Assembly: GCF_900105335.1 (NCBI RefSeq)
Contig: NZ_LT629770.1
Span: 1,612,001-1,676,000, forward strand
DNA length: 64,000 bases
Reading direction: 5' to 3'
Origin: Microbacterium paraoxydans
GTDB taxonomy: Bacteria > Actinomycetota > Actinomycetes > Actinomycetales > Microbacteriaceae
Shown here: piece after piece, positions 1 to 64,000 of the stretch
How positions within the stretch are numbered: position 1 is the stretch's first letter
How the letters are laid out: each line of letters opens with the position of its first letter
Program-made: the position numbers and the translations under genes
The notes under the pieces: generated by a model
Database searches by the model: none
What the model was told of the DNA's origin: nothing
Seen by the model: only the letters and a program-made list of their open reading frames with translations

Positions 1-3000
1 CGTGGCCGCGACGGACCGCCGCTCCCCCACGGTCAGTCCCACGGCGTCAGCGTCCAGGCTCACGCCCGTGACCGGCACCCCGGAGAGCGAGAACCCGATG
101 TCGTCGAAGTCGAGCGAGGCGTAGTTCTCCACGTAGAACCCGACCCGACCGGCCTTGCCGGGCCCGGGGTCGGCGCCTTCCAGCGCGATCGCCCCGTTCA
201 CGGAGATCCGGATCTGCCCGTCCTGCACGGCGATGCGGACGTGCGAGGTCTCCCCGGGGGTCAGGCCCTGCGCCGCCGGCACGACCTTCTCGGCGACGAC
301 CTTCCAGGCGTCGTCGAAGATCGTCCAGGTCGGCCCCGCCGCGGCCTGGCGGAAGCGGATGTAGCCGCCGCCCTTGCCGTTGCGGTCGTAGACGATGAGT
401 CCCGCGTTGGCGGGGGTCGTGGCCGGGGCCGTGACGTCGAAGTCGAGCACGAACTCCGTGAAGTCCCGCGGCAGGATGCTGTTGGCTCCCTTGAGGATGC
501 GGTACACCTTGTCGCCCGACGCATCCACCTGGATGGAGCGGTTCGGGTCGGTCGGCCAGCCGTTCGCCCCCGACTCGAAGTCGGTGAAGTGCAGCACGCC
601 GTCGCCCTCCTCGACGATCACCTCGATGGTCGCGGTCTTGGCGGCATCGGCCTTCGCCGTCGCCGTGACCGTGGTCGTGCCGGGGCCCATGCCGAGCACC
701 ACGCCCTTGTCGTTGACGGAGGCGACGGCGGTATCGGCCGAGGCGTAGGTCACCGCGGCGTCGTCGGCGTTCCAGGGCAGCGGAACGGCGCGCACGCGCA
801 CCTCGTCGCCCGCGTCGATCGTGAGCGTGTCGCTGTCGAACGCGATGTCCTCGAGCGGGATGGTCTGCGGCTGCTGCGTCTGCCCGATCGCGCCGTCGAC
901 GCCGATCTCGCCGAACGCGATGGCCTCGAAGCCCGGGATCTGGTCGAACACGGCCGCGTCCGCCTTCAGCGTGTAGTCGCCGTTCGCGGCGTCCACGAAG
1001 CCGGGGTCGGCGTCGGCCACCCAGTTGTCCTCGTAGTTCAGGAGGTTCTTCCCGTCTTTCGCGCCGTGCTCGTTGACGCCGGCCATGCGGGCCCGGTTCG
1101 GGTTCCACACGACGTTCTCCGCGAACGTGCTGTGGTTCGGGAAGTAGTGGTCGTCCTCGAAGAAGTGCGCGAGCTCGGGGTACTTCGTCAGATACGGCGT
1201 GCCGACGAAGTCGTTGTTGTCGGCGAACACCTTCTCCCAGGCCGGCATGTAGTCGCGGTCGACGACGTTGCCCTCCTGGTCGCCCATCCACTGCTCGTAG
1301 TTGTCGTACGGGGCGTAGGCGTCGACGAAGACGTTGTTGCGTGCCTCGATGTAGTCGGCCGAGCCGCTCTTGATCGCGCCGTTGCCCATGTTCACGAACA
1401 CGTTCTTCTCGATCGTGAGGTCCCACGTGAAGTTGTCGGCGTAGATGCCCTCGACGCCCGCCATGCCGACGCCGATGTCGTGGAAGTAGTTCTCCCGGAA
1501 CACGTGGCCGCGCTGCTGCGGGGTCTTGCCGGAGTTCATGTAGATGGCACCGAGGTCGTGGAACTGCTTGCAGACGTCGTACACCTCGTTGCGTTCGAAC
1601 AGGTGGTCGTTGCCGTGCACGATGATCCCGGGATGCGGGGCGTCGTGGATCTCGTTGTCCCTGGCGATGTTGCCGACGCCGTCGAACATCACGCCCGGAT
1701 TGTAGGCCTTGTGGTAGTACGCGAAGTCGGCGATCTCGGAGTTCTCGACCCGGTTGCGGCCGGGTTCGAGCGTCGTCTTGTCGCCGCCCTGGAGCACCAC
1801 GCCGACGCCGCCGACGTGAGTGAGCCGGCTGTCGGTCACGGCGTGGTCGCGGCCGCCGCGGTTCACCGGAATGCCGTCGTACGTGTAGCGCCCCGGCGAG
1901 TTGATGAGCACGCCGCCGTCGGTGAAGTTGCGGATGTCGCTGTGCGAGATCGTCACGTGCGAGCCGCCGAGGATCACCGCGGCCGTCGCGCGGCCGTACT
2001 CCATCACGAGGTCGTCGAAGTTCACGTACGAGGCTCCGTCGGCGCGCAGCATCGGCTCGTCGAGCGTCGTCACCGTCACGGCGCCGCGACCGGACGTGAA
2101 GGCCGCGTTCGGGATGAGGTACAGCTTCCCGGCGTCACGGTCGATGTAGTACTCGCCGGGGGCGTCGAGCTCCTCCAGCAGGTTCTGCGCGAAGTGGAAG
2201 TCGGGGAACCAGCTCTTCATGATCCCGGACATCTCGCCGTAGCGGAGGGTGATGGTCTTCGCCTCGGTGTCGATGCTCTCGATCTTGTTGTACGACCACT
2301 CCCAGCTGTAGCCGAAGATGCCGTCCAGCCAGACGTCCTCGGCTTGCGTCCAGTGCTTCGGGCGGTCGTAGCCGTAGCTGAACGTGCCGCCGCGCTCCTG
2401 CAGGTCGGCGTCGTTGCGGTCCGGCCCGGCGTCGATGATGTCGCCCATCTGCACCGTCGGGGTGGCCGCGTCGGCGTTGGGCCAGCGCGCGAGGGTCATG
2501 CCCTGGCCGTCGATGAACAGCTCCATGGGCGGGGTGGTGCTGACGTCGTTGGCCTTCCAGTAGCCGTGGCGGCTGAGCTGGCCGTAGTCGGTGATGCCGA
2601 GGTCGGCGAGGTCGATCCCGACGACACGGTCGCGGGCAGCCGGGTCGATGATGCGCTCGGTCACCGCCGCGTCGTCGACCGCGGCGAACTGGTCGCGCGG
2701 CAGCTCGCGACCGCCGGTGAGGGTGGCGGTCTCCCCCGGGTACGAGCGGTAGGTGATGGGGGCGTCGGCAGTGCCCGAGTCCTGCGCGCCGATCTCGAAC
2801 GACGCCGAGCGGGGGTACGTGCCCTCCCGGAGGTACACCGTGAGGCCGTCGTCCGGGAGCGCGGAGTCCGCCTTCAGCGCGCGGATCCGGTCGCGGGCGC
2901 CTTCCAGCGTCGCGAGGGGGTCGTCGATCGTGCCGGAGGCCGCGTCGTCACCTCCCGGCGCGAGGTAGAGGGCGTCGTCGTCCGCGGCCGCAGCCGCCGA

Positions 3001-3069
3001 CGGGACCGCCGCAGCGAGGGCGGATCCGAACACCGCCGCCAGGGTCAGGCTTGCCAGTACACGCTTCAT
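1..3069 (-). CDS. Secreted right-handed parallel beta-helix protein with Ig-like and jelly-roll domains (C-terminus outside window)
   Basis: The start is ATG at 3069, and 1023 codons stay open to the window edge, so the C-terminus is missing. Residues 1 to about 29 form a Sec signal peptide (MKRVLASLTLAAVFG, then an alanine-rich cleavage region). Residues about 30-720 carry short Asn/Asp/Gly-rich repeats such as NEIHDAPHPGIIVHGND, typical of a parallel beta-helix in polysaccharide lyases and glycosidases. Residues about 735-810 look like a Big_2 Ig-like domain, about 815-1000 like a lectin-type jelly roll, and a second Ig-like domain begins at about 1002 before the cut. It probably acts outside the cell on a polysaccharide; the substrate is not readable. 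It is divergent from the sugar importer to its right, with which it probably forms a utilisation locus. Fold confidence is high; enzyme class is open. Confidence 0.85.
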   Translation of the reverse strand, partial: MKRVLASLTLAAVFGSALAAAVPSAAAAADDDALYLAPGGDDAASGTIDDPLATLEGARDRIRALKADSALPDDGLTVYLREGTYPRSASFEIGAQDSGTADAPITYRSYPGETATLTGGRELPRDQFAAVDDAAVTERIIDPAARDRVVGIDLADLGITDYGQLSRHGYWKANDVSTTPPMELFIDGQGMTLARWPNADAATPTVQMGDIIDAGPDRNDADLQERGGTFSYGYDRPKHWTQAEDVWLDGIFGYSWEWSYNKIESIDTEAKTITLRYGEMSGIMKSWFPDFHFAQNLLEELDAPGEYYIDRDAGKLYLIPNAAFTSGRGAVTVTTLDEPMLRADGASYVNFDDLVMEYGRATAAVILGGSHVTISHSDIRNFTDGGVLINSPGRYTYDGIPVNRGGRDHAVTDSRLTHVGGVGVVLQGGDKTTLEPGRNRVENSEIADFAYYHKAYNPGVMFDGVGNIARDNEIHDAPHPGIIVHGNDHLFERNEVYDVCKQFHDLGAIYMNSGKTPQQRGHVFRENYFHDIGVGMAGVEGIYADNFTWDLTIEKNVFVNMGNGAIKSGSADYIEARNNVFVDAYAPYDNYEQWMGDQEGNVVDRDYMPAWEKVFADNNDFVGTPYLTKYPELAHFFEDDHYFPNHSTFAENVVWNPNRARMAGVNEHGAKDGKNLLNYEDNWVADADPGFVDAANGDYTLKADAAVFDQIPGFEAIAFGEIGVDGAIGQTQQPQTIPLEDIAFDSDTLTIDAGDEVRVRAVPLPWNADDAAVTYASADTAVASVNDKGVVLGMGPGTTTVTATAKADAAKTATIEVIVEEGDGVLHFTDFESGANGWPTDPNRSIQVDASGDKVYRILKGANSILPRDFTEFVLDFDVTAPATTPANAGLIVYDRNGKGGGYIRFRQAAAGPTWTIFDDAWKVVAEKVVPAAQGLTPGETSHVRIAVQDGQIRISVNGAIALEGADPGPGKAGRVGFYVENYASLDFDDIGFSLSGVPVTGVSLDADAVGLTVGERRSVAAT

Positions 3070-3134
3070 CGCGTCTCCGAACTGTCGCTTCCCGCACGGC
3101 CGATGCGCGCGGCGCCGCGGGAGCGGCTGCTCCG

Positions 3135-3163
3135 ACCGTAGCCAATCGATAATCGACTAGCAA
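3135..3163 (-). promoter_or_regulatory. Candidate promoter with operator in spacer, upstream of the beta-helix gene
   Basis: Read on the minus strand, TTGCTA (3163-3158) and TACGGT (3140-3135) are separated by 17 nt. The spacer contains the perfect 11-bp palindrome TCGATAATCGA at 3146-3156. This layout would allow repression by a bound dimer. Which regulator binds is unknown; the DeoR protein at 12.1-12.9 kb is one local candidate. Confidence 0.45.
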
Positions 3164-3230
3164 GGATCGATACTGATCGTTTCGGTTCGTCGCTGCGTCA
3201 GGACGCGCGCCCCACGCCGAGCAGGTGCTC

Positions 3231-3674
3231 CTAATGTTCTCGGGCCGCGAGGAGGGAGGTCGGGATGTGCCCGACCGCGAGGACGACCGCGGCCAGCGCG
3301 ATCCACGGGTTCTGCAGCCAAGCCGCTGTGCCGAGGAAGGCGGCCACCGGCGCGAGGGCCATCGGGACCGGGATGCCGAGGACGGTGTCGAACAGCGCCG
3401 CCCCGGGCCGGCCGCGGCGGAGGTAGCGGATCCAGAGGGCCCCGTACGCGAGCACCGCCAGCGCCACCGGCACCGCCCACCCCCACGCGATCGGGCCGGC
3501 CGCCGTGATCGCAGGGACCGTCATGCAGAGCGCCTGCCCTGCCCTCTCGAACACCAGGAGCACTCGGGGCACCGCCGGGCTCTCGAGCTTCGGTCTCGGC
3601 GGGAAGGGGATCAGCAGCAGGTTCGGCAGGAAGATCGCGAGACTCACCGCCAGGCCGAGCAGTGAGAACCCCAT
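3231..3674 (-). CDS. Small integral membrane protein, unknown function
   Basis: The protein has 147 residues from ATG at 3674; a TTG 33 nt upstream would add 11 residues without a better ribosome site. It is largely hydrophobic, with about four predicted membrane segments. The first is at residues 1-22 (MGFSLLGLAVSLAIFLPNLL). A short basic stretch (RYLRRGRPG) lies between segments. I do not recognise a named family. It sits between the secreted beta-helix gene and the promoter of the sugar importer, transcribed away from the importer. No operon partner is evident. Confidence 0.7.
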   Translation of the reverse strand: MGFSLLGLAVSLAIFLPNLLLIPFPPRPKLESPAVPRVLLVFERAGQALCMTVPAITAAGPIAWGWAVPVALAVLAYGALWIRYLRRGRPGAALFDTVLGIPVPMALAPVAAFLGTAAWLQNPWIALAAVVLAVGHIPTSLLAAREH

Positions 3675-3760
3675 GTCGCGATCGTACCGAGGGCTACTCC
3701 CGGGCAATCATTTCACAAAAGAAACACTTTCCACCACTTTCTGACTATTGCGCTCTCCAG

Positions 3761-3790
3761 TTGACGTCGCCGTAATCTGCCGGAAATACT
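3761..3790 (+). promoter_or_regulatory. Candidate promoter of the sugar importer operon
   Basis: TTGACG at 3761-3766 and AATACT at 3785-3790 are 18 nt apart, about 60 nt before the first permease gene. Just upstream (3721-3742) is an AT-rich stretch with a CACTTTC direct repeat that could be an operator. Confidence 0.45.
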
Positions 3791-3853
3791 GAGGAAGCCC
3801 GAGACCGCACCGCGAGAGTGCGGACACATCACCCCAGGCCAAGGATGACCTAG

Positions 3854-4774
3854 ATGACAGAACAGACCATTTCCTCACAGATAGGAACAGGTCGCCGGCC
3901 CCGTCGCCTCTCGGACGGGATGTTCGCGCTCCTCCTCACGGCTCCCGGCCTCGCGCTCCTCGCCGCCGTGGTCGTGTACCCGCTGATCACGGCCCTCATC
4001 ACCGCGTTCTACAAGCAGAGCCTCGTCGAGCCCGGCCGCGAGTTCGTGGGCTTCCAGAACATCGTCGACGTGCTCACCGGCGAGTTCTTCCCGCTCCTCA
4101 CCCAGACGCTCGTCTTCACCCTCGGCACGACCATCGCGCCGTTCGTGATCGGCTTCGGCCTCGCCCTCGCCCTGAACACGCGCATCCGCGGCGCCAAGGT
4201 GCTCCGCGGCCTCATGCTCATCCCGTGGCTGATCCCCGGCGTGGTCGTGTCGTTCCTGTGGATGTGGATCTTCAACGCCAACTACGGCGTGCTCAACGCG
4301 GCCCTGGAGACCGTCGGCCTCATCGACTCCCCCCAGGCGTGGCTCGCGAACCCCACCACCGCCATGATCGCCGTGATCGTCGCGAAGACGTGGCAGTCGT
4401 TCCCCTGGATGATGGTCATGCTCCTCGCCGGCCTGCAGACCGTGCCGATCGAGCTGCATGAGGCCGCCGAGATCGACGGCGCCGGCACCATCCGCCGCTT
4501 CTTCTCCATCACGGTCCCGCAGATGAGCGGCATCATCGGCCTCGTGATCCTGCTGGAGTTCATCTGGAACTTCCAGCACTTCGACATCATCTACGTCCTC
4601 ACCGGCGGCGGTCCCGCCGGCTCCACCCAGACGTTCGCGACCGCGGTGTACGAGACCGCGTTCGACGGCTTCGACCTCGGCCACGCCGGGGCGATCGGCC
4701 TGCTCTGGATGATCCTGCTGATGGCGCTCGTCGTCGTCTACGTCCGTCTGTCCGAGAAGGGAGAGAAGCGATGA
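3854..4774 (+). CDS. Carbohydrate ABC transporter permease, MalF/UgpA type
   Basis: This 306-residue inner-membrane permease of the CUT1 (MalFG) type has about six membrane segments. The cytoplasmic EAA loop, EAAEIDGAGTIRRFFSITVP at about residues 201-220, docks the ATPase. The ATG at 3854 follows an AAGGA ribosome site. It is the first gene of a permease-permease-binding protein operon, and its end overlaps the next start by four bases (ATGA). No ATPase is encoded in the cluster, as is usual for actinobacterial CUT1 systems that share an MsiK-type ATPase made elsewhere. The neighbouring secreted enzymes suggest that it imports oligosaccharides released from a polysaccharide. Confidence 0.93.
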   Translation: MTEQTISSQIGTGRRPRRLSDGMFALLLTAPGLALLAAVVVYPLITALITAFYKQSLVEPGREFVGFQNIVDVLTGEFFPLLTQTLVFTLGTTIAPFVIGFGLALALNTRIRGAKVLRGLMLIPWLIPGVVVSFLWMWIFNANYGVLNAALETVGLIDSPQAWLANPTTAMIAVIVAKTWQSFPWMMVMLLAGLQTVPIELHEAAEIDGAGTIRRFFSITVPQMSGIIGLVILLEFIWNFQHFDIIYVLTGGGPAGSTQTFATAVYETAFDGFDLGHAGAIGLLWMILLMALVVVYVRLSEKGEKR

Positions 4775-5676
4775 CCGCCGTGCTGACCGAGGAGACGGTG
4801 GCCGCCGTCTCCGCCCCGCCCGCCGCGCCCCGCCGTCGGCGCCACCGCGCCGACCGCCGTGCCTCCACCGTGAGCGCCTGGATCGCCGTCGTCGTGTTCG
4901 GCGGGTTCGCCCTGCTGCCCGTGTACTGGCTGCTCGCGACCTCGCTGACCCCGCGTACCGAGGTGTTCAGCTACCCGCCGAAGCTGTTCCCCACCGAGAT
5001 CACGTTCGAGGCCTACGCCGCCCTCGCGAACAACCCGGCCCTGTTCGGCTACCTCCGCAACAGCATCGTCGTCTCCGTCATCACCGCGATCCTCTCGGTG
5101 CTGGTATCGGCGTACATGGGCTACGCGTTCTCGAAGTTCCGCTACCGCGGCCGCCGCAGCCTCATGTACTTCGTGCTGGCGTCGCAGATGTTCCCGCAGG
5201 CGCTGCTGCTCATCACCCTCTACGCGGTGTTCTCGGCCTACGGCCTGCTCAACACCTACACGGCGCTCGTGCTGTCGTTCACGACGTTCACGCTGCCGCT
5301 GTGCGTGTGGATGCTGAAGGGCTTCTTCGACACGATCCCGGACGAGCTCATCGAGGCCGCCCGCGTCGACGGCGCCTCCCGCCTGCGCATCATCCACTCG
5401 ATCGTGCTGCCGCTGGCCGCCCCCGGCCTCATCGCCGCAGGACTGTTCGCGTTCGTCCGCGGCTGGAACGACTTCATCTTCGCCCTCACGCTCGCCGGTC
5501 CCGACAAGCAGACCCTGCCGCCGGGACTCGTCAACACGTTCATCGGCGAGGCGTCCACCGCCTGGCCCGAGCTCATGGCCGCTTCGCTCGTGGTCTCGCT
5601 CCCCGTGGCCATCGCGTTCATCGCCCTGCAGCGCTTCCTCGTCGGCGGACTCACCGCCGGCGCGGTCAAGGGCTGA
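4771..5676 (+). CDS. Carbohydrate ABC transporter permease, MalG/UgpE type
   Basis: This 301-residue second permease partners the upstream gene. It has an N-terminal basic tail, about six membrane segments and the EAA loop EAARVDGASRLRIIHSIVLP near residues 191-210. The C-terminus ends GGLTAGAVKG, typical of MalG-type permeases. The start overlaps the upstream stop (ATGA), so translation is probably coupled. Substrate is inferred only from context. Confidence 0.93.
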   Translation: MTAVLTEETVAAVSAPPAAPRRRRHRADRRASTVSAWIAVVVFGGFALLPVYWLLATSLTPRTEVFSYPPKLFPTEITFEAYAALANNPALFGYLRNSIVVSVITAILSVLVSAYMGYAFSKFRYRGRRSLMYFVLASQMFPQALLLITLYAVFSAYGLLNTYTALVLSFTTFTLPLCVWMLKGFFDTIPDELIEAARVDGASRLRIIHSIVLPLAAPGLIAAGLFAFVRGWNDFIFALTLAGPDKQTLPPGLVNTFIGEASTAWPELMAASLVVSLPVAIAFIALQRFLVGGLTAGAVKG

Positions 5677-5726
5677 CCCGCACCACCCCCTCATCCGCAG
5701 TCCCTCGAAGAAGAGAGAGCACCCTC

Positions 5727-7052
5727 ATGTCCGAGAACACCACCGTCTCCCGTCGCCAGCTGCTACAGTTCGCCGGGCTCGGCGCCGCCGGCCTCCTCCT
5801 CGCCGGTTGCATGCCGAGCGGCGGCGGCAGCGGCAGTCCGTCCTCCTCCCCCGGCGCCGGGCTCGGCGCGGGCGACTTCACCGCCACCGACTTCTCCTTC
5901 TCCAGCTGGTCGCTCACCGAGGAGGCCGCCGCCCCGGCCACCCGCGCGCTGCTCGACGGCTACAAGAAGACCAACGACGTCGGCATCACCGAGGTCTCCT
6001 TCCCCTACAACGAGTACTTCAAGCAGCTCATGCTGCAGGTGCGCGGCGGGCAGTTCACCGGCGCCGCGCACGTCGACGTCGCCTGGCTCGCCTCGCTGGC
6101 CGCGCTCGGCAAGCTGGAGGACGTCTCGGCACTCACAAAGGGCCGCGGCTACACCGCCTCGAGCCTGGAGGCCACGCAGCTCGACGGGAAGCAGTACGCG
6201 TTCCCGTGGACCATCGGCGCGATCGGGCTCATCACCAACTCCGAGCTCCTGAAGAAGGCGGGGATCTCCACGTTCCCGACCACCGTCGACGACTTCGAGG
6301 CGGCGCTGAAGAAGCTCAAGGCCCTCGGCGGCGGCCTCATCCCCTACGCCGCCTCGACCAAGGCCGCCCAGCTCAAGGACGTCCTCATCTGGATGCAGAC
6401 GTTCGGCAGCGACCTCGTCAAGGACGGCAAGGTCACGATCGGCGACGACGCGAGCATCGAGGCGGTGACCTGGTACAAGTCGCTGTACGACCAGGGGCTC
6501 ATCGCCGCCGACGTCGACCGCTTCGACGCCCGCTCCCTGTTCGCCCAGGGCCGCGCCGCGATCTACGACGACGCCCCCGTGGGCCGCGCGTCCGTCACGA
6601 AGGACTCGCCGGATCCCGACCTCGCCTCCAAGCTCGTGCCCGAGTCCCGCCCGGTGCTGAAGAAGGGCGACACCCCGCGCGCCCTCGTCTGGGGCGGCGC
6701 CATCGCCATCGTCGGCGGCGGCTCCGGCGACAGCACCCGCACGGCCGCGGACTTCGGCCAGTGGGCCACGAGCGACCTGAAGGCGGTGCTCGGCGACTAC
6801 GAGCTGCGCGGCCTGCCGCCCGTGACCGAGGAGGCGCAGTCCTCGAAGGAGGTGGCGTCCGACGCGTTCGGCGCCCGCTTCGCCGAGAAGATCACGGCGA
6901 CCGCCACCACCAACCCGTTCTGGCAGTACCCGCAGTACGCCCAGATCGAGACCGTGATCGCCGACCGCGTGCAGGCCGTCCTCGTCGGTCAGCAGAGCGC
7001 CAAGGACGCGATGGCGCAGGCCGGCGACCAGGCGCAGAAGCTGCTGGGCTGA
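5727..7052 (+). CDS. Extracellular solute-binding lipoprotein of the sugar importer (Tat-type signal)
   Basis: This is a 441-residue family 1 (MalE-like) substrate-binding protein. The true start is ATG at 5727 behind a GAAGAAGAGAGAG purine tract. The N-terminus has a twin-arginine motif (SRRQLLQ) followed by a lipobox (LLAGC, Cys about 28), so it is probably exported folded by Tat and lipid-anchored. A Gly/Ser linker follows the cysteine, then the two-lobed binding fold. It lies 50 nt after the second permease and 11 nt before the secreted BNR protein, in one operon. Confidence 0.93.
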   Translation: MSENTTVSRRQLLQFAGLGAAGLLLAGCMPSGGGSGSPSSSPGAGLGAGDFTATDFSFSSWSLTEEAAAPATRALLDGYKKTNDVGITEVSFPYNEYFKQLMLQVRGGQFTGAAHVDVAWLASLAALGKLEDVSALTKGRGYTASSLEATQLDGKQYAFPWTIGAIGLITNSELLKKAGISTFPTTVDDFEAALKKLKALGGGLIPYAASTKAAQLKDVLIWMQTFGSDLVKDGKVTIGDDASIEAVTWYKSLYDQGLIAADVDRFDARSLFAQGRAAIYDDAPVGRASVTKDSPDPDLASKLVPESRPVLKKGDTPRALVWGGAIAIVGGGSGDSTRTAADFGQWATSDLKAVLGDYELRGLPPVTEEAQSSKEVASDAFGARFAEKITATATTNPFWQYPQYAQIETVIADRVQAVLVGQQSAKDAMAQAGDQAQKLLG

Positions 7053-7063
7053 GGAGCATCGCC

Positions 7064-8869
7064 ATGACCCTCCGCTGGAAGGCCGGCGCCACCGCTGCCG
7101 CCGCCCTCGCCGCGCTCGTCCTCGCCGTGCCCGCTCCGGCCGCCGCCGCGACCCCGGACGTCGAGACCGTGCCCGTCACGGTCGACAGCTCCAACCAGTC
7201 CGGCTGGTGGAACCCGCTCGTCGTCGACGGCGACGAGACGTACTTCGCGTACAACGTGCCCGGTTCGGTGGCCGCGAAGCACCAGGTGAACCTCTCGGTC
7301 CGCGCCGCCGACGGCACGTGGACCACCGGCTGCCTGCGTCTGGCGACCGGGGCCTGCGCCGAGTACGCGGACGACAACGGCCACAACCAGCCGTCGATCG
7401 CGATCGACGGCGACGGCTACATCCACGCGTTCGTCTCGATGCACCACGAGCCCTGGAAGTACTTCCGCTCCACCGCGCCGTACGACGCGACCTCGCTCGT
7501 CGATGCGAGCGCGGAGATGCCCGACGCCGGGGCCGCGGTCTCCTACCCGGTCACGGCGCAGGGAGCCGACGGCGACATCTGGCTCATGGTGCGCATCGGC
7601 GCCGACCCGCAGGCTCGCCGCGACGGGGTGCTGTACCACTACGACCCCGTGGCCGGGACGTGGACCCGCGAGACGACGATCGCCGCCGCCGTGAACCACT
7701 CCTTCTACCCGGACGACCTCGAGGTCGACGCCGGCGGCAAGGTGCACGTGCTGTGGGAGTGGGGCCCGTGGCCCGCCGATCCCTACCGCCACCTCGGCTC
7801 GTACGCGGTGTACGACCCGGCCGCGGGCGGCTTCCGAGACGTCGCCGGGCAGGCGCTGCCGACCCCGATCCGCCCGGACACCCCCGGCGCCGTCGTGTGG
7901 CGCGGCTACGAGCCCGGCGAGACCATCGGCGACGCCGTGCCCGCGGTGCAGACCGCGAAGATGGCCCTGGCCGACGGCGAGCTCGTGGGCGTGACCTACC
8001 GGTACGCGGACGAGACCGAGAACGCTTTCGACGTGCGGTGGGCGACCTGGACCGGCTCTGCCTGGACGAGCGAGACCCTCGTGGACACGGACGCCCTCGG
8101 TGGCGGCGTGCAGACCATCGCGGCGCTCGACACCACCACCGCCGGCGGCGAGACCCGCGTCTACGCCGTGGTGTCGGTGCAGGACTGCGGCATCACCCGC
8201 AGTCAGACGGTGCTGCTGACCGCCGGAGCGTCCGGATGGACCGCCGACACCGTGGGCGACCCTGTCGTGGGCCAGCAGCGCCTCCGGGCGGCGACCCGCA
8301 CGGACGGCACCGACGTCGTCTACCTCAGCGCCCCTGCTGTCCCCAGCGGAGGGACGCTGCGGCATGCCGAGATCCCGCGCGACGGCCAGCCCGGCACCAC
8401 CAGCCTCTCCGCCATCGTCGCTTCCCTCCGCGGCGACGCCGGCGGCGAGAACCTGGCGCTCGGCGGCACCGCGACCGCCTCGTCCCAGCTCCGCGCCGAC
8501 ACCGGCCCGGAGAAGGCGATCGACGGCGGCTGCACGGATGCGAGCCGGTGGATCTCGGCGGCCTCCGACACCCAGCCGACCATCACGGTCGAGTGGGACG
8601 AGGCCGCGCCGCTGGACGTCGTCCGGGTCCGCAGCGGATACACGGTCGGCCCGCCGCAGACCTCCGTACTGCGCGACTTCACCGTCCAGCTGCGCACCGC
8701 GAGCGGCTGGGTCACGGTCGGCACCGTCACCGGCAACACGCAGACGACGGTCGTGGTCGACGCCCAGGGGCGGACGGCCGATGCCGTGCGCCTCGTCATC
8801 ACCGACCCGTCCGACTCCGCCACCGACGTCGCTCGCGTCTACGAGATCGAGGCGATCGCCGCGCGCTGA
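7064..8869 (+). CDS. Secreted BNR_4-family protein (PL24/PL25-like) with C-terminal F5/8 type C domain
   Basis: This is a 601-residue secreted protein with a Sec signal peptide ending in an alanine-rich stretch near residue 29. Residues about 35-450 form a seven-bladed-propeller-type BNR_4 domain. The motif around residues 106-130 (GHNQPSIAIDGDGYIHAFV, with His107, His121, His127 and His128) resembles the catalytic-histidine region of PL24/PL25 ulvan lyases. The C-terminal 135 residues (NLALGGTATASSQ onward) are an F5/8 type C/discoidin carbohydrate-binding domain. The start ATG at 7064 follows GGAG. It probably attacks a uronic-acid-containing polysaccharide outside the cell. The family resemblance is seen; the substrate is inferred. 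Confidence 0.8.
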   Translation: MTLRWKAGATAAAALAALVLAVPAPAAAATPDVETVPVTVDSSNQSGWWNPLVVDGDETYFAYNVPGSVAAKHQVNLSVRAADGTWTTGCLRLATGACAEYADDNGHNQPSIAIDGDGYIHAFVSMHHEPWKYFRSTAPYDATSLVDASAEMPDAGAAVSYPVTAQGADGDIWLMVRIGADPQARRDGVLYHYDPVAGTWTRETTIAAAVNHSFYPDDLEVDAGGKVHVLWEWGPWPADPYRHLGSYAVYDPAAGGFRDVAGQALPTPIRPDTPGAVVWRGYEPGETIGDAVPAVQTAKMALADGELVGVTYRYADETENAFDVRWATWTGSAWTSETLVDTDALGGGVQTIAALDTTTAGGETRVYAVVSVQDCGITRSQTVLLTAGASGWTADTVGDPVVGQQRLRAATRTDGTDVVYLSAPAVPSGGTLRHAEIPRDGQPGTTSLSAIVASLRGDAGGENLALGGTATASSQLRADTGPEKAIDGGCTDASRWISAASDTQPTITVEWDEAAPLDVVRVRSGYTVGPPQTSVLRDFTVQLRTASGWVTVGTVTGNTQTTVVVDAQGRTADAVRLVITDPSDSATDVARVYEIEAIAAR

Positions 8870-8906
8870 GCGGCATCACCACCCCTCCCGAAAGGAACCC
8901 ATCCCC

Positions 8907-11168
8907 ATGCGCACCCAGACCGTCGAAGCCGACATCATCGTCGTCGGCGGCGGCCTCGCCGGAGTGAGCGCCGCCGTCGCGGCCGCCCGCCTCGGCCGAC
9001 GTACCGTGCTGATCAACAACCGGCCGGTGCTCGGCGGCAACTCCTCCTCGGAGGTGAGGGTCTGGGTGTGCGGAGCGACCGCCCACGGCAACCAGCGGTG
9101 GGCGCGGGAGACCGGGATCATCGGCGAGATGTACCGGGAGAACCAGTTCCGCAACCCCGAGGGCAACCCCGTGTACTGGGACGACGTGGTGCTCGACATC
9201 GTGCGCCGCGAGCCCAACCTCACGCTGTTCCTCAACACGGAGGTGCTCGAGGCCGAGGCCACCGGACCCGACGACGCCCGTCGGGTCCGGTCGGTCACCG
9301 GTTGGACGATGGGCTCGGAGATCCGCACCGTCTTCCGCGGGCCGCTCTTCCTCGACTGCACCGGAGACGGCCTGGTCGGACGGCTCGTCGGCGCCCGGCA
9401 CCGACTGGGCAAGGAGAGCCGCAGCGAGTTCGGCGAGGACTGGGCGCCCGAGCAGCCCGTGCGCGAGTTCCTCGGCTCGACGCTCCTCTTCTATACGAAG
9501 GAACTCGGGCACCCGGTGAAGTACGTCGCGCCGGAGAGCGCGAAGGACATCTCGACCACCCCGATCCCCTCGTCGCGCATCATCCGCAGCGGCGACAGCG
9601 GCGCGCACTACTGGTGGATCGAGTGGGGCGGCACGCTCGACATCGTCGACGACAACGAGGCCATCCGCGACGAGCTGCGGTCGGTGATCCTCGGCATCTG
9701 GGACCACATCAAGAACTCCGGCGAGTTCGACGCCGACAACCTGACCCTGGAGTGGATCGGCAACATCCCCGGCAAGCGCGAGTACCGCCGCTTCATCGGC
9801 GACTACACGCTGCGCCAGCAGGACATCCTGGAGCAGACGTCGTTCGACGACGGCATCGCGTTCGGCGGCTGGTCCATCGACCTGCATCCCGCCGAGGGGA
9901 TGTACGCGACGGGGGCGGGCGCGGTGCAGCGCTTCTCGGACGGCGTCTTCGAGATCCCGTTCCGCTCGCTCTACTCCGTCAACGTCGACAACCTGCTCAT
10001 GGCGGGTCGCGACATCTCGGCCACGCACATCGCCTTCGGTGCCGCCCGAGTGATGGCCACGTGCGCGGCGATGGGGGAGGCCGCGGGCACCGCCGCCGCC
10101 CTCTGCTACGCGCACGACGCCACGCCCCGCGCGCTGTACGAGCACCATCGTGCGGAACTCCGGCAGACGCTGCTCCGCGCCGACGCCTCCCTCATCGGAG
10201 TCGCGAACGAGGATCCCTCCGACCTCGCCCGCACCGCCGCCGTCACCGCGTCCAGCACCCTGCGCACGATCGGCACCCCGGAGAGCACCCTGGCCGCGGC
10301 GACCCCGCACACCCTGACGGACGACCTCGGCATCGTCGTCCCCGTGCACCCGCGCCTCGACGCGACCGAGCTGCTGCTCGGCGCCGAGGTCGACACGCAG
10401 GTCACGGTGGAGGTCTGGTCCACGGGCCGTCCGCAGAACATCGTGCCCGCGGTGCTCGAGCACCGCACTGTGATCGACGTCCCCGCCGGTGGTCCGTCCT
10501 GGGTGCGGGCGGAGACGCCTTTCACCCCGGAGGACCCGCAGAACGCGATCATCGTGCTCCGCGCGAACCCGCAGGTGCAGGTGCAGCTCGCCGACGAGCT
10601 CCCGCCCGGAGTGCTCACCCTCGTGCACCGGGTCGACAACGACGACCGGAACGTGCAGGTCGACCGCGACGGTCTCCTCGTGCAGTGGCCGACCAAGCCG
10701 CTGCGCGGACGGGTGCCCGCGTTCCGCACGAGCCCGGACTCCGAGGCGGTCGCGCCGGAGCGCGCCGTCTCCGGGTACAACCGCCCGTTCGGCGGACCGC
10801 ACCTGTGGGCGTCCGCCCCGGAGGCCGACGGTCCGCAGTGGCTGCGCCTGGACTGGGAGCAGCCGGTCACGGCCTCCGAGATCCGCCTCGTGTTCGACGA
10901 CGACGTGGACCTCGAGCTCAACACCCTGCACCACCACCGGAGCCCCGACGAGGTGCTGCCCCAGCTCGTGCGCGACTACCGGGTCGAGGTGCAGCAGGCG
11001 GGTTCCGAGGAGTGGCGCACCGTGGCCGAGGAGCGGGACAACCGTCATCGCCTGCGGGTGCATCCGCTGCCGGATGACCTCGGTGCCTTCACGGCCGCCC
11101 GCCTCGTGGTGGAGCGGACGAACGGCGTCGCGGAGGCACGCGTGATCGCGTTCCGAGTGCAATCGTGA
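8907..11168 (+). CDS. FAD-dependent oxidoreductase with C-terminal beta-sandwich domain
   Basis: The protein has 753 residues from ATG at 8907 (AAAGGA ribosome site). The N-terminal dinucleotide fold is clear (GGGLAGVSAAVAAARLGR, residues about 14-31), and a second FAD contact (LLMAGRDISATH) lies at about 365-376, as in the FAD_oxidored family (PF12831). The last roughly 250 residues are a beta-rich region resembling a discoidin/CBM sandwich (GPQWLRLDWEQPVTASEIRL). There is no signal peptide, so it acts in the cytoplasm. Genes of this type are common in polysaccharide and sugar-acid loci, but the substrate is generally unknown. The gene ends against the next reading frame. Confidence 0.85.
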   Translation: MRTQTVEADIIVVGGGLAGVSAAVAAARLGRRTVLINNRPVLGGNSSSEVRVWVCGATAHGNQRWARETGIIGEMYRENQFRNPEGNPVYWDDVVLDIVRREPNLTLFLNTEVLEAEATGPDDARRVRSVTGWTMGSEIRTVFRGPLFLDCTGDGLVGRLVGARHRLGKESRSEFGEDWAPEQPVREFLGSTLLFYTKELGHPVKYVAPESAKDISTTPIPSSRIIRSGDSGAHYWWIEWGGTLDIVDDNEAIRDELRSVILGIWDHIKNSGEFDADNLTLEWIGNIPGKREYRRFIGDYTLRQQDILEQTSFDDGIAFGGWSIDLHPAEGMYATGAGAVQRFSDGVFEIPFRSLYSVNVDNLLMAGRDISATHIAFGAARVMATCAAMGEAAGTAAALCYAHDATPRALYEHHRAELRQTLLRADASLIGVANEDPSDLARTAAVTASSTLRTIGTPESTLAAATPHTLTDDLGIVVPVHPRLDATELLLGAEVDTQVTVEVWSTGRPQNIVPAVLEHRTVIDVPAGGPSWVRAETPFTPEDPQNAIIVLRANPQVQVQLADELPPGVLTLVHRVDNDDRNVQVDRDGLLVQWPTKPLRGRVPAFRTSPDSEAVAPERAVSGYNRPFGGPHLWASAPEADGPQWLRLDWEQPVTASEIRLVFDDDVDLELNTLHHHRSPDEVLPQLVRDYRVEVQQAGSEEWRTVAEERDNRHRLRVHPLPDDLGAFTAARLVVERTNGVAEARVIAFRVQS

Positions 11169-11236
11169 CGGAGAGCGCTAACGTGAAGGGCATCCGTCGT
11201 CCCGGCGGAGACCGTCGTCCCTCCAGGAGGCCGCAG

Positions 11237-12124
11237 GTGACCACCTCGCCCGGCGGCCGCGTGCTCCCCGTCGCGCGGGCCACCCGCACGGGACTCATCG
11301 CGCTCGCGGTGCCGCATCTGGAGGAGCCGTACTTCGCGGAGCTCGGCTCGCGCATCGTCCGGGGCGCCGACGACCGAGGGCTGGCCGTGCTGATCGTGCA
11401 GACCGAGGGCGACCACGGCCGCGAGATCGACGTCGCCAACGGCGTCGGTCTGCCGCCCATCGACGGGCTGATCCACATCCCGCGCTCGCTCACGGTCGCC
11501 GACCTCACACGCCGCACCTCCCCCGGGCCGCTCGTGCTGCTGGGCGAGCACATCCAGGTGAGCCCGTTCACGCACGTCACGATCGACAACCGGGCCGCCG
11601 CCTACACGGCCACCGAGCACCTGCTCGCGGTCGGCTGCCGCCGCATCGGTTTCGTCGGACGCCGCGACGCCCGCCCCTCGGATGCCGCCGACCGTCGGCA
11701 CGCCGGGTACCTGGAGGCCCTGGCCGCCGCCGGCATCCCGGCCGACCCCGCCCTCACCGCGCAGGTCGACGCCTTCACGGCGGAGGAGGGTGAGCGCGTC
11801 GCCGGGGCGATGGCCGCCGCGGTCCCCGACCTCGACGGCATCGTCTGCTCGAACGACTCCGTCGCCCTCGGTGCGCTGGCCGCCCTTCAGGCCCAGGGGC
11901 GGAGCGTGCCGGGTGACGTCGCCGTCGTCGGCATCGACGACATCCGGGCCGCGCGCTTCGCCGTCCCCGCCCTCAGCACCATCGCTCCCGACCACGCCCG
12001 CCTCGTGGACGCCGCGTTCACGGAGCTCGAACGGCAGATCGCCGCGCCGCCGGGAGCGGATCTCCCGGTGCGGCACGTGACGGTCGGCGCCCGGCTGATC
12101 CCGCGGGCGAGCACGGCCCGATGA
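11237..12124 (+). CDS. LacI-type sugar-sensing protein lacking the DNA-binding domain
   Basis: The sensor core of a LacI regulator is complete: TRTGLIALAVPHLEEPYFAE opens it, with DGIVCSNDSVALGALAAL and VAVVGIDDIRAARFA in the second half. The roughly 60-residue helix-turn-helix and hinge helix that should precede it are absent. A perfect AGGAGG at 11225-11230 sits 6 nt before a GTG at 11237, giving a 295-residue protein. An in-frame GTG at 11165 adds only 24 residues (Arg/Pro-rich), still without an HTH. I looked in the other two frames upstream and found no HTH remnant. It may be a periplasmic-binding-like sensor, a partner of another regulator, or a recent truncation. Confidence 0.8.
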   Translation: MTTSPGGRVLPVARATRTGLIALAVPHLEEPYFAELGSRIVRGADDRGLAVLIVQTEGDHGREIDVANGVGLPPIDGLIHIPRSLTVADLTRRTSPGPLVLLGEHIQVSPFTHVTIDNRAAAYTATEHLLAVGCRRIGFVGRRDARPSDAADRRHAGYLEALAAAGIPADPALTAQVDAFTAEEGERVAGAMAAAVPDLDGIVCSNDSVALGALAALQAQGRSVPGDVAVVGIDDIRAARFAVPALSTIAPDHARLVDAAFTELERQIAAPPGADLPVRHVTVGARLIPRASTAR

Positions 12125-12135
12125 CGGCGGCGGAC

Positions 12136-12945
12136 TCAGTCCGCGAGGGCCGTCGCGAGCGCACGCTCGTCGCCGCCGTCGCGCGGCGCGACGTGCAGGG
12201 TGCCGACGTGCGCGGCGAGCAGCTCCCGCGCGCCGTCGTCGAGGCCGTCGTCGGTGACGAGGCGGTCGATGTCGCTGAGGTCGGCCACGGTCGTGAGCCC
12301 GACCACGCCCCAGCGGGTGTGCTCCGCGAGGACGACGACCTCCCGGCCCGCGGCCATGAGCGCGCGATTGGTCTCGGCCTCCAGCAGGTTCATGGTCGTG
12401 ATGCCGGCCTGCTCGTCGAGGCCGTGGGCGTCGAGGAACACGAGGTCGCAGTGCAGGTGCTCGAGGGCGCGAACGGCGACCGGCCCGACGAGCGCCTGGG
12501 AGGGCGTGCGCACGCCCCCGGTGAGCACGACCGTCTGCGTGTACGGAGCGTCCGCGCGGTCCGGCGGCGAGAACAGGTCGGAGACCGGCAGAGCGTTCGT
12601 GACGATCGTGAGCTCCGGGACGCGCACGAGCTCCCTCGCGAGCGCCAGGGCCGTGGGTCCGCCGGAGATGCCGACCGCCATACCCGGCTCGACGAGGCCC
12701 GCGGCCGCCGCGACGATCGCCCGCCGTTCCGCCGAGGCCGCCGGAGCCGGAACCAGACGCTGGAGGCCCCGCGCCCGCACGCCGCCACGGATGCGCTCGA
12801 CCGCGCCCTCCTCGGCCAGCTGATCGACGTCGCGCCGCACCGTCATCTCGCTCACCTGCAGCGTGGCCGCGAGCTCGCCGATGGAGGCGGTACCGCGATC
12901 GCGGGTCAGGGCCAGGATGCGCTCGCGTCGTTCCGTGACCAGCAC
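12136..12945 (-). CDS. DeoR-family transcriptional regulator
   Basis: The protein has 269 residues from GTG at 12945, chosen because AAGGAG lies 5 nt upstream. An upstream ATG would add 18 residues without conservation. The N-terminal DeoR helix-turn-helix is ERRERILALTRDRG followed by IGELAATLQVSEMTVRRDVD (residues about 23-42). The rest is the sugar-phosphate-binding DeoRC sensor, with the phosphate-loop-type GISGGPTALALARELV. It is convergent with the truncated LacI gene (11 nt apart) and divergent from the esterase gene. It probably represses a sugar operon and is relieved by a phosphorylated intermediate. Confidence 0.92.
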   Translation of the reverse strand: MLVTERRERILALTRDRGTASIGELAATLQVSEMTVRRDVDQLAEEGAVERIRGGVRARGLQRLVPAPAASAERRAIVAAAAGLVEPGMAVGISGGPTALALARELVRVPELTIVTNALPVSDLFSPPDRADAPYTQTVVLTGGVRTPSQALVGPVAVRALEHLHCDLVFLDAHGLDEQAGITTMNLLEAETNRALMAAGREVVVLAEHTRWGVVGLTTVADLSDIDRLVTDDGLDDGARELLAAHVGTLHVAPRDGGDERALATALAD

Positions 12946-13025
12946 GCGGTCTCCTTCCGATGGAGCCTCCAGTCTGCCACGCACCCCAGCCCGCCCCACT
13001 CCCGGAACAGGACCCCTCAGCCCGC

Positions 13026-14000
13026 ATGACCTTCCCCGAGCCCTACGCCACCTGGTTCCCCGATGCCGCGTTCGACGGCAGCTACGGCCGCACCGAAGCC
13101 GACCTCCGCGCCGTCCGCCCCGTGCCCGCGCCGCCCGGTTTCGCCGACCGCTGGCGGCGCTGGCGGCGCGAGGCCGCCGCGGTGGACGCGGCCCCCGTCG
13201 TCCTCTCCACCTCCGAGGAGCAAGGCCGTCGGGTGTCCGTCGTCGAGCATGCCGGCGTCGACGGTGTGCGGCTGCGGGCCTGGGTGGTCGAGCCCCTCGA
13301 CGGCTCTCCCCGCGCGGGCGTCGTGCACGGCCACGGCTACGGGGGTCGCGACGCGGTCGATCTCGCCCGGGTGCCGGACGATGTGGCGGCGATCTATCCC
13401 GTGGCCCGCGGGCTCGGCGTGCTGAACGCGGGGATCGGAGCGCCCGAGCCGACCCCCGAGCACGTGCTCGCGGGCATCGACGACCCGGAGCGCTACGTGC
13501 TCGGCCTCTGCGCCCGTGACCTGTGGCTGGCGGCCGACGTCCTCGCCTCGGTCGTCGGCGCGCTTCCTCTCTACTACGTCGGGGAGAGCTTCGGCGGCGG
13601 CATCGGCGCGCTCGCCCTGCCGTGGGACGACCGGTTCGTGGGAGCCACCCTCATCGTGCCGAGCTTCGGCCAGTACGACGAACGGCTGGCGGTGCCGTGC
13701 CTGGGGAGCGGGGAGACCGTGCGTCAGCACGTCATGGGGAATCCCGAGGCCCGCGAGGTGCTGCGCTGGTTCGACTCCTCGACCGCGATCGGCTTCACGG
13801 AGGTGCCGGTCCGGGTGGAGGCGGCCCTGTGGGACCAGTACGTGCCGCCGCAGGGGCAGTTCGCGGTCGCCGCCGGGGCGCGCGATCTCGACCTCGCGGT
13901 CCTTCCCGCCGGTCACGCCGAGTACCCGGGGTCGGCGGACGTGACGGCGGGCGCCATCCGGGGCGGGCGCGAGCACCTGGAACGGGTGCTCGGCGGCTGA
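13026..14000 (+). CDS. Acetyl-xylan-esterase-like alpha/beta hydrolase
   Basis: The protein has 324 residues from ATG at 13026. It matches the AXE1/cephalosporin-C deacetylase family (PF05448): the N-terminus MTFPEPYATWFPDA is family-like, and the catalytic triad is probably Ser188 in GESFGGG, Asp270 (LWDQYVPP) and His297 (PAGHAEYPG). There is no signal peptide, so it acts on imported acetylated sugars in the cytoplasm. It is divergent from the DeoR gene (80 nt gap), a plausible target. Length matches the family. Exact substrate is not readable. Confidence 0.85.
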   Translation: MTFPEPYATWFPDAAFDGSYGRTEADLRAVRPVPAPPGFADRWRRWRREAAAVDAAPVVLSTSEEQGRRVSVVEHAGVDGVRLRAWVVEPLDGSPRAGVVHGHGYGGRDAVDLARVPDDVAAIYPVARGLGVLNAGIGAPEPTPEHVLAGIDDPERYVLGLCARDLWLAADVLASVVGALPLYYVGESFGGGIGALALPWDDRFVGATLIVPSFGQYDERLAVPCLGSGETVRQHVMGNPEAREVLRWFDSSTAIGFTEVPVRVEAALWDQYVPPQGQFAVAAGARDLDLAVLPAGHAEYPGSADVTAGAIRGGREHLERVLGG

Positions 14001-14048
14001 CGGCCATCGCGCGCGCGGCCTGCTCCGCGCAGGAGAGCACTGGACGCA

Positions 14049-14064
14049 ACCTGTCATAACAGGT
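14049..14064. promoter_or_regulatory. Operator palindrome, site 1 upstream of the cupin isomerase operon
   Basis: ACCTGTCATAACAGGT is an almost perfect inverted repeat with the core TGTCATAACA. It lies 60 nt before the first gene of the six-gene operon. The same motif recurs at 14072, 32705, 32732, 48533 and 23391. It is probably a GntR/HutC-type site; the best local candidate is the regulator at 34184-34996. Confidence 0.7.
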
Positions 14065-14071
14065 ACAGTGA

Positions 14072-14087
14072 GCTTGTCATTACAGGT
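14072..14087. promoter_or_regulatory. Operator palindrome, site 2 upstream of the cupin isomerase operon
   Basis: GCTTGTCATTACAGGT repeats the site-1 motif (core TGTCATTACA) 23 nt downstream, about two helical turns. Two dimers could bind side by side on one DNA face. Confidence 0.65.
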
Positions 14088-14123
14088 TGCGCGACGACGC
14101 AGCACCCGTTTCGAGGAGCATGG

Positions 14124-14699
14124 ATGCCCGAGTACCAGACCCCGCCGATCTCCCCGATGGCGATCGCCTTCGACGCCGAGAAGCTCACCCTCTCCCCCGA
14201 AGGCCCCACCCTGACCCGGCGGATGTCCGACCTCGAGGGCCTGTTCCGCGATCACGACGCCTGGGCGGCTGCCGCCGCGGGCGAGGACCCGATCGTCTAC
14301 ACGGTCGTCAGCTCCCCTGTCCCCGAGATCGAGCGGGAGCTGCCGCAGTCGATCACCACGATCATGCCCGGCGACACGGGCGGCGAGCTCTGGATGACCA
14401 AGGGCCACCAGCACCCCGACCATCAGGGCGAGATCTACCTCGCGCTGCACGGCCGCGGCGGACTGCTCATGTTCGACGGCGAGCGCACCGAGTGGCTCGA
14501 CATGCTCCCGGGCACCATCGGCTACATCCCGCCGGGCTGGGCGCACCGCTCCGTGAACACCGGGGACGAGCCCTACTCCTTCCTCGCGGTGTACCCGGGC
14601 GGCGCCGGCCACGACTACGGCTGGGTGCTGGAGCACGGCATGGGCTCGCGGGCATACCGCGCGGAGTCCGGCGTCGACCTGCGCCCCTACGCGGAATAG
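14124..14699 (+). CDS. Cupin-type phosphoglucose isomerase family protein
   Basis: The protein has 191 residues, the normal length for the metal-dependent archaeal-type cupin PGI (PF06560). The metal-binding cupin motif is visible: TKGHQHPDHQGEIY with His95, His97 and Glu103, and a fourth ligand His141 in PPGWAHRSVN. The family interconverts aldose and ketose 6-phosphates. A standard PGI should be encoded elsewhere, so this copy probably serves a dedicated sugar in this operon, perhaps on a different phosphorylated or free sugar. The first gene behind two operator palindromes; 9 nt before the kinase. Confidence 0.88.
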   Translation: MPEYQTPPISPMAIAFDAEKLTLSPEGPTLTRRMSDLEGLFRDHDAWAAAAAGEDPIVYTVVSSPVPEIERELPQSITTIMPGDTGGELWMTKGHQHPDHQGEIYLALHGRGGLLMFDGERTEWLDMLPGTIGYIPPGWAHRSVNTGDEPYSFLAVYPGGAGHDYGWVLEHGMGSRAYRAESGVDLRPYAE

Positions 14700-14708
14700 G
14701 CTCCGGCC

Positions 14709-16199
14709 ATGATCATCGCCCACGACCTCGGCACCACCGGGAACAAGGCGTCCCTGCACCACGACGACGGTCGCCTGATCGCCGCGGTCACCGTGCCGTA
14801 CCCGGCCCACTTCGCGGCCGGCGGCGTCGCCGAGCAGGACCCGGCCGACTGGTGGCACGCGGTCGTCACGGCGACCCGCGACCTCCTCGCGCGCACCGGC
14901 ACCGCCGCCGCCGAGGTCGCGGGCCTCGTGGTCAGCGGACAGATGATGGGCGCCGTGCTGCTCGACGCCGACGGCGAGCCCGCACGACCCGCGATCATCT
15001 GGGCGGACACCCGCGCCGGCGCCCAGCAGCGCGAGCTCGAGGCGGCGGTCGGCGCCGAGCGCGCCTACGGGATCCTCGGCCACCGCCTGAACCCCACCTA
15101 CTCCCTCGAGAAGATCATGTGGGTGCGCGACAACGAACCCGCGGTGTGGCAGCGCGTGCGCCGGGTGTGCGTCGCCAAGGACTTCATCGTGCTGCGGCTG
15201 ACCGGGCGGCTCGCCACGGACCGCTCGGACGCCTCGGGCACCAATGCGTACGACCAGGTCGCGGGCACGTGGTCGCCGGAGATCCTCGCGGCCGCGCGAC
15301 TCGATCCCGCCCTCTTCCCCGAGATCCTGGAGTCGACGCAGATCGCGGGCCCGCTCACGCCCGCCGCGGCCGAGGCGCTCGGGCTGCACACCGGCGTCCA
15401 GGTCGTGATGGGCGGGGGCGACGGACCGCTCGCCGCGGTCGGCTCCGGCGTCGTGGCGCCGGAGGACGGCGCCTACGTGTGCCTCGGCACCTCCTCGTGG
15501 ATCTCCTTCGCAGCGGACGCCCCGCTGCACGACCCCGCGATGCGCACCTTCACGTTCGACAACGTCGTGCCCGCGTCGTTCGTGCCGACCGCGACCATGC
15601 AGGCCGGCGGCGCCTCGGTGCAGTGGATCGCCGAAGCCCTCTCCGTCGACCCCGCGCACCCGGAGACGGGGCGCCTCGTCGCCGAGGCCGCGAGCGACAT
15701 CGACACCGACGACCTCTACTTCCTCCCCTACCTGCTCGGCGAGCGCTCCCCGCTGTGGGACCCGGATGCGCGCGGGGCCTTCGTCGGTCTCGCCCGCCAC
15801 CACGGGCGGGCCCACCTCGTGCGCGCGGTCCTGGAGGGGACGGCGTTCAACCTCCTCACCTGCATCCAGGCGTTCCGTGAGGCCGGCGCGACGATCGACC
15901 GCATCGACGCCGTCGGCGGCGGGGCGCAGAGCGACGTCTACCTCGCCGTCCTCGCCGACGTGTGGGGCGTGCCGGTGCGACGCCGCACGATCGTGGAGGA
16001 GGCGAACAGCCTCGGTGCCGCGGTCACGGGAGCCGTCGGCCTCGGCCTCACCGACTTCTCCGCCGCCCGCGCGCTCAGCGAGGTCACCGCCGAGTTCACG
16101 CCCGACCCGTCCCGGCATGCGGTCTACGCCGAGCGCCACGCCCGCTTCACCGACGCGTACGCTGCCCTCGCACCGTGGTTCGCCGGAAGGCCGCGCTGA
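14709..16199 (+). CDS. FGGY-family carbohydrate kinase (xylulokinase-like)
   Basis: The protein has 496 residues, full length for the family. The N-terminal phosphate loop is IAHDLGTTGNKASLH, followed by a substrate-side segment SGQMMGAVLLDADGEP. The C-terminal domain holds GGGDGPLAAVGSG and the FGGY signature region AVGGGAQSDVYLAVLADVWG. It phosphorylates a sugar or sugar alcohol in the cytoplasm; resemblance is closest to xylulokinase. The stop overlaps the next start (TGATG). The specific substrate cannot be read from sequence. Confidence 0.9.
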   Translation: MIIAHDLGTTGNKASLHHDDGRLIAAVTVPYPAHFAAGGVAEQDPADWWHAVVTATRDLLARTGTAAAEVAGLVVSGQMMGAVLLDADGEPARPAIIWADTRAGAQQRELEAAVGAERAYGILGHRLNPTYSLEKIMWVRDNEPAVWQRVRRVCVAKDFIVLRLTGRLATDRSDASGTNAYDQVAGTWSPEILAAARLDPALFPEILESTQIAGPLTPAAAEALGLHTGVQVVMGGGDGPLAAVGSGVVAPEDGAYVCLGTSSWISFAADAPLHDPAMRTFTFDNVVPASFVPTATMQAGGASVQWIAEALSVDPAHPETGRLVAEAASDIDTDDLYFLPYLLGERSPLWDPDARGAFVGLARHHGRAHLVRAVLEGTAFNLLTCIQAFREAGATIDRIDAVGGGAQSDVYLAVLADVWGVPVRRRTIVEEANSLGAAVTGAVGLGLTDFSAARALSEVTAEFTPDPSRHAVYAERHARFTDAYAALAPWFAGRPR

Positions 16200-17176
16200 T
16201 GGGCGTCATCCTCGTCACGAGCCGCTCCTTCTCGGACGGCGACCTCGACCTGGTCGGGCGCGCCGCGCAGGCCGGACACCGCATCCTCCGCGGCCCCGCC
16301 CACCACGACCTCGACGAGCTGCGCGTGCTGCTGCACGGCGCCGACGCCTGGATCGCCGGCACCGGACCGGTCACCGACGCGCACCTCGCCGCGGGCCCGA
16401 AGCTCAAGGTCGTGGCGCGCTACGGGGTCGGCACGGAGGCGGTGGACCTCGCGGCGGCGCGCGACCGTGGCATCCCGGTCACGAACACCCCCGGCGCGAA
16501 CGCGGATGCGGTCGCCGACCACGCGGTCGGCCTCATGCTCGCCGCTCTGCGCACCATCCCGGACGGCGACCGCCGCGTGCGGACCGGCGACTGGAGCGTC
16601 CGCCGCGGGCGGGAGCTCGGCGCCGCGACCGTCGGCATCGTCGGCTTCGGGCGGATCGGCCAGGGGGTCGCGCGGCGACTGAGTGGATTCGGCCCGCGGC
16701 TGCTCGCCTCCGACCCGTTCCTGCCCGCCGACCTCGTGCGGGACGGCGGCGCCGAACCCGTCACCCTCGACGACCTGTTCCGCACCGCCGATGTGATCAC
16801 CCTGCACGCCCCCGGCGGGCAGCAGCTCGTCGACGCCGACCGCCTCTCCGGGATGCGACCGGGGACCGTGCTCGTCAACACCGCCCGCGGCGACCTCGTG
16901 GACGAGCTGGCCGTGGCCGACGCGCTCCGCGACGGCATCCTCGCCGGGTACGCGGCCGACACGCTCGACGGCGACACCGCCGCGCACGACAGCCCCCTGC
17001 TCGCCGCGGACCTCGCCGACCGTGTCATCGTCACCCCGCACCTCGGCGCCCAGACCACCCAGGCCGTCGACAACATGGGGGCGCTGTCCCTCGACGACGT
17101 GATCGCGGTCCTCCGCGGCGCCGACCCCGCCCACCTCGTCCCCGTCCCCGCGTCCGCCCCCGAGGAGAACCGATGA
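16199..17176 (+). CDS. D-isomer-specific 2-hydroxyacid dehydrogenase-like protein (PGDH type)
   Basis: The protein has 325 residues from ATG at 16199, overlapping the kinase stop. The NAD-binding motif is VGIVGFGRIGQGVARR (about residues 142-157), with the family Arg in NTARGDLVDE and the catalytic His in VTPHLGAQT. In the segment that normally reads D-V-F-x-x-E-P, here it reads DTLDGD, so the usual catalytic glutamate appears replaced by aspartate. It should oxidise or reduce a 2-hydroxy/2-keto acid. The context (lactonase-like and shikimate dehydrogenase-like neighbours) suggests a sugar acid rather than 3-phosphoglycerate. Confidence 0.85.
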   Translation: MGVILVTSRSFSDGDLDLVGRAAQAGHRILRGPAHHDLDELRVLLHGADAWIAGTGPVTDAHLAAGPKLKVVARYGVGTEAVDLAAARDRGIPVTNTPGANADAVADHAVGLMLAALRTIPDGDRRVRTGDWSVRRGRELGAATVGIVGFGRIGQGVARRLSGFGPRLLASDPFLPADLVRDGGAEPVTLDDLFRTADVITLHAPGGQQLVDADRLSGMRPGTVLVNTARGDLVDELAVADALRDGILAGYAADTLDGDTAAHDSPLLAADLADRVIVTPHLGAQTTQAVDNMGALSLDDVIAVLRGADPAHLVPVPASAPEENR

Positions 17177-18123
17177 CCACCGCCGCGACGTCCGCCGCAC
17201 CGTCCGCCACCGCCGACTACATGGGCTTCGTCGGCGTCACCACCGCCTCGTCGTCGATCATGAAGGTGTTCCCGCTGTGGGCCGACATCCTCGGCCTCCC
17301 CACCCGGACCCTCGTCGGTCACGACCTGCCGATGGATGCCGACCCCGCCCAGTACCGCGCGATGGTCGAGCAGATCCGCGACGACCCGCACCACCGCGGC
17401 GCGCTGGTCACCACGCACAAGATGAACGTGTACGCGGCGGCGTCCGACCTGTTCGACGAGCTCGACCCGTTCGCCGTGTCCTGCGCCGAGATCTCCAGCA
17501 TCGCCAAGCGCGGGTCCACGCTGTCCGGCCGCGCGAAGGACCCGATCACGGTCGACCTGGCGCTGCGCGACTTCCTCCCCGCCGACCACTTCGCGCGCAC
17601 CGGTGCCGAGGTCGTCATCCTGGGTGCGGGCGGATCGGGCACCGCGCTGAGCTGGGCCCTCGCCGAGCGGGAGGATGCCCCGGCCCTCATCACCGTCACC
17701 GCGCGCACGCAGGACAAGCTCGACCACCTCCGCGAGGTGCACCGCCAGCACGGCACCCCCGAGGGACTCCTCCGCTACGTCGTCACCGAGACGCCGGAGG
17801 AGGCCGACGCCCTGGTCGCCGCCGCGCCCGCGGGATCGGTCATCGCGAACGCCACCGGGCTCGGCAAGGACCGCCCCGGCTCCCCGCTGACCGACGCCGT
17901 CGTGTTCCCCGAGGGCGCGTACGTGTGGGAGTTCAACTACCGCGGCTCCCTGGAGTTCCTGCACCAGGCCGAAGCACAGGAGGACGACCGCGGCCTGCAC
18001 GTGGTCGACGGCTGGCGGTACTTCATCCACGGCTGGTCGCAGGTCGTGGCGGACGTGTTCGACCTCGACCTCACGCCGGAGACCGTCGAGCGCCTCGCGG
18101 AGGCCGCGGAGTCGGTGCGCTGA
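17173..18123 (+). CDS. Shikimate dehydrogenase-like protein
   Basis: The protein has 316 residues; ATG at 17173 overlaps the upstream stop. It has the AroE layout: a substrate domain with the catalytic-Lys region ALVTTHKMNVY (Lys83), then a Rossmann domain with VVILGAGGSGTALSWAL (residues about 148-164). The usual shikimate-binding serine pair (SxS) may correspond to Ser26-Ser28 in TTASSSIMK. It differs from housekeeping AroE in sequence and context, which lacks aromatic-pathway genes. It is probably a dehydrogenase for another polyol or cyclic acid in this operon. Confidence 0.82.
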   Translation: MTTAATSAAPSATADYMGFVGVTTASSSIMKVFPLWADILGLPTRTLVGHDLPMDADPAQYRAMVEQIRDDPHHRGALVTTHKMNVYAAASDLFDELDPFAVSCAEISSIAKRGSTLSGRAKDPITVDLALRDFLPADHFARTGAEVVILGAGGSGTALSWALAEREDAPALITVTARTQDKLDHLREVHRQHGTPEGLLRYVVTETPEEADALVAAAPAGSVIANATGLGKDRPGSPLTDAVVFPEGAYVWEFNYRGSLEFLHQAEAQEDDRGLHVVDGWRYFIHGWSQVVADVFDLDLTPETVERLAEAAESVR

Positions 18124-19091
18124 TGCCCGCCGTGCGGACCGTCCTCGGCGACCTCGACCCGTCGCGGCTCGGTCGCGTGGACTACCACGAGCACCTCTTC
18201 CAGGTGTCGCCGCTGCTGGTCGGGGACGAGCTCGACGACGAGGCCGCGTCCGGCGAGGAGGCCGGTCTGCTGCGGGCGAGCGGCTTCGAGGCCATGGTCG
18301 ACGCCACCCCGTTCGGCCTCCGTCGGGACCCGGCCGCCGTCGCCCGCATCAGCGCCGCGACCGGACTGCACGTGGTCGCCACGACGGGTCGGCACCGTGA
18401 GGCCCACTACGGCCCCGACCACCCGATGCAGGTGTGGGGCGCGGACCGCCTCGCCGCCCTGTTCGTGTCCGACCTCACGCGGGGGATGCCGGCGGACGAC
18501 ACCGCGGTGTTCGAGACGCCCGACGTGCCTCTCGCCGCGGGTCCCGATGGGCAGCCCGTCCGCGCCGGCATGCTCAAGGGCGGGGCCGACTACTGGCGTC
18601 TCAGTCCGTTCGAGCGGACGACCCTCGTCGCCGTCGCTCAGGCGCACCGAGAGACCGGAGCCCCCGTCATGGTGCATCTGGAGTTCGGCACCGCGGCCCA
18701 CGAGGTCCTCGACCTGCTGGGGGCCGAGGGGGTGCCGGCGGATCGCGTCGTGCTGGCCCACGCCGACCGCGACCCCGACCCCGGTCTGCACGTCGCGTTG
18801 GCCGAGCGCGGTGCCCACCTCGGGTACGACGGCTTCGCCCGCCCGCGCACCCGCTCCGACGCAGAGCTGCTGGCCCTCACGGTCGCCGTGGTGGAGCGCG
18901 GCGCCGGTGACCGGATCCTGCTCGGGGGCGACGTCGCCCGCCGCACCCGATACATCGCGTACGGCGGCATGCCGGGTCTCGCCTACCTGGGCGACCGCTA
19001 CCTTCCGCGGCTCCGCGAGGCCGTGGGAGACGACGCCGTGCACCGCATGCTCGTGACGACGCCGGCGCTGTTCCTGACCCTCCGCCCCTGA
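18123..19091 (+). CDS. Phosphotriesterase-family (COG1735) metallohydrolase, probable sugar lactonase
   Basis: The protein has 322 residues; ATG at 18123 overlaps the upstream stop. All metal ligands of the family are present: His22 and His24 in YHEHLF, bridging Lys152 in GMLKGGADYW, His185 in MVHLEFG, His213 in LAHADRDP and Asp270 in LGGDVARR. Characterised COG1735 members of this type hydrolyse phosphorylated sugar lactones, such as lyxono- and ribono-lactone 5-phosphates. With a kinase and dehydrogenases in the same operon, hydrolysis of a sugar lactone or its phosphate is the best inference. True phosphotriesterase activity is unlikely as the physiological role. Confidence 0.88.
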   Translation: MPAVRTVLGDLDPSRLGRVDYHEHLFQVSPLLVGDELDDEAASGEEAGLLRASGFEAMVDATPFGLRRDPAAVARISAATGLHVVATTGRHREAHYGPDHPMQVWGADRLAALFVSDLTRGMPADDTAVFETPDVPLAAGPDGQPVRAGMLKGGADYWRLSPFERTTLVAVAQAHRETGAPVMVHLEFGTAAHEVLDLLGAEGVPADRVVLAHADRDPDPGLHVALAERGAHLGYDGFARPRTRSDAELLALTVAVVERGAGDRILLGGDVARRTRYIAYGGMPGLAYLGDRYLPRLREAVGDDAVHRMLVTTPALFLTLRP

Positions 19092-19114
19092 CCGCCCGAA
19101 CCCGAGGAGTCGTC

Positions 19115-19411
19115 ATGCCCGAACCCACCGTCCTCCACGCCGTCTTCACCGCGCAGCCGGGAGCCGCCGACCGGGTCGCCGCGCTGCTGCGGGACTTCGC
19201 CGAGGTGGTCCGCGCCGAGGAGGGCAACATGGTCTTCGACGCCCACCGCCTCGTCGACGACCCTGACCGCTTCTTCGTGTACGAGGTCTACCGCGACGAG
19301 GACGCCTTCCAGGCCCACCTGCACGCACCCGCCGGCATCCCCTTCAACGCTGCCCTGCAGGAGCTCATCGTCGAGCCCACCTCGATCCTGACCTTCCTCC
19401 GCCCCCTCTGA
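19115..19411 (+). CDS. ABM-fold (YgiN/LsrG-like) small protein
   Basis: The protein has 98 residues, a single antibiotic-biosynthesis-monooxygenase domain (PF03992). The core RAEEGNMVFDAHRLVDDPDR followed by FFVYEVYRDEDAFQAHL is typical. Some members are quinol monooxygenases (YgiN), and LsrG isomerises phosphorylated autoinducer-2. In sugar operons such proteins are often isomerases or ligand-handling proteins. It lies 23 nt after the lactonase gene with a GAGGAG ribosome site, and is the last gene of the operon. Confidence 0.85.
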   Translation: MPEPTVLHAVFTAQPGAADRVAALLRDFAEVVRAEEGNMVFDAHRLVDDPDRFFVYEVYRDEDAFQAHLHAPAGIPFNAALQELIVEPTSILTFLRPL

Positions 19412-19531
19412 CCCCACCCCTCTCCGTCTCCCTGTTTCAGCCGCACGACCCCGACGCGGGTGCACGAGGAGACCAGGGGTCCGATCGTGCAGCCGCCGCG
19501 GACCACGGACCGGAGCCGGAGTTCCCCCGGA

Positions 19532-19573
19532 CACGACGAAGCCCCCCGCCCGAAGGCGAGGGGCTCCGTCGTG
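19532..19573. terminator. Bidirectional terminator hairpin between convergent operons
   Basis: A stem of about 18 bp with two mismatches closes on a CGAA loop (arms CACGACG...GCCCC and GGGGCT...CGTCGTG). It sits 5 nt before the end of the binding-protein gene on the minus strand and about 120 nt after the ABM gene. There is no U-tract, as is common in high-GC actinobacteria. The remaining 19412-19531 region shows no gene. Confidence 0.75.
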
Positions 19574-19577
19574 CGGG

Positions 19578-20579
19578 TCACTCGTAGAGGACCGCGGCGA
19601 TCTTGTCGTCCTCGATGTTGTTCTTGTCGTACCAGTAGGAACCGGTGTCGTAGAACTCCTCGACGTCGTCCCCGTTGGCCGCGTCGTAGGCCGCCTGCAC
19701 GACCTGGGCGCCGATGCCGATCGGGTCCTGCGTGATGGCGCCGGCCATGGTGCCGTCCTTGATGGCGTTGATCTGGGCCGCACCGGAGTCGAAGCCGACG
19801 ATGGTGATCTTGCCCTTCTCGAGGCCGAGCTCGTTCACGGCGTTCACGACGCCGATGGCCGAACCCTCGTTGGTGCCGTAGATGCCCTTGAGGTCGGGGT
19901 GGGCCGCGATGAGCGTCTTGGCGATGTCGGCCGACTTCAGGTGGTCGCCGTCACCGTACTGGATGTCGACGATCTCGATGTCGGGGTAGTCCGCCTCGAT
20001 CTTCTCGACGAAGCCGTCGCGACGCTCGACACCCGTCGAGTTGATCTGCGAGTGGCCGACGATGGCGACCTCGCCCTCGCCGCCGATCAGCTCGGCCATG
20101 TGCTCGGCCGCCAGCGCGCCGGCGACCTTGCTGTCCGTCGCGGAGAGGCTGAGTCCGACGTCGCCGTTGCACGGGGCGTCGAAGTAGACGACGGGGATGT
20201 CCTTCGACTTCGCCTGCTCGAGCGGGGCGACGCACGCCTCGGGGTCGAGGGCGGCGTAGGCGATGGCGTCCGGGTTCTTGTCGATCGCGGCGGTCAGCAT
20301 CTCGAGCTGCTGCGCGATCTCGGTCTCGGCGGCCGGGCCCTCGAAGGTGATCTTGACGCCCAGCTCCTGGGCCTTCTCCTCGGCGCCCTTCTTGACGGCC
20401 TGCCAGAACTGGTGCTGGAAGCCCTTCGAGACCATGGCGATGTACATCTCGCCGTCGCCGCTGCCGGTGTCGCTGCCCGAGCCCTCTTCGATCACGTCGC
20501 CGCCGCCGGCACAGCCGGCGAACACGAGCGCGGATGCGGCCACGAGTGCCGCGAATGCGGTCTTCTTGCCGAATTTCAT
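19578..20579 (-). CDS. Ribose-type sugar-binding lipoprotein (Peripla_BP_4)
   Basis: The protein has 333 residues from ATG at 20579. An in-frame upstream start was rejected because the signal peptide begins here: MKFGKKTAFAALVAASALVF, then the lipobox FAGC. The mature part is a family 4 periplasmic sugar-binding fold, with ribose-type signature segments YAALDPEACVAPLEQAKSK and IYGTNEGSAIGVVNAVNEL. It delivers a pentose, hexose or similar sugar to the CUT2 importer encoded upstream. The closest catabolic genes on this strand suggest a ketose or L-fucose; the substrate is not settled. Confidence 0.92.
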   Translation of the reverse strand: MKFGKKTAFAALVAASALVFAGCAGGGDVIEEGSGSDTGSGDGEMYIAMVSKGFQHQFWQAVKKGAEEKAQELGVKITFEGPAAETEIAQQLEMLTAAIDKNPDAIAYAALDPEACVAPLEQAKSKDIPVVYFDAPCNGDVGLSLSATDSKVAGALAAEHMAELIGGEGEVAIVGHSQINSTGVERRDGFVEKIEADYPDIEIVDIQYGDGDHLKSADIAKTLIAAHPDLKGIYGTNEGSAIGVVNAVNELGLEKGKITIVGFDSGAAQINAIKDGTMAGAITQDPIGIGAQVVQAAYDAANGDDVEEFYDTGSYWYDKNNIEDDKIAAVLYE

Positions 20580-20679
20580 GGAAACTCCGTTGTTCTGTGT
20601 GGGTGCCGGCCAGGACCGGCGGGTGGACATTCGTGGTGCCTGTGCGGAGGTTTTCCGCGGGGTCCGGCCGGAGCCGGGG

Positions 20680-20711
20680 ACGGCGGCGGGCACGGGTTTC
20701 GCCGCCGCCGT
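20680..20711 (-). promoter_or_regulatory. Intercistronic hairpin between permease and binding-protein genes
   Basis: Arms ACGGCGGCGG (20680-20689) and CCGCCGCCGT (20702-20711) pair perfectly around a 12-nt loop, 3 nt after the permease stop. The 135-nt gap is long for this operon. Such hairpins often give segmental mRNA stability so that the binding protein is made in excess, or act as partial terminators. No additional gene is seen in 20580-20714. Confidence 0.55.
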
Positions 20712-20714
20712 GTC

Positions 20715-21749
20715 TCAGGTCCGCTGGCGGTTGCGCAGCGAGTCGAGGAAGACGGCCAGCAGGACGACGACGCCGACGACGATGTTCTGCCATTCGGGCT
20801 GGATCGACATGATGCGTAGGCCGTTGACGAGGACGCTCATGATGAGCGCGCCGATCACGGTGCCGAGGATCGAGCCGCGGCCGCCGAGCAGCGAGGTGCC
20901 GCCGATGATCACGGCCGCGATGGCCTGCAGCTCGTAGCCGGTGCCGATCTGCGGCTGGGCCGAGTCGAGGCGGGCGGCGATCACGATGCCCGCGATGCCG
21001 GTGAAAGCGCCGGCGAACATGTAGATGAGGATCGTCCAGCGACGGGTGTTGACGCCGGAGAGGCGCGTGGCCTCCTCGTTCGATCCGATCGCGAACGTGT
21101 AGCGGCCGAGCAGCGTCTTCGACAGCACGAGCCAGGCGACGATCGCGAGGGCCGCGGTGATGAGCACGGCGTTCGGGATGCCGGGGATGAGCACGCCGAG
21201 CGCGATCTTCTTGAAGTCGGGAGCCGAAGTCGAGAAGTAGATCGGCGCGACGTTCGAGATGACGAGGGCGAGGCCGCCGGCGATCATCATCATGGCCAGC
21301 GTCGCGATGAACGGAGGCAGCCGCAGGAACGTGATGTTGACGCCGTTCACCAGGCCCATGAGCACACCGGTCGCGATGCCGCCGAGCACACCGACCCACA
21401 CGGGCAGGCCCATGTTGGTGATGAGGACACCCGTCATCACGGCGCAGAGCGCCATGCCGGTGCCGATCGACAGATCGATGCCGCCCGTGATGATGACGAA
21501 CGTCGTGCCGAGGGCGAGGATGCCGATGACCGCGGTCGACAGCAGCACGGTGGCGATGTTGCTGAAGGTGAAGAAGTTCGGGCTGGCGATCGAGAAGAAG
21601 ATGACCAGGACGATCAGGGTGCCGAACGCGAGCGACTGCTGGAACTGCCGCTTGAGGAACCCGGCGACGTCGCGCTTGTCGGTGTCCTCGTTGACGGCCG
21701 TCTGGATGATCGTCGTCGTCGACGATCCGGACTGCTGTGGGGTGCTCAT
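20715..21749 (-). CDS. Ribose-type ABC transporter permease (RbsC-like)
   Basis: The protein has 344 residues from ATG at 21749, which overlaps the ATPase stop. It has the BPD_transp_2 fold with eight to ten membrane segments; the conserved cytoplasmic loop is GSNEEATRLSGVNTRRWTIL (about 230-249). A hydrophilic N-terminal tail of about 35 residues (MSTPQQSGSSTTTIIQTAVN) precedes the first segment. It functions as a homodimer with the ATPase. A single permease gene is usual for CUT2 systems. Confidence 0.93.
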   Translation of the reverse strand: MSTPQQSGSSTTTIIQTAVNEDTDKRDVAGFLKRQFQQSLAFGTLIVLVIFFSIASPNFFTFSNIATVLLSTAVIGILALGTTFVIITGGIDLSIGTGMALCAVMTGVLITNMGLPVWVGVLGGIATGVLMGLVNGVNITFLRLPPFIATLAMMMIAGGLALVISNVAPIYFSTSAPDFKKIALGVLIPGIPNAVLITAALAIVAWLVLSKTLLGRYTFAIGSNEEATRLSGVNTRRWTILIYMFAGAFTGIAGIVIAARLDSAQPQIGTGYELQAIAAVIIGGTSLLGGRGSILGTVIGALIMSVLVNGLRIMSIQPEWQNIVVGVVVLLAVFLDSLRNRQRT

Positions 21750-23251
21750 CAGTCTTCCTCCCCGTGGGCTGCGAGTTGCATGATCTTCTCCTGGCTGGCT
21801 TCCTCGTTGCGGAGCGTCCCGGTGATGCGGCCGTTCGCGAACACGGCGATGCGGTTCGCGACCCGGAGGATCTCGGGGAGCTCGGACGAGATGACGATGA
21901 TGGACTTGCCCGCGTCGGCGAGCTGCTGCATGAGGCGGTAGATCTCCTCCTTCGCGCCGACGTCGATGCCTCGCGTCGGCTCGTCGAAGATGAGGATGTC
22001 GCAGTCGCGCATCAGCCACCGGGCGATGACGACCTTCTGCTGGTTCCCTCCGGAGAGGAGCTTGACGACCTGGTTGACCGAGGGGGTCTTCACCCGCAGC
22101 TGCTGAACGTACTCCTTGGTGCGGTTCTTGGCCTTGCTGTCGCCCATCCACCCGATGCCGTTGGCGTAGGAGCCGAGCGACGCGAGCACGGTGTTGAAGG
22201 TGACGTCCTGCTCGAGCATGAGGCCGAGCAGCTTGCGGTCCTCGGAGAGGTAGCCGACGCCGTGCTTGACCGCGTCCGCGGGCTGCGCGATGCGGACCGT
22301 GCGCCCGCCGATCGTGATCGTGCCGCCGTCGCGGTGGTCCGCGCCGATGACGGCACGGGCGGTCTCGGTGCGGCCGGCGCCCATGAGGCCGGCGAATCCG
22401 AGGATCTCGCCCTTGTGGAGCTGGAACGACACGTCCTTGAGGAGCTTCCGCGTGGACAGCCCCTGCACGTCGAGCACGATCGGGTCGTTGAGGTGCTCCC
22501 GGGCCTGCGGGCGGGTGCCCTCGTCGATCACGCGGCCGACCATCATCTCGATGATCGTCGGGATCGTGATCTCGGACTTGTCGAGTGATCCGATGTATGT
22601 GCCGTCGCGGAGGACGGTCACCCGGTCCGCCAGGCGGCGCAGCTCGTCCATCCGGTGCGAGATGTACACGATGCCGGTGCCGCGGGCCTTGAGCTGCTCG
22701 ATGAGGACGAAGAGGGTCTCGACCTCGCTGTCGGTGAGGGCCGACGTCGGCTCGTCCATGATGAGGACCTTGGCGTTGAAGGACAGCGCCTTGGCGATCT
22801 CGACCATCTGCTGCTCGGCCACCGTCAGCTCGCCCACGCGCTGGCGGGGGTCGAGGTGGATGTCCAGGCGCTGCAGCAGCTCGGCCGTCTGCCGGTTGAG
22901 CTTCCGCTCCGACAGGAACGGGCCCGTCGTGGGCTCGCGGCCGACGTAGATGTTCTGCGCGACCGTGAGGTCGGGCATCAGGTTGAGCTCCTGGTGGATG
23001 ATCGTGATCCCCAGCTCCTGCGCCTGCAGCGGGCTGGTGAGCTCGACCTCCTGCCCCTCGAACGTGATCGTGCCCTCGTCCTTGGTGTAGATCCCGGAGA
23101 GGATCTTCATCAGGGTGGACTTGCCGGCACCGTTCTCACCCACGAGCACGAGCACCTCGCCGGCGCGCACCTCGAGATGCACGTCCTTCAGCGCCTGGAC
23201 ACCGGGGAATCCCTTGCTGATCCCCTCGACCCTCAGGATGGGTCCACTCAT
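21749..23251 (-). CDS. Ribose-type ABC transporter ATP-binding protein (RbsA-like, two ABC domains)
   Basis: The protein has 500 residues with two nucleotide-binding domains, as in RbsA/MglA. The first half has Walker A GENGAGKSTLMK (about 38-49), signature LTVAEQQMVEIAKAL and Walker B VLIMDEPTSAL. The second half has signature LSGGNQQKVVIARWL and Walker B ILIFDEPTRGID, but its Walker A is degenerate (GLMGAGRTETAR), which is normal for this family. First gene of a minus-strand importer operon; the 178 nt upstream holds possible operators. Confidence 0.95.
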   Translation of the reverse strand: MSGPILRVEGISKGFPGVQALKDVHLEVRAGEVLVLVGENGAGKSTLMKILSGIYTKDEGTITFEGQEVELTSPLQAQELGITIIHQELNLMPDLTVAQNIYVGREPTTGPFLSERKLNRQTAELLQRLDIHLDPRQRVGELTVAEQQMVEIAKALSFNAKVLIMDEPTSALTDSEVETLFVLIEQLKARGTGIVYISHRMDELRRLADRVTVLRDGTYIGSLDKSEITIPTIIEMMVGRVIDEGTRPQAREHLNDPIVLDVQGLSTRKLLKDVSFQLHKGEILGFAGLMGAGRTETARAVIGADHRDGGTITIGGRTVRIAQPADAVKHGVGYLSEDRKLLGLMLEQDVTFNTVLASLGSYANGIGWMGDSKAKNRTKEYVQQLRVKTPSVNQVVKLLSGGNQQKVVIARWLMRDCDILIFDEPTRGIDVGAKEEIYRLMQQLADAGKSIIVISSELPEILRVANRIAVFANGRITGTLRNEEASQEKIMQLAAHGEED

Positions 23252-23309
23252 GCGCTCACCTGCTTCCTTGAAGGTTCTGTCGCGATTGCGGCGGACCGTT
23301 CCGCCGTAA

Positions 23310-23320
23310 ACATCGGATCA
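23310..23320. promoter_or_regulatory. Partial ACATCCGATGT-type operator upstream of the ribose-type importer
   Basis: ACATCGGATCA matches the palindrome found in the L-fucose promoters at 9 of 11 positions. It lies 59 nt before the ATPase start. If functional, it would place this importer under the same FCD regulator as the fucose enzymes. Confidence 0.4.
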
Positions 23321-23352
23321 ATTCTGCGACCTGCACCCGAGTCAGTGCAAGT

Positions 23353-23372
23353 TGTATCTAAATGTATCTAAC
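23353..23372. repeat. 10-bp tandem direct repeat in the importer upstream region
   Basis: TGTATCTAAA is followed directly by TGTATCTAAC. The 10-bp period matches one helical turn, and the AT content is far above the surroundings. It could be an activator site or an UP-type promoter element for the importer operon. No gene is seen in 23252-23429. Confidence 0.45.
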
Positions 23373-23390
23373 GATCGGCGGCGAGGGAAG

Positions 23391-23406
23391 ACCTGTAATA
23401 ACATCT
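23391..23406. promoter_or_regulatory. TGT-N4-ACA operator-like site near the importer operon
   Basis: ACCTGTAATAACATCT contains the core TGTAATAACA and one full half-site (ACCTGT) of the palindrome found at 14049 and 32705. It is 140 nt upstream of the importer ATPase gene and just beyond the end of the epimerase gene. Confidence 0.45.
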
Positions 23407-23429
23407 TGGTCTCGAACCGCCGCCCGGCG

Positions 23430-24299
23430 TCAGTGGAGGCGGATCGAATCGACGGCGACGATCTTGTCGCGGATGTAGGCGTTCGCGTGCGCACCCAGCT
23501 CGTCGTTGTCGGTCCAGAGGTTGCGCCAGATGCCGAGCATGCGGCTGAGGTCGGGCGCGACCACGGCCGAGGAGAACGACTCGAACACGATGGGGCCGTC
23601 GTAGCCGATGCGCCCGAGCGCCTTGAAGAACGTGTCGAAGTCGACCGTCCCGGTGCCGAGATAGCCGCGGTGGCTCTCGCCGATGTGCACGTACCGCAGG
23701 GCGGGAGCCGCATCGAGCACCGGCGCGAACATATCCGACTCCTCGATGTTCATGTGGTACGTGTCCAGGTGGATGCCGAGGTTCGGGCGGTCGACCTCGC
23801 CGAGGTACGCCAGCGCCTGGCGTGCGGTGTTCAGCACGTTGGTCTCGTAGCGGTTCACGACCTCGAGCGAGACGGAGACTCCCCGCTCGGCGGCGTGGTC
23901 GGCGACCCGCGCGATGGTGCGACGACTCGATGCCAGACCCTCCGGCGTCACCGGATCCATGTACTTCTTCATGGCGCTGTAGATCACCCCGCAGAAGTGC
24001 GTACCGCCGAGCTCGGCGAGCACGTCGACCGCGCGGAGCAGGAGCGCCTCGCCCGCGGCGACCACGGCGGGGTCGCCGCTGGTGATGTCGGTCTCGTCGG
24101 AGAGCCCGAGCGAGGCGCTGACCGCGAGTCCGTGCTCCGCGAGGGCGGCCTGGGCGGCGGCGACGTCGAACGAGAACGGGTCCATGAGCGGGAACTCGAT
24201 GAGGTCGAAGCCCGCCTGCTTCGTCTTCTCGACCGCGAGCCGGATGCCGTCCGCGTCGAAGGTCCCCGTCCAGACGAGTCCGTGGCAGCCGATGTTCAT
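23430..24299 (-). CDS. Ketose 3-epimerase (D-tagatose/D-psicose 3-epimerase family)
   Basis: The protein has 289 residues, the family length, from ATG at 24299 (GAGGAGC ribosome site). TIM-barrel metal ligands are visible: Glu146 (SLEVVNRYETN), Asp179 (GIHLDTYHMNIEE), His210 (HIGESHRGYLGTG) and Glu240 (VFESFS), the same spacing as in D-tagatose 3-epimerase. It epimerises a free ketohexose or ketopentose at C3. It is divergent from a LacI regulator that shares two operators with it, and co-directional with the downstream sugar importer, so import then epimerisation is plausible. Confidence 0.88.
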   Translation of the reverse strand: MNIGCHGLVWTGTFDADGIRLAVEKTKQAGFDLIEFPLMDPFSFDVAAAQAALAEHGLAVSASLGLSDETDITSGDPAVVAAGEALLLRAVDVLAELGGTHFCGVIYSAMKKYMDPVTPEGLASSRRTIARVADHAAERGVSVSLEVVNRYETNVLNTARQALAYLGEVDRPNLGIHLDTYHMNIEESDMFAPVLDAAPALRYVHIGESHRGYLGTGTVDFDTFFKALGRIGYDGPIVFESFSSAVVAPDLSRMLGIWRNLWTDNDELGAHANAYIRDKIVAVDSIRLH

Positions 24300-24340
24300 G
24301 AGCGCTCCTCCGGCGGGTGTCCGGCACCGTCGCCGCACGG

Positions 24341-24358
24341 ACTTGGCACGTTACAAGT
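24341..24358. promoter_or_regulatory. LacI-type operator 1 (epimerase side)
   Basis: The site contains TTGGCACGTTACAA, with central CG as in LacI-family operators, extended to ACTTG...CAAGT. It lies just downstream of the predicted epimerase start site, in a position to block transcription. Confidence 0.7.
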
Positions 24359-24372
24359 CCGGTATTCGAGTC

Positions 24373-24402
24373 ACGCTACGTCGCCCTCCGCGGAAGTGTC
24401 AA
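24373..24402 (-). promoter_or_regulatory. Candidate promoter of the epimerase gene
   Basis: On the minus strand, a perfect TTGACA (24402-24397) and TAGCGT (24378-24373) are 18 nt apart. Operator 1 follows within about 15 nt of the -10 box. Confidence 0.55.
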
Positions 24403-24410
24403 GAACTTTC

Positions 24411-24439
24411 TTGGCACGTTACAACTGGTCCGCTAGCCT
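24411..24439 (+). promoter_or_regulatory. LacI gene promoter overlapping operator 2
   Basis: TTGGCACGTTACAA (24411-24424) is identical to the core of operator 1. Its TTGGCA also serves as a -35 box, with TAGCCT at 24434-24439 after a 17-nt spacer. This predicts autorepression of the LacI gene. Confidence 0.6.
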
Positions 24440-24487
24440 GGGCCTCATCCGGCCGCGCGCCTGCGGCCCCACCGCCGAAGGAGGCCC

Positions 24488-25489
24488 ATGCCCGCGAGCG
24501 TGAAGGATGTCGCGGCTCTCGCGGGGGTCTCGGCGTCGACCGTGTCGAACTACCTGAACCACCCGCACGTCCTCGGCGCCGCCAGCCGGGAGCGCGTGCG
24601 CGCCGCGATCGCCGAGCTCGGCTTCGTGCCGAACGAGTCGGCCCGCCAGCTCCGCGCCGGCTCGAGCAAAGCCCTCGCCCTCATCCTCCTCGACGCCTGG
24701 CTGCCGTACTTCAACGACCTCTCCCGCGGCGTCGACGACGTGGCCCGCGAGGGCGGCTGGTCGCTCTTCTTCAGCGACAGCGCCCGCGATGCCGCCCGCG
24801 AGGAGCAGAACATCGACATGTTCGAGGCCCACCGGGTGCAGGGCATCGTCATCTACCCGCGCGGCGATGTCGTGCCACGGCTGGAACAGCTCGCGACTCG
24901 CGGGATCCGCTCGGTGGTCGTCGGCCCCATCCGGGATTCGCCCTCCGTCGCCGCGGTCACCTTCGACGACCGCGGCGGCGGACGGCTGGCCGGGGAGCAC
25001 CTGCTCTCCCTCGGCCGTCGCCGCATCCTGTTCCTCGGAGCCCCGACGGTGAGCCAGTCGAACGATCGTCTCGCCGGGCTGCGCGACGCGGTGGCGGGGA
25101 CCGACGCCCGCGTCTCCGTCCTCGACGTCGAACACCTCACGACCCAAGACGGCCTCCGGGCCGGGGCGCACCTGGCGGACCTCCCGGCGGAAGAGCGACC
25201 AGACGCGGTCTTCGCCGCGAACGACGGGGTGGCCCTCGGTGTACTCACGCAGCTGCTCCGCCACGGCATCCGCGTGCCGGAGGAGATCGCCCTCGTCGGG
25301 TTCGACGACATCGCCGCCGCGCACCAGGGCGTGGTGCCGCTGACGAGCGTCCGCCAGCCCGGCTACGAGATCGGCCGCGCCGCCGGGGCCGCGCTGCTGC
25401 AGCTCCTCGCCGATCCGACCGCCGCGCCTCCGGCGCCCACGCCGTTCCCCGCCGAGCTCATCGTGCGGGAGTCGACCGTGGGGCGGTGA
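24488..25489 (+). CDS. LacI-family transcriptional regulator
   Basis: The protein has 333 residues, full length. ATG at 24488 follows GAAGGAGG. The helix-turn-helix VKDVAALAGVSASTVSNYLN (about residues 5-24) and hinge (FVPNESARQLRAGSSKALAL) are intact, followed by the sugar-binding core with VFAANDGVALGVLTQLL and IALVGFDDIAAAHQG. It is divergent from the ketose 3-epimerase gene, and two identical TTGGCACGTTACAA sites lie in the gap. It most likely represses the epimerase and itself, with a ketose as inducer. Confidence 0.93.
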   Translation: MPASVKDVAALAGVSASTVSNYLNHPHVLGAASRERVRAAIAELGFVPNESARQLRAGSSKALALILLDAWLPYFNDLSRGVDDVAREGGWSLFFSDSARDAAREEQNIDMFEAHRVQGIVIYPRGDVVPRLEQLATRGIRSVVVGPIRDSPSVAAVTFDDRGGGRLAGEHLLSLGRRRILFLGAPTVSQSNDRLAGLRDAVAGTDARVSVLDVEHLTTQDGLRAGAHLADLPAEERPDAVFAANDGVALGVLTQLLRHGIRVPEEIALVGFDDIAAAHQGVVPLTSVRQPGYEIGRAAGAALLQLLADPTAAPPAPTPFPAELIVRESTVGR

Positions 25490-25496
25490 ACCCCGC

Positions 25497-25580
25497 GTTC
25501 ACAACTCAGGAGAAGAGCGCCGCTCCGCGTCGAAACGGCCGGTCCGGCCGTTTCCCCGACGTTTCTCCTGAGTTGTGAAC
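25497..25580. terminator. Nested long inverted repeat between convergent genes
   Basis: Outer arms of 18 bp (25497-25514 GTTCACAACTCAGGAGAA; 25563-25580 its exact complement) enclose a second perfect hairpin, 25532-25554 (GAAACGGCCGG, T, CCGGCCGTTTC). The element fills the space between the LacI gene and the fucU stop. It could act as a terminator in both directions, but the nested cruciform is more elaborate than termination needs. Confidence 0.7.
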
Positions 25581-25584
25581 GACG

Positions 25585-26004
25585 TCAGGCCGAGGGGTGG
25601 CCGACCACGCCCTTCCGGAGCAGTGCGTTGCCGTACTTGCGCGTCTCTCCCGTGCGCACCATGAGGTAGGCCTCCTTCGCGACCTCGTAGTACGCGAAGC
25701 GCTCGACGAAACGCGTGGTGTCGAGCTCCGTGCCGGCGGCGGCCATCAGTTCGCGCTGCACGTCCAGCACCTCGCCGTCGGCCGAGGTCATCAGGTCGAT
25801 CCCGGGCGCGTCGTCGAGCGGCAGTACGCTGCGGATGGCCGCGACGACCTCGGGTGTCGTGGTGCCGGGAAGATCGACCACGCGCGCCCCGAGGCCCCAG
25901 GCCGGGAAGTGCGCGTCGGCGACGACCACGGCGTCGGAGTGCCCCATCCGGTCGAGATGCAGCAGCAGCTCCCCGGTCAGCAGCGGGTGGATTCCTTCGA
26001 GCAC
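25585..26004 (-). CDS. fucU: L-fucose mutarotase (FucU/RbsD family)
   Basis: The protein has 139 residues, typical of FucU. The N-terminus MLEGIHPLLTGELLLHLDRM is followed by GHSDAVVVADAHFPA with the conserved His22 and Asp residues, and the C-terminus has the family Tyr/Lys pair (RKYGNALLRKG). It interconverts the alpha and beta anomers of L-fucose, feeding the dehydrogenase encoded 25 nt upstream. It is the last gene of the minus-strand fucose operon. The mapping to fucose rather than ribose rests on FucU-type sequence and on the pathway neighbours. Confidence 0.9.
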   Translation of the reverse strand: MLEGIHPLLTGELLLHLDRMGHSDAVVVADAHFPAWGLGARVVDLPGTTTPEVVAAIRSVLPLDDAPGIDLMTSADGEVLDVQRELMAAAGTELDTTRFVERFAYYEVAKEAYLMVRTGETRKYGNALLRKGVVGHPSA

Positions 26005-26029
26005 GGCGGCTCCTCTCGGTGGACGGACG

Positions 26030-26998
26030 TCAGGAGGCGGGGATGAGGCCCTCGGCCGCGAGGTTCTCCCACAGCGCGGAGGGGATCTGCAGCGAAGCGT
26101 ACTCGGCGTTCTGCCGGAGCTGCGCCGGGCGACTGCCGCCGACCACCACGGAGCGCACCACGTCGGCCTGGAGCGGGAACCGGATCGCGGCGGCCGGCAG
26201 GGGCACGTCGTGATCGGCGCACACCGCGGCGATGCGCACGAGGCGGTCCCACAGCTCGTCGGGGAGCTGTCCGTACTCGTACCGGCCGTCCCGACGCGGC
26301 TCGTTCGCCGCGAGGAGTCCGGAGTTGAACACCGACGCCGCGACGATCCCGGTTCCGGTCTCGCGGCACGCGGGCAGCACGTCGACGGCGGCGGGCTGCT
26401 CCAGCAGCGTGTACCGACCGGCCACCATCACGAGGTCGAGGTCTGCGGAGCGCACCGACGCCGCCAGAGCCTCCGAGACCATCGAGCCGATGCCGATCGC
26501 GGTCACCTCGCCGTCCGCGCGCAGCTGCTCCAGGGCGGGAAGGGCCTCGGCGAGCGCGAGGTCGAGGTCGTGCCGCTCCGGGTCGTGCAGGTAGAGGAGG
26601 TCGATGCGCTCGATGCCGAGCCGCTCGCGGGACTCGTCCAGGCTCGTCCGGATGCCGTCCGCCGAGAAGTCCCACACGCGCTGGAGGTCGTCCGGCACGT
26701 GGAAGTCGTTCGCGGTGTCGAGGCCGCCGGCGTGGTCGGGGTTCGGGCGCAGCAGCCGGCCGACCTTGGTCGAGAGCACGTACTCGTCCCGCGGCTTCGT
26801 CTGCAGGAAGGCTCCGAGTCGACGCTCGGACAGCCCGAGGCCGTAGTGCGGAGCGGTGTCGTAGAAGCGGATGCCGCTCTCCCACGCCGCGTCCAGCACC
26901 GCCCATGCGTCGTCGTCGGACAGCTCACGGAAGAGGTTGCCGACGTTCGCGGCACCGTAGCCGAGGGTCGGGACGGTCAGGCGCTCAGGCGTGGACAT
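26030..26998 (-). CDS. Aldo/keto reductase, probable L-fucose dehydrogenase
   Basis: The protein has 322 residues from ATG at 26998 (an ATG two codons upstream is possible). Family motifs are present: [20 protein letters not shown] with catalytic Asp and Tyr, [10 protein letters not shown] with Lys, and LLYLHDPE with the His. It resembles the actinobacterial and proteobacterial L-fucose (galactose) dehydrogenases related to pyridoxal 4-dehydrogenase. It oxidises L-fucose to L-fucono-lactone with NAD(P). The start lies within the end of the dehydratase gene (14-nt overlap), indicating translational coupling. Confidence 0.85.
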
Positions 26999-28280
26999 GC
27001 GCACCCGTCCAGGTGTACTCCGCGATGCTGTCGGCCTTCATCTCCATGCCCGTCCCCGGCGCGGTCGGGGCCATGTAGGAGCCGCCCTGGATGTCGGTCG
27101 GCACGACGAAGTGCTCGTGCAGGTGGTCGACGAACTCGATCAGGCGGCCCTCGCGGGTGCCGGAGACGGCGACGAAGTCGAACATCGACAGGTGCTGCAC
27201 GGCCTCGCACAGCCCGACGCCGCCGGCGTGCGGGCACACCGGCACGTCGAACTTCGCCGCGAGCAGCAGGTTGGCGATGTTCTCGTTGACCCCCGCGACG
27301 CGGACGGCGTCGATCTGCATGACCGAGATCGCGTCGGCCTGCAGGAGCTGCTTGAAGATCATCCGGTTCTGCGCGTGCTCACCGGTGGCGACGCGGATGG
27401 GCGCGACGCCGCGGGCGATCTCGGCGTGGCCGAGGATGTCGTCGGGGCTCGTGGGCTCCTCGATCCAGGCGGGGTGGAACTCGGCGAGCGCGTTCACCCA
27501 CTCGATCGCCTCGGACACCTCCCAGCGCTGGTTCGCGTCGATCGCGATGGGGAAGTCCGGGCCGCACACCTCGCGCGCCTTGCGGAAGCGGCGGATATCG
27601 TCGTTGAGATCGGCACCGACCTTGAGCTTGATCTGCGTGAAGCCGTCGGCCATGGCCTCCCGGGCGAGGCGCTCGAGCTTCTCGTCGGAGTAGCCGAGCC
27701 AGCCGGGGCTGGTCGTGTAGCCGGGGTATCCCGTGGCGAGGAGCTGCTGCTCGCGCTCGGCCCGGCCGGGCTCCGCCGCGCGCAGGATCTCCAGCGCCTC
27801 CTCGCGGGTGAGGGCGTTGGTGAGGTAGCGGAAGTCGACGAGGTCGACGAGCTCCTCCGGGGTCATCCGGGCGAGCAGCTGCCAGAGCGGCAGGCCCGCG
27901 CGCTTGGCCTTGATGTCCCACAGCGCGTTGACGACCGCGCCGATGGCCATGTGCATGACGCCCTTCTCCGGGCCCAGCCAGCGGAGCTGCGAGTCGCCGA
28001 TGATCTCGCGGAACGTGCCGCCCATGTCGTCGAGCAGCGGCTCGATCTCACGCCCGACGAGGTGCCCGGCGAGCGCGTCGATGGCGGCGACCTGCACGTC
28101 GTTGCCGCGGCCGATCGTGAAGACGAAGGCGTGCCCCTCGATGCCGTCGCCGGCGTCCGTGCGGACGATGACGTACGCGGCGGAGTAGTCGGGGTCCGGG
28201 TTCATCGCGTCGGAGCCGTCCAGGCTCAGCGACGTGGGGAAGCGGATGTCGGTGGTGTCGAGGGCGACGATACGGCTCAC
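26985..28280 (-). CDS. L-fuconate dehydratase (enolase superfamily)
   Basis: The protein has 431 residues from GTG at 28280, preferred because GGAGAGGAA sits just upstream; an ATG at 28295 adds five residues. The N-terminus [20 protein letters not shown] is characteristic of L-fuconate dehydratases. Catalytic and metal residues are visible: Lys in [11 protein letters not shown], Asp and Asn in [10 protein letters not shown], Glu in [10 protein letters not shown] and His in [11 protein letters not shown]. It converts L-fuconate to 2-keto-3-deoxy-L-fuconate. First gene of the minus-strand fucose operon, driven from the shared divergent promoter region. Confidence 0.93.
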
Positions 28281-28323
28281 GGGGTTCCTCTCCATGCGCG
28301 GGTCGTTCTTCCACGCGGATCTC

Positions 28324-28357
28324 TTGGAGTGTAAACATCCGATGTCTATACTGTCAA
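28324..28357. promoter_or_regulatory. Overlapping divergent promoters with one shared operator (L-fucose genes)
   Basis: Plus-strand promoter: TTGGAG (28324-28329), 17 nt, TATACT (28347-28352). Minus-strand promoter: TTGACA (28357-28352), 18 nt, TACACT (28333-28328). The two promoters occupy the same 34 bp, facing each other. The palindrome ACATCCGATGT (28335-28345) lies in both spacers at once. One bound repressor dimer should therefore close both the dehydratase operon and the hydrolase/dehydrogenase operon. The boxes are read directly; the repressor is inferred to be the FCD protein at 31341. Confidence 0.75.
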
Positions 28358-28403
28358 CGAGACCGGCCGCTGAGCAGCGGCCTCCCGAACGATCAGGAGA
28401 ATC

Positions 28404-29264
28404 ATGAAGTTCGCGCGGCTCGGCACCCCGGGGGCGGAGATCCCCGTCCTCCTGGAGGGTGACCGCTACCTCGACCTCCGCCCGGTGACATCCGATGTCA
28501 ACGGCGACTTCCTTGCGGGAGACTTCGTCGCCCGCGTCGCCGCCGCCCGCGACGCCGGGGAGCTCTCCGAGCTGCCGGACGCCGCGACGATGCGCATCGG
28601 CGCCCCGATCGCCCGCCCGAGTGCGGTGATCTGCATCGGGATGAACTACGCCGCCCACGCCGCGGAGTCGGGGTCGGAGCCGCCGACCATCCCCATCATC
28701 TTCCTCAAGACGCCCAACACGGTGGTCGGCCCGAACGACGCCGTGACCATCCCGCGCGGGAGCGAGAAGACCGACTGGGAGGTCGAGCTCGGCATCGTCA
28801 TCGGCACCCGCACCGCGTACCTCGACTCCCCGGACGAGTCGATGGCGCACGTCGCCGGCTTCGTCGCCGCGAACGACGTGTCGGAGCGCGACTTCCAGAT
28901 GGCGGTCTCCGGCGGGCAGTGGTCGAAGGGCAAGATCGCCTTCGGCTTCAACCCCACGGGTCCGTGGCTGGTCACGCCCGACGAGGTCGACCACCAGGCG
29001 CTCGGCCTCCGCAGCTTCGTGAACGGCGAGCCTCGGCAGGACTCGAACACGAGCGACATGATCTTCACGGTCGAGCAGATCGTGCACCACCTGTCGCAGT
29101 ACGTGACGCTCGAGCCCGGTGACCTGATCCTCACGGGCACGCCGCAGGGCGTGGCCCTGTCCGGCAAGTACCCCTACCTGGCGGCGGGCGACGTGGTCGA
29201 GATCGAGATCGACGGCCTCGGCCGCCAGCGCCAGGACTTCATCGCATGGGAGGCAGAGAAGTGA
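28404..29264 (+). CDS. Fumarylacetoacetate-hydrolase-family enzyme, probable 2,4-diketo-3-deoxy-L-fuconate hydrolase
   Basis: The protein has 286 residues; ATG at 28404 follows CAGGAGAA. The FAH core is recognisable: [30 protein letters not shown], the metal-binding [14 protein letters not shown], and [15 protein letters not shown] near the C-terminus. In fucose clusters this enzyme splits 2,4-diketo-3-deoxy-L-fuconate to pyruvate and lactate. It is followed by the dehydrogenase that makes its substrate, with overlapping stop and start. A second copy of the operator palindrome lies inside this gene at 28488-28498. Confidence 0.88.
28486..28500. promoter_or_regulatory. Intragenic copy of the fucose operator
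   Basis: TGACATCCGATGTCA is a perfect 15-bp palindrome around a central C and contains ACATCCGATGT. It lies 83 nt inside the hydrolase gene and 143 nt from the shared promoter operator, near an integral number of helical turns (about 13.6), so looping or roadblock repression is possible. Confidence 0.55.
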
Positions 29265-30037
29265 CCCTTCGACAGGCTCAGGGACCCGACGCCGGCACGG
29301 AAGGCCTCGTGGCCATCGTCACCGGTGGCGCCTCCGGCATCGGCGCGGCGATCGCCGACCGTCTGCACGCGGACGGCATCACCGTCGCGGTCCTCGACCG
29401 CGACACCACACACGCCGACGAGCGCTTCGCGGCGTTCACCGCCGACGTCTCCGACCGCGCGAGCGTGGACGCCGCCGTCGCCGCTGTCGCCGAGCGCTTC
29501 GGCCGCATCGACATCGTCGTCAACAACGCCGGCATCGGCGCGCAGGGCGACATCGCCGCGAACGACGACGACGAGTGGGCGCGCGTCCTCTCCATCAACG
29601 TCACCGGCATCGCACGGGTGACATCGGCGGCACTGCCCTGGCTGCGGAAGTCCCCGGCCGCCGCGGTGTGCAACACGGCCTCGATCGCCTCGACCACCGG
29701 GCTCCCGCAGCGGGCGCTGTACTCCGCGTCGAAGGGCGCCGTGTCGGCTCTGACCCGCGCGATGGCCGCCGACCACCTGCGCGAGGGCATCCGCGTCAAC
29801 GCGGTCAACCCCGGCACCGCAGACACGCCGTGGGTCGGACGACTGCTCGACTCCGCGGCCGACCCCGCCGCCGAGCGGGCCGCGTTGGAGGCACGACAGC
29901 CCCACGGACGCCTGGTGAGCCCCGACGAGGTCGCCGCCGCGGTGGCTTACCTCGTGAGTCCCGCCGCGGGCTCCACCACGGGCACCTTCATCGAGGTCGA
30001 CGGGGGGATGGCGCAGCTCCGCCTCCGCCCCGAGTGA
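29261..30037 (+). CDS. Short-chain dehydrogenase, probable 2-keto-3-deoxy-L-fuconate dehydrogenase
   Basis: The protein has 258 residues from GTG at 29261, overlapping the hydrolase stop, with GGGAGG 7 nt upstream. The SDR motifs are [16 protein letters not shown] (cofactor), NNAGIG, the catalytic Ser in NTASIAS and [11 protein letters not shown] (Tyr/Lys). It oxidises 2-keto-3-deoxy-L-fuconate to the 2,4-diketo acid. Unusually, residues 2-8 (TLRQAQGP) are encoded by a copy of the dispersed CCCTTCGACAGGCTCAGGGACCC repeat, so this repeat forms the start of the protein. Confidence 0.9.
29265..29287. repeat. Dispersed repeat CCCTTCGACAGGCTCAGGGACCC inside the SDR start
   Basis: A full 23-bp copy begins two codons into the dehydrogenase gene and is translated. 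Related copies are at 50718-50833 and 63177-63232. Confidence 0.8.
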
Positions 30038-30393
30038 CCCGATCTTCCCGACAGCCCGGTGTCTCCCCGCGAGACCCCGGGCCGTCCCCGTCCCGTCCCC
30101 ACCCATCCCATCCCCATTGGCCCCATCCGTCCCCATCCGGGATCAATTCCGCTCCCCCACCCCGCCCCACAGGTCCCTTTCTCATCCCGCACGCCGCCTC
30201 GCCGCGCGGGCGGGATCAGAATCGCTCCTCGATGCGGCTGCCGCGGGCCGTTTCCCATCCCGCGCACCAGAAGGCGCACCGCCGGGACGACCGTGAGCGG
30301 CACGGCACCCATGCGGCCCGGATCAAAAGCGGGCCCGGACGGTGCTCCGGAGGTGGCATATTGCACCCGCTCCGCTTAGGGGTGCGGGTGGGG
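30038..30393. other. Intergenic region with duplicated GGGATCA...ATCCC unit, no gene
   Basis: This 356-bp gap between convergent genes begins with a C-rich pyrimidine tract (30075-30140; CCCATCC/CCCCATCC repeats). Two similar units follow: GGGATCAATTCCGCTCC (30139-30155) and GGGATCAGAATCGCTCC (30212-30228), 14 of 17 identical. Each is followed by a TTTC[TC]CATCCCGC segment that could pair with its GGGAT start. Open frames here look like composition artefacts. I see no promoter or RNA gene I can name. Confidence 0.5.
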
Positions 30394-31293
30394 TTAGAGG
30401 GAGTAGACGGAGGCGGCGGTGGCGTGGAAGAGGGCGTCGGGATCGATGCCGCGGGAGGAGGCCCACGTCGCCACGGCGTCGGCCCAGCGGCTGCGGGCGG
30501 ACGGCTGATACACCGGTGCACCGTCGGCGAGAGCGTGCGTGCCGTCATGCTCCGCGGGACCGACCGCCGACACGGGCCAGTCGCTCCCCCACATCAGACG
30601 CTCGGGACCGAAGACGTCGGCCGCGGTGTCGAGGAAGGGTTCGAGCTGCGCGAGGCTCCAGTCCCCTCCGGCCTCCGCGGGCAGTCCGGACACCTTGCAG
30701 AACACCCCGGGGTGTCGCGCCAGCTCGGCGAGGTCGCGCTCCCACTCCACCGAGGGCGTGCGCGGAGCAGAAGCCGTCCCGACCTCCGGCTTCCCCAGGT
30801 GGTCGAGCACGATCCGCAGCTCGGGGATCGCACCCGACAGTCGTGCGAGGTCCGGGAGCTGCGCGGCACGCACGCATGCGTCGAAGGTCCACCCGTGCGC
30901 CGCGACCTCCCGGGCTCCGGTGATGAAGGCCGACGAGAGCATCACGCCGTCCGGCTCCCCCTGCAGGAGATGACGCACCCCGACGACCAGGGGCTCCGCG
31001 GTGAGACTCTCCAGGTGCACCGTGGTGTCGGTGCCGCGATCGAGCCGAGCGCCGGCGACGATGCCGACCACCCCGAGCCGCTCCGCCTGTCCAGCCACCC
31101 ACCGCACCTCCGCGAGGAAGTCGTCCTCGATGGTCTCGGCCTGCACGAACACGGCCCGCTCGTCCGTGGCCCGCTCGACCCGCGCACGCTCGAACTCGTC
31201 GGCGCCGAAGCGCCCCGCGAGCGGCCCTTCGAGCCACGTGTACCCGAGGGCTTCCGGGTCCCACAGGTGCAGGTGCGAGTCGAGGATGCGCAT
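30394..31293 (-). CDS. Amidohydrolase-2 family, probable L-fuconolactonase
   Basis: The protein has 299 residues. The metal motif MRILDSHLHLWDP (His7, His9) opens the protein, with IVLDHLGKP and LMWGSDWPVS (Asp) later, as in COG3618 L-fucono- and L-rhamnono-lactonases. It hydrolyses the lactone from the fucose dehydrogenase to L-fuconate. It is separated from the other pathway genes and divergent from the FCD regulator. An ACATCGGATGT operator in the 47-bp gap between them suggests common control. Confidence 0.88.
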   Translation of the reverse strand: MRILDSHLHLWDPEALGYTWLEGPLAGRFGADEFERARVERATDERAVFVQAETIEDDFLAEVRWVAGQAERLGVVGIVAGARLDRGTDTTVHLESLTAEPLVVGVRHLLQGEPDGVMLSSAFITGAREVAAHGWTFDACVRAAQLPDLARLSGAIPELRIVLDHLGKPEVGTASAPRTPSVEWERDLAELARHPGVFCKVSGLPAEAGGDWSLAQLEPFLDTAADVFGPERLMWGSDWPVSAVGPAEHDGTHALADGAPVYQPSARSRWADAVATWASSRGIDPDALFHATAASVYSL

Positions 31294-31311
31294 GTCCCCA
31301 TCCTGCCGCAG

Positions 31312-31322
31312 ACATCGGATGT
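31312..31322. promoter_or_regulatory. Fucose operator at the lactonase/regulator junction
   Basis: ACATCGGATGT is the exact reverse complement of the palindrome at 28335. It sits 19 nt from the regulator start and 18 nt from the lactonase start, so both genes are probably regulated, including autoregulation. Confidence 0.7.
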
Positions 31323-31340
31323 TGTGCGAGGATGAGCGCC

Positions 31341-32018
31341 ATGGCAGTCACGGACGAGGCGATCGAGAAGATCAAGGCGATGATCGTGTCGGGCGAACTG
31401 GCCCCCGGCGATCGCCTGCCCCCGGAGAAGGAGCTGTCCGAGCGCCTCGGCCTGTCCCGCAACTCCATGCGCGAGGCGGTCAAGGCGCTGGAGGTCATCC
31501 GCGTGCTCGACGTGCGGCGCGGCGACGGCACCTACGTCACGAGCCTGGAGCCGCACCTGCTGCTGGAGGCGATCGCCTTCGTCGTGGACATGCACGACGA
31601 CGACTCGATGCTGGAGATGTTCGCCGTCCGCCGGATGCTCGAATCGCAGGCCACCGGTCTCGCGGCGACCCTCGGCACGGACGAGGCGATCGCCGCCCTG
31701 CAGGAGGAGGTGGAGGCCGTCGACGCGTCCGTCGGGATCGAGGAGCTCGTCGACCACGACATCCGCTTCCACCGCGAGATCGTGGGCATGGCGGGCAACG
31801 CCTACCTCGCGAGCCTCATCGAGCACCTGAGCAGCCAGACGGTCCGGGCGCGCGTGTGGCGGGGTCTCACGGAGGGCGGCGCCGTGGAGCGCACCCTGTC
31901 GGAGCACCGCGCCATCGCCGATGCCATCGCCCAGCGTGACTCGGCGCTGGCGACCTCCCTCGCCACGGCCCACATCGCGGGTGTCGAGCGGTGGCTGCGG
32001 CAGGCGGCGTCGGCCTGA
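31341..32018 (+). CDS. GntR-family regulator with FCD domain, probable L-fucose pathway repressor
   Basis: The protein has 225 residues from ATG at 31341, chosen for its GAGGA 8 nt upstream; ATG at 31332 adds three residues. The winged-helix DNA-binding domain (LPPEKELSERLGLSRNSMRE, about 24-43, then RGDGTYVTS) precedes an all-helical FCD ligand domain with the metal-binding pattern DHDIRFHREIV and a later SEHRAIADAI. It is divergent from the lactonase gene over an ACATCGGATGT site. The ligand is inferred to be a fucose-pathway acid. Confidence 0.9.
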   Translation: MAVTDEAIEKIKAMIVSGELAPGDRLPPEKELSERLGLSRNSMREAVKALEVIRVLDVRRGDGTYVTSLEPHLLLEAIAFVVDMHDDDSMLEMFAVRRMLESQATGLAATLGTDEAIAALQEEVEAVDASVGIEELVDHDIRFHREIVGMAGNAYLASLIEHLSSQTVRARVWRGLTEGGAVERTLSEHRAIADAIAQRDSALATSLATAHIAGVERWLRQAASA

Positions 32019-32022
32019 GTCG

Positions 32023-32685
32023 TCAGGCCCCGAGGCGCTGCATCGCCGCGTCGAACTCCGCCGCCGAGCTGTCACTCACCTCGTGGAACAGCAGCTGGTC
32101 GAGCACGTCGGGCGCGGCGGTGAAGTAGGGCACCCCGGCTGCGCGCAGCCCCGTGATGTCGTCGGCGGAGCGCAGCGATGCGGCGAGGACGTTGGAGCCG
32201 CTGCCCGCGCACATCTCCTGCATCCGGGCGATGAGCGCGTCGCCGTCCATGCCCGCGTCGCGCATGCGTCCGAGGTAGGGCGCGATGTACTGGGCGCCGA
32301 TCGAGGCGCACGCGAGCGCCTGCGCGACGGAGTACACCGCGGTGACGAGGACCGTGGCCCCGTCGCGGACGAGGGCCGAGGCCGCCGCGAAACCCGCTGC
32401 GGTCGCGGGCACCTTGACCGCCACCCGGTCGCCGAGCGCGCGGATGCCCTCCGCGTTCCGGAGGAAGGAGTCCGGGTCGCCGCCCCACGTCTGGAAGAAG
32501 ACCTCCCGTGCGCCCTCGTCCACCCAGCGGGCATAGAGGTCGGGGATCTCCGCGGCCGTCCGCCCGCCGCGCTCGAGGATCGTGGGGTTCGTCGTGACGC
32601 CGTGCACCACCCCGGCGGAGAGGAGCCGCGAGACGCGGTCGGAGTCGGCGCTGTCGACGTACAGGCGGGGCGCGATCGCGGTCAT
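32023..32685 (-). CDS. Transaldolase-family protein (FSA/TalC-like)
   Basis: The protein has 220 residues, the size of fructose-6-phosphate aldolase/TalC-type small transaldolases. Motifs: RLYVDSADSDRVSRLL, HGVTTNPTILERGG and the Schiff-base lysine in VAVKVPAT, then GAQYIAPYLGRMRDAG. It performs aldol cleavage or transfer on a sugar phosphate. It is divergent from ribokinase/RbsD across a gap with two TGT-N4-ACA operators, so the two sides are probably co-regulated. It is convergent with the FCD regulator (4 nt apart). Confidence 0.9.
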   Translation of the reverse strand: MTAIAPRLYVDSADSDRVSRLLSAGVVHGVTTNPTILERGGRTAAEIPDLYARWVDEGAREVFFQTWGGDPDSFLRNAEGIRALGDRVAVKVPATAAGFAAASALVRDGATVLVTAVYSVAQALACASIGAQYIAPYLGRMRDAGMDGDALIARMQEMCAGSGSNVLAASLRSADDITGLRAAGVPYFTAAPDVLDQLLFHEVSDSSAAEFDAAMQRLGA

Positions 32686-32704
32686 CGGGGTCTCCTCGCG
32701 GACA

Positions 32705-32720
32705 ACCTGTCGTTACAGGT
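32705..32720. promoter_or_regulatory. TGT-N4-ACA operator 1 in the transaldolase/ribokinase gap
   Basis: ACCTGTCGTTACAGGT is a near-perfect palindrome, differing from the 14049 site at two central positions. It lies 20 nt before the transaldolase start. Confidence 0.7.
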
Positions 32721-32731
32721 GGGGCTTCGGC

Positions 32732-32747
32732 TAATGTAATGACAGCT
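32732..32747. promoter_or_regulatory. TGT-N4-ACA operator 2 in the transaldolase/ribokinase gap
   Basis: TAATGTAATGACAGCT holds the core TGTAATGACA. TAATGT could also serve as a -10 box for the ribokinase operon. Spacing to operator 1 is 27 nt. Confidence 0.5.
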
Positions 32748-32802
32748 CCCGAACCTTGTCAAAGACCGGGAGCCCGCGCTGTCGAGGAGGATCAGGAGCG
32801 AG

Positions 32803-33765
32803 ATGACACCCGCACACCCCGGCGACCGCTCCGGCGTCGTCATCGTCGGCAGCGTGACGGCCGACGTCACGACCTTCTCCCAGCGGCTCCCCGCCCGCGG
32901 CGAGACCATCCTCGGCGACGAATTCACGCTGATGCTCGGCGGCAAGGGCGCGAACCAGGCTGTCGCGGCCGGACGCTCCGGAGCCCGCACGAGCTTCGTC
33001 GGCTGCGTCGGCGACGACCTGTTCCACGACCTCGTGGTGGACGGGCTCACGGCGGCCGGCGTCGACCTCGCACACCTGCGCACCGTGCCGGGCCCGACCG
33101 GCATCGCGCACATCCGTGTCGACGCCTCCGCGCAGAACGACATCGTCATGGTGCCGCTCGCCAACGCCGCCCTCAGCACGGCGCAGATCGACGAGGCCCT
33201 CGCGGCTCTCGCCCCGACGACCTCCGTCCTGCTCACCCAACTCGAGACCCCGTCCGCGCTGACCGCGCACATCACCGCGCGCGGTCGCGAGCACGGGATG
33301 ACCGTGATCCTCGACCCGGCACCGGCGGCGGAGCTGGCACCGGAGATCTGGCGCAGCATCGACATCGTCACCCCGAACGAGACCGAGGCGTCGCTCATCA
33401 GCGACATCGAGGTGACCGACGCCACCTCCGCCGAACGCGCCGGGCACTGGTTCCTGGAGCAGGGCGTGGGCGCCGCGGTCATCACCCTGGCCGGGCAGGG
33501 GTCGTGCGTCGTCACCGCCGAGGGGGCCACCGTCGTCCCGCCGTTCCCCGTGGAGGCCGTCGACACCACCGCCGCGGGCGACGCCTACGCCGGCTACCTC
33601 GGTGCCGCGCTCGCGAGCGGAGCGGCCCTCACCGATGCGGTGCGGCTGGCGACCGCCGCGGGCGCCCTCACCGTCACGAAGCAGGGGGCCTCGCCGAGCC
33701 TCCCCCACCGCGCCGACGTCGAGGCCTTCCTCGCCGCGCGCACCGCGGCCCCCGTCGCGAACTGA
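32803..33765 (+). CDS. PfkB-family sugar kinase (ribokinase-like)
   Basis: The protein has 320 residues; ATG at 32803 follows AGGAGCGAG. The ribokinase signatures are MLGGKGANQAVAAGRSGART (signature 1) and DTTAAGDAYAGYLGAAL (signature 2, catalytic Asp in AAGDA). It phosphorylates a pentose or related sugar. It is the first gene of a kinase-RbsD-regulator operon. Although ribose is the default guess, the regulator's shared operators with a non-ribose operon leave the substrate open. Confidence 0.92.
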   Translation: MTPAHPGDRSGVVIVGSVTADVTTFSQRLPARGETILGDEFTLMLGGKGANQAVAAGRSGARTSFVGCVGDDLFHDLVVDGLTAAGVDLAHLRTVPGPTGIAHIRVDASAQNDIVMVPLANAALSTAQIDEALAALAPTTSVLLTQLETPSALTAHITARGREHGMTVILDPAPAAELAPEIWRSIDIVTPNETEASLISDIEVTDATSAERAGHWFLEQGVGAAVITLAGQGSCVVTAEGATVVPPFPVEAVDTTAAGDAYAGYLGAALASGAALTDAVRLATAAGALTVTKQGASPSLPHRADVEAFLAARTAAPVAN

Positions 33766-33779
33766 ACCAGGAGCACACG

Positions 33780-34184
33780 ATGCGCAAGACCTCGACCACG
33801 ATCAACCCGGCGCTCTCCCGCGTCATCAGCGAGACCGGGCACACCGATCTGATCGTCGTGACCGACGCCGGGCTGCCCATCCCGCCGGGCTCCGAGCGCA
33901 TCGACCTCGCCTACCGTCCCGGCGCCCCCGCCTTCCTCGACGTGCTCGACACGGTGCTCGCGGAGCTCGTGGTCGAGGGGGCGACGGTGTCGGCCGAGGT
34001 CGCCGAGAAGAGCCCGGAGGTGCTCGACGCCCTGCGCGAGCGCTTCGCCGACGCAGGCTTCGAGATCGAGCTCGTCCCGCACGTCGAGTTCAAGGAGCGC
34101 ACGCACGCCGCCCGCGCCTTCGTGCGCTCGGGGGAGTTCACCCCCTACGCGAACGTGATCCTGCACGCGGGGGTGGCGTACTGA
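33780..34184 (+). CDS. rbsD: RbsD-family sugar pyranase
   Basis: The protein has 134 residues from ATG at 33780 behind CCAGGAG. The RbsD catalytic His21 is in ETGHTDLIVVTDAGLPIPPG, and the C-terminal YANVILHAGVAY is family-like. It speeds interconversion of pyranose and furanose anomers before phosphorylation by the kinase encoded 14 nt upstream. The stop overlaps the regulator start (TGATG). Confidence 0.92.
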   Translation: MRKTSTTINPALSRVISETGHTDLIVVTDAGLPIPPGSERIDLAYRPGAPAFLDVLDTVLAELVVEGATVSAEVAEKSPEVLDALRERFADAGFEIELVPHVEFKERTHAARAFVRSGEFTPYANVILHAGVAY

Positions 34185-34996
34185 TGTCTCTCATCGAGGA
34201 TGCGATCGACCGCCACAGCGCGGCGCCGATGTACGACCAGCTCCGGCAGCTCATCATCGACGGCATCGCCCGCGACGGTCTGCAGCCGGGCGATCCGCTT
34301 CCCGGCGAGCACCGGCTGTGCGAGCGCTACGGCATCTCCCGCACGGTCGTGCGCCAGGCGCTCGCCCAGCTCGAGCACGAGGGACTCGTCGAGCGCGTGA
34401 AGGGCAAGGGCACGTTCGTCTCCCGCCCGCGCACGAGCGAGAGTCTCGTGCACACGCTGGTCGGGCTGTACGACGACGTCGAGCGGCGCGGCGGCCACGT
34501 GCACAGCGACGTCCTCCGGCACGAGCAGACCGTCGCCGACGAGGAGGTCGCCCTCGCCCTGGAGGTGCCGGTGGGATCGCCGGTGATCGTGCTGGAGCGG
34601 CTGCGGCACGTGGACGGCGAGCCCTGGTCGCTCTCGACCACGTGGATGCCGGAGGCCGTGGGGGCGGTGACGCTCGGCGCCGACCTCACCGAGGCGTCGC
34701 TGTACCGGCTGCTCGCCGACCACGGCATCATCGCCACGCACGGCGTCCGCTCCGCCGAGGCGACGGTCGCCACGCACGAGCAGGCCCAGCACCTCGGCGT
34801 GAGCGCCGGCTCCGCCCTCCTCCGCCTGCGCAGCATCAGCCGCAGTGAGGACGGCCTGCCGATCGAGTACTTCATCGCGTACCACCGCGGCGACCGCTCG
34901 CGCTTCGAGTTCCAGCTCCAGCAGGAGCAGTCCCAGGCGTCGCTGATGCACGTGGACGGATCGGGCGGCGCCTCCCCCGCGGGCACGGTGGGCTGA
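34184..34996 (+). CDS. GntR/HutC-family regulator (UTRA domain)
   Basis: The protein has 270 residues. Winged-helix DNA-binding domain at about 15-80: [20 protein letters not shown], then [16 protein letters not shown] effector domain follows ([20 protein letters not shown], then [15 protein letters not shown]). HutC-type regulators bind palindromes of the TGT-N4-ACA form, and two such sites precede its own operon; further sites are at 14049, 14072, 48533 and 23391. It is therefore the best candidate to control the kinase/RbsD operon, the transaldolase gene and the six-gene operon at 14.1 kb. The link is inference. Confidence 0.9.
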
Positions 34997-35067
34997 GCCG
35001 TCTCACCCCGTGCGGGGCTGTTCTCCCATACCGGGATGACGGTGCCTGCCCCGGTACGCTCGAGGGC

Positions 35068-36126
35068 ATGAGCGACTGGACCAGCACCGCGATCGCCCTG
35101 CTGGAAGCCGATGCCAACCGCAGCGCCGACACGCACCTGCACCTGTTCCCGCTGCCGCCGGAGTGGGGCATCGACCTCTACCTCAAGGACGAGTCGGTGC
35201 ACCCGACCGGCTCCCTCAAGCACCGCCTCGCGCGCTCCCTCCTCCTTTACGGACTCGTCAACGGGCGCATCCGCGAGGACACGACCCTCGTGGAGTCGTC
35301 GAGCGGGTCGACCGCGGTGTCGGAGGCCTACTTCGCCCGGATGCTGGGGCTGAAGTTCATCACGGTCGTGCCCCGATCGACGGTGCAGGAGAAGATCGAC
35401 CTCATCGAGTTCTACGGCGGCACCTGCCATTTCGTCGACCGCGCGGAGGACATGTCCCCCGAGGCGCAGCGCCTGGCGGCGGACTGCACCGGGCACTACC
35501 TCGACCAGTTCACCTACGCGGAGCGTGCGACCGACTGGCGCGGCAACAACAACATCGCCGACAGCGTGTTCGGCCAGCTCGCCCAGGAGCGGCATCCGAT
35601 CCCCCGCTGGATCGTCACGGGCGCCGGCACCGGGGGTACCAGCGCCACCTTCGGCCGCTACGTGAAGTACCGCCGCCACGACACCCGGATCGCCGTCGTC
35701 GATCCCGAGGGCTCGGCCTTCTACGACGGCTGGGCGGGCACGGTCGACCCGCCGGCCGGACACCCGAGCCGCATCGAGGGCATCGGGCGGCCGCGGGTGG
35801 AGGCCTCCTTCGTGCCGTCCGTGATCGACGAGATGATCCAGGTGCCGGACGCGGGCTCCATCGCCGCGATCCGCCTCCTCCGCGAGCGCACCCTGCACTG
35901 GGCGGGCGGCTCCACCGGCACGAACCTCTACGGCGCGTTCCAGCTCATCGCCCGGATGCGTGCCGCGGGCGAGACCGGCAGCGTCGTGACGCTGATCTGC
36001 GACAGCGGTGTGCGGTACGCCGGCACGTACTACTCGGACGAGTGGGTCGCGCAGCAGGGGTGGGACCTCGCGCCGCACCGTGCACGATTGGAGCGGTTCC
36101 TGGAGACCGGGGTCTGGGCGGACTGA
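35068..36126 (+). CDS. cds1: PLP-dependent cysteine desulfhydrase-like protein (Cds1 type)
   Basis: The protein has 352 residues of the cysteine synthase fold (type II PLP). The PLP lysine is Lys51 in [13 protein letters not shown]. Glycine-rich and substrate loops follow: [31 protein letters not shown] and [12 protein letters not shown]. It matches the Cds1 group of Mycobacterium, which releases sulfide from L-cysteine. It is probably followed by the ACT protein in one transcript (22-nt gap). No sulfur genes lie next to it here. Confidence 0.85.
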
Positions 36127-36147
36127 TCCTCGGGTTACGCTGACCCC

Positions 36148-36663
36148 ATGACCACACTCATCCTCACTGTCGCGGGTGCCGATCGTCCGGGCCTCGTGGC
36201 CGCCGTCGCCGATGTCGTCGACGCCCACGGCGGCAACTGGGAGAACAGCTCCCTCGCCGAGCTCGCCGGCACGTTCGCCGGTGTCATCGAGGCGTCCGTG
36301 CCGACGGAGCGCACCGGGGAGCTCGAGACCGCGCTGCGAGGGATCCAGGGCCAGGGTCTCCTCACGCTCTCGGTGCTCACCGGCACGCCAGGGCCGTCCG
36401 AGGACGAGGAGCAGCTGCTCGTGATGCAGGTGCTCGGCAACGACCGCCCCGGCATCGTGCGCGAGGTCTCGGCGGTGCTGAACGCGCACGCCCTGAGCAT
36501 CGAGGAGCTCACGACCGAGACCCGCGAGGCTGCGATGGCCGGCGGAAGGCTCTTCGAGGCGTCGGTGATCGCGAAGGTCCCGCCGACGGTCGACCTCGAC
36601 GCCCTGCGTGCCGACCTTGAGCGCCTCGCGTCCGAGATCCAGGTCGACATCAACCTCGGCTGA
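36148..36663 (+). CDS. Two-domain ACT protein (GcvR-like)
   Basis: The protein has 171 residues with two ACT domains: residues about 3-75 (TLILTVAGADRPGLVAAVAD) and about 90-165 (LLVMQVLGNDRPGIVREVSA). This is the layout of GcvR-type glycine-cleavage regulators. It should sense an amino acid; there is no DNA-binding domain. It is downstream of the Cds1-like gene, so cysteine or serine sensing is a reasonable guess. Confidence 0.85.
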   Translation: MTTLILTVAGADRPGLVAAVADVVDAHGGNWENSSLAELAGTFAGVIEASVPTERTGELETALRGIQGQGLLTLSVLTGTPGPSEDEEQLLVMQVLGNDRPGIVREVSAVLNAHALSIEELTTETREAAMAGGRLFEASVIAKVPPTVDLDALRADLERLASEIQVDINLG

Positions 36664-36696
36664 CCCCGTTCGCCGACCCACCCCCTTCGGTGCCGC

Positions 36697-36747
36697 CCAC
36701 CCCCTTCCGGACGTCCGAATAGGGCCGGGGCGCACGAAAGAGGGTGG
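36697..36747. terminator. Candidate bidirectional terminator
   Basis: CCACCCCCTTC (36697-36707) pairs with GAAAGAGGGTGG (36736-36747) with one mismatch, between the convergent ACT and FadR-type genes. An additional CACCCCCTTC copy lies just upstream. Confidence 0.5.
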
Positions 36748-36767
36748 CTCGGCCGGGAAACCAGGAG

Positions 36768-37445
36768 TCAGAGGCCGGAGTACCGCCGCACCCAGTACTC
36801 GGTGTAGGCGACGTGGGCGGACGCGGCGGCCGAGGCGGCCACCGGATCCGCGGCGGCGAGACCGCGCAGGATCGCGCGGTGGCCGGCGTCGGAGTGGATC
36901 TTGAGCTCGGCGGCATCCTCCGGGTCGGAGATCCGGTAGGCCCGGGAGCGGGAACGCAGCACGTCGATCAGGCTCGTCAGGGCCTCGTTGCCCGCGACCG
37001 ACGAGATCGCCATGTGGAACTCGTGGTCGAGGCGGGACTGCGCCTCGAAGTCCGTCGTCGACTCGATCTCGGTGAGCACCTCGTCGAGCGCGGCCACCGT
37101 GTCGTCGTCGATCCGGGCCGCGGCGAGCGCCGCCGCATGGGGCTCGAGCACCCGTCGGAGCTCGGTCAGCTCCAGCACTCCGGCCATCGGCAGCAGTCCG
37201 ACCGTGAGGGACAGGCTGCCGATGAGGTCGGCGGCGCGGAGCTCGCTGACGTAGCTGCCGGAACCGTGCCGCGTCTCCAGCACGCCCAGTGCGGCGAGGG
37301 TGCGGATGGCTTCGCGGAGCGATCCCCGCGAGACGCCGAGCCGTTCGCACAGCTCCCCCTCGCTCGGCAGCCGGTCGCCGGGGCGCAGAGCGCCGTCGGC
37401 GATGAGAGCCCGCAGCCCGTGCAGCGCCGTGTCGAGTGCGCTCAT
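36768..37445 (-). CDS. FadR-type GntR regulator (FCD domain)
   Basis: The protein has 225 residues from ATG at 37445, chosen because AGAGAGG sits 7 nt upstream; other in-frame starts lie upstream. Winged helix at about 20-65 (LPSEGELCERLGVSRGSLRE, then RHGSGSYVSEL). The FCD domain carries the metal-pattern segment LDHEFHMAISSVAGNEAL and the late His in SDAGHRAILRGL. It is divergent from the aminotransferase-importer operon; two TNGTNNNACNA-type sites lie in the gap, matching the FadR-subfamily consensus. Confidence 0.9.
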   Translation of the reverse strand: MSALDTALHGLRALIADGALRPGDRLPSEGELCERLGVSRGSLREAIRTLAALGVLETRHGSGSYVSELRAADLIGSLSLTVGLLPMAGVLELTELRRVLEPHAAALAAARIDDDTVAALDEVLTEIESTTDFEAQSRLDHEFHMAISSVAGNEALTSLIDVLRSRSRAYRISDPEDAAELKIHSDAGHRAILRGLAAADPVAASAAASAHVAYTEYWVRRYSGL

Positions 37446-37509
37446 CGTCATCCTCTCTGCCACTCCCCACCCCTCGTGAAGTTTGTCGGACGCCCCGGGC
37501 GTCGCAAAC

Positions 37510-37520
37510 TCGTATGACAA
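37510..37520. promoter_or_regulatory. FadR-type operator 1
   Basis: TCGTATGACAA fits TNGTNNNACNA at every fixed position. It lies 65 nt upstream of the regulator start. A weaker relative (TTGTCGGACGC, one mismatch) is at 37483. Confidence 0.55.
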
Positions 37521-37572
37521 CTATGTTTCATCTTCGCGGTTTCGTAGCCAAACTCGAAGGCGTGTGGCAAAG

Positions 37573-37583
37573 TTGTGCAACAA
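37573..37583. promoter_or_regulatory. FadR-type operator 2
   Basis: TTGTGCAACAA fits TNGTNNNACNA and is part of the larger palindrome AGTTGTGCAACAACT (37571-37585). It is 26 nt before the aminotransferase start, so occupancy should block that operon. Confidence 0.65.
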
Positions 37584-37610
37584 CTCGCCCCCACTCACCG
37601 ATGAGGTCCG

Positions 37611-38846
37611 ATGCCCGTTCCGCAGTTCCCCGCTTCGCTCACGCTGAATTCCGGCCTGCGGGCGCGCGATGCCTGGCCGCTCGACCCGACCGTGATCCAC
37701 CTCAACCACGGGTCCTTCGGGGCTGTGCCGTCGGTGGTGGTCGCCCACCAGGACGCCCTGCGCCGCCGCGCCGACCTGAGCCCCGTGGAGTGGTTCCCTC
37801 GGATCGCGGAGCGCGTGCAGGAGGCGAGGCAGCGGACGGCTCCGTTCGTCGGCGCCCGCGCGGAGGACAGCGTGTTCGTGCCCAACGCCTCCGCCGCGGC
37901 CACCGTCGTCTACAACGCCCTCCAGCTCGACAGCGGGGACGAGATCCTCGTCACCGACCAGGGCTACGGCGCCATCACCATGGGCGCCGAGCGCCTCGCC
38001 CGACGCTTCGGCGCCGCCGTCCGCACGGTCGCCCTGCCCCTGCTCGCCGACGACGACGAGATCGTGCAGCTCTTCGCCGACGCCCTCACCCCGCGCACGC
38101 GGCTGCTCGTCGTCGACCAGATCACCTCGCCCACAGCCCGCCTGCTGCCCACCCGCCGCATCGCCGACCTCGCGGCCGAGCGCGGCGTGCGCACCCTCGT
38201 CGACGGCGCCCACGCCCCCGGCCTCATCCCGGACGCGGCGGCCGTCGCTGGCGGCGACTGGTGGTTCGGGAATCTGCACAAGTGGCCCTGCGCCCCGCGC
38301 GGCTCCGCCCTCCTCGTCACCACCGCCCCCGACCGCGACGAGCTCTGGCCGCTGATCGACTCCTGGGCCGCGCGCGAGCCGTATCCCGAGCGCTTCGATA
38401 CCCAGGGCACGATCGACGCGACGACCTACCTCGCCACCCCCACCGCGATCGAGTTCATCGAGGCGGAGTTCGGATGGGCGGCCGCCCGCGACGCCATGGC
38501 CGCACGGGCAGACGCCGGTGCCGAGCTCATCGCCGAAGCCCTGCGCCCCTTCAGCGACGAGGACCCGCTGACCCCTCTTCCCTCGCCGGTGCCGTCCATG
38601 CGGCTCATCCGGCTGCCGCTCGGCCTCGGCGCCACCCGAGAGGAAGCCGACGCGCTGCGCATGGACCTCCTCGACGAGGTCGGCGTGGAGACCGCGTTCA
38701 CCAGCTTCCGCGGCGTCGGCTACTTCCGCCTGTCCGCGCACCTGTACACGGAGGCCTCCGACATCGAGGCGTTCGTCGAGCGCTGCGTCCCCGCGATCCT
38801 GCGCCGCGCCGGCATCCGCCCCGCGGACGCCCTCATCCTCCCCTGA
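37611..38846 (+). CDS. Class V aminotransferase (isopenicillin N epimerase-like)
   Basis: The protein has 411 residues. Fold-type I PLP enzyme: N-terminus VIHLNHGSFGAVPSVVVAHQ, Asp/His motif VDGAHAPGLIP and the Schiff-base Lys224 in FGNLHKWPCAPRG. Class V members act on amino acids as desulfurases, epimerases or transaminases. It lies 61 nt upstream of an ABC importer gene set in the same orientation, behind FadR-type operators. This hints that the importer brings in an amino sugar or amino-acid-like substrate; the hint is inference. Confidence 0.87.
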   Translation: MPVPQFPASLTLNSGLRARDAWPLDPTVIHLNHGSFGAVPSVVVAHQDALRRRADLSPVEWFPRIAERVQEARQRTAPFVGARAEDSVFVPNASAAATVVYNALQLDSGDEILVTDQGYGAITMGAERLARRFGAAVRTVALPLLADDDEIVQLFADALTPRTRLLVVDQITSPTARLLPTRRIADLAAERGVRTLVDGAHAPGLIPDAAAVAGGDWWFGNLHKWPCAPRGSALLVTTAPDRDELWPLIDSWAAREPYPERFDTQGTIDATTYLATPTAIEFIEAEFGWAAARDAMAARADAGAELIAEALRPFSDEDPLTPLPSPVPSMRLIRLPLGLGATREEADALRMDLLDEVGVETAFTSFRGVGYFRLSAHLYTEASDIEAFVERCVPAILRRAGIRPADALILP

Positions 38847-38907
38847 CCCGCTTCACCTTCCGCACGACCCACCCGAACACCCACCCACCCCCACCGAGAG
38901 GCACATC

Positions 38908-40221
38908 GTGAAGAACAAGATCTTGACGACCGCAGCCGGAGTCGGCACCGTCGCCGTCCTCGCACTCACCGGCTGCTCCGGAGGCTCCGGCTCGTCCGGC
39001 GGCGACGGCAGCGTCACCCTCCAGATGGTCGAGAGCCTGACGAACCCGGCGCGCACCGAGCTGCTCCGCGGACTGCTCGACGAGTTCGAGAAGGACAACC
39101 CCGACATCACCGTCAACCTCGTCTCCCCGCCCACCGAGCAGGCCGACCAGAAGATCCAGCAGATGCTGCAGTCCGGCAAGGGCGTCGACGTGCTCGAGGT
39201 GCGCGACATCACCGTCGGACCGTTCGCGAACAACGGCTGGCTCTACGACCTCGGTCCGGATCTGAAGAAGTGGGACGGCTGGGACGCCCTGACCGAGAAC
39301 GCGCAGTCGGCCTCGGTCGCGGAGGACGGCAAGAGCTATTTCGTCCCCTACGGCTTCTACGGCCTGTCGCTGTTCTACCGCACCGACCTCGTCGAGCAGG
39401 CCGGCTTCGACGGCCCGCCGCACAGCTGGAAGGACCTGCTGGAGCAGGCGTCGGCGATCCAGGACCCGTCGAACAACATCTACGGGTACGCGTTCCGCGG
39501 CGGTCAGAACGCGAACAGCAACGTCGTCGCCGCGATCGAGGCCTACACGATCGACGGTCTCGACACGGAAGACGCGTTCCTCATGGAGGACGGTTCGACG
39601 ATCTTCGCCGCCCCCGAGGCGCAGGAGGCCGTCGACGACTACTTCGACCTGTTCAAGGAGGCCTCGCCGCCGTCCGCCGTCTCGTGGGGCTACCCCGAGA
39701 TGGTCGCCGGGTTCACCAACGGCACCACGGCCTTCCTCCTGCAGGACCCGGAGGTCATCGCGACGGTGCAGGACTCCTCGCTGACCGAGGACCAGTGGGA
39801 CACCGCGCCGCTGCTCGTCGGCCCGTCCGGCAAGGCCGCACAGCCCCTCGCCGTCGCCGGCTGGGGTGTCGCGGAGAACAGCGAGCACAAGGAGGCGGCG
39901 GTGAAGCTCGTCGAGTTCCTGTCGTCCGCCGAGCCCGCCACCGAGTTCGCGCAGGCGAACAGCCTCGTCCCGATCATCGCGGCCGCCGCGGACGACGAGT
40001 TCTACTCCACCGGCCCCTGGACGAGCTACGTCACCATGACCGAGGACCCGGAGACCTACGTCAACGTGCGTCAGCCGCGCGGCGTGAGCTGGTGGACCGA
40101 GTGGATCCAGAAGTCCGACCAGGACGTGCAGAGCGTGCTGCTCGGCAACATGTCCACCAAGGACCTCCTCGCCTCGTGGGACGCGTTCTGGACCGAGAAG
40201 TACGCCGCGGAGAAGGGTTGA
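38908..40221 (+). CDS. Extracellular solute-binding lipoprotein (CUT1 family)
   Basis: The protein has 437 residues from GTG at 38908 (CGAGAGG upstream). Lipoprotein signal MKNKILTTAAGVGTVAVLAL with lipobox LTGC and a Gly/Ser linker. The mature part is a family 1 binding protein (PYGFYGLSLFYRTDLVEQAG; TAFLLQDPEV). It captures the importer's substrate at the cell surface. Three nt separate it from the first permease. Confidence 0.93.
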   Translation: MKNKILTTAAGVGTVAVLALTGCSGGSGSSGGDGSVTLQMVESLTNPARTELLRGLLDEFEKDNPDITVNLVSPPTEQADQKIQQMLQSGKGVDVLEVRDITVGPFANNGWLYDLGPDLKKWDGWDALTENAQSASVAEDGKSYFVPYGFYGLSLFYRTDLVEQAGFDGPPHSWKDLLEQASAIQDPSNNIYGYAFRGGQNANSNVVAAIEAYTIDGLDTEDAFLMEDGSTIFAAPEAQEAVDDYFDLFKEASPPSAVSWGYPEMVAGFTNGTTAFLLQDPEVIATVQDSSLTEDQWDTAPLLVGPSGKAAQPLAVAGWGVAENSEHKEAAVKLVEFLSSAEPATEFAQANSLVPIIAAAADDEFYSTGPWTSYVTMTEDPETYVNVRQPRGVSWWTEWIQKSDQDVQSVLLGNMSTKDLLASWDAFWTEKYAAEKG

Positions 40222-40224
40222 TCC

Positions 40225-41172
40225 GTGGCCCGCACCATCCGTGAAGGGGGCTCCGTCGGCACCGCCGGCGGGGCCTCCCCGGCATCGCGTCGTCGCCCCT
40301 TCCGGGGCCGCACCGCACTCACGCTGCTGGCGTTCCTCGCGCCGGCGATCGTCTTCGTCTGCTGGTTCACCTACTGGCCGATGCTGCAGGGCGCCCGCAT
40401 GGCCTTCCACGACTGGAACCTGTGGGATCTCACGTCGACGCCGTTCGTGGGCTTCGACAACTTCCTCGCCGTCTTCCGCGACCCGGCGTTCCCGACCGTG
40501 GCCTGGAACTCCGTGCTCTGGGTGGTCGGCTCGCTCGTGCCGCAGCTCGTGATCGGGTTCCTCATCGCGCTCGCCCTGCGCAAGCGGTTCCGCTTCCGCG
40601 GCCTCTACCAGGCGCTGGTGTTCTTCCCGTGGGCGGTGTCCGGCTTCCTCATCGGCATGCTGTTCCGCTGGATGTTCAACGCCGAGTTCGGCGTCGTCAA
40701 CGACCTGCTCATGAAGGCCGGACTGATCGACGCGCCGCTGCCGTGGCTGGCCGACCCGAAGCTCGCGATGTTCGCCGTGATCGTCGCGAACATCTGGTAC
40801 GGCGTGACCTTCTTCGCGATCATGATCCTCGCCGCTCTCCAGTCGGTGCCGGACGAGATGCTGGAGGCGGCGAGCCTCGACGGCGCCGGCAAGGTGCGGC
40901 AGCTGTTCTCGATCATCATCCCGTACATCTCGATGACGCTGCTGCTGACGATCCTGCTGCGCGTGATCTGGATCTTCAATTTCCCCGACATCATCTACGC
41001 GATGACGAACGGCGGCCCCGCCAACCAGACCCACATCATCACGACGTGGATGATCAACTACACGCAGCAGGGCAACTACGGCATCGCGAGCGCCATCGGG
41101 CTCATCGTCGTGGCCTTCCTCATGGTGTTCTGCGCGTTCTACCTGATGGCGATGCGGAGAGTGCAGCGATGA
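40225..41172 (+). CDS. Carbohydrate ABC transporter permease (MalF type)
   Basis: The protein has 315 residues from GTG at 40225, 3 nt after the binding-protein stop. About six membrane segments, with EAA loop EAASLDGAGKVRQLFSIIIP at about 212-231. It overlaps the next permease start by four bases (ATGA). No ATPase gene is present, implying a shared MsiK-type subunit. Confidence 0.93.
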   Translation: MARTIREGGSVGTAGGASPASRRRPFRGRTALTLLAFLAPAIVFVCWFTYWPMLQGARMAFHDWNLWDLTSTPFVGFDNFLAVFRDPAFPTVAWNSVLWVVGSLVPQLVIGFLIALALRKRFRFRGLYQALVFFPWAVSGFLIGMLFRWMFNAEFGVVNDLLMKAGLIDAPLPWLADPKLAMFAVIVANIWYGVTFFAIMILAALQSVPDEMLEAASLDGAGKVRQLFSIIIPYISMTLLLTILLRVIWIFNFPDIIYAMTNGGPANQTHIITTWMINYTQQGNYGIASAIGLIVVAFLMVFCAFYLMAMRRVQR

Positions 41173-42089
41173 CCATCACCTCATCCGACCGGACCGGCTC
41201 CTCGGTCACGGAGACCCGTCGCATCACGGTGCCCGACCCGAAAGCCGCTCCGCGCCCCAAGCCCCGCGTCTCGGTGGGCGGCGTGGTGCGTATCGTCGGC
41301 CTGGGGCTGTGGCTGCTCATCACGCTGTTCCCGCTGTACTGGATCACGCTCACCGCGTTCAAGTCGCCGGGGACCATCAACCGCTTCCCGATCGAGTACT
41401 GGCCGAGCGAGCCCTCGCTGGACAACTTCACGAGCCTGTTCGAGAAGAGCTCCTTCGGGACGTTCCTGGCGAACTCGGCCATCGTGGCGGTGTCGGCCGG
41501 CGCGGTGGCGACGCTCATCGCCCTGCTCAGCGCCTACGTGCTGGCGCGGTTCGAGTTCCGCGGCAAAGGCACGGTGCTCATCGCGTTCCTGCTGACGCAG
41601 ATGATCCCGGCGTTCATCGCCCTCGGACCGCTGTACTCGATGATGACCGACCTCGGACTCGTCGACACCAAGCCGGGGCTCATCCTCGTCTACATCGCGA
41701 TCTGCATCCCGTTCTCCACGGTGATGCTGCGGGGCTTCTTCGAGAACGTCCCCGATGCGCTGGAGGAGGCGGCGATGATCGACGGCTGCTCGCGGCTTGG
41801 CGCACTGTTCCGGGTGCTCGTGCCGGTGATGACCCCCGGCATCATCGCCGCGTTCATCTTCAACTTCGTGAACTGCTGGAACGAGCTGTTCCTGTCGGTC
41901 GTGCTGATGAACACCGATGCGAACCGCACCGTGCCCTCGGCGCTCAACGGCTTCATCTCGACGTTCAACATCGACTGGGGCTCCATGAGCGCTGCGGCCG
42001 TGCTGACGATCCTCCCGACGATGGTGATGTTCGCGCTCGCCAGCCGCTGGATCGTCCAGGGCCTCACGGCCGGGGCCGTCAAGGAGTAA
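41169..42089 (+). CDS. Carbohydrate ABC transporter permease (MalG type)
   Basis: The protein has 306 residues from ATG at 41169. Hydrophilic N-terminal tail of about 38 residues, six membrane segments, EAA loop EAAMIDGCSRLGALFRVLVP and C-terminus GLTAGAVKE. It is the last gene of the aminotransferase-importer operon and ends before a strong hairpin. Confidence 0.93.
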   Translation: MTITSSDRTGSSVTETRRITVPDPKAAPRPKPRVSVGGVVRIVGLGLWLLITLFPLYWITLTAFKSPGTINRFPIEYWPSEPSLDNFTSLFEKSSFGTFLANSAIVAVSAGAVATLIALLSAYVLARFEFRGKGTVLIAFLLTQMIPAFIALGPLYSMMTDLGLVDTKPGLILVYIAICIPFSTVMLRGFFENVPDALEEAAMIDGCSRLGALFRVLVPVMTPGIIAAFIFNFVNCWNELFLSVVLMNTDANRTVPSALNGFISTFNIDWGSMSAAAVLTILPTMVMFALASRWIVQGLTAGAVKE

Positions 42090-42095
42090 CCCGCC

Positions 42096-42150
42096 CGAAT
42101 AGCGCAAATGGTCCCATTCCGCGACGGAATGGGACCAATTGCGCTATTCG
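42096..42150. terminator. Long bidirectional hairpin terminator
   Basis: Arms of 25 nt (42096-42120 and 42126-42150) pair with a single mismatch around a 5-nt loop. It is centred between the convergent permease and aldo/keto reductase genes and ends 6 nt from the latter's stop. Confidence 0.8.
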
Positions 42151-42155
42151 AAGGC

Positions 42156-43169
42156 CTAGACGAGCCGGGACTTCGGCGACACCGAGTACGTGTGCTCGGC
42201 GTCGCGGTTGACCGTGTCGCCGAGGGCCTCGTCGATCGCGGTCATCGTGTCGGCGTCGAGCTTCACGCCGGAGGCCTTGACCGTGTCGGCGAGCTGCTCC
42301 GGACGGGAGGCGCCGACGAGGGCCGCCGCGACGTTCGGGTTCTGCAGCACCCACGCGATCGCGAGCTGCGGCATCGACAGCCCCGCCTCCTCCGCGATCG
42401 GCTTGAGGCGCTGCACCGCGGTGAGGATGTCGTCCTGCAGGAAGCTCTTGATGAAGCCCGCGCCCGAGTTCTGATCCGTCGCCCGAGACCCCTCCGGCAC
42501 CGGCTGGCCCGGGAGGTACTTCCCGCTCAACACGCCCTGCGCCATCGGCGACCAGACGATCTGCGAGATGCCGAGCTCCTCCGACGTCGGGACGACCTTG
42601 CCCTCGATGACCCGCCACAGCATGGAGTACTGCGGCTGGTTGGAGATGAGCTGCATGCCGAGCTGCTTCGCCAGGGCGTGCCCTTCGCGGAGCTGCTCCG
42701 CGGTCCACTCCGAGACCCCGATGTAGAGCGCCTTGCCCTGCCGGACGACGTCGGCGAAGGCCTGGAACGTCTCCTCGAGCGGGGTCTCGTAGTCGAAGCG
42801 GTGCGCCTGGTACAGATCGACGTAGTCGGTTCCGAGGCGCTGCAGCGAGCCGTTGATCGACTCCATGATGTGCTTCCGGCTCAGACCGGTGTCGTTCGGA
42901 CCCTTCGGGCCGGTCGGGAAGTAGACCTTGGTGAAGATCTCGAGGCCCTCCCGACGCTGGCCCTCCAGAGCCTTGCCGAGCACGACCTCGGCGGCCGTGT
43001 TGGCGTAGGTGTCCGCGGTGTCGAACGTGGTGATGCCGGCGTCCAGGGCGGCGTGCACGGTCTTGACCGCGGCGTCGTCCTCGACCTGCGAGGCGTGCGT
43101 GACCCAGTTGCCGTACGTGATCTCCGAGACCTTGAGACCGCTGTTGCCGAGATAGCGATAGTTGACCAT
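42156..43169 (-). CDS. Aldo/keto reductase (Kv-beta-like, YghZ group)
   Basis: The protein has 337 residues. Motifs: MVNYRYLGNSGLKVSEITYG, GITTFDTADTYANTAAEVVL (Asp/Tyr), EIFTKVYFPTG (Lys), VDLYQAHRFD (His) and SPMAQGVLSGKYLPGQPV. It is an NADPH-dependent reductase of carbonyl compounds in the cytoplasm. Monocistronic; no pathway partner is visible. Confidence 0.9.
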   Translation of the reverse strand: MVNYRYLGNSGLKVSEITYGNWVTHASQVEDDAAVKTVHAALDAGITTFDTADTYANTAAEVVLGKALEGQRREGLEIFTKVYFPTGPKGPNDTGLSRKHIMESINGSLQRLGTDYVDLYQAHRFDYETPLEETFQAFADVVRQGKALYIGVSEWTAEQLREGHALAKQLGMQLISNQPQYSMLWRVIEGKVVPTSEELGISQIVWSPMAQGVLSGKYLPGQPVPEGSRATDQNSGAGFIKSFLQDDILTAVQRLKPIAEEAGLSMPQLAIAWVLQNPNVAAALVGASRPEQLADTVKASGVKLDADTMTAIDEALGDTVNRDAEHTYSVSPKSRLV

Positions 43170-43221
43170 GGACCAACGCTAGTCCCGCCGGCGGGGCGGC
43201 GGGCCGGATCGACCGTGATCG

Positions 43222-43719
43222 TCAGGCGGTGGCAGGCGCCGGTCCGCGGCGGCGGGACGTGAGCGCGGCCCCGACCAGCACCCCGACCGCGGCGAGCGCG
43301 CTGACGGCGTACAGGGGCAGGGCCCACGGGGAGGCATCGGCGCCGCTGATGCCGAAGGTGTCGGCGAGCCCCATGCCCGGACCGAACGACGCGACGAAGT
43401 AGGCCGGCGCCCCGCCCATGAGCAGCGCGAGGAAGGTCATGCCGGCCACCACCGCCGGAGCCCGCGTGAGGAGGCAGACGACCGCCGTCCCGATGGCCAG
43501 GCACACGCCCGCGGCAAGGATGCCGAGGACGGTCGGCGCCATGAGGCTCTCCCCGGCGTTCGACATCGCGGCCCGGACCTCGTCCAGCGAGAGGCTGCCC
43601 GGAGCCGCGGCGATCGGGTTGAGCACGAGGATCTGCACCGCGGCGAGGGCGGCGTACGCGGTGACGGCGAGCACGCCCGCGACGCAGATCCAGAGGGTGG
43701 GGCGCGGCACCGGTGTCAT
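43222..43719 (-). CDS. Four-helix membrane protein, unknown
   Basis: The protein has 165 residues with about four membrane segments (residues about 10-32, 62-85, 88-108 and 132-153) and a basic C-terminal tail SRRRGPAPATA. I do not recognise a family. It begins 9 nt after the MocR-type gene, so the two are probably one transcript. This suggests a function tied to the MocR effector, which is not known. Confidence 0.75.
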   Translation of the reverse strand: MTPVPRPTLWICVAGVLAVTAYAALAAVQILVLNPIAAAPGSLSLDEVRAAMSNAGESLMAPTVLGILAAGVCLAIGTAVVCLLTRAPAVVAGMTFLALLMGGAPAYFVASFGPGMGLADTFGISGADASPWALPLYAVSALAAVGVLVGAALTSRRRGPAPATA

Positions 43720-43728
43720 GCGGTCACC

Positions 43729-45222
43729 CTAGGCAGGGCTGCTGAGAGTCTCCCGGTACTCACGCCAGGCGTCGCCCAAGCGGCGCACCCCCTCGGTGAG
43801 CACGTCGTCCGGCGCGGTGAACGGCAAGCGCACGTGGTCGTCCGGCGCGGCGGCCGAGACCGCGAAGGCCCCGGTGCCCGCGATCGAGACCCCGTGCGCC
43901 GCGGCGACGCGCGCGAGAGCCGATGCGGAGCCCCGAGGCAGCGCGGCCCACAGCGAGAGTCCACCCCGCGGGGTCTCAGAGGTCCAGTCGGGGAGGTGCG
44001 CGGCCATCAGCTCCTGCAGCAGGAGGAGCCGCTCCTGGTGCACGCGGCTGTTGGCGCGGCGGAGCTCCGTCGCGTGCGCGATGAGGTCGAGCGCGAGGAG
44101 CTGGCCGGGCACGCTCGTGGATTGATCGGCGAGCTGCCGGGCGCCGCGGAGCCGCCGGACCAGCACGGGATCGGCCCGCAGCCACCCGATCCGCAGCCCG
44201 GCCCAGGCCCACTTCGACACGGACTCGACGACGAGCACCGGGGCATCCGGCCGTTCCGAGGCGAGCGTGGGCGGCACGACCCCGTCGAACGAGATGCCGG
44301 CGACGACGCGGTCCTCGATCACGGGCACCCCGTACTGCGCGGCGAGTTCGGCCACGCGGTGCCGGGCCGCCGCGGGCAGTCGCGTCCCCGTGGGATTCTG
44401 GTGGTGCGGGTTGAGTGCGACGAGCACAGGACGCAGCCGGGCCATCGCCTGCTCCAGCGCGTCGACGTCGAGGCCGTCCGCGCCCATCGGCACGCCGTGC
44501 ACGGTGCCGCCGCGCAGCCCCACGGAGTCGGTCACGCCCGGCCAGGTGATCTCCTCCGCGAGCACGACGTCACCCGGTTCCACGAGCGCGTTCACGACGA
44601 GGCTGATGGCCTGCTGCGCGCCGTGGGTCACGAGGATCTGCTCGGGCGTGGTCGGCGTCCCCTCGGCGCGGTACATGTCGGCGATGAGTTCGCGGAGCGC
44701 GGGGAGCCCTGCGGGGTCGGTCTCCGGGAGCAGGGCGAGGTCGAGCCGCGGCTGGTGGTCGCGGATGAGCTGCACACCGATGTCCGGGATCTGCGGCACC
44801 GTGCGGAGCAGGTCGATCGCGTTGGGGAGTGCCGAGAACAGGGCCTCGCCGCGGCCGGGACGGCGGTCCGCCGCGGGCGCCGTCCTCGCCCCCGACACCC
44901 TCGTCCCACTGCCCTGCCGGCGCTCGACGAGACCCTGCTCGGCGAGGGTCGCATAGGCGGACACGACCGTGCCCCGCGAGACCGCGACCGCCGCGGCGAG
45001 GGCGCGTTCGGCAGGCAGGCGGTCAGCGGGGCGCAGCTCACCGCTGCCGATCAGGGCGGCGATCGCCGCGGCGAGTCGGGTGGAGAGGGTGCCGTCGCCG
45101 TGGGACCAGCGTCCGAGGCGTGCGGCGAGGGCGGTCGCGGAGACCTCTCCGGCCTGGACGAGGGGCGCGGAGGCCGATCCGTGGGCCACCGGCGTCGCAT
45201 TGGCCCTGTCGAGGGTGTCCAT
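43729..45222 (-). CDS. MocR-type regulator (GntR winged helix fused to aminotransferase fold)
   Basis: The protein has 497 residues from ATG at 45222; a GTG at 45255 would add 11. The winged helix is at about 50-115 (LPAERALAAAVAVSRGTVVS, then RQGSGTRVSG). It is joined to a fold-type I aminotransferase domain of about 370 residues, with LALNPHHQNPTGTRLPAAAR and the PLP-lysine region VVESVSKWAWAGLRIGWLRA. MocR proteins sense PLP or an amino acid. Three TTGGACC-type boxes lie just upstream (45235-45301), the expected pattern for self-control. The target is probably itself plus the co-transcribed membrane protein. Confidence 0.9.
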   Translation of the reverse strand: MDTLDRANATPVAHGSASAPLVQAGEVSATALAARLGRWSHGDGTLSTRLAAAIAALIGSGELRPADRLPAERALAAAVAVSRGTVVSAYATLAEQGLVERRQGSGTRVSGARTAPAADRRPGRGEALFSALPNAIDLLRTVPQIPDIGVQLIRDHQPRLDLALLPETDPAGLPALRELIADMYRAEGTPTTPEQILVTHGAQQAISLVVNALVEPGDVVLAEEITWPGVTDSVGLRGGTVHGVPMGADGLDVDALEQAMARLRPVLVALNPHHQNPTGTRLPAAARHRVAELAAQYGVPVIEDRVVAGISFDGVVPPTLASERPDAPVLVVESVSKWAWAGLRIGWLRADPVLVRRLRGARQLADQSTSVPGQLLALDLIAHATELRRANSRVHQERLLLLQELMAAHLPDWTSETPRGGLSLWAALPRGSASALARVAAAHGVSIAGTGAFAVSAAAPDDHVRLPFTAPDDVLTEGVRRLGDAWREYRETLSSPA

Positions 45223-45234
45223 GAGATCCGATTC

Positions 45235-45301
45235 TGGACCAATGACAGCTTCCACGACCAGCTTCGGTCTCGATCTCGGTCCAATTCAGCAGGATTGGAC
45301 C
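45235..45301. promoter_or_regulatory. MocR-type operator cluster
   Basis: TGGACCAA (45235-45242), GGTCCAAT (45278-45285) and ATTGGACC (45294-45301) form one direct and one inverted arrangement of the same box. This direct-plus-inverted layout is typical of PdxR/MocR operators. Confidence 0.6.
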
Positions 45302-45571
45302 ATCGGCGAACTCCTCGCGTGGCTCGAGGACGATACCCGCACGCACGACCCGGCCCTCCGCGAACCGCTGGCCCGCATCGAGGCCGCCGTGACCGGCACC
45401 CCGTGGCCGACCGCGCCGTCCACGGTCGCCCCGTCCACGGTCGCCCTGATCCGTTCTCTCGCGCTGGTGTCCCGGTCCGGAGGCTTCTCCCGCGTTCGAA
45501 TCGCTCACTTTGCTCCGAATCCGGCCGGAATGGAGCACAGTGCGCGACTCGAAACGAGTCAGGTGGCCTGA
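45242..45571 (+). CDS. Possible small hypothetical protein divergent from the MocR gene
   Basis: The frame has 109 residues from ATG at 45242, with no ribosome site. Its middle part (about residues 20-80: TIGELLAWLEDDTRTHDPAL onward) has the high third-position GC of genuine local genes, and the predicted protein is acidic then Ser/Thr/Pro-rich. The last 25 or so residues run through the 59-bp palindromic repeat. The stop is 13 nt inside the convergent DUF4407 gene. The MocR boxes overlap its first 20 codons, so the real start may be later. I do not recognise a family; it may not be expressed. Confidence 0.4.
   Translation: MTASTTSFGLDLGPIQQDWTIGELLAWLEDDTRTHDPALREPLARIEAAVTGTPWPTAPSTVAPSTVALIRSLALVSRSGGFSRVRIAHFAPNPAGMEHSARLETSQVA
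45495..45553. repeat. 59-bp palindromic element, copy 1
   Basis: The element is bounded by TTCGAATCGC and GCGACTCGAA (imperfect terminal inverted repeats). It follows the DUF4407 stop. Copies 2 and 3 are at 47107-47165 (inverted) and 51680-51738, all exactly 59 bp. Confidence 0.75.
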
Positions 45572-47049
45572 GCCCCCGCGCCGGAGGCGGGAGTGGTGAC
45601 GATGTCGGCGCGGTCGCGGAAGCCCTCCGCCGTGACCTTGTCCAGCGCGACCTGCTTGCGGATGGCCAGGGCCTTCTCGTAGAGGCTGGGGTCGCCGTAG
45701 CTCGTGAGCACCTTCACCAGCACCGGCAGCAACTCGATCATGAAGAACAGCGCAGCGATGAGGATGTGCGCCCAGAGGATCGCGGGCTCCTTCTCGCTCA
45801 GGCGATTGAGGCCGCTGATCTGGCTCAGCAGCCCCACCGCCCCGGCGTTGCCCTGCGCCACGGAATCCGCGCGGGCGTTGTAGGCCGCGAGCGCCTGCTC
45901 GTACGTGTCGCGCGCGGCTGGGAGCTCGTCCTTCGCCTGCTGACGGTTCTGCGACTCCGAGGCCGTGGTGTTCTCCTTGGCAGCGCTTCCGGCAGCGGCG
46001 AGCTCCTCGTTCGCGGTGCGGAGCTGGGCCGCGAGCGCGTCGTAGGTCTGCTGGGCCTCGGCGAGCTGGGCCTGGGCGGCCTGAGAGCTCGCGCCCTCGC
46101 CGTTCACGCCGGTGCAGCCGGGGACGGTACCCGCGCCCTCGCCCGTGAGCTCGCACTGGTACAGCGTCCGCGCCTGGTCGATCACGGCCTGCTGCTCCGT
46201 GAGCTTCGCCGTCAGGTCATCGACCGTGGACTGGGCGGCGGACTCGGTCGCCGACGACGACTCGGTCCCGGCGACGATGCCCGTCGCCGCCTGGTTCTCC
46301 AGCGCCGCGACCCGCTCGGACGCCGCGTCCAGCGCCTTCTTCTCCGGGCCGGTCTCGAGCGCCTCCTGGTCGGCCTGCGCCTGGACGATGTTGGTCGCGG
46401 CGACCTCGCGGGAGATGTCGTTGTGGAAGATCTGCAGCACGAGCGGCTCCGCGACGACGAAACCGATGATCGCCGCCATGATGACGCGGGGGATCGCGAG
46501 GCCGATGAGCTTCCAGACGTTGCGGGTCGACGTCATGGTCGAGGTGAGGAAGCGGTCGAGGTTGAAGATGATCAGCGCCCACACGATCGCGAGCGGGATC
46601 GCCAACCAGACCGCCGCGCGCACGCCCGTCGTGAGGGCGAAGAGCATGGAGATCGCGCTGACCAGGGCGGTCCCGGCGAGCACGAAGAACATCTGCACGA
46701 AGCGCGGGGTCTCGCCGGGGACCCGGTCGAGGATCTCGCCCTCCGCCCCGCCGAGGATCGCGAGAGCACGGAGGCGCTCGGCGGCGGCGCGACGGCGACG
46801 CGGCTTCCGGACGCGCGGCGGACGCGCCTTCCGGTCGGGGACGGGCTCCGCGTCGGCCGGGGCGTCGGGCGCCGTCACCGGCTCGGGCGTCCGGTCGTCG
46901 GACGCGACGTCGGACTGCGCGGACGTGTCGCCGGTCGGTTCGTACTCGCGCAGGAAGTCGAGGTCATCCGTCTCGGCGTTCGGGTCGCCGTCGAGGATGA
47001 TCCGACCCTGCGAGTCGAAGCGACCCGGGCGGTGGGCGGAATAGGGCAT
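45559..47049 (-). CDS. DUF4407 membrane protein with coiled coil
   Basis: The protein has 496 residues. A hydrophilic acidic-then-basic N-terminus (to about residue 98) precedes the DUF4407 core (LAILGGAEGEILDRVPGETP). Three or four membrane segments follow at about 118-140, 146-166, 185-205 and near the C-terminus (about 425-450). A long predicted extracytoplasmic coiled coil (about 220-400, rich in Ala/Glu/Gln) lies between. The function of this actinobacterial family is unknown. It is bracketed exactly by two inverted copies of the 59-bp element. Confidence 0.9.
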   Translation of the reverse strand: MPYSAHRPGRFDSQGRIILDGDPNAETDDLDFLREYEPTGDTSAQSDVASDDRTPEPVTAPDAPADAEPVPDRKARPPRVRKPRRRRAAAERLRALAILGGAEGEILDRVPGETPRFVQMFFVLAGTALVSAISMLFALTTGVRAAVWLAIPLAIVWALIIFNLDRFLTSTMTSTRNVWKLIGLAIPRVIMAAIIGFVVAEPLVLQIFHNDISREVAATNIVQAQADQEALETGPEKKALDAASERVAALENQAATGIVAGTESSSATESAAQSTVDDLTAKLTEQQAVIDQARTLYQCELTGEGAGTVPGCTGVNGEGASSQAAQAQLAEAQQTYDALAAQLRTANEELAAAGSAAKENTTASESQNRQQAKDELPAARDTYEQALAAYNARADSVAQGNAGAVGLLSQISGLNRLSEKEPAILWAHILIAALFFMIELLPVLVKVLTSYGDPSLYEKALAIRKQVALDKVTAEGFRDRADIVTTPASGAGAQAT

Positions 47050-47106
47050 CCCGACAATCTACGAAACTCCGCCTGTGCATACCGTGGAAGATCCCTTGGA
47101 CAGGCC

Positions 47107-47165
47107 TTCGAGTCGCGCGAATGGCGGCATCCGGGCCGGATTTGGAGCCAGGTGAGCGATTCGAA
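47107..47165. repeat. 59-bp palindromic element, copy 2 (inverted)
   Basis: Reverse complement of copy 1 with about 47 of 59 identical positions, counted by eye. It sits between the DUF4407 start and the rlmN stop. The rest of 47050-47171 shows no gene. Confidence 0.75.
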
Positions 47166-47171
47166 CCGGGG

Positions 47172-48461
47172 TCAGGCCATCGCCGCGGCGGCAGCTTCGT
47201 CCTCGGTCGTCGCGACGAGCTGCCCGCAGGCGCCGTCGATCTCCTTGCCGCGGGTGTCGCGGAGGGTCGTCGGGATGCCGGCGTCGTTCAGCCGTCGCAC
47301 GAACTCGTCGGTGACGTCCTTCTCTGACGAGGTCCAGATCGAGCCCGGCGTCGGGTTCAGCGGGATCGGGTTCACGTGCACCCACCCGCGACCGCGCTGG
47401 TTGAGCTTGTCCGCCAGGAGATCGGCCCGCCAGGCGTGGTCGTTCATGTCCTTGATGAGGGCGTACTCGATGGACACGCGGCGCCCGGTCTTGGCGTAGT
47501 AGTCGTAGGCCGCGTCGAGCGCCTCGTCGACCTTCCACCGCGAGTTCACGGGGATGAGCTCGTCCCGCAGGTGGTCGTCAGGGGCGTGCAGCGACAGGGC
47601 GAACGTGACGGGGATGTTCTCGTCGGCGAGCTTGCGGATCGCGGGCACGAGTCCCACGGTCGACACGGTGATGCCGCGGGCGCTCATGCCGAGACCGTCG
47701 GGCTGCGGGGCGACCATGGTGCGCACCGCGTCCATGACGCGCTTGTAGTTGGCGAGCGGCTCCCCCATGCCCATGAAGACGATGTTGGAGACGCGCTCCA
47801 TGCTGTGGTCGTCGCGCTTCTTGCCGCCCAGCTCGCCGTTCGCGATGGCCCGGTTGGCCCTGACGATCTGCTCGATAATCTCGGCGGTGGACATGTTGCG
47901 GGTCAGCCCCGCCTGGCCCGTGGCACAGAACGGGCAGTTCATGCCGCAGCCGGCCTGGCTCGACACGCACAGCGTGATGCGGCCGGGGTAGCGCATGAGG
48001 ACCGACTCGACGAGCGCGCCGTCGTGCAGACGCCAGAGGAACTTGATGGTGTCGCCGCGGTCGGTCTCCAGCCGCCGCACCTCGGTCATGAGGGGCGGGA
48101 GCATGCCGGCGACCAGCTCCTCACGGATGCCGGCGGGGAGGTCCGTCATCTCCGCGGGGTCGGACGTGTAGTGGCGGAAGTAATGCGTGGCGAGCTGCTT
48201 GGCGCGGAACCCGGGGAGTCCGAGCTCCTTCACCTTCTCGATGCGCTCGGCCGGGGTGAGGTCGGCGAGGTGGACCGGCGGCTTGCCGCGCTTCGGGCTC
48301 GCGAACTGCAGCAGCGGGCGCCCCTCGGCGTCCTTCTTCTGGGTCCAGCCCTCGGTCGCGGGGCGCACCTGCGGGGCACGGGTCTCGCGGATCGCCCCCG
48401 AACGGGACGACGCGGGCGCTGTCGCGGAGCGCGTCTCGGGTGTGCGGGGGTTCTCGGCCAT
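47172..48461 (-). CDS. rlmN: 23S rRNA (adenine-2503-C2)-methyltransferase RlmN
   Basis: The protein has 429 residues from ATG at 48461; the first 70 or so residues are a variable extension. The radical-SAM cluster Cys172, Cys176 and Cys179 is in [17 protein letters not shown]-binding motif [13 protein letters not shown] and the C-terminal catalytic Cys in [10 protein letters not shown] are intact. It methylates A2503 of 23S rRNA and A37 of some tRNAs. A ribosome site (GGAGGG) is unusually close to the ATG. Confidence 0.96.
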
Positions 48462-48532
48462 CCCTCCAGGGTACCGGGATGCGGGTGGGAGGCGCCTGGG
48501 CACGATCCCTGTCGCGGAGCGGGGCCGAGGAT

Positions 48533-48548
48533 ACTTGTAATTACAAGT
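48533..48548. promoter_or_regulatory. Operator palindrome upstream of the KDPG aldolase gene
   Basis: ACTTGTAATTACAAGT is a perfect 16-bp palindrome with the core TGTAATTACA, matching the TGT-N4-ACA sites at 14072 and 32732. It is 46 nt before the aldolase start and may overlap its -35 region (TTGTAA). Confidence 0.7.
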
Positions 48549-48593
48549 TGCCGTGCGGAAGAATGGGCGCATCCCCCTCGATCAAGGAGCAGC

Positions 48594-49232
48594 ATGTCCG
48601 ACCGTCTCGCCCGCGCCCGCACCACCGGCATCCTCGCCGTCCTCCGCGCCCCGTCGCCGGAGCTGGCCCTGGAGGCCTCGGAGGCGATCATCCGCGGCGG
48701 CGTCTCGGGTATCGAGGTGACCTTCTCGACCCCCGACGCGCCGGCCGTGATCCGCGAGCTCATCGCCCGCCATGGGGACGCCGCGTACATCGGCGCCGGC
48801 ACCGTCACGACGGCGGAGCAGGCGACCCAGGCCGCCGACGCGGGTGCCGCCTTCCTCGTCAGCCCGGGAACCCTCCCCGACCTCACGCGCGCCATGCTCG
48901 ACACCGGCCGCGTGGTGATGACCGGTGCGATGACGCCGACCGAGGTCATGGGGGCCCTCGAACTGGGCGTCGACGTCGTGAAGATCTTCCCCGCCTCCCT
49001 CGGCGGCCCGTCCTATCTCGGGGCCCTGCGCGGACCGTTCCCCGACGCCCCGCTGATGCCCACGGGCGGCGTGAAGCCCGACAACCTCGCCGACTGGTTC
49101 GCGGCCGGCGCGGTCGCCGTGGGGGCCGGTGGCGACCTTGCGAACGGCGCCGCGATCGCGAACGCGGACTGGGCGGACATCGAGCAGCGGGCCTCGCGGT
49201 TCGCGGCCGCGCTCGCTGCCACGCGGGGCTGA
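48594..49232 (+). CDS. KDPG/KHG aldolase family enzyme
   Basis: The protein has 212 residues; ATG at 48594 follows AAGGAG. Class I aldolase motifs: GISGIEVTFSTP-type segment (catalytic Glu; here GVSGIEVTFSTP), VTTAEQATQAADAGAAFLVS and the Schiff-base lysine in VDVVKIFPAS. It cleaves a 2-keto-3-deoxy (phospho)gluconate-type acid to pyruvate and an aldehyde. The operator shared with the 14.1 kb and 32.7 kb loci suggests it belongs to that sugar-acid regulon rather than a housekeeping pathway. Confidence 0.92.
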   Translation: MSDRLARARTTGILAVLRAPSPELALEASEAIIRGGVSGIEVTFSTPDAPAVIRELIARHGDAAYIGAGTVTTAEQATQAADAGAAFLVSPGTLPDLTRAMLDTGRVVMTGAMTPTEVMGALELGVDVVKIFPASLGGPSYLGALRGPFPDAPLMPTGGVKPDNLADWFAAGAVAVGAGGDLANGAAIANADWADIEQRASRFAAALAATRG

Positions 49233-49269
49233 GCCGTCGACCTCCGGGATCATTTGGTATACCGGATGC

Positions 49270-49971
49270 ATGCGGATGCGACGGGTGGCGACGGCCGTCG
49301 TTCTCGCGGGGGCACTGCTGCTCGCCTCGGCATGCACCGCCGCGACCTCGTCGCATCCCTCGCCACCGATCCCGGAGGTTCCTATGACCGACGCCACGCC
49401 CGACCTGCTCGCCGCGGCCGCCGCGGGGGACGCTGACGCCGTCCGCCGCGCGCTGGACGCGGGTGCCGACATCGAAGCCCGTGGCGACGGCGGCATGACG
49501 CCCCTGATCGCGGCCACCAAGGCGAACCATGTCGACGCAGCACGGCTCCTGATCGAGGCCGGCGCCGACGTGAACGCGAAGGACGACATCCAGGACTCCG
49601 CCTACCTCTACGCCGGCGCCCGCGGGCATGACGAGATCCTGCGGATGACCCTGGCGCACGGGGCCGACCTCCGCAGCACGAACCGCTTCGGCGGCACCGC
49701 GCTGATCCCGGCGTCCGAGCGCGGTCTGCTGCCGACGATCGAGATCCTGCTGGACGCAGGAGTCGACCCGGATCACATCAACAACCTCGGCTGGACCGCC
49801 CTGCACGAGGCGATCGTGCTCGGCGACGGCTCCGCCCGCTACGTCGAGGTGGTGCGCGCTCTCCTCGACGGCGGCGCCGATGCGACCATCCGCGACGGCG
49901 ACGGGGTGCTGCCGCTGGACCTCGCGACCGACCGCGGGTACGACGCCATCGCCGCCGAGCTTCGGCGGTGA
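49270..49971 (+). CDS. Ankyrin-repeat lipoprotein
   Basis: The protein has 233 residues from ATG at 49270 (or 49276). Lipoprotein signal ATAVVLAGALLLASAC, lipid Cys at about 22. About five ankyrin repeats fill the rest (DLLAAAAAGDADAVRRALDA, GGMTPLIAATKANHVDAARL, GWTALHEAIVLGD). It is a surface or periplasm-facing protein-interaction domain. The stop overlaps the exporter start by four bases, so they are co-expressed. Confidence 0.88.
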   Translation: MRMRRVATAVVLAGALLLASACTAATSSHPSPPIPEVPMTDATPDLLAAAAAGDADAVRRALDAGADIEARGDGGMTPLIAATKANHVDAARLLIEAGADVNAKDDIQDSAYLYAGARGHDEILRMTLAHGADLRSTNRFGGTALIPASERGLLPTIEILLDAGVDPDHINNLGWTALHEAIVLGDGSARYVEVVRALLDGGADATIRDGDGVLPLDLATDRGYDAIAAELRR

Positions 49972-50717
49972 CAGCGCTCGATCCCTGGGCCTGGGCCGCG
50001 CTCGGCGTGGCCGCGGTCGTCATCGGGATCTCGAAGACCGCTCTTCCAGGCGGCAGCATCCTCGCGATCGCCCTGTTCGCCGCGGTCCTCCCCGCACGCA
50101 CCTCCACGGCCGCGACCCTCCTGCTGCTGATGGTGGGCGACGTGTTCGCGCTGCTGGCCTACCGACGGCACGCGCATTGGCCGACGTTGCTCCGCCTCGC
50201 ACCGGCGGTGGTCGCGGGACTCCTCCTCGGCTTCGCCTTCCTCGCCCTGACCGGAGACGGGGTCGTGCGCCGCGCCATCGGCGTGATCCTGCTGCTCATG
50301 ATCGCCGTGACGCTGTGGCGGCGATGGCGGCAGGCGCGGGCGGAGCAGGAGGCTGCGGCGCGCGGCGGCGCGCTGCTGGCCGGCGTCTACGGCACGCTCG
50401 GCGGCTTCACGACGATGGTGGCGAACGCGGGCGGTCCGGTCATGTCGATGTACTTCCTCGCTACGCGGACGCCCGTCCAGGTCTTTCTCGGCACCTCCGC
50501 CTGGTTCTTCGCGATCATCAACGTGATCAAGGTGCCGTTCCTGGCCGGGATCGGACTGTTCACCGGCCCCGTGCTGCTCACCGATGCGATCCTCGCGCCG
50601 CTCGTGGTGCTCGGCGCGCTGCTCGGTCTGCGGGTCGCGCGGCGCCTGGACCAGCGGCTCTTCGATCGCATCGTGATCGTGCTGACGATCCTCGGTGCCG
50701 TGTACCTGCTGCTCTAG
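49968..50717 (+). CDS. TauE/SafE-family membrane exporter
   Basis: The protein has 249 residues from GTG at 49968. Seven to eight membrane segments with the family motifs GISKTALPGGSILAIALFA and GGFTTMVANAGGPVMSMYFL. Members move sulfite, taurine or other organosulfur anions. It is translationally coupled to the ankyrin lipoprotein; the substrate is unknown. Confidence 0.9.
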   Translation: MTALDPWAWAALGVAAVVIGISKTALPGGSILAIALFAAVLPARTSTAATLLLLMVGDVFALLAYRRHAHWPTLLRLAPAVVAGLLLGFAFLALTGDGVVRRAIGVILLLMIAVTLWRRWRQARAEQEAAARGGALLAGVYGTLGGFTTMVANAGGPVMSMYFLATRTPVQVFLGTSAWFFAIINVIKVPFLAGIGLFTGPVLLTDAILAPLVVLGALLGLRVARRLDQRLFDRIVIVLTILGAVYLLL

Positions 50718-50833
50718 CCCTTCGACGGGCTCACCCTTCGACGGGCTCAGGGACCCAACCCTTCGACGGGCTCAGGGACCCACCCTTCGACGGGCTCAGG
50801 GACCCAGAGCTGGGTCGCTGAGCCTGTCGAAGC
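50718..50833. repeat. Array of the dispersed CCCTTCGACGGGCTCAGGGACCC repeat
   Basis: One partial copy (50718-50733) and three full copies (50734-50756, 50759-50781, 50783-50805) stand head to tail at about 24-25-bp spacing, followed by an inverted partial copy (50812-50833) that can form a hairpin. It fills the space between two convergent genes and may double as a terminator. Confidence 0.85.
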
Positions 50834-50836
50834 GCG

Positions 50837-51670
50837 TCAGTCGAGGAAGATGTCCGGGAACAGCGCGCTGTCCGGAGTCCCCGGGACGGCGGCGTAGCCC
50901 GAGAAGTCGGTGACTCCGTTCGCCTCGAGCACGTCCTCCACGATGAGCGACTGCCCGGTGTACGTACGCGCCGGCTGGGTGAGCACGACGTAGGCGGCGT
51001 CGGCGTAGATGTCGGCCGTCCGGCTCGCGGCCATCACCTTGTCGCCGCCGAGGAGGTTCTGCACCGCGGCCGTCGCGATCGTCGTGCGCGGCCACAGCGT
51101 GTTGGCAGCGATGCCGTCGGCCGCGAACTCCGCCGCGAGTCCGAGCGTGACCATCGTCATCCCGTACTTGGCCAGCGTGTACCCGGTGTGCGCGCCCAGC
51201 CACTTCGGGGTGGGGTTCAGGGGCGGCGAGAGCGAGAGGATGTGCGGGTTCTCGGCGTCCTTGAGGATGGGCACCGCGGCCCGGGAGAGCATGAAGGTGC
51301 CGCGGACGTTCACGTCCTGCATCAGGTCGTACTTCTTGGCGGAGAGGTCGAGCGACCGGGAGAGGTCGATGACGCTGGCGTTGTTGAGGACGATGTCGAT
51401 CCCGCCGAACTCGCCCTGCGTCTTCATGACGGCCTCGGTGATGTGGTCGTCGTCCCGCACGTCGCCCACGATCGGCAGCGCCTGGCCGCCGGCGGCGCGG
51501 ATCTGCTCGGCCGCGCTGTGCACGGTGCCCTCGAGCTTCGGGTGCGGGGAGTCGGTCTTGGCGAGCATCGCGATGTTCGCGCCGTCCGCGGCCGCGCGCA
51601 GGGCGATCGCGAGGCCGATCCCGCGGCTGCCGCCCGACATGAGGATGGTCTTTCCGGCGAGTGTGCTCAT
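50837..51670 (-). CDS. Short-chain dehydrogenase (HSDL2-like)
   Basis: The protein has 277 residues from ATG at 51670. Cofactor loop TILMSGGSRGIGLAIALRAA, NNASVIDLS, catalytic Tyr/Lys in GYTLAKYGMTMV. The segment KLEGTVHSAAEQIRAAGGQA is typical of hydroxysteroid-dehydrogenase-like 2 proteins. The likely role is in fatty-acid or isoprenoid oxidation. Same strand as the next SDR, separated by a 59-bp palindromic element. Confidence 0.88.
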   Translation of the reverse strand: MSTLAGKTILMSGGSRGIGLAIALRAAADGANIAMLAKTDSPHPKLEGTVHSAAEQIRAAGGQALPIVGDVRDDDHITEAVMKTQGEFGGIDIVLNNASVIDLSRSLDLSAKKYDLMQDVNVRGTFMLSRAAVPILKDAENPHILSLSPPLNPTPKWLGAHTGYTLAKYGMTMVTLGLAAEFAADGIAANTLWPRTTIATAAVQNLLGGDKVMAASRTADIYADAAYVVLTQPARTYTGQSLIVEDVLEANGVTDFSGYAAVPGTPDSALFPDIFLD

Positions 51671-51679
51671 GGTTCTCGT

Positions 51680-51738
51680 TTCGAATCGCTTGATTGGCTG
51701 GATTTCCGGGTCGAATCGGGTCATTCAGGCGATTCGAA
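51680..51738. repeat. 59-bp palindromic element, copy 3
   Basis: TTCGAATCGC...GCGATTCGAA termini form a perfect 10-bp inverted repeat; the interior diverges from copies 1 and 2 but total length is identical. It lies between two co-directional SDR genes. Confidence 0.7.
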
Positions 51739-51749
51739 GCCGGGAGGGG

Positions 51750-52508
51750 TCACCGCGGGGCCATGCGGATGGCGCCGTCGAGGCGGATGGTCTCGCCGTT
51801 GAGGTAGCCGTTCTCGACGATCTGCTGCACGAGGGCGGTGTACTCGTCCGGGCGTCCGAGGCGAGCGGGGAACGGCACCTGCTGTCCCAGCGAGTCCTGC
51901 GCCTCCTGCGGAAGGCCCATGAGCATCGGCGTCTCCATGATGCCGGGGGCGATCGTGCACACGCGAATGGCGTGACGGGCGAGCTCGCGAGCGATCGGCA
52001 GGGTCATGGCGTGCACGCCGCCCTTGGACGCCGAGTACGCCGGCTGCCCGATCTGCCCGTCGAACGCGGCGACGCTCGCAGTGTTGACGATGACCCCGCG
52101 CTCCTCGTCATGCAGCTCGTTCGCGGCGATCACAGCCGCAGCCTGGGAGATCACGTTGAACGTGCCGACGAGGTTGATGCGGACGATGCGCTCGAAGTCG
52201 GCGAGCACGGCGGGCGTGCCGTGCCGGTCGAGCACCTTGGCGGGCGGGGCGATGCCGGCGCAGTTCACGACCACCCGCAACGGCGCGGCGGCCTGTGCCG
52301 CGGCGACGGCGGCCTTGACCCCGTCGACGCTCGTCACGTCCGCGGGCACGAAGAGACCGCCGAGCTCGGACGCGATCTCCTCCCCCTTCGACGAGGCGAG
52401 GTCGATGATGGTGACGTGGGCTCCCGCGGCGGTGAGCCGACGGGCGGTGGCCAGCCCGAGTCCGGAGGCGCCGCCGGTGACGAGGGCACCCTGTCCGCTG
52501 ATCTGCAT
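51750..52508 (-). CDS. Short-chain dehydrogenase, 3-hydroxyacyl-CoA dehydrogenase type II-like
   Basis: The protein has 252 residues. GALVTGGASGLGLATARRL, NCAGIAPPAK, NTASVAAFDGQIGQPAYSAS with K, and TIAPGIMETPML match the HSD10-type (type II hydroxyacyl-CoA dehydrogenase) group. It oxidises 3-hydroxyacyl-CoA with NAD+. The upstream gene on this strand side is unrelated. A GGAG ribosome site precedes the ATG. Confidence 0.9.
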   Translation of the reverse strand: MQISGQGALVTGGASGLGLATARRLTAAGAHVTIIDLASSKGEEIASELGGLFVPADVTSVDGVKAAVAAAQAAAPLRVVVNCAGIAPPAKVLDRHGTPAVLADFERIVRINLVGTFNVISQAAAVIAANELHDEERGVIVNTASVAAFDGQIGQPAYSASKGGVHAMTLPIARELARHAIRVCTIAPGIMETPMLMGLPQEAQDSLGQQVPFPARLGRPDEYTALVQQIVENGYLNGETIRLDGAIRMAPR

Positions 52509-52641
52509 CTGATGTTCTCCTTCGAACGTCGTCGTGCGACATGCCTGGAACGCAGTCCCAGCCTATGCGGTTCTTGGTGTCACCGCAGGCCCAGTGCGTC
52601 GACCCGAGCCTACGACACCGAGGTTCCGGCAGGATGGAGAG

Positions 52642-53367
52642 GTGAGCATCCCCGCCGCCTCCGTCGAGGTCCCCGCCCGGGTGCGCGAACTCGCCGCCGG
52701 GGCGGCACTGACCCCCGCGTGGCGCAACGCGCTCGGCGGCCTGACCTTCCGCACCGACGACGGCCGCTACATCAAATGGGGCCCCCTCGATCCTGAGGCG
52801 AACATGCGCGACGAGGCCGAGCGGATGCGCTGGGCCCGCACCTGGATCACGGTGCCCGAGGTGCTCTCCCAGGGCGAGGACGAGGCACACGAGTGGCTCG
52901 TGATGGCGGCCCTCCCCGGCAGCAGCGCCGTGGATCCGCGGTGGGCCGCCTCTCCGGAGGCCGCCGTCCGCGCAGTCGGGCTCGGTCTGCGCCTCCTGCA
53001 CGACGCCCTCCCCGTCGCGGAGTGTCCGTGGACGTGGAGCCCGGCGGAGCGCATCGCGAACGCCGCCGACCGCGGCACGACGGTACCGACGGACCTGCTC
53101 GAGCCGCCGTCGATCGACCGGCTCGTGGTCTGCCACGGCGACGCATGCCTGCCGAACACCCTGCTCGACGACGACGGCCGACCCCTCGCCCATGTCGACC
53201 TCGCCGCGCTCGGGGTCGCCGACCGGTGGACCGACATCGCCGTCGCCGCCATGAGCACGCTGTGGAACTTCGGACCCGGGTGGGAGGACACCCTCATCAC
53301 GGCCTACGGCGTCGAGCCCGACCACGTCCGGCTGGAGTACTACCGACGCCTCTGGAACGAGACGTGA
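52642..53367 (+). CDS. Aminoglycoside 3'-phosphotransferase (APH) family kinase
   Basis: The protein has 241 residues from GTG at 52642 (GGAGAG upstream). It has the APH catalytic loop VVCHGDACLPNTLLDDDG and the metal-binding Asp in LAHVDLAALGVADRWTDIA. It is slightly shorter than acquired APH(3') enzymes (about 265). Codon use matches the neighbours and no mobile DNA is nearby, so an intrinsic small-molecule kinase is as likely as a resistance determinant. Confidence 0.85.
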   Translation: MSIPAASVEVPARVRELAAGAALTPAWRNALGGLTFRTDDGRYIKWGPLDPEANMRDEAERMRWARTWITVPEVLSQGEDEAHEWLVMAALPGSSAVDPRWAASPEAAVRAVGLGLRLLHDALPVAECPWTWSPAERIANAADRGTTVPTDLLEPPSIDRLVVCHGDACLPNTLLDDDGRPLAHVDLAALGVADRWTDIAVAAMSTLWNFGPGWEDTLITAYGVEPDHVRLEYYRRLWNET

Positions 53368-53380
53368 TCCGGCCCCCGGC

Positions 53381-54853
53381 TCAGGCTTCCGGGTGCGCGT
53401 CGCTCAGGAGGCTCCCGTCGGCGGGCCGCCGATCCCACGAGGGCTTCCGCAGCGCGTAGAAGAGCAGCGGCGGGGCACCGAGCACGACGATCACCGCTCC
53501 GACGATCCACGGGTACGCGGCCGCCGGGAAGGCGGTGAAGCCGTCGGGCGGGATGAAGGCGAGCAGGAACGCCGCGAGGCAGGCGAAGAACCCGACCCCG
53601 GCGACGAACGGGAGGGCCTTCACGCGGTAGGCACGGTGGACGTCCGGCGCCTTCCGCCGCAGCACCATCGCCGAGGCGAACATGAGCATGTACATGATGA
53701 GGTACAGCGCGGCGGCCATGTCGATGAGCGCCACGAAGGCGGCGCTGACGTTGGGCACGATGATGAAGATCGCCGCGAGGATCGTGACGATGGTTCCCTG
53801 GAGCATCAGGATGCCGGACTGCACACCGGCCTTGTTCCGCTTCTGCAGCAGCGGCGGGAGCAGTCCCGTCTCCGCCGCCGCCAGCACACCCTTGGAGGGA
53901 CCGGCGACCCACGTCACGACCGAGGCGAGGGCACCGGCGGCGATCAGGGCCGAGACGACGGCCGTCGCCCACCCCATGTCCCAGTGGTCGAAGTACTCCC
54001 CGAACGCGAGCATGATGCCGTTCGTCAGCCCGAGCTCCTTCTTCGGCACAGCGACCGCGATCGCGATGGTGGGCAGGATGAAGACGAGCAGGATCAGGCC
54101 GGCGGCGAGGAACACCGAACGCGGGTAGCCCTTGCCCGGATCCTTCATCTGGTTCACGTGCACCGCGTTGACCTCCATGCCGGCGTAGGCCAGCACGTTC
54201 GAGACGATCAGCACGATGGACGCGAGACCCGTGAACGGCGGGATCACCGCCGAGGCATCCAGCGGCACCTGGCTCTTCTCCCCGCTGAAGACCCACACCG
54301 CCCCGAAAACGATGAGCAGCACCGCCGGGAACAGCGTGCCGATGATGCCGCCCCACGAGCCCAGCTTGGCGAAGAGATCGCCACCGCGGAGGGTGACCAG
54401 GGTGGCGCCCCAGTAGCAGACGATGATGATGACCGCCGTGAAGAAACCGGAGCTGGACAGCGAGGGGTCGAGGAAGACGAAGGCGAGGGCGCCGGCCACG
54501 AAGGCGAGCTGCGTGGGGAACCAGACGACGTTCTGGATCCACTGCAGCCACACTGCGGTGAACCCCCAGCGGTTGCCGAGGGCCTCCCGCACCCAGACGT
54601 ACACCCCGCCCTTCCACCCGGTCGCGAGCTCCGCGGCGACGAGGGCGGTGGGGACGAGGAAGAGCACCGCGGGGATGAGGTACAGCGTGATGCTACCGAG
54701 GCCGTAGATCGCCATCGCGGGCAGGGACCGCAGGCTCGCCACGACGACGAGGGTGAGCAGGGCGAGCTGGCCGATGCCGAGGACGGCGACGGCGGGACGG
54801 GAGACGCGCGGCGTGGAGGCGGCGCCGGCGGCACCGGACTGCGGGGCGGACAT
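53381..54853 (-). CDS. Amino acid/GABA antiporter (APC superfamily)
   Basis: The protein has 490 residues with about 12 membrane segments. Early helices include VAVLGIGQLALLTLVVVASL and the ATGWKGGVYVWVREALGNRW region typical of glutamate:GABA antiporters. It begins 9 nt after the glutamate decarboxylase stop. The pair would take up glutamate and export GABA, consuming a cytoplasmic proton per turnover. Confidence 0.9.
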   Translation of the reverse strand: MSAPQSGAAGAASTPRVSRPAVAVLGIGQLALLTLVVVASLRSLPAMAIYGLGSITLYLIPAVLFLVPTALVAAELATGWKGGVYVWVREALGNRWGFTAVWLQWIQNVVWFPTQLAFVAGALAFVFLDPSLSSSGFFTAVIIIVCYWGATLVTLRGGDLFAKLGSWGGIIGTLFPAVLLIVFGAVWVFSGEKSQVPLDASAVIPPFTGLASIVLIVSNVLAYAGMEVNAVHVNQMKDPGKGYPRSVFLAAGLILLVFILPTIAIAVAVPKKELGLTNGIMLAFGEYFDHWDMGWATAVVSALIAAGALASVVTWVAGPSKGVLAAAETGLLPPLLQKRNKAGVQSGILMLQGTIVTILAAIFIIVPNVSAAFVALIDMAAALYLIMYMLMFASAMVLRRKAPDVHRAYRVKALPFVAGVGFFACLAAFLLAFIPPDGFTAFPAAAYPWIVGAVIVVLGAPPLLFYALRKPSWDRRPADGSLLSDAHPEA

Positions 54854-54862
54854 GTCAGCCCC

Positions 54863-56233
54863 CTAGTGGTGGAACGCCGAGTCGGGGTGGTCGGACGGCA
54901 TGGGTGCCGTGAGCGCGTCGAGGTGGGCCACCTCAGCGGTGATGGCGTCGAGCAGCTCGGCGGCCAGGTCCATGCTGAGCCCGTTGCGCACGACGATCCG
55001 CTGCACCGTGAGGTCCTCCAGATCGGCGGGCATCGGGTACGCGGGGACGAGCCAGCCGCGCATCCGGAGTCGATCCTGCAGGTGGTACAGCGTCCACTTG
55101 TCGGTGTGCCCGTCCTTCAGGCGCCAGGCGAAGACGGGGATGTCGCTGCCGTCGTTCCACAGTTCGAACGCGTCCAGTTTCGCGATCCCCGCGGACAGGA
55201 ACTTCGCCACGTCCTGCGAGGCCTGCTGGATAGCCCGGTAGCCCTCGAATCCGAGGCGGAGGAACAGGTAGTACTGCAGCAGCACCTGCGCCCCAGGGCG
55301 GGAGAAGTTCAGGGCGAAGGTCGGCATCTCCCCGCCGAGGTAGCTCACCTTGAACACCAGATCCTCCGGCAGCCACTGCGTGTCGCGCCAGACCACCCAG
55401 CCGAGACCGGGGTAGACGAGACCGTATTTATGCCCCGAGGTGCTGATCGAGTGCACGCGCTCCAGCCGGAAGTCCCAGACCAGGTCGGGCTGGAGGAACG
55501 GGGCGATCATCGCTCCCGAGGCGCCGTCCACGTGGATCGGGATGTCGAGGCCGGTCTTCTCCTGGATCGCATCCAGCGCCGCGGCGATCTCCGCCACCGG
55601 CTCGTACATGCCGGTGTAGGTGACACCCATGATGGCGACGACGCCGATGGTGTTCTCGTCCACGTACTTCTCGAGATCATGGCCGTCGAGTGTCTTGTGC
55701 TCCTCACTGATGGGCACGTAGCGCGGTTCGACGTCGAAGTAGTTGCAGAACTTCTCCCAGCACACCTGCACGGCGCTCGACATCACGAGGTTCGGCGCGG
55801 AGGCGTCTTTGCCGGCGGCACGGCGCGCCTGCTGCCAGCGCCGCTTGAACGCGAGACCGCCGAGCATGCACGCCTCGGAGGAGCCGATGGTCGAGGTGCC
55901 GATGCTCTTCGCCGCGTCCGGAGCCTTCCAGAGGTTCGCGAGCATGTGCCAGCAGTTGTCCTCGATGGCGGCGGTCTGCGGATACTCGTCCTTGTCGATC
56001 ATGTTCTTGTCGAACGAGGCCACGTAGACCTGCTTCGCCTCGTCGTCCATCCAGGTGCTGACGAAGGTGGCGAGGTTGAGGCGTGCGTTGCCGTCGAGGA
56101 TGGTCTCGTCCTCGACGATCTGCTTCGCCGTCGCGGGAAGCGACTCGGAATCCGGGATGACGTGTCGCGGTGCGACGGTGGCCTCGCCCGGCCGCGTGAA
56201 GAGCGGCTGGTCGTCGGCGGAGGAGATGCTCAT
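54863..56233 (-). CDS. gadB: Glutamate decarboxylase (PLP-dependent)
   Basis: The protein has 456 residues from ATG at 56233. PLP lysine Lys269 in HSISTSGHKYGLVYPGLGW; substrate and cofactor segments SSEACMLGGLAFKRRWQQAR and IHVDGASGAMIAPFL. The C-terminus ends in His-His (SDHPDSAFHH), reminiscent of the histidine plug of acid-activated GadB, though this is only resemblance. With the antiporter downstream it forms an acid-resistance or GABA-producing operon. Confidence 0.94.
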   Translation of the reverse strand: MSISSADDQPLFTRPGEATVAPRHVIPDSESLPATAKQIVEDETILDGNARLNLATFVSTWMDDEAKQVYVASFDKNMIDKDEYPQTAAIEDNCWHMLANLWKAPDAAKSIGTSTIGSSEACMLGGLAFKRRWQQARRAAGKDASAPNLVMSSAVQVCWEKFCNYFDVEPRYVPISEEHKTLDGHDLEKYVDENTIGVVAIMGVTYTGMYEPVAEIAAALDAIQEKTGLDIPIHVDGASGAMIAPFLQPDLVWDFRLERVHSISTSGHKYGLVYPGLGWVVWRDTQWLPEDLVFKVSYLGGEMPTFALNFSRPGAQVLLQYYLFLRLGFEGYRAIQQASQDVAKFLSAGIAKLDAFELWNDGSDIPVFAWRLKDGHTDKWTLYHLQDRLRMRGWLVPAYPMPADLEDLTVQRIVVRNGLSMDLAAELLDAITAEVAHLDALTAPMPSDHPDSAFHH

Positions 56234-56334
56234 GGGACGTCCCTTTCGGTCGGTGTCGATTGGCACTGTCTCCAGCGGACGCTAGACCGGCCACCGACCG
56301 ACCTCCAGGGACCCTCGTCCGAAACGGGTGAGGG

Positions 56335-57126
56335 TCAGGACGGCCCGAGGATGAAGTTCCAGGCCCCGGTCGCGACCGCGGCGGCGATCGCCGTCGCGGA
56401 GATCGCCGCCCCGACGGCGAGCAGAAGCCACTCCGGCGCGCCGAAGCGCGACTCCCGCGCCCACGTCCGTCGTCCCGCCGCCCCGAAGCCGCGTGCCTCC
56501 ATCGCGGTCGCGAGCTTGGCACCGCGGCGGATCGACAGCACGAGCAGGGCGAAGGCCATGCCGAGGAAGCGCCGGATGCGCCCGCGGTCGGCCACGCCGC
56601 GCGCGCGACGGGCGAGCTCGAGGGCACGCCAGTCGTCGAGGAACAGTCCGGCCATGCGCAGGCCGGCGAGCGCGCCCAGCACGAAACGGGCCGGAAGCCG
56701 AAGGATCTGCCCGAGGCCGTCGGCGAGGTCCGTGGGATCGACCGTGATGAAGAGCACTACCGAGGGCAGGGCGATCGCGAGCACCCGGAGCATCGTGGCG
56801 ACGGCGAGCGCGAGCGACCCCTCGCTGATGCGGAGCACGAACCAGTCGACGTAGACGGTGCCGCTCGTCTCTCCGTAGAGGGCGATGGTGAGACCGGTCA
56901 GCGGAGCCGCGAGCCAGACCGGCCACGTGCGCACCCAGAACTCCCGCCAGCCGATGCCCGCGAAGAGGAACAGCACCGCTTCGAGCACCAGCGCGACAGC
57001 CGCCGACACGGGGTCGAGGGTGAGGACCAGCGGCACGGCGATGAGCGCGCTGACCCCCAGCTTCGCGACCGGATTGATCCGGGCGACGACGCCGGTGCGG
57101 GCGGACGCGGGGGCGAGAGCCGTCAT
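56335..57126 (-). CDS. ykoC: ECF transporter T component (CbiQ/EcfT family)
   Basis: The protein has 263 residues with five to six membrane segments. The two ATPase-coupling helices carry Ala-Arg-Gly type motifs, ELARRARGVADRGRIRR and ATAMEARGFGAAGRRTWA. It overlaps the ATPase gene by four bases. Third gene of a thiamine-precursor importer. Confidence 0.92.
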   Translation of the reverse strand: MTALAPASARTGVVARINPVAKLGVSALIAVPLVLTLDPVSAAVALVLEAVLFLFAGIGWREFWVRTWPVWLAAPLTGLTIALYGETSGTVYVDWFVLRISEGSLALAVATMLRVLAIALPSVVLFITVDPTDLADGLGQILRLPARFVLGALAGLRMAGLFLDDWRALELARRARGVADRGRIRRFLGMAFALLVLSIRRGAKLATAMEARGFGAAGRRTWARESRFGAPEWLLLAVGAAISATAIAAAVATGAWNFILGPS

Positions 57127-58577
57127 GCCGGTGCCCCCAGCGCGAACCGCGTGGCGTGCAGGGCGCGCACCACGTCGAGATCGTGGGTGATGGTGACGAT
57201 CGCGGAGCCCTCGTCCCGCAGGGCGGCGAGCATCGCGACGAGCTCAGCCCAGGTGCGGGCGTCCTGGCCGAACGTCGGCTCGTCGAGGATCAGCACCCGG
57301 GGTCGCGTGGCGATCGCGGCCGCGACCGTGAGCCGGCGCTTCTCTCCACCCGAGAGCGTGTACGGATTCGCGGCCCCCAGATGCGCCAGCCGCAGCCGGG
57401 CCAGCAGCTCGTCGATACGGGCCTCGATCTCGCCTTCGGGGAGGCCCAGGGCGCGGGGGCCGACCGCGAGCTCCTCGCGCACCGTCTTGCCGAGGAGCTG
57501 ATGTTCCGGCTCCTGGAAAACCATCCCGATCCGCGTGAGGAGCTCGCGGGAGGCCCAGCGGATCGGGGACGGGTCCGCCCCCTGCGCGAGCACCGGGGCC
57601 GCGGACACGGCACCGCTGACGGGAGGGAGGAGTCCGGCGAGGGTCAGACCCAGCGTGGACTTGCCCGCACCGTTGGGCCCGGTGATCGCGACGGCTTCCC
57701 CCGCACGCACCTCCAGGTCGATGCCCTGTGCCACGGGGCGCCCCTTCACCCGTGCGACCGCGAGCCCGCGCGCCGACAGCAGCACCTCCCCGGGAGCCGT
57801 CCGCGGTGCCGGCGGCTCGGCGGGCGGTCGGCCGGGCACCCAGACGCCGTCCGCGGCCAGGCGCTCGCCCTGCGCGCCGAGCACATCCGCAGGAGTGCCG
57901 TCCGCCACCACCCCGCCGGCACCCAGCACGATCACCCGCGTGAGGAGCGGCAACCACACCTCGAGCCGATGCTCCACGACCACGAGGGTGGCGGGACGCG
58001 TGGCGAGCATCCGCTCGACGGCATCCCTGACCTCGCGCACGCCCTCCGGATCGAGGTTCGCCGTCGGCTCGTCGAGCAGCACCAGCCCGGGGCCCATCGC
58101 CAGCATGCCGGCCAGGGCGAGCCGCTGCTTCTGACCGCCGGAGAGCGCCGCGGTCGGGTGATCGAGCGGCACGTCCAGTCCGACGCCGGCCATCGCGGCC
58201 TCGACGCGGGGCCAGATCTCGGCACGCGGCACACCGAGGTTCTCGCACCCGAAGGCGACGTCATCGCCGGCACGGGCGAGGATCACCTGCGAGTCGGGAT
58301 CCTGGAGCACGAGCCCGGCCCGCCCGCGGGTCGCCGCGGCGGGGTCGCCGCCGACGAGCAGCGCGCCTTCGCTCTCCCCCTCCTCCTCACCGCCGAGCAC
58401 ACCGGCGAGGCCGTGCAGCAGCGTCGACTTCCCCGCGCCGGAGGCGCCGAGCACGAGCACGCGCTCGCCGGGCTCGATGCGGAACGAGACGTCGCGCAGC
58501 GCCCAGGCGTGGCGGCTCGCGTGTCGCCAACCCCAGCCGCGGGCCTCGACGCCGGCGGGAGCGAACTGCGCGGACAT
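57123..58577 (-). CDS. ykoD: ECF transporter ATPase with two fused ABC domains (YkoD-like)
   Basis: The protein has 484 residues from ATG at 58577. First domain: Walker A VLGASGAGKSTLLHGLAG, signature LSGGQKQRLALAG, Walker B LVLLDEPTANLD. Second domain: Walker A ITGPNGAGKSTLGLTLAG, signature LSGGEKRRLTVAAAI, Walker B VLILDEPTFGQD. The fusion of both ATPases is the YkoD arrangement. It shares a base with the S-component stop. Confidence 0.93.
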   Translation of the reverse strand: MSAQFAPAGVEARGWGWRHASRHAWALRDVSFRIEPGERVLVLGASGAGKSTLLHGLAGVLGGEEEGESEGALLVGGDPAAATRGRAGLVLQDPDSQVILARAGDDVAFGCENLGVPRAEIWPRVEAAMAGVGLDVPLDHPTAALSGGQKQRLALAGMLAMGPGLVLLDEPTANLDPEGVREVRDAVERMLATRPATLVVVEHRLEVWLPLLTRVIVLGAGGVVADGTPADVLGAQGERLAADGVWVPGRPPAEPPAPRTAPGEVLLSARGLAVARVKGRPVAQGIDLEVRAGEAVAITGPNGAGKSTLGLTLAGLLPPVSGAVSAAPVLAQGADPSPIRWASRELLTRIGMVFQEPEHQLLGKTVREELAVGPRALGLPEGEIEARIDELLARLRLAHLGAANPYTLSGGEKRRLTVAAAIATRPRVLILDEPTFGQDARTWAELVAMLAALRDEGSAIVTITHDLDVVRALHATRFALGAPA

Positions 58578-59218
58578 CAGACGCGGACGCGCGCCTCGCG
58601 CCCGGAGCCGAAGCGGTCCAGAGCCCCGGTCGCCGCGATGCCGCGGGCGAGCACCCACGACAGCGCACCGGCGATGACCGCCCCGGAGATCACGGTGCTG
58701 AGGAGGTAGATCGTCGTGAAGGCGGGACCTGACCCGGCATACCAGAGGACGAGGTTGTTGATGCCGCCCGCGAGCGCGGCACCGGCCCCGGCGAGGATCG
58801 CGACGGGCAGCGACCAGCGGCGGTAGAAGAACAGCAAGAAGACCAGCTCGGCGCCGAGGCCCTGCACGAGACCCGCCTCGAGCGTGAGGAAGCCGCCCCA
58901 CTGGTTGCCGATGAGCGCCGAGACGACGGCGGCCAGCAGCTCGACGTAGATCGCGGCACCCGCCTTGCGGATGATGAGCCCGCCGAGCACACCCGCGAAG
59001 AGCCACGGGCCGTCGAGGAGCCCTTGGAGGCCGGGAAGCAGCGGCTCGAGCATGGCCTTCGGCCCCAGGTATCCGACGTTCCAGGCCAGGAAGATCAGAC
59101 CGGCGGCGACACCGAGGACGCTGGCGACGACGATGTCGATGACGCGCCAGCGCAGGTAGCCCCGCGCCGGAGCGGCCGTGGTGTTCCTCGACGGGGATGC
59201 GGACGTGGACGTACTCAT
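58577..59218 (-). CDS. ykoE: ECF transporter S component, YkoE family (thiamine precursor)
   Basis: The protein has 213 residues from ATG at 59218 (GGAGGAG ribosome site). Six membrane segments; VASVLGVAAGLIFLAWNVGY and NQWGGFLTLEAGLVQGLGAE are YkoE-like. A TPP riboswitch directly upstream supports hydroxymethylpyrimidine or thiamine as substrate. The order S-A-T matches ykoEDC. Confidence 0.92.
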   Translation of the reverse strand: MSTSTSASPSRNTTAAPARGYLRWRVIDIVVASVLGVAAGLIFLAWNVGYLGPKAMLEPLLPGLQGLLDGPWLFAGVLGGLIIRKAGAAIYVELLAAVVSALIGNQWGGFLTLEAGLVQGLGAELVFLLFFYRRWSLPVAILAGAGAALAGGINNLVLWYAGSGPAFTTIYLLSTVISGAVIAGALSWVLARGIAATGALDRFGSGREARVRV

Positions 59219-59228
59219 GTGAACTCCT

Positions 59229-59314
59229 CCCTGCGCTGGCATGACCCAGATCAGGTTCGACGGTCGAAGCGCGATTCGCTCCCTCTCAGCCCGGCTCGCC
59301 GGACTCCCGTGGTT
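59229..59314 (-). ncRNA. TPP riboswitch (THI element)
   Basis: On the minus strand the conserved parts appear in order: CCACGGGAGTCCGG, GGGCTGAGAGGGAG, and then GAACCTGATCTGGGTCATGC followed by CAGCGCAGGGA. The final CAGGGA runs directly into the GGAGGAG ribosome site (59224-59230) of ykoE. TPP binding should hide this site and stop translation. Motif sequences are unmistakable. Confidence 0.95.
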
Positions 59315-59390
59315 GTGCTGTCGATCCTACCGTCCGCGCGTCCCGCGCCGCGCACGGCGGATTCGGGGCCGGATTCGGTACCGTAAGCGA

Positions 59391-60878
59391 GTGACCGCTT
59401 CCGATCCCCCTGAAGAGGCGTCCGGCGGCGTGGGCGTCGACGCGCGGCCCGAAGACTCCGCACCCGCCTCTGCCGCGCCCGCGGACGATCAGCCGGGTCC
59501 GGTTCCGGAAGCTGCCGCGTGGGCCGATGCCTCGGCACCGCCGACCGCGCTGACCTGGGTGGACCCGTCGATCGTCGCTGCGGCGTCATCGACGCCCGAG
59601 TTCGATGCCTCGGCCGGCACGGAGGAGGAGACGGGATTGCTGCGCGACGCCCGGCTGCGCCCGGCGATTGCCGGACCCGGCCTGCTCGTCCCCCTCGGCG
59701 TCCTCGCCGGCCTCATCGCCTCTTACGCCGGCACCACGCTGCTCTGGCCGCTGCACGAGGTCGCCCCGACCGTCCAGGCGGTCGAGTTCACCCCGGTCGC
59801 CGCCCCCACCGCCGCGCTCGCCTGGCCGGCGGTCGGCGACGGGGCGGTCGGCATCGCCGGGATGACCACCGCGGCGTCGACCACCGCGCCGGTGAGCATC
59901 GCGAGCATCACGAAGGTCGTCAGCAGTCTCATGGTGCTGGACCGGCTGCCGCTGGCCCCCGGCGAACAGGGCCCGGAGTTCTCCTTCACCTACGCCGACA
60001 GCGTCCGTTACTGGGACTATCGGATCGCCAATCAGTCGGCGCTCGATGTGCCGGTGGGCGGAGTGCTGACCGAGTACCAGCTTCTGCAGGGCACCCTGCT
60101 CGGCTCGGCCAACAACTACATCGACCGGCTGGCGTCGGAGATCTGGGGGTCCGACCGCGAATTCGCCGCCGCGGCCGAGGTCTGGCTCGGCGAGCGCGGA
60201 CTCTCCGGCATCACCGTGGTCACGCCGTCCGGATTCGACGAGCGCAACGTCGCCACCCCGGAGGCCCTCGTGGCCCTGGGCGAGATGGCGATGCGGAATC
60301 CGGTGTTCGCCGAGATCGTGGGTACCCGGTCCGTCGACCTGCCGGGGGCCGGGACGGTCGAGAACACGAACGGCATGCTCGCCGATCCGGGAGTCGTCGG
60401 CATCAAGACGGGCACCCTCGTCGGCTGGAACCTGTTGACCGCCAAGGACGTCGTCATCGGCGACGCGACGGTCCGGCTCTACGCCGCGGCATTGAACCAG
60501 GAGGACGACGAGGCGCGCCTCGCCCTCACCCGCGCCCTGTTCGCTCAGACGGAAGCGGCGTTGCAGGCCCAGGGCCCGGCCGTCCCGGCAGGCACGGTGG
60601 TCGGGCGCGTCCTCACCGTCTGGGGCGAGCGCGTCGATGTGGTCGCCGGTGAGGACGCCGATGTCGTGCTGTGGAACGGAGCGAGCGCGACGGCGACGCC
60701 GGTGTTCGATCTCGGGGAGGAACGCGAAGCGGACGGGACGGTCGGCACCCTGACCACGACCGGTCCCGTCGACAGCACGGACACCGCCCTCGTCCTCGAC
60801 GAGGACCTGGACGGTCCGAGCCCATGGTGGCGACTGACCCACCCCCTCGAACTCCTCGGCATCGCCGGAGACGACTGA
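59391..60878 (+). CDS. D-alanyl-D-alanine carboxypeptidase (S11 family), membrane-anchored
   Basis: The protein has 495 residues from GTG at 59391. Acidic Pro/Ala-rich cytoplasmic N-terminus of about 90 residues, one membrane segment at about 92-115, then the penicillin-binding fold: SITK (Ser172-Lys175), SAN (239-241) and KTG (339-341). A C-terminal beta domain follows. The long cytoplasmic tail is unusual for this family, which normally starts with a signal peptide. It trims peptidoglycan stem peptides. Confidence 0.9.
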   Translation: MTASDPPEEASGGVGVDARPEDSAPASAAPADDQPGPVPEAAAWADASAPPTALTWVDPSIVAAASSTPEFDASAGTEEETGLLRDARLRPAIAGPGLLVPLGVLAGLIASYAGTTLLWPLHEVAPTVQAVEFTPVAAPTAALAWPAVGDGAVGIAGMTTAASTTAPVSIASITKVVSSLMVLDRLPLAPGEQGPEFSFTYADSVRYWDYRIANQSALDVPVGGVLTEYQLLQGTLLGSANNYIDRLASEIWGSDREFAAAAEVWLGERGLSGITVVTPSGFDERNVATPEALVALGEMAMRNPVFAEIVGTRSVDLPGAGTVENTNGMLADPGVVGIKTGTLVGWNLLTAKDVVIGDATVRLYAAALNQEDDEARLALTRALFAQTEAALQAQGPAVPAGTVVGRVLTVWGERVDVVAGEDADVVLWNGASATATPVFDLGEEREADGTVGTLTTTGPVDSTDTALVLDEDLDGPSPWWRLTHPLELLGIAGDD

Positions 60879-60882
60879 GGTT

Positions 60883-60930
60883 TCACGCACGACGCCCCAC
60901 TCCGGATCCGGAGTGGGGCGTCGTGCGTGA
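60883..60930. terminator. 48-bp perfect palindrome between convergent genes
   Basis: TCACGCACGACGCCCCACTC and following bases pair over 24 bp with their exact complement, with no loop bases. It ends 6 nt from the ABC exporter stop, and starts 4 nt after the carboxypeptidase stop. Probably a bidirectional terminator. Confidence 0.8.
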
Positions 60931-60936
60931 GGCGGG

Positions 60937-63246
60937 TCAGGACGGAGACGTGGAGCCGTCAGCGCCGTCGTCGAGAAGTGCCCGAGCCGCTGCGGTCTCG
61001 GCCGCCGGGAGCTGGGCGCCGACCGCCGCTCCGGCCACCGCGTCCGCCGCCTGCTCCTGCGCGCTCGCCTCCTCGTCCGCGTCGCCGGTCACGACGACCG
61101 GCGAGGATCCGGTGAGAGCCGCTTCGGCGTCGAGGTCGGTCGCCGCCTGCTCGAACTGCGACTGGTACAGGCGCCAATACGCGCCCTGCGCGGCGATCAG
61201 CTCGTCGTGCGTGCCCTTCTCCACGATGTCACCGTGCTCCATCACGAGGATGAGGTCCGCGTCGCGGATGGTCGACAGGCGGTGGGCGATGACGAACGAG
61301 GTGCGCCCCTGCCGGAGCGCGGCCATCGCGTGCTGCAGCAGCAGCTCGGTGCGGGTGTCGACCGCCGATGTGGCCTCGTCCAGGATGAGGATCGACGGAT
61401 GCGCCACGAAGGCCCGTGCGATCGTGATGAGCTGGCGCTCACCGGCCGAGACGTTCGACGCGTCCTCGTCGAGCACGGTGTCGTACCCGTCCGGCAGTGC
61501 GTGCACGAAGCGATCCACGTAGGTCGCCTTCGCCGCGGCGAGCACCTCCTCGTCCGTCGCGGTCGAGCGTCCGTAGCGGATGTTCTCGCGGATGCTCCCG
61601 GCGAAGAGCCAGGGGTCCTGGAGCACCATGCCGGTGCGGGACCGCAGCTCGTCGCGCGTGATGGTCGAGATGTCCTGACCGTCGAGCGTGATCCGCCCGC
61701 CGCTGAGCTCGTAGAACCGCATGATGAGGTTCACCAGCGTCGTCTTGCCTGCGCCGGTGGGCCCGACGATGGCGACGGTCTGTCCCGGTTCCACCCGGAA
61801 GGACAGATCGGTGATGAGCGGCCGCTCCGGCGAGTACGAGAACGAGACGTTCTCGAACTCGATCACGCCCTCCCCCTCGCGAAGCGCGGGGGCCTCAGGA
61901 TCGTCGGCCTCCTGCTCGTCGGCATCGAGCAGGCCGAACACCCGCTCCGCCGACGCGGTGCCGGACTGCACGACCGCGGCCATGCCGCCCAGCTCCGACA
62001 GCGGCTGGGTGAACTGCTGCGAGTACTGGATGAAGGCCTGCACGTCGCCGAGTCGCAGCTGCCCGCTCGCGACCATGAGGCCGCCGAGCACCGCGATGCC
62101 GACATAGGTCAGGCTGCCGACGAAGGTCATCGCCGGCATGATGATGCCGGAGAGGAACTGCGCCTTGAAGCTCGCCTGGAACAGCTCCTCGTTCTCGGCC
62201 TTGAACTTGTCCAGAGCGTCCTGCTCACGGCCGAACACCTTGACCAGCGCGTGCCCGGAGAAGGCCTCCTCGACCCGGGCGTTGAGCCGGCCGACCTTGC
62301 GCCACTGCGTGCCGAAGGCCTTCTGCGAGCGCGGTCCGATGACGCCGAAGATCACGCCCATGAGCGGGAGTGCCACGAGCGCCACGAGGGCGAGCTGCCA
62401 CGAGATCGAGAACATCATCACGAGCACGCCGATCACCGTCAGCACGGCGGTGAGGGCACCGGACAGCGACTGCTGCATGGTCTGGGTGATGTTGTCGATG
62501 TCGTTCGTCACGCGGGAGATCAGCTCGCCGCGCTGCACCTTGTCGAAGTACGCCAGCGGGAGCCGGTTGATCTTCGCCTCGACGGACTCGCGCAGGCGCC
62601 ACATGGTCCGGACCATGATGACGTTGATGACGTACCCCTGCAGCCAGCTGAGGAATGCGGCCACGACGTAGATCGCGAGGACGGCGGCGATCACCCAGCG
62701 CAGCGCGTCGAAGTCGATGCCGTCGCCGACTCGGAAGTCGCCGAGCGCTCCGACCTGATTGGCGAAGTCGGTCTGTCCGGCGTCGCGCAGGGCGTCGACC
62801 ACCACGTCCTGCGGCGTCCCCGCCGGGAATCCCGGGAAGTCGCCGCTGGGCTGACCGAGCTGGATGGAGATGAAGCCGCGGTAGACGATGTTCGTCGCCT
62901 CGGCGAGCACCTTCGGGGCGGCGACGGTCAGCACGACCCCGATCGCTCCGAGGATCGACACGAAGACGAACCAGACCGCGGAGGGCTTGAGCAGCCCGAT
63001 CATCCGGGCGAAGCTCGGGCCGAAGTGGTCGGCCTTGCCCGGTGCGACGCTGTCCCAGTCGCCGGAGTTCTGCCGTGCCTGCTCGGCGAGCTCGGCCTCG
63101 TACTGCTCCTCGGCGGTGAGCTCCCGCTCGGCCGTGGGCGCCGGTGTCTTGCCCCGTCCCCGGCGCCGCTGGCCCTGGGTCCCTGAGCTTGTCGAAGGGC
63201 CCGCTCCCTGGGTCCCTGGGCTTGTGGAAGGATCCTGCTCGCTCAT
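60937..63246 (-). CDS. ABC exporter half-transporter (multidrug/lipid type), second of a pair
   Basis: The protein has 769 residues. N-terminal extension of about 80 residues, including PSTSPGTQG and PSTSSGTQG peptides encoded by two copies of the dispersed repeat. Six-helix membrane domain (about 85-390) and an ATPase with Walker A GPTGAGKTTLVNLIMRF, signature NVSAGERQLITIARAF and Walker B ILILDEATSAVDTR. A Gly/Ala/Asp-rich tail follows. It probably works as a heterodimer with the next gene, which it overlaps by four bases. Confidence 0.93.
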   Translation of the reverse strand: MSEQDPSTSPGTQGAGPSTSSGTQGQRRRGRGKTPAPTAERELTAEEQYEAELAEQARQNSGDWDSVAPGKADHFGPSFARMIGLLKPSAVWFVFVSILGAIGVVLTVAAPKVLAEATNIVYRGFISIQLGQPSGDFPGFPAGTPQDVVVDALRDAGQTDFANQVGALGDFRVGDGIDFDALRWVIAAVLAIYVVAAFLSWLQGYVINVIMVRTMWRLRESVEAKINRLPLAYFDKVQRGELISRVTNDIDNITQTMQQSLSGALTAVLTVIGVLVMMFSISWQLALVALVALPLMGVIFGVIGPRSQKAFGTQWRKVGRLNARVEEAFSGHALVKVFGREQDALDKFKAENEELFQASFKAQFLSGIIMPAMTFVGSLTYVGIAVLGGLMVASGQLRLGDVQAFIQYSQQFTQPLSELGGMAAVVQSGTASAERVFGLLDADEQEADDPEAPALREGEGVIEFENVSFSYSPERPLITDLSFRVEPGQTVAIVGPTGAGKTTLVNLIMRFYELSGGRITLDGQDISTITRDELRSRTGMVLQDPWLFAGSIRENIRYGRSTATDEEVLAAAKATYVDRFVHALPDGYDTVLDEDASNVSAGERQLITIARAFVAHPSILILDEATSAVDTRTELLLQHAMAALRQGRTSFVIAHRLSTIRDADLILVMEHGDIVEKGTHDELIAAQGAYWRLYQSQFEQAATDLDAEAALTGSSPVVVTGDADEEASAQEQAADAVAGAAVGAQLPAAETAAARALLDDGADGSTSPS
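63177..63232. repeat. Two translated copies of the dispersed repeat in the exporter N-terminus
   Basis: Copies at 63177-63199 and 63210-63232 are the reverse complement of CCCTTCGACAAGCTCAGGGACCC, the second degenerate. They encode the first part of the exporter. Confidence 0.8.
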
Positions 63247-64000
63247 GCGTCCACCCCCAGCTGCGACTCGACGATCTCCCGGTAGGTCTCGCTGGTCTCC
63301 AGCAGCTCCTCATGGGTGCCGACTCCGACCATCGTGCCGCCCTCCAGCACCACGATGCGGTCGGCATCGGTGATGGTGGAGATGCGCTGCGCGACCACGA
63401 TCTTCGTCACCTGCGGAAGCTCCCGCCACAGCGCCTGCCGCAGCCGGGCGTCCGTGGTGAGGTCGAGCGCGGAGAACGAGTCGTCGAACACGAGCACCTG
63501 CGGGCGATGGACGAGGGCCCGCGCGATCGCGAGGCGCTGTCGCTGGCCGCCGGACACGTTCGTGCCGCCCTGGGCGATGCGGGAGTCGAGGCCGTCCGGC
63601 ATCTCCTCCACGAAGTCGCGCCCCTGAGCGATCTCGAGCGCGTGCCAGAGCTCCTCGTCGGTGGCGTCCTCGCGGCCATAGCGCAGGTTGGACGCGACGG
63701 TGCCCGTGAAGAGGAAGGGACGCTGCGGCACGAGGCCGATGCTGTCCCACAGCGCCTCGACGTCGGCGTCGCGGACGTCCGTGCCCCCTACGTACACCGC
63801 ACCGCCCGAGACGTCGAACAGGCGAGGGATGAGCGAGACGAGCGTGGTCTTCCCCGAGCCGGTGGAGCCGACCACCGCGACGGTCTCGCCCGGTTCGGCG
63901 GCGAAGCTGATGCCGCTGAGGACCGGGGCGTCGGCGCCCGGGTAGGTGAACTCAACGTCGTCGAACGCGACCGCTCCCGGCGTCGGGAAGGCGGTGACGC
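63243..64000 (-). CDS. ABC exporter half-transporter, C-terminal ATPase part (N-terminus outside window)
   Basis: The frame is open through the right edge (252 residues in window). Visible are the start of the ATPase domain (VAFDDVEFTYPGADAPVL), Walker A GSTGSGKTTLVSLIPRLF, signature NVSGGQRQRLAIARAL, Walker B VLVFDDSFSALD and the H-loop region VVAQRISTI (Gln-Arg in place of the usual His-Arg). The Walker B reads DDSFSAL where DEATSAL is usual, so both the catalytic glutamate and the H-loop histidine are altered. This suggests the degenerate site of a heterodimeric exporter. Confidence 0.9.
   Translation of the reverse strand, partial: VTAFPTPGAVAFDDVEFTYPGADAPVLSGISFAAEPGETVAVVGSTGSGKTTLVSLIPRLFDVSGGAVYVGGTDVRDADVEALWDSIGLVPQRPFLFTGTVASNLRYGREDATDEELWHALEIAQGRDFVEEMPDGLDSRIAQGGTNVSGGQRQRLAIARALVHRPQVLVFDDSFSALDLTTDARLRQALWRELPQVTKIVVAQRISTITDADRIVVLEGGTMVGVGTHEELLETSETYREIVESQLGVDA

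Follow-up and report, generated by a model that had tools for sequence, protein, structure and literature searches.

We analyzed a window of 64,000 nucleotides of the Microbacterium paraoxydans genome, the window being the whole stretch of DNA considered. It contains an operon of six open reading frames on the + strand, all found where a preliminary description of this DNA had placed them. Spacings between successive frames are +9, -1, -4, -1 and +23 bp, and starts and stops overlap, as had been reported, at three of the five junctions. The two operators said to precede the operon were recovered as operator-like palindromes. The operon is organized as follows:

14050..14063, no strand: operator 1 of the operon, CCTGTCATAACAGG, a palindrome before the cupin gene
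14073..14086, no strand: operator 2 of the operon, CTTGTCATTACAGG, a palindrome
14124..14699, + strand: cupin-type phosphoglucose isomerase (PGI; PF06560), 191 aa, from Pfam and an archaeal PGI match
14709..16199, + strand: FGGY carbohydrate kinase, 496 aa, with FGGY_N and FGGY_C, above the xylulokinase model cut-off
16199..17176, + strand: NAD-type D-2-hydroxyacid dehydrogenase (PGDH-like), 325 aa, 2-Hacid_dh
17173..18123, + strand: AroEL, a shikimate-dehydrogenase-like protein, 316 aa, from weak AroE-model matches and its modelled fold
18123..19091, + strand: PTE-family (COG1735-type) hydrolase, 322 aa, PTE, best solved relative 3pnz
19115..19411, + strand: ABM-family protein, 98 aa, ABM, an optional member

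The cupin protein matches the PF06560 GPI model (70.8 bits, cut-off 20.7) and resembles the Pyrococcus/Thermococcus-type cupin phosphoglucose isomerases (1x82, 2gc0, 4luk), with 148 bits to archaeal PGI and conservation of the residues that we take to be the PGI ligands. It differs from them in that it sits in a catabolic regulon, in a bacterium already equipped with a PGI gene. The kinase passes the xylulokinase model XylB (TIGR01312; 390.8 bits, cut-off 380.25). The D-2-hydroxyacid dehydrogenase carries an Asp at the catalytic Glu position, which counts against the pathway proposed below. The hydrolase matches PF02126 (138.2 bits, cut-off 22.4) and is closest, at 144 bits, to 3pnz, a phospho-furanose lactonase of COG1735 which we take to be Lmo2620. 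Its HxH, Lys, His, His and Asp motifs align with the presumed metal ligands of 3pnz, and cationic residues occupy the phosphate site, the four positions that we assume to be phosphate ligands in 3pnz being all Arg. Metal and catalytic residues are kept in the alignments of both the isomerase and the hydrolase, as had been claimed, with the functional residues of the reference proteins assigned as we assume them to be. The hydrolase scores 97.9 bits against the curated phospho-furanose lactonase model (NF045706), far below its cut-off of 630, which also counts against the pathway, and 3pnz is not known to have a pathway role. The ABM protein matches its family with 65.7 bits.

AroEL gave no Pfam match in a profile search. 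Matches to AroE models are weak (39.1 bits at best, for a cut-off of 252), and shikimate dehydrogenase AroE (TIGR00507) gives 32.1 bits, below 200.2. The predicted structure (pLDDT 93.7) has the shikimate/quinate dehydrogenase fold when compared with solved structures (3toz, E 4.6e-17), a conclusion drawn from the best 50 of 199 matches at E <= 0.001. Two residues, K83 and D123, are invariant, and profile alignment with the genome's own AroE proteins is only partial. Gluconobacter 5-ketofructose reductase (7col, 7cok) offers an analogy, as a shikimate-dehydrogenase fold acting on a sugar. It shares 18% identity with the AroEL model and is one of about 50 similar-scoring matches listed, not an orthologue by this evidence.

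Five of the genes (cupin PGI, FGGY kinase, D-2-hydroxyacid dehydrogenase, AroEL and PTE-family hydrolase) recur together in other Actinomycetota and more rarely in other phyla. The cupin, FGGY and 2-hydroxyacid dehydrogenase genes lie near AroEL in 26/27 Microbacterium loci, 23/32 loci of other Actinomycetota and 5/18 loci of other phyla, while the flanking AXE1 gene, taken for comparison, does so in 10/27 Microbacterium loci and 0/50 others. Since order and sequence are conserved in many genomes, the association of the genes exceeds chance. The condition that all six be conserved together holds for these five and fails for ABM, which is sporadic (13/27 Microbacterium loci, 0/50 other loci, 1/24 in a family sample) and is not supported as a core member. 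The conserved unit differs from the six in this and in an Eda-type aldolase, which lies inside the cluster in relatives and is displaced here. Outside Actinomycetota several AroEL genes stand without the cupin-FGGY-2-hydroxyacid dehydrogenase core, and the low count there (5/18) speaks against the proposed pathway. In some lineages AroEL is adjoined by a metallo-beta-lactamase-fold protein (L135, L136, L121 and the second AroEL of L057, L060 and L061) reminiscent of UlaG, the L-ascorbate-6-phosphate lactonase. This protein differs in fold from PTE and is absent from the window operon; such UlaG-like proteins score 38.8 and 18.8 bits, far under the UlaG cut-off of 306.

The operator, CYTGTNNNNACARG, also marks genes elsewhere in the window, including those of a transaldolase-family protein, a PfkB kinase, RbsD and a GntR regulator and, weakly, a sugar ABC transporter. 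These genes and operators, the Eda-type aldolase gene and a ketose 3-epimerase gene beside the transporter are placed as follows:

19578..20579, - strand: RbsB-type sugar-binding protein, from profile and solved-relative matches
20715..21749, - strand: sugar ABC permease, a conserved neighbour
21749..23251, - strand: sugar ABC ATPase, a conserved neighbour
23392..23405, no strand: degenerate transporter operator, CCTGTAATAACATC, with 2 mismatches
23430..24299, - strand: ketose 3-epimerase (TIM barrel), 289 aa, 528 bits to 5zfs, D-allulose-3-epimerase
32023..32685, - strand: transaldolase / fructose-6-phosphate aldolase family protein, 123 bits, cut-off 246
32706..32719, no strand: operator between the transaldolase-family and PfkB genes, CCTGTCGTTACAGG, from the motif search
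32803..33765, + strand: ribokinase-like PfkB kinase, 287.7 bits, ribokinase cut-off 299.65
33780..34184, + strand: D-ribose pyranase (RbsD) family protein, 151.7 bits, cut-off 93
34184..34996, + strand: GntR/UTRA regulator, the proposed operator binder, 60% identical to the GntR gene directly before the operon in L090
48534..48547, no strand: Eda operator, CTTGTAATTACAAG, 46 bp upstream of the start codon
48594..49232, + strand: Eda-type (KDPG/KHG) aldolase, 212 aa, from the Eda model, sharing 80% identity with the copy inside the L082 operon

The 250 bp preceding the cupin gene contain an operator in 25/26 Microbacterium loci and 14/23 other named Actinomycetota loci; the reversed control motif occurs there in 0/26 and 0/23. 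The transporter operator is exact in 5/25 Microbacterium loci and within one mismatch in 11/25. A remote aldo-keto reductase gene bears the operator in 9/11 genomes with a close AroEL and in 0/19 others. Another remote operator (G000, C1:2386063), a candidate member, has a matching site before the orthologous SDR gene of a close relative (G618). Allowing one mismatch, the loose pattern CYTGTNRTNACARG shows no genome-wide enrichment (11 + 10 matches; reversed control 13 + 13), which speaks against our reading. The narrower CYTGTMATNACARG, picked once the sites had been seen, gives 3-8 strand matches in each of 11 genomes, for a control of 1 + 1 in one genome. These genes probably form a regulon under the GntR/UTRA repressor.

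The Eda-type gene lies 29 kb from the operon, behind a copy of its operator, and passes the KDPG aldolase model Eda (TIGR01182; 191.3 bits, cut-off 156.05). Eda is found near AroEL in 29/50 loci outside Microbacterium, and behind the operator in this genome and 5/10 other operon-bearing genomes. This seventh member of the regulon, at 48594, had not been pointed out in the preliminary description, which had nevertheless expected an aldolase and a transaldolase from the same regulon; both the Eda-type aldolase and the transaldolase-family protein carry the operator. The aldolase suggests how the route ends.

In this soil-type bacterium the operon looks like the main part of a jointly regulated catabolic set resembling a new route for an unusual sugar, assembled from enzymes recruited from other functions. 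The common operator supports the earlier idea of an undescribed, co-regulated sugar route with a kinase, dehydrogenases and a lactonase-type hydrolase. We infer the individual steps, the sequence in which they run, the regulator and also the substrate, and hold it slightly better than an even chance that the regulon works like an Entner-Doudoroff pathway built from non-orthologous enzymes. A ketose or a similar sugar would be taken up by the RbsB-type ABC transporter and phosphorylated at its terminus by the FGGY kinase, and the cupin PGI would interconvert ketose phosphate and aldose phosphate. AroEL may then oxidize the cyclic aldose phosphate at C1, giving a phospholactone to be opened by the PTE-family protein (or, in some lineages, the UlaG-like protein). 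The D-2-hydroxyacid dehydrogenase would convert the C2-OH of the phosphoaldonate to give a 2-keto acid, which the Eda-type aldolase could cleave to glyceraldehyde-3-phosphate and pyruvate (hydroxypyruvate if C3 has an OH). The logic is that of Entner-Doudoroff, from hexose phosphate through phospholactone, phosphoaldonate and 2-keto acid to Eda-type cleavage, but other protein families supply the dehydrogenase, the lactonase and the isomerase. As substrate, a neutral sugar or ketose would probably suit the cupin PGI, the kinase and the RbsB-type transporter better than a sugar acid or lactone; the lactone would then arise on the way. In favour of the pathway are the recurrence of the genes, their common operator, the displaced Eda, the predicted fold of AroEL, the conserved residues, the kinship of the PTE protein with 3pnz and the UlaG-like neighbours of AroEL; against it, the UlaG-like proteins, too, score far under their model cut-off, and the transaldolase-family, PfkB, RbsD, epimerase and ABM proteins find no place in the scheme. 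Among the matches listed from the open-access literature, this enzyme combination was not found as a described pathway, nor was a role for the ketose 3-epimerase in such a regulon; a term search of PMC3245297, on FGGY kinases, gave 0 mentions of shikimate, phosphotriesterase, lactonase or Actinobacteria and 1 of aldolase.

If correct, the pathway would account for a group of shikimate-dehydrogenase-like proteins to which the sources consulted assign no function, for a clade of COG1735 hydrolases and perhaps for a kind of ketose 3-epimerase in industrial use. The common operator predicts the genes that would respond to an inducing sugar, and, judged from their families, the pathway proteins are small and soluble.

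The substrate divides the special cases of this route. No 6-phosphogluconate dehydratase Edd (TIGR01196) exceeds the cut-off of 708.25 bits in any of the 11 operon-bearing genomes, the best match (250.1 bits) being at the level of IlvD-type relatives. A 3-deoxyhexulose, which needs no dehydration, is for this reason the boldest fit: the six enzymes would convert a 3-deoxyketohexose to KDPG and on to pyruvate and glyceraldehyde-3-phosphate, without a dehydratase. We regard this as rather unlikely. The mass balance agrees, two oxidations and a lactone hydrolysis to KDPG requiring C6H12O5 with C3 deoxy, as does an Eda protein above its cut-off. One such substrate, at similarly long odds, would be 3-deoxyfructose, which the co-regulated aldo-keto reductase, a bearer of the operator, might form from 3-deoxyglucosone. 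Against such a substrate, the ketose 3-epimerase beside the transporter, found near AroEL in 25/27 Microbacterium loci, acts on a C3-OH, sub-cut-off IlvD/Edd-family proteins exist in 11/11 genomes, positions 26985-28295 carry a dehydratase-like gene of the enolase superfamily, and no bacterial 3-deoxyfructose pathway is described among the literature matches listed. A widespread and so far undescribed catabolic pathway for 3-deoxyketohexoses of the 3-deoxyglucosone/3-deoxyfructose class, with the AroE-fold enzyme as aldose-6-phosphate 1-dehydrogenase and KDPG reached without a dehydratase, is an idea to which we give little credence. The epimerase itself argues that a rare ketose bearing OH at C3 enters through it, be it allulose, tagatose, sorbose or some pentulose, a possible reading if still a doubtful one. 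It is a close relative of 5zfs, the enzyme presumably of Arthrobacter globiformis M30, with 528 bits over 289 aa, and occurs near AroEL in 25/27 Microbacterium and 8/50 other loci; it scores 162.9 bits against the D-psicose 3-epimerase model (cut-off 300). The RbsB-type binding protein also agrees with a ketose; its best solved relatives are sugar-binding proteins named for different sugars and point to no one ligand. The aldolase would then perhaps free hydroxypyruvate and glyceraldehyde-3-phosphate, or one member might be a cryptic dehydratase, both tentative outcomes; yet Eda-type aldolases are known as pyruvate enzymes, the core has no dehydratase family, and complete clusters with their own transporter lack the epimerase (L096, L108, L110, L116, L117).

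That the regulator controls several small sugar-scavenging modules and not a single pathway seems improbable. RbsD and the ribokinase-like PfkB resemble a ribose module, and the transaldolase-family protein and epimerase fall outside the main scheme, but the genes of the cupin-FGGY-PGDH-AroEL-PTE block are closely packed and recur as a unit. Autoinducer-2 processing of the Lsr type shares the families of the FGGY kinase, ABM protein and RbsB-type binding protein, and the LsrG model is weakly matched; it was rejected as very improbable, the scores for LsrK (166.3/528 bits), LsrG (32.9/135) and LsrB (76.9/384) all falling under the cut-off and ABM not being conserved. We know of no AroE, PTE, PGI or Eda member in Lsr.

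Housekeeping functions were also considered for the operon genes and rejected, as the genome carries two other AroE-family genes, both also under the TIGR00507 cut-off, and a separate PGI-model gene, which just passes its model (22.9 bits, cut-off 22). This last gene is flanked by transaldolase-like and Zwf-like genes, both identified by eye.

All six ORFs assigned in the preliminary description to a sugar-acid or lactone operon are present as it had them, with spacings of +9, -1, -4, -1 and +23 bp. The window spans positions 1612001-1676000 of contig C1, which at 3.55 Mb makes up the whole genome. The features concerned are the following.

14050-14063 and 14073-14086: two operator-like palindromes of 14 bp
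14124-19411, + strand: operon encoding a cupin PGI, an FGGY kinase, a 2-hydroxyacid dehydrogenase, AroEL, a PTE-family hydrolase and ABM
17173-18123, + strand: AroEL, shikimate-dehydrogenase-like, 316 aa
23430-24299: ketose 3-epimerase
34184-34996: GntR/UTRA protein
48534-48547: operator CTTGTAATTACAAG
48594-49232: gene for an Eda-type (KDPG/KHG) aldolase

The conservation of the gene set was analyzed around AroEL, which was detected in 25 of the 199 genomes of the family at E <= 1e-10 (the window's own counted) and in 9/396 genomes of the phylum at E <= 1e-30. A scan of named sequences yielded at least 579 relatives, of which the 80 best were retained, a sample hence biased to close ones; the closest named sequences are from Microbacterium (98% identical). 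ORF calling recovered AroEL at all but three of them (L119, L124 and L130, left out), leaving 77 loci, 27 from Microbacterium and 50 others. The cupin, FGGY and 2-hydroxyacid dehydrogenase genes all lie within 10 kb of AroEL in 26/27 Microbacterium, 23/32 other Actinomycetota and 5/18 other-phylum loci; a PTE or UlaG-like protein is near it in 27/27, 28/32 and 6/18, all neighbour counts being lower bounds owing to contig ends. The flanking genes taken as controls gave 10/27 Microbacterium and 0/50 other loci for AXE1, and 8/27 and 1/50 for DeoR. ABM was found in 13/27 Microbacterium, 0/50 other and 1/24 family-sample loci. Set against the controls, these counts indicate that five of the six genes, from cupin to PTE, form a unit, as had been proposed for all six, and that ABM lies outside it. 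Among the papers listed by searches of open-access literature, none was found to describe this combination. Directly upstream (8907-14000) are LacI-type and DeoR-type regulators, an AXE1-like esterase and a large oxidoreductase-like gene, not kept with the operon beyond Microbacterium. AroEL homologues outside the core cluster, in Spongiactinospora (L103, L107) and Verrucomicrobiales (L132, L134), have other common neighbours, so that the family is not confined to a single setting. A DeoC-family aldolase occurs inside the cluster of L111, L135 and L136, the L135 copy exceeding the deoC cut-off.

Operator sites in the window are distributed as follows: two before the operon, one between the transaldolase-family and PfkB genes and one ahead of Eda; a degenerate site with 2 mismatches precedes the transporter. 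The motif CYTGTNNNNACARG is present within 250 bp upstream of the cupin gene in 25/26 Microbacterium loci (26 allowing one mismatch), 14/23 other named Actinomycetota (16) and 6/20 family-sample loci (11), and in 0/11 other-phylum loci; its reversed control gave 0, 0, 1 and 0, respectively. In part of Microbacterium the cupin and kinase genes are divergent, and the operator is upstream of both. The GntR/UTRA protein, 60% identical to the GntR protein directly before the operon in L090, is the likely regulator, and would bind the operator; in a Chloroflexi locus (L125) the cluster's GntR gene is itself preceded by a perfect site.

An Eda-type aldolase is near AroEL in 29/50 non-Microbacterium loci and in just 2/27 Microbacterium loci (L082, L106). 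Using the Eda of L037 as query, we obtained a single match in the window's genome, at 48594-49232; it scores over the eda model cut-off, and its start is 46 bp downstream of the operator. An exact operator directly upstream of Eda was also found in G594, G622, G624, G629 and G630; counting the window's genome, this makes six of the 11 operon-bearing genomes, the six whose Eda locus was examined. Microbacterium sp. 8M (L082) has its Eda, 80% identical to that of the window, in the operon itself, with PTE on one side and ABM on the other; the genes for the transporter, epimerase, transaldolase-family protein and PfkB come next in the same 21 kb.

In the window's genome, an exact operator also directly precedes an aldo-keto reductase gene 0.58 Mb distant. 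This reductase is present at E <= 1e-80 in 54/59 genomes of the genus; among the 30 of these 54 loci fetched, 9 carry the operator (8 exact, 1 with one mismatch). All 9 belong to the 11 genomes whose AroEL shares at least 81% identity with that of the window (G611 and G624 are without the site), against 0/19 of the remaining genomes, 4 of which have a distant AroEL only (46-53%, best match). Fisher's test of this association gave p 3.8e-6, with no correction for kinship between genomes. Two genomes with reductases close to that of the window, G603 (94% identity) and G612 (92% identity; genome 83% complete), have neither AroEL nor the site. A match upstream of an SDR gene, seen in the window's genome (L154, site 7064) and in the close relative G618 (L222, site 2049), makes that gene a possible further regulon member.

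AroEL has no match in a Pfam family scan and only weak matches to AroE models. Its AlphaFold2 model (pLDDT 93.7, 26-row alignment) matches shikimate and quinate dehydrogenases, 3toz being top (E 4.6e-17), and 5-ketofructose reductase (7col, 7cok), a sugar enzyme judging by its name. K83 and D123, invariant in 26/26 rows, appear from motifs to be the counterparts of the AroE catalytic Lys and Asp. In shikimate the oxidised carbon is 1,3 to the carboxylate-bearing carbon, as C1 is to C5 in a pyranose 6-phosphate; given this common geometry, AroEL could oxidise C1 of such a sugar, its phosphate sitting in the carboxylate pocket. In the cupin protein, the residues that bind metal and phosphate in Pyrococcus PGI are retained. 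The best solved relative of the PTE protein is 3pnz (144 bits), which we take to be the phospholactonase Lmo2620; its presumed phosphate ligands K242, K244, R275 and Y278 align with R240, R242, R273 and R276. A UlaG-like metallo-beta-lactamase-fold protein, below the UlaG cut-off, is near AroEL in L135 and L136, and its sequence cluster is also represented in L121 and in the AroEL pairs of L057, L060 and L061. Since two unrelated lactonase-type folds adjoin one dehydrogenase, a lactone intermediate is favoured. The 2-hydroxyacid dehydrogenase retains the Rossmann motif and, of the presumed catalytic Arg, His and Glu, the first two; the third is replaced by Asp in the window and L036 and kept as Glu in most of the other rows.

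The regulon appears to work like the Entner-Doudoroff pathway, from which it differs in Edd (6-phosphogluconate dehydratase): none scored over cut-off in 11/11 genomes. If both dehydrogenases are oxidative and Eda yields pyruvate, the balance requires a C3-deoxy substrate of formula C6H12O5. A 3-deoxyhexulose or 3-deoxyhexose would then lead to KDPG without a dehydratase, in keeping with the absence of any Edd score over the cut-off, though all 11 genomes do encode IlvD/Edd-family proteins of lower score. It would also account for the co-regulated aldo-keto reductase, an enzyme class known to convert 3-deoxyglucosone to 3-deoxyfructose. The ketose 3-epimerase, near AroEL in 25/27 Microbacterium loci, speaks against a 3-deoxy substrate and points instead to a sugar bearing a C3 hydroxyl, from which Eda would give hydroxypyruvate unless some member is a cryptic dehydratase. 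Both kinds of substrate are candidates. The transaldolase-family protein, PfkB, RbsD and ABM have no place in the proposed route. The epimerase, in or beside the regulon, is a close relative (528 bits) of the D-allulose-3-epimerase 5zfs, and its location may offer a clue to what such enzymes do in nature.

Genes at 25585-31293, assigned in part by family scans as FucU, aldo-keto reductase, enolase-superfamily, SDR and amidohydrolase-type, resemble those of a non-phosphorylated L-fucose-type pathway; among Microbacteriaceae and Geodermatophilaceae they are frequent neighbours of the AroEL cluster. A second AroEL, paired with a UlaG-like protein (L057:15055-15975, L060, L061:9574-10494), has split transketolase genes and an FGGY gene of glycerol-kinase-like type nearby and may belong to a sister pathway.
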